From: a virus
Virus record (IMG/VR): IMGVR_UViG_3300047557_002672
Span: 1 to 20,360 of that record
DNA length: 20,360 bases
Reading direction: 5' to 3' (one strand)
Of this stretch, positions 1 to 20,360 are shown piece after piece. The notes below the pieces were generated by a model. It did not search any database and was not told the DNA's origin. It saw nothing but the letters and a program-made list of their open reading frames with translations. The position numbers and the translations under genes are program-made. Within the stretch, counting starts at the first letter, position 1. Each line of letters starts with the position of its first letter.

Positions 1-72
1 AACAAGCTGTTCATCTGAATGATCTATATGTTGTTCATTGCTGGCTTGCTTGGCGGTTTTTGTTCTTGCCAT
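1..72 (-). CDS. N-terminal part of an unidentified protein (runs off the left edge)
   Basis: Reading the minus strand, an ATG at 72-70 opens 24 uninterrupted codons to the window edge. The peptide begins MARTKTAKQASNEQH and is hydrophilic, with no signal peptide or recognisable domain in the visible part. A GAGG Shine-Dalgarno-like sequence lies about 7 nt upstream of the ATG. An exact T4-type late promoter lies further upstream (128-121). The leader (GAGGT, then AAATGGCAA across the start) resembles that of the sheath gene, which is the next minus-strand gene upstream. Inference: a late, probably structural or packaging gene. In T4 the gene after 18 is the tail tube gene 19, but this N-terminus does not look like gp19 and I do not assign it. 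Confidence 0.7.
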   Translation of the reverse strand, partial: MARTKTAKQASNEQHIDHSDEQLV

Positions 73-90
73 TTTATTACCTCATACACC

Positions 91-113
91 CCTTGTATTA
101 CCAAAATACAAGG
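91..113 (-). other. 9-bp hairpin in the leader of the left-edge gene
   Basis: CCTTGTATT (91-99) is perfectly complementary to AATACAAGG (105-113), with a 5-nt loop. It lies between the late promoter (128-121) and the start codon (72), so it would sit in the 5' leader of that minus-strand mRNA just upstream of the ribosome binding site. No T-run follows on either strand, so it is not a normal intrinsic terminator. An mRNA-stabilising 5' hairpin or translational control is possible. Confidence 0.5.
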
Positions 114-120
114 CCAAAGA

Positions 121-128
121 TATTTATA
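121..128 (-). promoter_or_regulatory. T4-type late promoter (TATAAATA)
   Basis: The minus strand reads TATAAATA, the exact consensus of T4 late promoters recognised by the gp55/gp33 sigma system. It is 49 nt upstream of the ATG at 72 and directs transcription of the left-edge gene. Related octamers lie upstream of the sheath gene (AATAAATA) and the gp13-like gene (GATAAATA), which supports the assignment. Confidence 0.7.
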
Positions 129-206
129 GCGGTTTTGAACAACCTTGAATAATATCAAACTACATTTGAACAAGTTCTTGACATTTTAAGGTGGAGGCGA
201 CTAGGC

Positions 207-218
207 TATACTAAAGGG
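207..218 (+). promoter_or_regulatory. Possible -10 box and ribosome site of the left endonuclease gene
   Basis: TATACT (207-212) is followed by AAAGGG (213-218) 7 nt before the ATG at 226. A TTGACA at 178-183 is 23 nt upstream of the -10, too far for a standard sigma70 promoter. At the correct 17-nt spacing there is only TTTTAA. The ribosome site is credible; the promoter is weak. Confidence 0.3.
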
Positions 219-225
219 AATTAAG

Positions 226-1866
226 ATGCCTATTAGTTGTCAGATATGTCAAAAAACTTTTGATAAAATAATCACCAGCACACATCTAAAATCACATTCT
301 GTTTCTTCTCATGAATACAAAGAAAAATATGGTGATGAAAGTTTAAGCTGTCCAATATACAGACAAGAACGCAGTATAAAGTACAGCGGAACAAATAATC
401 CCATGTTTGGAAAAAAGCATGATGATTCTGCCAAGGACAAGATCAGTACACTTAATAAAGGCAGAGTAGCTCATAATAAAGGTAAGAAAGTAACTGATGA
501 GCAACAACTTGAAAAAATAAGAACCGCACTGAAAACACGTGATGATAATTATAGACAAAATCAAAATCATCCACGAAAGGGAGCTGTATTAACTGATTTT
601 ACAAAAAGTAAAATAAGGGATGCGATAAAGAATTATGCAAAGGATAATAAGGAAAAAATTAGTGAACGTGCACTGAAAGCAGTGAATACAAAACGTGCCA
701 ATGGATATGATTTAGGTAGCAATATGCGTGGTAAAAAATTGTCTACAAATACAAAAGAATTAATCAGTCAAAAGTCAAAAATTACTGCAGCAAAAAAAAT
801 AAGTGATGCTATAGAACGATATAAAACAAGAGCAGAATCTGCTGGCCTCATAATAAATTCAATAGTTGAAAAAAGAGTTAATTTAACGTGTTCTAAATGT
901 AATGCTGGTTTTATTTTTACGGCCCAATATTTCACTGATTCAAAGTTTAGATTTGATATGTGCCCAGTATGTCGATTATCGCCTACAAAAAGCGCAGATG
1001 AAATTGCAATCTTAGAATATATTAAAACAATTTATAAAGGAGAGGTTTTGAGTGGCAATCGTAGTGTGATTTATCCACTAGAACTAGACATTTATATACC
1101 AGAAATGCAACTTGCGATTGAATATTGCGGGTTATACTGGCACAGTGAAAAACAAGGTAAAGATTCCAAATATCATTTAGAAAAATATACAAAGTGCATG
1201 CAGTTAGGAATTAGACTAATTACTATATTTGAAGATGAATGGATACATAATTCAGATTTAATAAAAAGTCGATTAAATTATATTTTTAAACACACTAATA
1301 ACCGAATAGGTGCACGAAAACTTATTGTTAAACAAATTGAAAATAAAACCGCTCATGAGTTTTGTGATCAAAATCATATACAGGGGCGTGGTCAAGCAAA
1401 TGTATCATATGGATTATTTGATGAAAATATGGCCTTATTTTCTGTTATGACCTTTTCTAAACCCAGTATTTCAAAAGGGTCAACCTCATCAACTGCAAAT
1501 GCATGGGAAATGAATAGGTTTTGCTCTCAAAAAAATACAGTGATTTTGGGTGGTGGATCAAAATTATTCAAAAAGTTTATTGAGGAGTTTAACCCAGCTA
1601 TAGTAATAACATATTCTGATAATAGATGGAATACAGGACAATCCTATAAAAATATGGGATTTAATTTAACAACAACTACGCCACCAAGTTACTGGTATAT
1701 TGATTTTCCAAACATCAAACGAATACATAGATTTTCATTACGTAAAAATGACAAAGATGATCCAAATTTAACAGAATGGCAAAACCGAATACAACAAGGG
1801 TACGATAGAATATGGGACTGTGGAAATAAAAAATGGGAGTGGAAAAATACTTCCACTCCCATCTAA
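226..1866 (+). CDS. Freestanding Vsr-like homing-type endonuclease with MucR-like zinc finger and NUMOD3
   Basis: A 546-residue modular protein. Residues 4-36 form a Ros/MucR-like zinc finger (C5, C8, H20, H24, then YKEKYG). Residues 54-75 match the NUMOD3 DNA-binding motif (GTNNPMFGKKH). A basic helical stretch follows, then a second zinc knuckle (C222, C225, C246, C249). Residues 255-345 are a PD-(D/E)xK-type, Vsr/EDxHD-like nuclease core: E286/D288, E299 and H306 in EYCGLYWHSE, YH at 316-317, FEDEW at 335-339. Residues 365-500 resemble a GNAT-like fold (NHIQG; SDNRWNTGQSYKNMGF). The end carries YDRIWDCG (526-533). An AAAGGGA ribosome site precedes the ATG. It sits between two minus-strand late genes, and no interrupted host gene is seen, so it is freestanding rather than intronic. 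Its final codons overlap the sheath-gene terminator. Nuclease activity is inferred from motifs. Confidence 0.8.
   Translation: MPISCQICQKTFDKIITSTHLKSHSVSSHEYKEKYGDESLSCPIYRQERSIKYSGTNNPMFGKKHDDSAKDKISTLNKGRVAHNKGKKVTDEQQLEKIRTALKTRDDNYRQNQNHPRKGAVLTDFTKSKIRDAIKNYAKDNKEKISERALKAVNTKRANGYDLGSNMRGKKLSTNTKELISQKSKITAAKKISDAIERYKTRAESAGLIINSIVEKRVNLTCSKCNAGFIFTAQYFTDSKFRFDMCPVCRLSPTKSADEIAILEYIKTIYKGEVLSGNRSVIYPLELDIYIPEMQLAIEYCGLYWHSEKQGKDSKYHLEKYTKCMQLGIRLITIFEDEWIHNSDLIKSRLNYIFKHTNNRIGARKLIVKQIENKTAHEFCDQNHIQGRGQANVSYGLFDENMALFSVMTFSKPSISKGSTSSTANAWEMNRFCSQKNTVILGGGSKLFKKFIEEFNPAIVITYSDNRWNTGQSYKNMGFNLTTTTPPSYWYIDFPNIKRIHRFSLRKNDKDDPNLTEWQNRIQQGYDRIWDCGNKKWEWKNTSTPI
1828..1862 (-). terminator. 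Intrinsic terminator of the tail sheath gene, inside the endonuclease ORF
   Basis: Positions 1833-1844 and 1851-1862 form a perfect 12-bp stem with a 6-nt loop (arms ATGGGAGTGGAA and TTCCACTCCCAT). On the minus strand it is followed directly by a T-rich tract (TTTTTATTT). On the plus strand no T-run follows. It starts 21 nt downstream of the sheath stop codon (1886-1884). It therefore terminates leftward transcription of the sheath gene, while the same bases encode the last residues of the plus-strand endonuclease. Confidence 0.85.
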
Positions 1867-1883
1867 AACATTTACAATTTTAC

Positions 1884-4800
1884 TTATACGCCACCACCCG
1901 GTAATGGATCGCCAGTGTTAAGGATACGTATTGGAATATAAATAAATTCAATAGCCTTGACCGGCTTAATTGCTATATCTATCCATAGTTCATTACGATC
2001 TATACGTTCTGGAGTATTATTACTAGTATCGCAAACAACTGCATAGTCATATAGTGCGCGCAGTGTTACGAGAGTTTGCATAAATGAGTCAAATGTTGAC
2101 TGAACGTTTGTTCTTGTTTGATCATCATTTGGTTCCCATAAGAATGGTTTAGCCAAGTTATCTAAGTTGTACTTTAGATAGTTGATTAGGCGTGCAACAT
2201 TTATTCTGTCAAGTGCGCTAGAGACAGGGCTTAGTGTTTTCTGTCCATAAACTACGAGACCACGGCCCGGTATAAATGCAATTGGGTTGATCTTGTTTTG
2301 GTACAGAACATCTCTCTGGCCTTGATTTAGAACGACTGGATCATATTCATCTTCAGGAGTGAGATACCCAACACTTGTAACTCCTGTTACTAGACCTCTA
2401 TTAAACCCAGCTGGAGCAAACCATGGGAAACTTACTTGGTCACTGTATGCAATAGTTCTTAGGGCAATCATGCTTGCTGGAACCATAACTTCACTGCCAT
2501 CAAGGTTTGTTGATAGACCCCATGGGTAATAAACAGCACCATATGGTGTAGAACTTACAAGAGCATCAGGACCATTACTCGCTGCATTAGCTGAGTTATT
2601 TGCCCAGTTTACAAATGCTGTTCCATTTGGTGGAAGTGTAGAAGGTGTATCAGCAACAATAAATGCTATTTCCTTCTTATCAACGTTTAGTGCAATCATT
2701 TCGTCCAAGCATTCAATATAACCTGGGGTTGAAATCAGGTTAAAGAATGTTTGTTCTGCACGGGCATTTTCATTGCTAACAATAGCTGACTGTAATGATC
2801 TTACAATTACTGCACGTTGAGCCGCAGACCCCATGTATGGGCTTCCGTCAGGTCTGTTGCCACTTTCTGTGACCCATCTATCTGTCCACGCACCGGTTGA
2901 CAAATAATTTGTCTTCCATACTTTAACATTGTTAGTGCTATAGCGTGTGTTGAACAGCATCATTCCTGCTGGGTATAGCAGAGCATCAGGAGCATCTGGA
3001 TCTATATAATTAGACAGAACCATATCTCTTGGCTGAGTACTACCATTTTCTAATCCGTCATCATTTGGACGTGCATCCGCAAAGATAATACCACTGCTTG
3101 TAGTTTGATCCGTATTATTCACTGTGACCCATGCTGCGGTCAAAGCGTTGTATCGTTTGATGACCGGATATGGTGTTTCGTTACTGTCAATCCAAATATC
3201 ATAGTCCACTAGTGGTGCCAATGTACTTTGAGTCAATGGCTCAACAGAGCTTATAATAGGACCGTTTGGATCGGTTGCTGGATACATATTACGGTATCCC
3301 ATCCATTGAGAACCATCATTTACCATAATGTCAACACGTAATTGAGTGTTATACCAAAGAGTGCCGTCTTCTGGTGGACCAAATGGCTCTGTTGGACTTG
3401 GTGTATATTCAAGTGCAGCCCAGCTACTTCCATCCCACTGTTTGATAATGTGAACTGCTTGATCAGGTGTGCTGCCACTGGCATTATATTGAACAAATAC
3501 TGTTCCTATTTGTTTTAGGCTACCGAAAGCAGCGTCTGCTGCAGTTGTAGTTGCATACATAGGAACTGTACCAGTATTTGGACGAATATTCAGTGTTCTC
3601 CAAGTATCAACAACATACTGTTTGACTCTCCAATTTGCACCTTGGTTACCTGAAGTAGTGTTGATCCAAATATTTTCACTAGCCATATTTTCCAGAGTAT
3701 TTGGCACAACTAAGGCTGGGTTGTAACCCTGATAAACAAGTTTACGACCAAAGGTTACACCTGCAGGAATACCACTGTCATTCAATGGTGTGCCACGAAG
3801 GTCTTCCAGAATGAAACTTGTTCCATTGCTATTTGTAATCTTTAGGTAATTGTTTAGTCCACTGGTTACTTTAGAGGCTACGATAGGCCCACTTGGGAAA
3901 ACATTGTTATTAATTTCGTCAATTAATCCATCAAGCGTATTGTTTGGCAGGGCTGGAACGTGAACTATAACTGGACCAGTGCCTGGATCAATGCTGAATG
4001 TAACACTCTGTAACCAGTCGCTGGTAAGGTTGAATGTTGCACTAGAGCCAGAACCACCTGTAACGCTAGCAGGGCTGGTTGGGTAAACTGTGTAACTACC
4101 AGGAGTTGTTACTGTAACAGTGTTTACACCCCATGTAAAGTTCACTGTGGCATTAATTCCGGTGCCACTGGTTAGGTTAGCTGATACGTTTGTGCTTGGT
4201 GCAACAACTCCTGTAAACTGTCCAGCTTGTGTGACACTGATGCCAGTAATCACTCCAAGTGCACCAATGCTAGTAACGGTTAGTATGACTGGGGTTGTAT
4301 ATCCACTGCCATTGAATGTTAGAGTATCATTCACGTTATAGCCGCTACCAGGAGCATTTATTGTAACAGAGACGGCTCTTATGCTTGCAACAGTCAAAAC
4401 GCTGGCTGTAGTAAATGTTCCACCTGTTACAGTAAGAGTATTACCCACTGCATACCCTGTACCGGCAGCAGCTACTGTTGCACTACCAGTTTTTAGCGTT
4501 GCTGCAGTATATGTTGGGTTGGCGACCGTACCAGTTACTGAGGCCCAGTAAGTATTGCTTGGATTTATACCAGCATCTTTCCATGGTGTTCCAACGCCAT
4601 ATTGATCACTGATGTCGTTTATTGTAATATCAGTGCCACTATAGTTGGTAATAGTCAGGTAGTTTTGTGAACCAACTGTAGTGATACTTGCTACAGCATT
4701 TGTTCCAGAACCTGAATTCAATTGGGCGTTAATTAGACCGACAAATGAACTTAGAGTTGATGCTGCAAGTGTTATAGTTAAAACGCTGCCTGAGCCAATT

Positions 4801-5927
4801 TTAATTGTGCACTGTTCGCCACTTGTAAATGTAGGATTAGCTGTGGAGCCAGTGATTACACGGGGAGAAGCTTCTCTCCAACCCCAACCAGGATGGCTGG
4901 TATCTGTGCTGCCAATAAGGAACCAATAGTCTTCACTGGAACTATCAGTTTCTAAAGTAATTTTTTCCCAGATTTCATTTTTATAAGTTCCATCAGCACT
5001 AGTTAGTGTATTAATTGCAAAATCACCACTTGTGCCGTATTCAGCTGCAGGTAGGACAACGTTACTTGGTGAAGATGTCAGACCAAGGTTTGTTAAGATA
5101 CCTGCAGTGCTTCCAGTCAGAATAATTTCTTGGTTTATGTCGGTGCTAATAAGACGAAGGTTATATACATCACCATATGAGCTTGCGGTAGGACTATATT
5201 TCTCCATGCGTGCATACACACTAGCTTTTACATTTAAGCGAGCAAGATTTGGGTTATTGTTGATTTTACTGGCAACATCACTAATGCTGTCACCACTTGT
5301 TAAGGCAACTGTAATGCCATTGATTACTAAATTTCCATTTGCACTGATGCAACTGGCACTGCCGCTTATTATTTTTGTGGCACTATAACCTTGTACAATT
5401 CTTTCAAGGCTAGATTCGGTATTGATAACCAGTGGACTGCTAGGTTGCCATGTAAAAGCAGGATTTGGGTTTCCATTACTTCTAAACAGACCAAACGTAC
5501 TAGCACTTAGATCCATCCAGTATTGGCCATTACTTGGTGGGCCAACTGGTTCTGAATCAGAAGGGACTAGCTCTCCAAGGTCAACATCTGCTCTTAGTAC
5601 CCATGCAGTACTAGCAATACCAAGATATTGGTAAAGTGTGAACAAACCTAGCTCATTTAGTTCGTTGCCTTGCTGAACGGTGCCTGCACTACTATAAAAT
5701 ACAGGATTACCGAAGGTCTGCAAGGCATCTCGCTGACTTGTTATAAGCCATAAACGACCATTGTTTGCATCAGTTGTCCCAGGTGCTATTTCAGTGGTAC
5801 TACCGGGCTGTAATTTATTTTTCTGTGTTGCGATAACAATCAAAGGTGTTGTGCCTACAGTTGCTGCTCCGTATTGACTTTCATCAGTAACTGTTACAGA
5901 TACGCCGGGTGAAGTTAAAATTGCCAT
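1884..5927 (-). CDS. gp18: Giant contractile tail sheath protein (T4 gp18-like)
   Basis: At 1347 residues this is about twice T4 gp18 (659). Residues 1-120 are a typical sheath N-terminus (MAILTSPGVSVTVTD; LYQYLGIASTAWVLRA). Residues about 1035-1347 are the conserved C-terminal sheath domain (RSLQSAIVSNENARAEQ; KINPIAFIPGRGLVVYGQKT; RINVARLINYLK; ELWIDIAIKP), which interlocks subunits around the tube. Between them lie about 900 extra residues rich in G, T, S, N and V: three flagellin-hook-IN-like modules (185-273, 371-438, 641-710), GxGY-type repeats (483-630), and several 'G-xx-W' modules (129-161, 315-353, 748-781, 802-840, 849-880, 905-938). The start is supported by AGAGGT upstream and a late-type promoter. 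Product assembles in the host cytoplasm onto the tail tube. The insertion would project from the sheath surface (inference). Confidence 0.92.
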   Translation of the reverse strand: MAILTSPGVSVTVTDESQYGAATVGTTPLIVIATQKNKLQPGSTTEIAPGTTDANNGRLWLITSQRDALQTFGNPVFYSSAGTVQQGNELNELGLFTLYQYLGIASTAWVLRADVDLGELVPSDSEPVGPPSNGQYWMDLSASTFGLFRSNGNPNPAFTWQPSSPLVINTESSLERIVQGYSATKIISGSASCISANGNLVINGITVALTSGDSISDVASKINNNPNLARLNVKASVYARMEKYSPTASSYGDVYNLRLISTDINQEIILTGSTAGILTNLGLTSSPSNVVLPAAEYGTSGDFAINTLTSADGTYKNEIWEKITLETDSSSEDYWFLIGSTDTSHPGWGWREASPRVITGSTANPTFTSGEQCTIKIGSGSVLTITLAASTLSSFVGLINAQLNSGSGTNAVASITTVGSQNYLTITNYSGTDITINDISDQYGVGTPWKDAGINPSNTYWASVTGTVANPTYTAATLKTGSATVAAAGTGYAVGNTLTVTGGTFTTASVLTVASIRAVSVTINAPGSGYNVNDTLTFNGSGYTTPVILTVTSIGALGVITGISVTQAGQFTGVVAPSTNVSANLTSGTGINATVNFTWGVNTVTVTTPGSYTVYPTSPASVTGGSGSSATFNLTSDWLQSVTFSIDPGTGPVIVHVPALPNNTLDGLIDEINNNVFPSGPIVASKVTSGLNNYLKITNSNGTSFILEDLRGTPLNDSGIPAGVTFGRKLVYQGYNPALVVPNTLENMASENIWINTTSGNQGANWRVKQYVVDTWRTLNIRPNTGTVPMYATTTAADAAFGSLKQIGTVFVQYNASGSTPDQAVHIIKQWDGSSWAALEYTPSPTEPFGPPEDGTLWYNTQLRVDIMVNDGSQWMGYRNMYPATDPNGPIISSVEPLTQSTLAPLVDYDIWIDSNETPYPVIKRYNALTAAWVTVNNTDQTTSSGIIFADARPNDDGLENGSTQPRDMVLSNYIDPDAPDALLYPAGMMLFNTRYSTNNVKVWKTNYLSTGAWTDRWVTESGNRPDGSPYMGSAAQRAVIVRSLQSAIVSNENARAEQTFFNLISTPGYIECLDEMIALNVDKKEIAFIVADTPSTLPPNGTAFVNWANNSANAASNGPDALVSSTPYGAVYYPWGLSTNLDGSEVMVPASMIALRTIAYSDQVSFPWFAPAGFNRGLVTGVTSVGYLTPEDEYDPVVLNQGQRDVLYQNKINPIAFIPGRGLVVYGQKTLSPVSSALDRINVARLINYLKYNLDNLAKPFLWEPNDDQTRTNVQSTFDSFMQTLVTLRALYDYAVVCDTSNNTPERIDRNELWIDIAIKPVKAIEFIYIPIRILNTGDPLPGGGV
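4266..4481 (-). repeat. Protein-level GxGY repeats inside the sheath insertion
   Basis: Sheath residues 483-516 and 520-554 are two copies of one unit: a short strand ending AGTGYAVGNTLTV or PGSGYNVNDTLTF, a glycine turn, then VLTVASI or ILTVTSI. Weaker copies follow at about 560-595 (TQAGQFTG) and 604-635 (TTPGSYTVYP). The spacing of about 36-45 residues suggests stacked beta strands. The similarity is at protein level; the DNA copies have diverged. Confidence 0.6.
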
Positions 5928-5963
5928 TTATGTAACCTCTTTTCAAGTGGTAATTTGTGCAAT

Positions 5964-5971
5964 TATTTATT
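5964..5971 (-). promoter_or_regulatory. Late-type promoter of the sheath gene (AATAAATA)
   Basis: The minus strand reads AATAAATA 36 nt upstream of the sheath start codon, one base from the T4 late consensus. It is followed by an AGAGGT ribosome site. Position and orientation match the other two NATAAATA octamers in this window. Confidence 0.5.
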
Positions 5972-6020
5972 CCATAAGGCAGAAAAAGTGCTTAATTAAC
6001 AAGATGTATTACAAAGATAC

Positions 6021-6049
6021 TTGATTTTACTGTTTATTTTTCATAAACT
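6021..6049 (+). promoter_or_regulatory. Weak sigma70-like promoter before the dNMP kinase gene
   Basis: TTGATT (6021-6026), 17 nt, then TAAACT (6044-6049), 6 nt before the ATG at 6056. The -10 matches the consensus at only four of six positions. There is no Shine-Dalgarno sequence before this ATG, so a leaderless transcript is possible, as at two stronger sites in this window. Independent evidence is lacking. Confidence 0.3.
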
Positions 6050-6055
6050 TACTAC

Positions 6056-6664
6056 ATGAACAAAAATATTATCGGAATCGTTGGATTTATAGGCAGTGGT
6101 AAAGGAACAGTAGGGTTACACCTTACGCAGCAATACAACTTTAAAGCAGTAAGTTTTGCTTCCAGCCTTAAAGATGCAGTATCTCATATTTTTAACTGGC
6201 CAAGAGATTTACTTGAAGGCGACACTTCAGAAAGTAGAATATGGAGGGAGCTTCCAGACCCATGGTGGAGTGAGAAATTTGGAAAAGTAATTACACCACG
6301 ATGGGTTTTTCAAAATATAGGAACTGATGTATTCAGAAATCATTTTCATACAGACATTTGGGTCTGGAGTCTAGAAAATAAAATTAAAAATAGTCAGGCA
6401 CCCGTTGTTATCACTGATGTCAGATTTGATAATGAAATACAAATGATCAAACAATTGAATGGTAAAATACTTTGGGTGAAACGAGGTGAAGACCCAGAGT
6501 GGCTACAGTTTGCAATTAAAAATGTTAGTATAATGCCATTTTTATACCCAAGCATACACCCAAGTGAGTATAGCTGGCTATCCAGATCACCCGACCATAT
6601 CATTTATAACAATGGAACACTTGTTGATCTGTACAAACAAATTGATGATTTTATGAAGGATTAA
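6056..6664 (+). CDS. gp1: Deoxynucleoside monophosphate kinase (T4 gp1-like)
   Basis: This enzyme phosphorylates dNMPs to dNDPs with ATP, supplying precursors for phage DNA synthesis in the cytoplasm. The 202-residue protein starts with a glycine-rich P-loop (GFIGSGKGT, residues 10-18). Next come SFASSLKDA (33-41), the substrate-side segment common in these kinases, a W-rich lid-like region (WRELPDPWW), TPRWVFQNIGTDVFR (80-94) and the strand ITDVRFDNE (119-127). T4 gp1 has about 241 residues, so this is a shorter relative. The gene lies alone on the plus strand between two minus-strand structural genes. It has no clear ribosome site and may be leaderless. Its TAA stop overlaps the stop codon of the convergent gp13-like gene. 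Nucleotide specificity cannot be read from the sequence. Confidence 0.85.
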   Translation: MNKNIIGIVGFIGSGKGTVGLHLTQQYNFKAVSFASSLKDAVSHIFNWPRDLLEGDTSESRIWRELPDPWWSEKFGKVITPRWVFQNIGTDVFRNHFHTDIWVWSLENKIKNSQAPVVITDVRFDNEIQMIKQLNGKILWVKRGEDPEWLQFAIKNVSIMPFLYPSIHPSEYSWLSRSPDHIIYNNGTLVDLYKQIDDFMKD

Positions 6665-7413
6665 CCAATAACTATCATTGGTGGACTTGAACTATCAATG
6701 TATAGATCTAATTCTTTTTCTAATTCTTCCATCATAGTTTTAGCTTCTGTTTTTAAGGCATCACCTTTCAGGGTAACTCCTCCACCTGGACCGACTATAG
6801 TATTGAACTTACTGTATGCTTCACCCAGAATCATTTTAGTCCATGCCAACGTATAACTTCTTATCCAGGGCTTGATATAGGTATCTTGTAAAATTTGGTC
6901 ATCACTCTTGACTTTCATGACCCATAACAGCATAGTCTCACCACCTGTTGGCTTTCTAACAAGCTGTAGTTTTTTAGTGACAGGGTCAAATGTAAAATTC
7001 ATATATGCTCCAAACATACGACCAGCCTGTTTAAGATAGTCGTTGAATAACTCATAGGTTAACAACCCAGCTGTGTATCCACCACCAGCACCAGCCTGCA
7101 ACAAATATAGATTTGTGTATGCCAGTGCAAATGGATCTAAACTTGTTCCTCCGCCTATTTCACCAAGGCCACGTCTAAAAATTTGGCGAACCTGCATAAT
7201 TTCATCTGGCAGATAATATACATTTTGTTCGTATAAAACCTTTAAAAAAACATACCCTTCTTCCATGCTATTTCCAGCCCGCTGCCTGTATCTGTCAAAT
7301 GCCAGATTTAAGGCTGTCTCATAGTCATTTGGGTCTAGTTCAAGGTCAACCATTGAACCACCCATCATGGATCGTACTTCATTGATAAGTTTCTGTCGGA
7401 GAGGTGTTGCCAT
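6661..7413 (-). CDS. gp13: Neck / head-tail connector protein (T4 gp13-like)
   Basis: 250 residues starting MATPLRQKLINEVRSMMGG. The pattern fits the gp13 neck family: an N-terminal helix with DPNDYETALNLAFDRYRQR, then YYLPDEIMQVRQIFRRG, a middle part with DPFALAYTNLYLLQ, then FDPVTKKLQLVRKP. The C-terminal signature has an Ile-Arg-x-Tyr helix (IKPWIRSYTLAWTKMILG), a Gly-rich turn (GPGGGVTLKGDAL) and an acidic helix (EAKTMMEELEKEL). gp13 joins gp14 at the top of the tail to seal the filled head. I chose the ATG at 7413 because AAGGA sits about 9 nt upstream; a TTG seven codons earlier would give a longer reading but lies between the promoter and the ribosome site. A late-type promoter precedes it. 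Similarity is by pattern, so the family call is likely rather than certain. Confidence 0.7.
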   Translation of the reverse strand: MATPLRQKLINEVRSMMGGSMVDLELDPNDYETALNLAFDRYRQRAGNSMEEGYVFLKVLYEQNVYYLPDEIMQVRQIFRRGLGEIGGGTSLDPFALAYTNLYLLQAGAGGGYTAGLLTYELFNDYLKQAGRMFGAYMNFTFDPVTKKLQLVRKPTGGETMLLWVMKVKSDDQILQDTYIKPWIRSYTLAWTKMILGEAYSKFNTIVGPGGGVTLKGDALKTEAKTMMEELEKELDLYIDSSSPPMIVIG

Positions 7414-7434
7414 ATATCTAATCCTTATAAACAA

Positions 7435-7442
7435 TATTTATC
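7435..7442 (-). promoter_or_regulatory. Late-type promoter of the gp13-like gene (GATAAATA)
   Basis: The minus strand reads GATAAATA, one base from the T4 late consensus, 21 nt upstream of the ATG at 7413. It lies in the 101-bp divergent region shared with the gp14-like gene. An AAGGA ribosome site follows. Confidence 0.5.
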
Positions 7443-7514
7443 AGTTGTGGCTGCTATTCTATGGTCAGAACTTTGTTTAAAAAGTGTAAATACATATAGA
7501 AAAAGGAAACTAAA

Positions 7515-8633
7515 ATGCCACCTCTTAGTTTATGGCGCGGTGTAGCCGTCAAGACAAATGATTACAAATTTATAGACAGAATTGTTTCTGAACAATATAA
7601 AATTGGTGGAACTGAATTTTATATTCATAAGATAATTGGTGTAACACCACAAGGATATGAAGACAAACTAACCGTTAATCTGGACTTGACTGGTAATAAT
7701 GATCCTGCACTTACCATTCAAGACGTATTAAACATGGAAAATAGGGATAGAAAGTACGAAACTACAGTATATAGTTTAAAAGGACACTATCAAGTAAGCG
7801 ACACAGAATTTGATTTAAGACAATTTGGACTATTTTTAACAAACGAAACAATATTCATAACTTTTCATCAAAACGACATGGTTGACCAATTGGGCCGCAG
7901 GCTTATGAGCGGAGACGTAATTGAAATTTTACACCAGCGTGACGATTTGGTTATGGGATCACCTGCCGCTATCAGTAAATATTATGTTGTTGAAGAAGGT
8001 ACACGACCAGCAGAAGGATATAGCCCAACTTGGTGGCCGCATATTTGGAGAGTCAAGTGCAATCCAATCACTGATACACAAGAATTCAGAGATATTCTAG
8101 AGCTGCCAATATTGGATGCCAGTGGAGATCCTGTGCCAAATCCAAACGGGGGAGGAGCAAATGCTACCGTGAAAGATGTCTTAAGTACCAGAGAAGCAGA
8201 GCTTAAAATTAATGATGCATTGGTTGAACAAGCTAACATTGAAGTACCATTTAGATATTTCCAAGCACAACATTTTTATGTTTTACCCAACCAAAATCCA
8301 AATTTCATGGGTCAGGATATATGGACAGGGGATGGTATCCCACCAAATGGTAGCAAGCCAGTGGCAAATGGAAATACATGGCCTAGTAACCCATTAGAAG
8401 GTGATTATTTCTTACGAACAGATTATACACCTCCACAGTTATACAAGAGAGAAGCATCCAAGTGGATACGAATACAAACTGCATGGAGAAACACTTGGAA
8501 ACCTGCAAACCAAACTCTTGCCAGCTTCATTAATAACACAAATATCACAACAAATACTGACGGCACACAAGCCCCAGAACAGCAAAATATTAGAAATGCA
8601 GTTAAACCAAAATTAGATCCAGACATCATATAG
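7515..8633 (+). CDS. gp14: Neck protein (T4 gp14-like) with C-terminal extension
   Basis: 372 residues, longer than T4 gp14 (256). The N-terminal half follows the gp14 pattern: DRIVSEQYKIGGTEFYIHK (21-39), TIQDVLNMENRDRKYE (67-82), FGLFLTNETIFITFH (104-118) and the segment GRRLMSGDVIEILHQRDDL (127-145). Then come KYYVVEEGTRPAEGYSPTWW (155-174) and HIWRVKCNPITDTQEFRDIL. With gp13 and gp15 this protein forms the neck hexamer between head and tail. Residues about 288-325 (NPLEGDYFLRT, then ASKWIRI) resemble the 'G-xx-W' modules of the sheath and gp15, suggesting a surface decoration. The start has an AAAAAGGAAA ribosome site. The gene is divergent from gp13, 101 bp apart, and heads a compact plus-strand group. 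The family call rests on pattern and on the gp13/gp14/gp15 neighbourhood. Confidence 0.68.
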   Translation: MPPLSLWRGVAVKTNDYKFIDRIVSEQYKIGGTEFYIHKIIGVTPQGYEDKLTVNLDLTGNNDPALTIQDVLNMENRDRKYETTVYSLKGHYQVSDTEFDLRQFGLFLTNETIFITFHQNDMVDQLGRRLMSGDVIEILHQRDDLVMGSPAAISKYYVVEEGTRPAEGYSPTWWPHIWRVKCNPITDTQEFRDILELPILDASGDPVPNPNGGGANATVKDVLSTREAELKINDALVEQANIEVPFRYFQAQHFYVLPNQNPNFMGQDIWTGDGIPPNGSKPVANGNTWPSNPLEGDYFLRTDYTPPQLYKREASKWIRIQTAWRNTWKPANQTLASFINNTNITTNTDGTQAPEQQNIRNAVKPKLDPDII

Positions 8634-8641
8634 GAGAAATC

Positions 8642-9271
8642 ATGAGCTTTACCTTTAATTTTACACAAGAAAAATTAGCAAAATGTATCAAAAACACACA
8701 GAGCGCATCCTGGTATCCTGCGTTAGTTGATATTTTACCAAAATATCAAATTAATACAGAAAAAAGAGTTTCTGCATGGTTAGCACAGTGTGGTCATGAA
8801 AGTGGAGATTTCAACATTCTACAAGAAAACCTTAATTATAGTGCCAAAGGATTAAAAACTGTATTTTCAAAATACTTTTTGACAGAAGAAATGGCAAACC
8901 AATACCAGCGCAATCCTGAAAAAATCGCCAACTATGTATATGGAAACAGAATGGGTAATGGTCCAGAAAATACCGGCGATGGTTTTAAATTTAGAGGAAG
9001 AGGACTAATACAGATTACCGGCAAACAAAATTATACAGCCTGTAGCGAAGCTTTATATGGAAGTAAAATACTTCTGGAAAATCCAGATTTACTTGTTGAA
9101 ATAGATGGTGCTGTGAGAAGTGCATGTTGGTTCTGGAATTCCAGAAAATTAAACACAGAAGCTGATAAGGAAGACCATGTTGCCTTAACTAAAAAAATTA
9201 ATGGAGGCACACACGGATTAGATGATAGAATTGCACGATATAATCGTTGTTTTCCTATTTTAAATTCATAA
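8642..9271 (+). CDS. GH19-family endolysin (chitinase-like lysozyme)
   Basis: A 209-residue glycoside hydrolase family 19 catalytic domain and nothing else. The catalytic Glu is E53 in QCGHESGDF. It is followed by QENLNYSAKGL (61-71), the phage endolysin form of the second active-site region, then NRMGNGPENTGDGFKFRGRG (102-121, with the core GRGLIQITGKQNY), NPDLL (147-151) and KINGGTHGLDDRIARYN (185-201). In phages, GH19 enzymes cleave the glycan strands of peptidoglycan. No signal peptide, membrane segment or cell-wall binding domain is visible, so release would need a holin encoded elsewhere or delivery with the virion. A clear GGAG ribosome site precedes the ATG, 8 nt after the gp14 stop. 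It sits between two neck genes, which is not the T4 arrangement. Confidence 0.9.
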   Translation: MSFTFNFTQEKLAKCIKNTQSASWYPALVDILPKYQINTEKRVSAWLAQCGHESGDFNILQENLNYSAKGLKTVFSKYFLTEEMANQYQRNPEKIANYVYGNRMGNGPENTGDGFKFRGRGLIQITGKQNYTACSEALYGSKILLENPDLLVEIDGAVRSACWFWNSRKLNTEADKEDHVALTKKINGGTHGLDDRIARYNRCFPILNS

Positions 9272-9293
9272 CTATCAGAAAGTAAATACATTT

Positions 9294-10946
9294 ATGCAAT
9301 ATTGGTATTCAGCACAATTAAGACAGTATAGATTACAATTCATACGTGCATTCAGTAATTTTACTGTAAAAACAGGAAGAGGTGGACCCACTGGTGAACC
9401 AGAATTCATCAGAGTGCCTTGCAGGTACGGTGATTCAACAAGAATCGCTTCAAGTATAGTACGAGGCAACAGTGAAAACAAAATACTTGCTGTTCCATTT
9501 ATCAGTTGCTATATATCCAATCTTGCAATGAGTCCAAACCGTCGTCAGGATCCACAACTTGTAGTGCCGGTTGTAGTAAATGAACGTGCATATAACAATG
9601 AAACACAACGATATACAAATGAAATAGGAAATAGGTATACAGTTGAGCGATATATGCCCGTACCATATGATTTAACAATGCAGGTAGATATCTGGAGTGA
9701 CAATCTTGACATTAAAGAACAACTACTAGAACAAATACTTGTTCTGTACAACCCATCAATTGATATACAAACAAGTGTAAATCCCCTGGACTGGACCGTC
9801 TTGAGTTACATAGAAATGCAGGACTCTATTACATGGTCAAGCAGAAGCATTCCAGTAGGCACAGATAACCCAATTGACGTAGCAAGTTTAGTTTTTAAAA
9901 TACCTATTTGGATTAATCCACCTGCAAAAGTAAAGAAGCAGTCAATAATTCAACAAATAGTTTCAAATATTGTACAGGGGTCAAAAGAAGCCGACGCTGT
10001 TGAATGGAATGAATATCAATTCATAACTAGATCTATTGTTACACCAGGGAATGCAACTATCAAACTATATCCACAAGCTGGTGGCTCCTATCAAATAAGT
10101 TTATGTGATGACAGTTTTGATTCTACTGACAGAGATCATCTTCCAACTATAACATTTGCCGGAACAACACCTAGCTTTTTTAACGGACAACAATTTTTGT
10201 GGAATGGACGCACAATCACAATCAATCATTCCACATTAAATGAAGCTCTCAATGATATAAAGTCAGGACTTACAGGGACAAAACTTAACTGCCAATTATA
10301 TAATAATACATCTCTGCAATTTATAAATTCCGATGGTGGAGATAATATTTTTGAAGATATTGTTCCAGGAAGTCTTGCAGCATTAGGATTACAATCTGGA
10401 ACTTACCAGGGCGGTTCATACGCTTGGTGGAGACTTTTAACGTTGTATGGAAATCTTCAACCATACAGTGAGTTTGGTAGCAATGCAAGCCAGTTACGAA
10501 TAAAAACAACACTAGATTTGGATCAAACAACTACTGATATTATTGGGTGGATATCTCCTGTAGCTACCAACCAAAATATTTTGATATGGACTCCCGATTT
10601 TGAAAGTTTTCCGGCAACATCCTTACCTGATATCACTATGATTGTAAACCCACTACAATCAGGCCCAGGTGCTGAATTACCACCAGCTGCTATAGGACAA
10701 CGATACTTACTTACAGAAAAACCCGCTGAGTCAAGTGCACGGTGGGGAAACATAACTGCACAAGAAAATGATATAATAGAATTTGATGGAAATGAGTGGA
10801 AAGTTTCGTGGAGTGCTGCCGCAAATACCAATGGAGCACAAATTGTAAAAAATAATTTTAGCGGGATTTACTACGTATACAATACATCTTGGACACCATT
10901 ATTACAACAAGAGTATTCACAAGGATATTGGAGACTGTCACTATGA
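9294..10946 (+). CDS. gp15: Proximal tail sheath stabiliser / tail terminator (T4 gp15-like), extended
   Basis: Residues 1-225 match the gp15 layout: YWYSAQLRQYRLQFIRAFSN (3-22), then FIRVPCRYGD (38-47), KILAVPFISCYISNL (63-77), RYMPVPYDLTMQVDIWSDN (119-137), EQILVLYNPSIDIQ (146-159) and a final VFKIPIWINPP (200-210). T4 gp15 (272 residues) caps the sheath and tube polymers and docks the tail to the neck. Here about 320 extra residues follow: a flagellin-hook-IN-like module (285-370, FLWNGRTITI, then AALGL) and 'G-xx-W'-type segments (460-540, PPAAIGQRYLL, EFDGNEWKV). Both types also occur in the giant sheath, its expected binding partner. The gene ends in an ATGA overlap with the nucleotidyltransferase gene. 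The ribosome site is weak (AGAAAG). Confidence 0.72.
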   Translation: MQYWYSAQLRQYRLQFIRAFSNFTVKTGRGGPTGEPEFIRVPCRYGDSTRIASSIVRGNSENKILAVPFISCYISNLAMSPNRRQDPQLVVPVVVNERAYNNETQRYTNEIGNRYTVERYMPVPYDLTMQVDIWSDNLDIKEQLLEQILVLYNPSIDIQTSVNPLDWTVLSYIEMQDSITWSSRSIPVGTDNPIDVASLVFKIPIWINPPAKVKKQSIIQQIVSNIVQGSKEADAVEWNEYQFITRSIVTPGNATIKLYPQAGGSYQISLCDDSFDSTDRDHLPTITFAGTTPSFFNGQQFLWNGRTITINHSTLNEALNDIKSGLTGTKLNCQLYNNTSLQFINSDGGDNIFEDIVPGSLAALGLQSGTYQGGSYAWWRLLTLYGNLQPYSEFGSNASQLRIKTTLDLDQTTTDIIGWISPVATNQNILIWTPDFESFPATSLPDITMIVNPLQSGPGAELPPAAIGQRYLLTEKPAESSARWGNITAQENDIIEFDGNEWKVSWSAAANTNGAQIVKNNFSGIYYVYNTSWTPLLQQEYSQGYWRLSL

Positions 10947-11695
10947 CAAGACATATGTTAACAGAATTACAACGTAAAATAAACATGAAAACATTTACAA
11001 GCATGTTTACCCCAGAAATTAGAAAAGTCATTAAAGCTATGACAAAATATGGATTTGAGGTTAGGATAGTCGGCGGCGCAGTACGTGACTTTATGTTAGG
11101 TAAAGCTCCAAGAGATGTTGACCTAGCAACAAATGCAGACCCAGCTGAAATCATTTATATTTTTGATAGCGAAGGAATTGAATATGACGCCAGTGGAATA
11201 GTTCATGGAACTGTAAAGGCTGTATTTGGAAAAATCAAGGTTGACCTTTCAAGTATAACATACAAACTACGTAAAGATCCTGGTGGTGTAACTGTAGAGA
11301 GAATTAGTAGCTGGGAACAAGATAGTAAAAATCGTGATCTTACTGTGAATAGCATGAGTGTTGATATGGATGGACATTTACATGACTACCAAGATGCATT
11401 AAAAGATTTAGATAACCAGCTAATAAGATTTTGCCCAAATATAGAAAATAGAATTGTTCAAGCCCCAATACATCTGCTTAGATGGATCAAGGGCATTGCA
11501 CACATGGAAAATCCCAAATGGTTAAAAAAAGATAAGGAATTAGTACAAAAACATGCAGATCTTCTTAAAGATATAAAAGATGATAAGCGCGTGCAGCTTT
11601 TGTTAGCAGAACTTTTAAAAAGTCCACATAAAGATAAATTATTTAAAATGATGTGTGACCTTAACATAGCACAAAATCTAGATCTTATTTGCTAA
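10943..11695 (+). CDS. Minimal tRNA nucleotidyltransferase / poly(A) polymerase-like protein (class II head domain)
   Basis: 250 residues from the ATG at 10943. I prefer this to an ATG 18 codons upstream because it makes an ATGA overlap with gp15 and has GGAG 9 nt before it. The class II nucleotidyltransferase signature is intact: RIVGGAVRDFMLG (41-53), catalytic Asp pair in PRDVDLATNAD (56-66), GTVKAVFGKIKVDLSS (89-104), then NRDLTVNSMS (130-139), DYQDALKDLDNQLIRF (148-163) and a neck-like segment NRIVQAPIHLLRWIKG (169-184). Bacterial CCA-adding enzymes are about 400 residues, so most of the body and tail, which hold the tRNA, are missing. It may repair tRNA 3' ends or add A residues; which nucleotide it adds cannot be told. 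The tRNA gene in this window already encodes CCA. Confidence 0.8.
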   Translation: MTRHMLTELQRKINMKTFTSMFTPEIRKVIKAMTKYGFEVRIVGGAVRDFMLGKAPRDVDLATNADPAEIIYIFDSEGIEYDASGIVHGTVKAVFGKIKVDLSSITYKLRKDPGGVTVERISSWEQDSKNRDLTVNSMSVDMDGHLHDYQDALKDLDNQLIRFCPNIENRIVQAPIHLLRWIKGIAHMENPKWLKKDKELVQKHADLLKDIKDDKRVQLLLAELLKSPHKDKLFKMMCDLNIAQNLDLIC

Positions 11696-11718
11696 TTATA
11701 TAAAAATTCTTGTATAAT
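11689..11718 (+). promoter_or_regulatory. Sigma70-like promoter of the sugar operon, possibly leaderless
   Basis: TTGCTA (11689-11694), 18 nt, then TATAAT (11713-11718), only 5 nt before the ATG at 11724. No Shine-Dalgarno sequence lies before that ATG. Transcription would start at or next to the A of the ATG. The architecture (TTGC-A, 18 nt, TATAAT, 5 nt, ATG) is repeated before the minus-strand endonuclease at 20290. Confidence 0.55.
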
Positions 11719-11723
11719 ATATT

Positions 11724-12566
11724 ATGCAAGAAAAAGATTTGATCATTGGTGCAGTTACTAATTATAACTGGGACAAAATAAAATACTGGGCTAATAGCAT
11801 TGTGAGGTCTGGATTCAAAGGAGACAAGGTAGTATTAGTCTTTAATGGACCAGCAGATGTTATTAAACACTTACATGACCTTGGATTTGAAACATTATTT
11901 TTTCAAAGAGACGATGTAGGTAATTGCTACGCAAATATGCCTGTTGTTATAGTAGTAGATAGATTTTTTTACCTATGGCAGTTTTTATGTTCTCGCCCCA
12001 ATACTTATAGATATGTTATTTCCACTGACGTTAAGGATGTAGTTTTTCAAACAAATCCATCTGAATGGTTGCTAAACAATATTGGTGATTATGAATTGTT
12101 AGCATCAGGAGAGAGTTTGACATATCAAAACGAACCATGGGGTGATGACAACCTTAAAGGTAGCTTCCCATTTATATATGAAAGCTTGAAAACTAAGCCT
12201 ATATGGAATTGCGGAGTACAAGCTGGTCGCCAACAAGCAATACAAGATTTATGGATTCAATTATATCTTATTTCAAAAACAGCAGGTAGACATAATGGAG
12301 ATCAAGCAGCGTACAATATGTTATTGAATTCTCGCCCATGGAAACTAATAACAAAGTTTACCATGAGCGAAAGTGGGTGGGCCTGTCAAGCAGGAACCAC
12401 AGTAGACCCTCTTAAAATTGAAAGTTTTAAACCACACCTATTAGAACCCACTCCTGTTTGGAGTAATGAACTGTCACATACAAGTCAGGGACTTATTCAC
12501 GCAGTAGTTCATCAGTGGGACAGAGTTCCAAACTGGCATGCAGACATTGAACGGAGATATGGATAA
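11724..12566 (+). CDS. GT-A type glycosyltransferase
   Basis: 280 residues. It begins with a beta strand and nucleotide-sugar binding start (LIIGAVTNYNW, 6-16) and continues with VVLVFNGP (36-43). A DxxD metal-binding-like motif lies at 102-105 (STDVKDVVFQTNP), equivalent to the DxD that holds Mn2+ and the UDP- or GDP-sugar. Then come IWNCGVQAG (160-168), HNGDQAAYNMLL, the acceptor-side Asp region, and a C-terminal HAVVHQWDRVPNW. The pattern DVKDVVFQ with a late VHQWDR recalls eukaryotic-type glycosyltransferase-like families, but I cannot name one. It is the first gene of a five-gene operon and overlaps the next gene by one base (TAATG). Donor and acceptor unknown. The upstream promoter leaves almost no leader. 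Confidence 0.7.
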   Translation: MQEKDLIIGAVTNYNWDKIKYWANSIVRSGFKGDKVVLVFNGPADVIKHLHDLGFETLFFQRDDVGNCYANMPVVIVVDRFFYLWQFLCSRPNTYRYVISTDVKDVVFQTNPSEWLLNNIGDYELLASGESLTYQNEPWGDDNLKGSFPFIYESLKTKPIWNCGVQAGRQQAIQDLWIQLYLISKTAGRHNGDQAAYNMLLNSRPWKLITKFTMSESGWACQAGTTVDPLKIESFKPHLLEPTPVWSNELSHTSQGLIHAVVHQWDRVPNWHADIERRYG

Positions 12567-13558
12567 TGCAAATAAATGTAAATCTGGATACGCTATACGA
12601 AGAACAAGATAAAGCAATTAAAAATGTGCGACAAATGCCTACTTACTTACCTGGAAAAAGTATAGTTACAAGCTCATACAGGCAAGAATTGCCCAGCACA
12701 TTTGTTCTGCTTACAGAGTTGAATAGACTAGAGTTCAACATTCCAATTGAAGTTTTCTATAGAGAAAATGAACTTAACGATGATGAAATAAGTGAGTTAA
12801 CAAAAATAAATCCTGCATTAATTCAATGCAAAAAGATCGCAAGTGAATGCCCAAATTTTACAGATAGATATAATAATAACAAAGGGTGGGGTGTAAAAAC
12901 CTATGCTATAGTTGAAAGCGCATACCAAGAAAATTTGTGGATTGATGGAGACAATGTCCCAATTAAAAATTGTATGTATCTTTTTGATGATCCAGAGTAT
13001 AAAACAAAAGGATCCTTGTTCTGGAGAGATGTATATAGTATAGACAGATCAAACCAGTATTGTGATACCAGTTCTTTCTGGAAAATATTTAATGTTCCAC
13101 CAAATGATGGTGAGCCATTTGAAAGTGGACAATTTATTTTGAATAAACCGGTAGTATGGAACCAAATCAATTTAATGCTACATTTCACCGACAATAGTAA
13201 CATCTATTTTAATTTTGGCGGAGATGCCGAATGCTGGAGAATGGCATGGCAATTATACTCAATCAAGAATAATCAGTATTTTTCAGCATGGAATTATCAT
13301 GCCAGCGAAGAAGTGCCTTATGGGTTTATTCCATATGGACCATTCCATAAAGGAGCGGTAAATCCCTGGAAAAAATATGGGGGAGGTTCTGTTATGGTCC
13401 AGAGAGATCGTAATGGTCATGAAATTTTCAACCATAGAAACTTAACTAAATGGAACTGGCAAAAAAATATCTTTAATGAAGATATCACAAATGAGCAAAC
13501 ATATCACATGATCATCAATCATTTAAAATACAAATATAATATTAAGGATAAAACATGA
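12566..13558 (+). CDS. Mannosyltransferase-like GT-A protein (MNN2/MNT-type fold)
   Basis: 330 residues resembling the fungal alpha-mannosyltransferase group (Pfam Mannosyl_trans3). Key segments: IVTSSYRQELPSTFVLLTEL (33-52), IPIEVFYRENEL (59-70), WGVKTYAIVESAYQENLWID (108-127), a DxD-type metal site D127-G-D129-N with the family's following VPI, LFDDPEYKTKGSLFWRD (139-155), ESGQFILNKP, and an acidic FGGDAECWRMAWQL near residue 220. The family transfers mannose from GDP-mannose, but sugar identity in phages is unknown. The start overlaps the preceding stop by one base, with GGAG upstream. It ends in an ATGA overlap with the next gene, so translation of all three glycosyltransferases is probably coupled. 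No membrane segment or signal peptide is visible; it would act in the cytoplasm. Confidence 0.8.
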   Translation: MQINVNLDTLYEEQDKAIKNVRQMPTYLPGKSIVTSSYRQELPSTFVLLTELNRLEFNIPIEVFYRENELNDDEISELTKINPALIQCKKIASECPNFTDRYNNNKGWGVKTYAIVESAYQENLWIDGDNVPIKNCMYLFDDPEYKTKGSLFWRDVYSIDRSNQYCDTSSFWKIFNVPPNDGEPFESGQFILNKPVVWNQINLMLHFTDNSNIYFNFGGDAECWRMAWQLYSIKNNQYFSAWNYHASEEVPYGFIPYGPFHKGAVNPWKKYGGGSVMVQRDRNGHEIFNHRNLTKWNWQKNIFNEDITNEQTYHMIINHLKYKYNIKDKT

Positions 13559-14703
13559 CCACAGATATGACACTATTCAAATATCCAACAGAATGGAATA
13601 TTAAAAGAGAACCAGCCAGACCCAAAGAACTTAGAGTTTGTAATTTTGAAAAAACATATGATTATGACACACTCTGGAATGACATAATACAAATTAACAA
13701 TAATACTATTGTTTGTATAGGACCTCCATTATATCAAACAGTTGATTTTTTAGAACAAAACTGTAAATTTATGGATGATGAAAATCAATTTCTTGATTGG
13801 CAACACATTTCTCTTGATAGGGTATCAGTTGTAGCATTTCGCGTTACAAAGCCTATTAAATTCCTAAAAATTACATGCTACAATAATCAATATATCTTAC
13901 CCGTAAACAAACCAAGTTTTGACTTTCAAAATAAAAAGGTTGCCGTTACAATATGCAAGAATACTGAAATTTCATGGATTAAACAGTGGTTGGAATATCA
14001 TAAGGTAGTGTACAATCTTGAGGGTGCATTACTGTACAATAACCAGAGCACCATGTACACAACACCGGAGTTACAGGATGCTCTACAACGAGAAGATATG
14101 AAAGTTACAGTCGTTGATTACGATGTTCCTTTCGGTACACTTGGTGGGGGAGCATGGGAATGGGATGGAAAGAAAGGTGATTCCTTGCCATGGGACAGTG
14201 ATTTTTCCCAATATGTAATGTTAGAGCATGCCAAGTGGCGATACCTGTTCTGTGCAGATCTTGTTTTAAATATGGATCTGGATGAACTCCTACTCACAAA
14301 TGGCAAGACATTAGATGAACTTAGTTATATCTGCAAAAATGGTGATTATTCTACACTACTTTATCAAGGTATTTGGATTGAACCTGTAAACGTATATACT
14401 CAGACCGAAGCAAAATATGAAAACCCAGATGTCAGACACTTTAAAAATTATTATATGACTGCTAACCAAGTTCACAAAGGTGTTCCGATCAAATATATGC
14501 TGTGTCCCGGCAGAAATATAACCAATCAATGGCTTCTTCACAGAACGTCTGGACCATATATACATACTAAAGATGTTACTTATGGACATTTCATGGCAAT
14601 GAACACTGGTTGGAGTTGGAAACGAGACACATATACTCAAGATAAGGAATTACTAGTACCAGTTGAAGAATTAAAAAATAACCTTAACAAAGTCTGGAAA
14701 TAA
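13555..14703 (+). CDS. GT92/GT2-like glycosyltransferase
   Basis: 382 residues. An N-terminal part of about 125 residues of unknown role precedes a GT-A domain. The domain opens with KVAVTICKNTEISWIKQWLE (128-147), then YHKVVYNLEGALLYNNQST (148-166). It carries the metal site N-M-D241-L-D243-E244, as in families of the GT92/DUF23 and Glyco_tranf_2_4 type, and a late HTKDVTYGHFMAMNTGW, in the place of the family's acceptor-side His. AAGGAT lies upstream of the ATG, which overlaps the previous gene by 4 bp. The next gene begins one base after its stop. The sugar donor cannot be predicted. Confidence 0.78.
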   Translation: MTTDMTLFKYPTEWNIKREPARPKELRVCNFEKTYDYDTLWNDIIQINNNTIVCIGPPLYQTVDFLEQNCKFMDDENQFLDWQHISLDRVSVVAFRVTKPIKFLKITCYNNQYILPVNKPSFDFQNKKVAVTICKNTEISWIKQWLEYHKVVYNLEGALLYNNQSTMYTTPELQDALQREDMKVTVVDYDVPFGTLGGGAWEWDGKKGDSLPWDSDFSQYVMLEHAKWRYLFCADLVLNMDLDELLLTNGKTLDELSYICKNGDYSTLLYQGIWIEPVNVYTQTEAKYENPDVRHFKNYYMTANQVHKGVPIKYMLCPGRNITNQWLLHRTSGPYIHTKDVTYGHFMAMNTGWSWKRDTYTQDKELLVPVEELKNNLNKVWK

Positions 14704-14704
14704 T

Positions 14705-15652
14705 ATGACCAAGATCGTTTACATTTTAGGATGCCTAGGATTTATTGGACGACATATAACAAAGAAATGTCTTGATAATGGATGGGCAGTGATGGGCATA
14801 GATAAAGAAACATATGCTGCAGATAAAGCGTCAATTGAACTTTTTAAAGCATATAAAAACTTTACATACCAGAAAGCTGATATTCGTACACTAGACAAAA
14901 TATATGATTGCGACTTTATTATTAACACTGCAGCTGAAACTCATGTAGACAATAGTATTGAAAGTAGTAAAGAGTTTCTTGATACCAACGTTTACGGTGT
15001 GGTCAACATATTAAATCTTATATGCAGAAAGCAAAATTATAATCGGCCAATCTTTTTTCAATTTAGCACTGATGAAGTTTATGGAGATGCTAAACATGAT
15101 AAATTTACTGAAGAAAGTGTACTTTTCCCTAGCAATCCATATTCGGCTAGCAAAGCAAGTGCAGACATGATTATTCAAGCATGGCACCGAACATATAACA
15201 TACCATATGTGATTTTACGCCCAACAAACAACTATGGTATTGGCCAAAATCCAGAAAAATTTATACCAAGAGCCATAAAATATCTTACATTAAATAAAAA
15301 ATTTCCATTATACAACAATGGTAACGTAAGCAGAACATGGCTTCATGTAGAAGATACAACAGCTGCACTTATGCATATAATTGAATCTGGAAAATATAAT
15401 ACTGTGTTCAATATAAATGGCACTTATCACGATTCTAATTTGAATGTCTTCAAAAAAATTCTGAGTGAAATGGGATACAATCCAGAAACCTGGAAAGATT
15501 TTATACTTCCCAACACTGAAAGACCTGGACATGATTTAAATTATTGGCTTAATGATGAAAAGCTTCGGAATTTAGGTTGGAAAAACACCCAAGATTTCGA
15601 TGCCGAACTTAAAAATATTGTCAAACATTACAATACTGTTTTTTATTGGTGA
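14705..15652 (+). CDS. rmlB: dTDP-glucose 4,6-dehydratase-like SDR enzyme (RmlB-like)
   Basis: 315 residues of the extended short-chain dehydrogenase/reductase family. The NAD-binding turn is GCLGFIG (9-15) and the second strand ends in D33 (GIDKETY). NTAAETHVDNSIESSKEF (74-91) and the sequence NVYGVVNIL follow. The dehydratase active site is STDEVYGD (121-128), with T122-D123-E124, plus Y146-xxx-K150 (NPYSASKASADM). RPTNNYGIGQNPEKFIPR and RTWLHVEDT are further RmlB hallmarks. It converts dTDP-glucose to the 4-keto-6-deoxy sugar that leads to rhamnose, fucosamine or related sugars. No rmlA, rmlC or rmlD is in the window, so the phage may use host enzymes. It begins one base after the GT92-like gene. 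A related NDP-sugar dehydratase cannot be excluded. Confidence 0.83.
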   Translation: MTKIVYILGCLGFIGRHITKKCLDNGWAVMGIDKETYAADKASIELFKAYKNFTYQKADIRTLDKIYDCDFIINTAAETHVDNSIESSKEFLDTNVYGVVNILNLICRKQNYNRPIFFQFSTDEVYGDAKHDKFTEESVLFPSNPYSASKASADMIIQAWHRTYNIPYVILRPTNNYGIGQNPEKFIPRAIKYLTLNKKFPLYNNGNVSRTWLHVEDTTAALMHIIESGKYNTVFNINGTYHDSNLNVFKKILSEMGYNPETWKDFILPNTERPGHDLNYWLNDEKLRNLGWKNTQDFDAELKNIVKHYNTVFYW

Positions 15653-15655
15653 TTT

Positions 15656-16627
15656 ATGAAACTTTTATTTGTTGTACATAGATATGCTCCATTTCCTGGA
15701 GGATCTGAAGTATACGTTCAAAATATGGCTGAAGAGGCTGCTAGTCGAGGGCACATGGTTGCAGTATTAGCTGGTGAACATCAAGGTGACTATAATGGGA
15801 TACATGTCACAAGTAACCCGGCAATCCTTTTAGGCGCATGGGATTTAATATTTGTTCATGGCGGCGACGTAAATGTGCAAAACTATGTATTAAATAATAT
15901 AAAAAATATCCCAAGTCCAGTTTTATACTTATTAGTCCTGCCAAGTGAAAGTCAAATTTGTTTAAAAGGATTAACTACATCCGCACTTATAGGATACAGC
16001 ACACATGAAGATTATCAACACTGTTTGAAATATCAAGTAGAAAAAAAATCAGTACACATACGACATGGTATAGTACCAAGTAGTTCAAATGGCAAAGTTG
16101 GTTTTAAAGAAAAATATGGTATCACCAAAAAAATGTTTCTTACATGTGGTGGTTATTGGCCTAATAAAGCAATAAAAGAATTGTGTGATGTATTCCAAAA
16201 GGCAACTCTAGATGATTCAATTCTCGTAACAACTGGATATGACAATAGATATGGCATTATGCCAAGTCAATCAGATTATATTCTTCCGTTGTTACTGGAT
16301 GATCGACAGGAAGTGCTTAATGCAATGAAAGAAGCTGAGTGCTTGCTTATGCATAGTACCTCTGAAGGATTTGGACTAGTTTTATTAGAATCAATGCTGA
16401 ATGATACGCCCTGGATATCAAGAAATATCGCAGGAGCAAAGTTGATGAAAGATTATGGCCAAACATATGAAACTGACGATGAGTTATTGAATCTATTAAA
16501 AAACTTTGATAGATCAAAGTTTGATACTCAACTGAATAAAGCATATGTTCTTAGCAATCATACTGTTAAAAACACAGTAGATGACATTGAAAATGCATGC
16601 ATACATTTTCATAAAAATTTAAAATAG
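15656..16627 (+). CDS. GT-B glycosyltransferase (GT4-like)
   Basis: 323 residues with both GT-B Rossmann domains in shortened form. The N-terminal domain begins LLFVVHRYAPFPGGSEVYVQ (3-22), with the GG-x-E acceptor loop typical of GT4, followed by RGHMVAVLAG. The C-terminal donor domain has FLTCGGYWPNKAIKEL (161-176), SILVTTGYDNR, and the E-x7-E motif E237...E245 in SEGFGLVLLESML, whose first Glu contacts the donor sugar. GT4 enzymes are retaining transferases using NDP-sugars. At 323 residues it is a little short of the usual 350-400, mostly in the first domain. It is the last gene of the sugar operon, starting 3 nt after rmlB stops. It converges with the tRNA gene, only 9 bp away. No plus-strand terminator is seen after it. 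Confidence 0.85.
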   Translation: MKLLFVVHRYAPFPGGSEVYVQNMAEEAASRGHMVAVLAGEHQGDYNGIHVTSNPAILLGAWDLIFVHGGDVNVQNYVLNNIKNIPSPVLYLLVLPSESQICLKGLTTSALIGYSTHEDYQHCLKYQVEKKSVHIRHGIVPSSSNGKVGFKEKYGITKKMFLTCGGYWPNKAIKELCDVFQKATLDDSILVTTGYDNRYGIMPSQSDYILPLLLDDRQEVLNAMKEAECLLMHSTSEGFGLVLLESMLNDTPWISRNIAGAKLMKDYGQTYETDDELLNLLKNFDRSKFDTQLNKAYVLSNHTVKNTVDDIENACIHFHKNLK

Positions 16628-16636
16628 CCAAAAAAA

Positions 16637-16713
16637 TGGCGACTCCGGAGGGATTCGAACCCCCGACCAGCAGCTTAGAAGGCTGCTGCTCTATCCTACT
16701 GAGCTACGGAGTC
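16637..16713 (-). tRNA. tRNA-Arg (anticodon UCU)
   Basis: The minus strand folds into a complete 77-nt cloverleaf. The acceptor stem GACTCCG/CGGAGTC is perfect. The D arm contains AGCTCAG and GATAGAGC. The anticodon stem GCAGC/GCTGC is perfect, with loop CTTCTAA, so the anticodon is TCT. The T arm is GGGGG TTCGAAT CCCTC with one G-U pair. The discriminator is G and the 3' CCA is encoded in DNA. It reads AGA (and AGG), and AGA is common in the phage genes here. A strong promoter lies just upstream, and the gene is nearly tail-to-tail with the GT4-like gene. Confidence 0.97.
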
Positions 16714-16731
16714 ACTTATGCGAGTGTTCGG

Positions 16732-16760
16732 AGTATATCCAAAGTTCACAGCGATGTCAA
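16732..16760 (-). promoter_or_regulatory. Consensus sigma70 promoter of the tRNA gene
   Basis: On the minus strand: TTGACA (16760-16755), exactly 17 nt, then TATACT (16737-16732). Transcription would begin near 16725, leaving a leader of about 12 nt before the mature tRNA 5' end at 16713. This is the best bacterial-type promoter in the window. It lies in the 53-bp gap between the endonuclease stop codon and the tRNA. Confidence 0.85.
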
Positions 16761-16766
16761 CGGCTT

Positions 16767-18485
16767 TCATCTATACGTTTTTAAAAACTTAAGTTGACCA
16801 CAATCCCAAATTCTATCATATCCTCTACTTTGCATTATTTCCCATTCTGAGCAACTACTATCATACCCATTTTTTACCAGATTACTTTTTGTAAAATTAA
16901 ATCTATGTTCTCGCCTGCTGTAATCTGTAGTATACCAATATCCAGGGGTTAAATTACCTTTATTAATCAACTTAAAATTTAGTTTTGAATATAAATTACC
17001 GTTACTCCACCTTGCATCTGCGTATGACAAAATAGCATTACATTGAGTATTTTTTTGATAAAAGTTCAATAATTTTCCGGCTCCACCAACTATTTGAGTT
17101 GAGGTTGCATATCTAATAAGTTCGCGTTGATCATTATGTGTATGATTTAAAAATACCCTGGGTTTACCAAAAGACATTGCTGACACTAAATTATTTTCAA
17201 AAAATAATCCAATGTGACAATTAGCAGGTGCTGCCCCTTGAATATGGTAATTTTTATAAAATTCATCAGCAACTGATGCATCAATAAAATTTATTTTACA
17301 AGATCTTGCACCAATACCATTCTTGTTTACAGCAAATATTGATTTTAATTTGGATTTAACTATTTCTTTCTTAAAATTCCATTCGTCGCTGAATATGGTT
17401 ATTAATCTATATCCTTTATCAGCACACAATTTCATTTTTTGGATGTGATAGTCTTTATTTTTCTTACCGGAACATTCACTATGCCAGTACAATCCACAAT
17501 ATTCAATTGCTATTTTACAGTCATCACTTACTATGTCAAGTTCTAATGGAAATATTATTCTCCGATCACGTTGTCGTACAGATAAATTTAATGTTTTTAA
17601 AAATTCAAAAACTTCATTTTCTTCACCACTTTTATAATTATGTATAGTGGGATGACACGATTTACAAATGGGAAGATGACCATTATCAATATATGTTTCA
17701 AAAGATGCTGAACAATTTAAACATTTGAATGTGTACCAAATGTGCCCTGTCACACCTTTGTAGTCTTCTGGTGCCATACTAAATTCTGTATGACACACAT
17801 TTCTAAATTTATTATTCAATTGTTGAAAATCTACATTACTAGATTTTCTTTTTATCCAAGTTGTTTTGGAAATTTCCGACAAACTTTTTCTTCTGGAAAG
17901 AGTTTTACTAATGTTATCAACACCATATTTGCTTAGTAAGGTAGATTTACGTTTTTCATTCGTGGCAGTAATGTTTGAAGGGTTTTCAACACCATACTTA
18001 GCCATCATAGTTTTTTTAAATAACATAACTTGTTTTTCTACAAGACTTTTATCATTGTAAAACTCTTTATGTTTCTCTACGGATATAGGAAGCTGTCCTG
18101 CATTACCTATTCCGTATTTTTTAAAATTTGTTTCTATTCTTTTATTCTGTATATTATCTTTAGTCTCATCACTGAGTTCTGCGTGGTGTTTTGAAATTTT
18201 AGTACTGACTGCTTCTTTGGCGCAGTTGCATTCACGAGTCAAACCGCAGTAACCATATCCATCATTAATACCCTTAAACTTTTTAATTTTTCCATGTGGT
18301 GAACATATATTAGTTTGAATATTGTTAATATAAGCATACACTCGTTCTGATATAGTAGGATTACCAGCCAAGTTGGCGGTTATATCCAATAACCATGTAT
18401 GTAGTTCACGGTTCTTTTTAATGTACAGTCCAAGTTGTTTGGGATTATATTTTTCTACTATGTTTTGAATTAATTCTTTATTCAT
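16767..18485 (-). CDS. Vsr-like homing-type endonuclease, second of a tandem pair
   Basis: 572 residues. The N-terminal domain (1-100) with RELHTWLLDI and a Cys cluster (C61, C80, C86, C88) matches the start of the neighbouring 602-residue protein. KYG repeats (Y124, Y164, Y187) follow, typical of phage endonuclease DNA-binding regions. A zinc knuckle (C255, C258, C274, C277) leads into the nuclease core: E315/D317 in PLELDIV, EYCGLYWHSE (328-337), DYH (345-347) and FSDEW (365-369). A GNAT-like C-terminal part has YHIQG (413-417), GKPR, GGAGKLL and SYADARWSNGNLY (487-499). The end carries GYDRIWDCG. The core is very close to that of the left-end endonuclease (226-1866). Its ATG overlaps the upstream gene's TGA (ATGA), so translation is probably coupled. 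Activity is inferred; nothing in the sequence gives the target. Confidence 0.82.
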   Translation of the reverse strand: MNKELIQNIVEKYNPKQLGLYIKKNRELHTWLLDITANLAGNPTISERVYAYINNIQTNICSPHGKIKKFKGINDGYGYCGLTRECNCAKEAVSTKISKHHAELSDETKDNIQNKRIETNFKKYGIGNAGQLPISVEKHKEFYNDKSLVEKQVMLFKKTMMAKYGVENPSNITATNEKRKSTLLSKYGVDNISKTLSRRKSLSEISKTTWIKRKSSNVDFQQLNNKFRNVCHTEFSMAPEDYKGVTGHIWYTFKCLNCSASFETYIDNGHLPICKSCHPTIHNYKSGEENEVFEFLKTLNLSVRQRDRRIIFPLELDIVSDDCKIAIEYCGLYWHSECSGKKNKDYHIQKMKLCADKGYRLITIFSDEWNFKKEIVKSKLKSIFAVNKNGIGARSCKINFIDASVADEFYKNYHIQGAAPANCHIGLFFENNLVSAMSFGKPRVFLNHTHNDQRELIRYATSTQIVGGAGKLLNFYQKNTQCNAILSYADARWSNGNLYSKLNFKLINKGNLTPGYWYTTDYSRREHRFNFTKSNLVKNGYDSSCSEWEIMQSRGYDRIWDCGQLKFLKTYR

Positions 18486-20290
18486 GTATTTTTTATTTCA
18501 TATTCCCATCGTTTTTTCCCACAATCCCATAGTCTATCATATCCTAGTTCTTGCATTAATTGCCATTCTGTATATTTTAGTTTTGTTATTGGCAATGCAA
18601 ACTTTTTCATAATCTTACCCTTCATAAATTTTTTCTTATTTTCTCTTTCACAATAATTTTTTGTATAGCAATAATCTGGGGCTAACTCTTTAACCATTTT
18701 CCACCCGGTTTTTTCATATAGTTCACCATTGCTATATCGGTTATCGCTATAAGTAACAATCACAGAATTTTCTAATCCAAGAATTGTTACAGACTTTTTT
18801 AATAATTTTGAAAACATACCGGGTGATTTATGCCCTATTAATGTTGCAAAACGTACCATTTCCATATTGTTTCTGATCATAGCCCAACTCATGCACGCTG
18901 ATAGTTTTCCTTCTATGAATGCACCTATTGTCACGGATCTGTAGTCTGGAAATCCTTGAATGTGGTTTTTTTCCAAAAAAGAACGGTCATCATCTGTTGA
19001 ATCAACAATTCGCACATCAGCTTTTCGCGCATGCAGTGTTTTCGTATTCAACCCACACAAATGTGATATTTTATCCAAAACTATAGATTTTTTTTCCCAG
19101 TATTCATCCTGCCATATCTGAAGCAACTGTATACCTTGTTGTTGACACATATCATATTTCATTTTATGGTAATTTTTGTCTTTTTCAGCATATATTTCAC
19201 TATGAGATGCTAGTCCATTAAGTTCAATACCCAATTGAAAATCTGGCAAATAGAAATCTATTTCAAATGGCTTGATAATAAGTCTATTATTTTCTATATA
19301 TTTAATTTTGTTGTTGTCTAACCATTGACGAAGATCCCACTGCATCAAACTATTTGGACTCACAATAGAATCTATATTGTGCCGTTTGATGTATCTGTAT
19401 AAAAGCGTTGTGCTCAATCCAGTTTCATTATGTATTTCATGTACAGTTTTACCAGTTGAAAATTCCTTAAATAATTCAACATTTTCTAGAAGTTCTAGCA
19501 TAGATGGATCAATATGTTTTTGACTTACGTTTTTAACTCCATATTGTTGAAAAACTTTTTGCTTCATTGATTCTAGTATATCTTTATTTTGTAATGGATG
19601 TTCAGTCCCATACTTTCTCAACATTGAGTCTCTTATTTTTGCTTGAACATCAGTGTCAGTAAATGGATTTTTTCCATGATATTTTTCATATGCAGCTGCT
19701 CTAGCATGGGTCATTAAATTTCCATATTTTTCTAATGTTGCCGCTTTTGATTTTTGCTGGATATCGGTTGATTGAAATGGATACTCAACGCCATACTTTT
19801 TTATATTTGTTAGTTTAATCATTTCCTGAATTTCTTCAGATTCTATGGGTGTTTTTGTACCATATTTTTCCAAACTATTTTTTTCTCTTAACGATTTGAC
19901 TTTCTCCGATTTCATAACATTGTCAACTCCGTAATTTTCCATAAAAGTTTTTTTTGCTCGGTTGACAAGATTAATTTTTTCTTCAGGGGTCAAACTCTTA
20001 TGCCAGGATGATATCTTTTCAGACTGCAGCTTACTTCTACACCCACAAGTTGAATGTCCACAACATTTAAAATAACCTTTTTCATAACTGTTGAATTTTC
20101 GTTTAGAGCCATAAGTGCAAACAGGTGGTGGACCGTTAATATAAATCCATATCATTTCATTTATGTTGATAGGATCATACGAGTTAGTTAAGTTTATTAA
20201 CCATGCATGTAAATCCTGGCGAGCTTTTACGAATCTAGAAAACTGTTTGCTCTTTACAGTTGACAACATTTGTTTTATTATTTTTTCCAT
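18482..20290 (-). CDS. Vsr-like homing-type endonuclease with KYG repeats and HTH, first of a tandem pair
   Basis: 602 residues. An N-terminal Cys-rich domain (1-100; C58, C76, C77, C82, C84; RQDLHAWLINL) precedes seven YG repeat units (Y at 120, 143, 166, 189, 204, 227, 250). A helix-turn-helix follows (about 268-306, KTVHEIHNETGLSTTLLYRY). The nuclease core has E343/D345 (PFEIDFYLPD), IELNGLASHSE (355-365), YH (374-375) and WQDEYW. The GNAT-like part has NHIQG (442-446) and YSDNRYSNGELYEKTGW (514-530), and the C-terminus carries GYDRLWDCG (583-591). The core tryptophan in EYCGLYWHSE of its two relatives is Ala here, though the E and H positions are kept. No Shine-Dalgarno sequence is present; the -10 box ends 5 nt before the ATG, suggesting a leaderless message. 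A downstream start at residue 8 is possible. Confidence 0.82.
   Translation of the reverse strand: MEKIIKQMLSTVKSKQFSRFVKARQDLHAWLINLTNSYDPININEMIWIYINGPPPVCTYGSKRKFNSYEKGYFKCCGHSTCGCRSKLQSEKISSWHKSLTPEEKINLVNRAKKTFMENYGVDNVMKSEKVKSLREKNSLEKYGTKTPIESEEIQEMIKLTNIKKYGVEYPFQSTDIQQKSKAATLEKYGNLMTHARAAAYEKYHGKNPFTDTDVQAKIRDSMLRKYGTEHPLQNKDILESMKQKVFQQYGVKNVSQKHIDPSMLELLENVELFKEFSTGKTVHEIHNETGLSTTLLYRYIKRHNIDSIVSPNSLMQWDLRQWLDNNKIKYIENNRLIIKPFEIDFYLPDFQLGIELNGLASHSEIYAEKDKNYHKMKYDMCQQQGIQLLQIWQDEYWEKKSIVLDKISHLCGLNTKTLHARKADVRIVDSTDDDRSFLEKNHIQGFPDYRSVTIGAFIEGKLSACMSWAMIRNNMEMVRFATLIGHKSPGMFSKLLKKSVTILGLENSVIVTYSDNRYSNGELYEKTGWKMVKELAPDYCYTKNYCERENKKKFMKGKIMKKFALPITKLKYTEWQLMQELGYDRLWDCGKKRWEYEIKNT
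19517..19942 (-). repeat. Seven 23-residue KYG-type repeats within the 602-residue endonuclease
   Basis: Residues 117-258 of the protein contain Tyr-Gly landmarks at 120, 143, 166, 189, 204 (YHG), 227 and 250. The step is exactly 23 residues except one of 15. The unit is roughly (E/K)KYG-x-x-x-P(F/L)QS-x-x-I followed by a basic helix. Similar repeats occur in phage endonucleases as DNA-binding spacers. The DNA copies have diverged. Confidence 0.75.
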
Positions 20291-20295
20291 TCTCT

Positions 20296-20325
20296 ATTAT
20301 AGTGTAGATCTGTCCAATATTGCAA
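20296..20325 (-). promoter_or_regulatory. Sigma70-like promoter of the tandem endonuclease unit, possibly leaderless
   Basis: On the minus strand: TTGCAA (20325-20320), 18 nt, TATAAT (20301-20296), 5 nt, then the ATG at 20290. It is the same layout as before the sugar operon at 11724. The terminator at 20360-20339 insulates it from upstream transcription. Confidence 0.6.
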
Positions 20326-20338
20326 ATTATCTATCAAT

Positions 20339-20360
20339 AAAAAACCCGGATTTCTCCGGG
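20339..20360 (-). terminator. Intrinsic terminator for leftward transcription entering from the right
   Basis: CCCGGA (20345-20350) pairs with TCCGGG (20355-20360) around a 4-nt loop, which reads GAAA on the minus strand, a stable tetraloop. On the minus strand six T follow (20344-20339). It would end a leftward gene lying beyond the right edge. On the plus strand the downstream part is outside the window, so bidirectional use cannot be judged. Confidence 0.8.

Follow-up and report, generated by a model that had tools for sequence, protein, structure and literature searches.

The window analyzed here, a 20,360 nucleotide stretch of the IMG/VR virus record IMGVR_UViG_3300047557_002672, is a segment of a jumbo myophage genome. 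Its nearest cultured kin are Sinorhizobium phage Phosso and Agrobacterium phage Atu_ph07, followed by PA5oct, CBB, Munch and 121Q, and a search of 50,697 phage records returned no close match to the window. One of its IMG/VR relatives (L004) measures 452,799 bases. A tail sheath gene and a gp15 gene, separated by a few kilobases, carry the four segments termed M1 to M4:

1884..5927, minus strand: tail sheath protein, T4 gp18-like, 1347 amino acids (PHROG_10581, E 7e-255; PF17482, E 5e-16)
3753..4019, minus strand: M3, sheath residues 637-725, probable duplicate of M2 (HMM; BLASTP)
4563..4844, minus strand: M2, sheath residues 362-455, with N400 as the IN asparagine (hhalign; AlphaFold)
5064..5375, minus strand: M1, sheath residues 185-288, with IN motif I222-N223 and LGL at 281-283 (PF07196; AlphaFold)
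9294..10946, plus strand: tail sheath stabilizer/terminator, T4 gp15-like, 550 amino acids (PF16724; PHROG_11196, E 2e-92)
10128..10418, plus strand: M4, gp15 residues 279-375, an insert between ISLCD and AWWRLL (AlphaFold; Foldseek)

The PF17482 (Phage_sheath_1C) match of the sheath protein scores 59 bits against a Pfam cut-off of 26.9 and covers residues 1237-1334, and residues 1129-1334 align with residues 447-643 of T4 gp18 (E 5e-32). The sheath core is conserved at approximately residues 1-115 and 1045-1340 with added domains occupying the middle, and M1, M2 and M3 all sit between these N-terminal and C-terminal halves. The gp15 protein matches PF16724 (T4-gp15_tss) over residues 3-251 with a score of 71.8 bits (Pfam cut-off 25; E 6.4e-20). 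In T4, gp15 forms a ring on the head-proximal end of the sheath, and the gp15 protein of the window is likewise predicted to cap the sheath.

A preliminary description of this DNA had placed the segments at sheath residues 185-273 (5109-5375), 371-438 (4614-4817) and 641-710 (3798-4007), all on the minus strand, and at gp15 residues 285-370 (10146-10403, plus strand). These ranges are correct and the motifs quoted for them are present in the sheath and gp15 segments. The LGL stretch said to end M1 also exists, but it lies at sheath residues 281-283, ten residues beyond the end given at 273, and M1 is consequently longer than drawn, spanning approximately 185-288. At the matching profile position M2 and M3 have the equivalents DAGI and DSGI, with FENLGF in L014. 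The module is a unit of approximately 90 amino acids in which two strands and a helix are followed by two or three further strands and a turn of the LGL type. The IN asparagine of the helix is invariant in M1 (N223) and M2 (N400) among 15 sequences and M3 has IN in most relatives, while M4 lacks the asparagine and has IK or IR instead (DIKS/DIRS).

The same description treated the four segments as repeats of a single type of module, to be checked by profile comparison and structure prediction. Profile similarity among them was found and, together with a predicted fold shared by M1, M2 and M4, it bears out the proposal; neither a lack of profile similarity nor differing folds was observed. Profile comparisons argue firmly that M2, M3 and M4 are homologous. 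The M2-M3 pair reaches 98% probability in hhalign and is also connected by BLASTP (down to E 2e-10) and by HMMs built from each module's own relatives (M2 to M3, E 1e-8; M3 to M2, E 9e-9), and divergent gp15 proteins from L074 and L075 link M3 to M4 by BLASTP over 83 residues (E 5e-6). With enriched profiles the hhalign probabilities are 95% for M2-M4, 91% for M3-M4, 67% for M1-M4, 14% for M1-M3 and 5% for M1-M2, as compared to 86% for M2-M4, 19% for M1-M4 and 3% for M1-M2 with the first narrow profiles. It was enrichment of the M4 profile with L074, L075 and a second module copy from L036 (L036b) that raised M1-M4 from 19% to 67% and M2-M4 to 95%. Each real score in the enriched run exceeds all 50 of its column-shuffled decoys, and in the narrow run the real score was reached by 8 of 400 decoys for M1-M2 and by 2 of 400 for M1-M4; such decoys lose local strand-helix patterns, which a sliding-window control keeps in part. 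When both proteins are scanned with the M4 profile in windows of 100 residues, the sheath stands clearly above background only over M2 and M3, and the M1 windows rank next but near background. The M1 profile, in turn, finds gp15 276-375 as its top window outside of M1.

On sequence alone M1 is weakly connected to M2 and M3, and it joins their group through its profile link to M4 and through its fold. The M1-M4 alignment extends over 81 columns, from the NG turn through LGL. Additionally, an HMM built from gp15 proteins only, applied to 2477 open reading frames from 47 loci, scores the three sheath modules highest among all non-gp15 matches (E 0.002-0.06), the leading examples being M1 of Atu_ph07 (E 0.002), M2 of L023 (E 0.004) and M3 of L004 (E 0.05), all in register. 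A mixed M2-M4 profile also matches M1 of L013, L014 and L018 (E 2-4e-4).

AlphaFold models of M1 and M2 together (pLDDT 87.0) and of M4 (pLDDT 86.7) share the order strand-strand-helix-strand-strand. In M1 this is followed by a helix, M2 and M4 have an extra strand, and a short helix is present at the LGL end; for example, M2 has strands at model positions 195-200 and 206-209, a helix at 215-228, and strands at 234-241, 244-251 and 257-262. A Foldseek search of the M4 model against 350,542 PDB chains returned flagellar proteins exclusively at ranks 1-12 (probability 0.66-0.99), among them the Campylobacter hook-filament junction-cap complex, the D2/D3 domains of P. aeruginosa FliC, a bacterial cell-surface flagellin and the filaments of C. 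jejuni and V. cholerae. Immunoglobulin-type chains appear from rank 13 on with probabilities of at most 0.35, and H. pylori FliD follows at rank 16, superposing over 92 columns with an rmsd of 2.9. For the M1-M2 model, ranks 1-5 are Campylobacter hook-filament-cap chains, P. aeruginosa FliD and V. cholerae flagellin. The E-values of these PDB matches are modest (0.006-0.3, with the best at 0.006-0.014) and all above 0.001, so that the flagellar match is carried by the probabilities and the agreement of the top ranks rather than by formal E-value proof. When viral models were searched, M4 was matched best by the tail sheath of another phage (rmsd 1.8 over 102 columns). The predicted fold shared by M1, M2 and M4 resembles outer domains of flagellar proteins.

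The proposed likeness of the module to the flagellin hook IN domain holds on the basis of the PF07196 matches of M1, the flagellar fold of the M4 and M1-M2 models and the asparagines N223 and N400. M1 itself is probably a Flagellin_IN domain. Of 19 M1 homologues, 15 are matched by PF07196 at E <= 1 (best E 1.1e-6); the M1 of the window itself scores 17.7-19.5 bits, just below the Pfam gathering cut-off of 22.7, and those of Phosso (32.3 bits) and Atu_ph07 (26.6 bits) exceed it, the M1 site being the only match in these two complete genomes. The comparison is less favorable for the other three modules, as PF07196 gave no sequence match to M2, M3 or M4 of the window and only 3 weak matches among 37 members of these families (best E 0.027), and M4 lacks the IN asparagine. 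Sequence profiles also found no flagellar proteins among PDB chains, so for M2-M4 it is structure that makes the flagellar link. The possibility that the carriers are flagellins proper was rejected, as one is a sheath of the gp18 type and the other a gp15, and they lack the flagellar D0/D1 core.

The distribution of the modules gives an outline of their history. The gp15 flanks are joined directly, without M4, in Phosso, Atu_ph07, PA5oct, Munch, 121Q and L037, and a tree of the gp15 core with the module left out places the 15 carriers in one group (99/96) apart from the 6 non-carriers, which indicates that M4 was gained once. The sheaths of Phosso and Atu_ph07 have M1 and an M2-like segment, without M3, and as their gp15 proteins lack M4 the sheath copies appear to be older than the gp15 copy. 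This parsimony is clouded by L037, whose gp15 groups with those of Phosso and Atu_ph07, yet whose sheath has no modules. M3 probably arose by tandem duplication of M2: M2 adjoins M3 in L013-L015, the state expected of such an event, and approximately 180 residues of GxGY-repeat lie between them in the clade of the window. M4 would derive from an M2/M3-like copy or from a common source. A lineage-specific duplication accounts for the second module copy in the gp15 of L036 (residues 492-579, E 5.8e-14), which is nearest to the first copy of the same protein (39%, sister at 100/96); the gp15 proteins of L030-L033 have an unrelated insert at this site. In a tree of modules M2, M3 and M4 each group across phages, with M4 forming a clade at 97/86 and no type nested in another, and M1 stands apart on a weak branch (45/98). 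Since copies group by position rather than by phage and have no long DNA repeats, old vertical inheritance is indicated and not continuing exchange.

Three alternatives have to be weighed against this evidence. One is that the genes for sheath and gp15 still exchange modules by recombination, as the presence of one kind of module in two genes only a few kilobases apart might suggest. We regard this as highly improbable given the grouping of M2, M3 and M4 by type without nesting, the single gain in gp15, and a longest DNA match between copies of 24-27 bases at 78-83%. Recent exchange at the DNA level is ruled out, the modules having neither long DNA repeats nor aberrant G+C content. Thus, of the module exchange proposed in the preliminary description, one ancient shared ancestry stands (M4 clade 97/86; single gain 99/96), nothing points to ongoing swapping, and any transfer between sheath and gp15 was single and old. 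Rather doubtful is the view that M2-M4 constitute one phage family and that M1, as a Flagellin_IN domain, originated independently of them and has only the fold in common with them. The low hhalign probabilities of M1-M2 (5%) and M1-M3 (14%) and the separate, weakly placed M1 branch (45/98) speak for this view, but it is countered by the 81-column M1-M4 alignment at 67% that outscores 50 of 50 decoys, by M1 of Atu_ph07 being the top match of the M4 HMM outside of gp15, by the mixed M2-M4 profile that reaches M1 in L013, L014 and L018 (E 2-4e-4), and by the agreement of the predicted folds.

The segments could also be generic beta-rich, Ig-like phage decoration domains in which the resemblance to flagellin and the IN motif are convergent. 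The extra domains of large sheaths are indeed mostly called Ig-like in what PMC9230969 reports on them, M2-M4 miss PF07196, and Ig chains do occur lower in the Foldseek list. However, PF07196 exceeds its cut-off on M1 of Phosso and Atu_ph07, flagellar chains fill Foldseek ranks 1-12 ahead of Ig chains that begin at rank 13 with probabilities of at most 0.35, and a central helix with an invariant IN asparagine is a non-Ig feature, which leaves an Ig-like identity quite unlikely. Our preferred reading, to which we assign a probability of roughly 0.7, is that four domains of the flagellin-IN type have been inserted, three in the sheath and one in gp15, as outward surface domains.

Judged from the site of insertion, all four modules would face outward, away from the tube and the core. 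The region between the core halves lies away from the tube in the other sheaths described in PMC9230969, where such extra domains are thought to add stability or adhesion, and the outer domains of flagellin are located outside of a core built from both chain ends and function in adhesion and in filament stability in viscous media (PMC10256154). As the module site matches both the place of flagellin outer domains and the described sheath exterior, we infer that the modules are outward-facing and dispensable. By analogy, their most likely role is that of surface domains, comparable to the outer domains of flagellins and the Ig-like domains of phages; they may stabilize neighboring subunits, bind glycans of the host or the environment weakly, or do both. 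A more far-reaching idea, which we consider unlikely, is that jumbo phages captured a flagellar outer domain and multiplied it over the whole exterior of the contractile tail up to the head-proximal cap. If so, tail and flagellum would present related surfaces, and the domains might bind the host envelope or aid particle stability in viscous media, much like the outer domains of some flagella.

Like PF07196 and the outer domains of FliC and FliD, the modules have an IN motif in the central helix (M1 and M2), the order strand-strand-helix-strand-strand and repeated copies, and they are inserted between conserved halves of a filament-forming protein. Unlike flagellar proteins, their carriers are a contractile sheath and its terminator without D0/D1 coiled coils, and unlike Flagellin_IN, M2-M4 are below Pfam detection and the IN asparagine is missing from M4. 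That the sheaths of large phages bear extra outer domains is known, and these are commonly termed Ig-like. In protein family and position of the extra domains the sheath is similar to the type 3 (5+ domains) jumbo-phage sheaths, such as that of Atu_ph07; the passages of PMC9230969 on type 3 sheaths report mostly Ig-like extras, name no flagellin hook domain and draw no link between sheath and gp15, and its remark on flagellin concerns the overall plan. The phage Ig-like domains of Fraser et al. 2006, as cited in PMC9230969 and PMC5259590, are also small, promiscuous beta domains on virion surface proteins with a presumed role in adhesion, but they have a different fold and are reported there to spread between phages, whereas these modules are vertical within one group. 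No phage paper naming a Flagellin_IN-type domain was found in the literature searched, with subscription papers and preprints lying outside of it. Extra sheath domains and promiscuous decoration domains are already known, and a flagellin-IN type common to sheath and terminator was not found described. These results suggest that related building blocks cover phage tails and flagella, one decoration module linking two helical extracellular machines. The flagellin-hook-IN type and its stepwise gains also indicate where some extra sheath domains came from in evolution and what role could be tested for them, and provide annotators with a name for blank regions of jumbo-phage structural proteins.

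A tblastn search with M4 gave nothing convincing among the 50,697 phage records, and one with M1 of Phosso found only Phosso and Atu_ph07. The tail whiskers of CBB and Atu_ph07 are unsupported as a product of the modules, as CBB is whiskered without having them and the whiskers of Atu_ph07 are reported to be mainly capsid-associated. The module does occur in additional structural proteins and is not special to the sheath-gp15 contact. It is present in PA5oct gp181 (E 0.002-0.04), a structural protein with an ESI-MS/MS flag in its record, and in a 391-amino-acid protein of L004 (one copy at E 4e-4 and a second by eye), both without a Pfam call on the module, and by structural match its fold is also found in further proteins of phage ctWb16.

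The second and third flagellin-IN-type modules of the sheath, M2 and M3, are joined by a stretch of GTGY..GNTLTV / GSGYNVNDTLTF repeats (window 4020-4562, sheath residues about 456-636). These intervening repeats match Gp18_dom_I (PF22639) weakly, with an E of 0.012, and there are also weak matches to PHROG_26741 and PHROG_32129. The sheaths of related-phage loci L013-L015 lack the GTGY repeats, and M2 adjoins M3 there. The sheath terminator gp15 has a second insertion site that is occupied differently in L036 versus L030-L033:

L036 gp15 residues 492-579, duplicate module
L030-L033 gp15 residues about 504-574, unrelated beta-rich insert

Flagellin-IN-like modules also occur in other proteins (structural or unknown) of the same phage group, one of which apparently carries two in tandem:

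L059/L060, from the L004/L008 genomes, 391-aa protein with the apparent tandem
L081 1147-3120, PA5oct gp181

A further repeated W-rich module, G..W.D/W.N...W, seems to be common to the sheath and an adjacent virion protein:

sheath residues about 125-165, 846-885 and 905-940, apparent module copies
ORF 7515-8633, neighbouring virion protein, apparent module

The L006 sheath has about 66% identity or more to its relatives outside the C-terminal part and diverges suddenly past about residue 1180, a break that could reflect either a recombinant sheath gene or a chimeric contig.

Three related ORFs on either side of the tail genes look like homing endonucleases and have IEYCGLYWHSE / YSDNRW-type motifs in common; in PA5oct an annotated Hef-like homing endonuclease adjoins the sheath. 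Immediately 3' of gp15 are the ORFs of 10889-11695 and, after it, 11724-16627, whose resemblances were assigned by eye. Both sets of ORFs, by position:

226-1866 (+), homing-endonuclease-like
10889-11695 (+), CCA-adding/poly(A)-polymerase-like
11724-16627 (+), glycosyltransferase-like and NAD-sugar-epimerase-like ORFs
16767-18485 (-), homing-endonuclease-like
18482-20290 (-), homing-endonuclease-like
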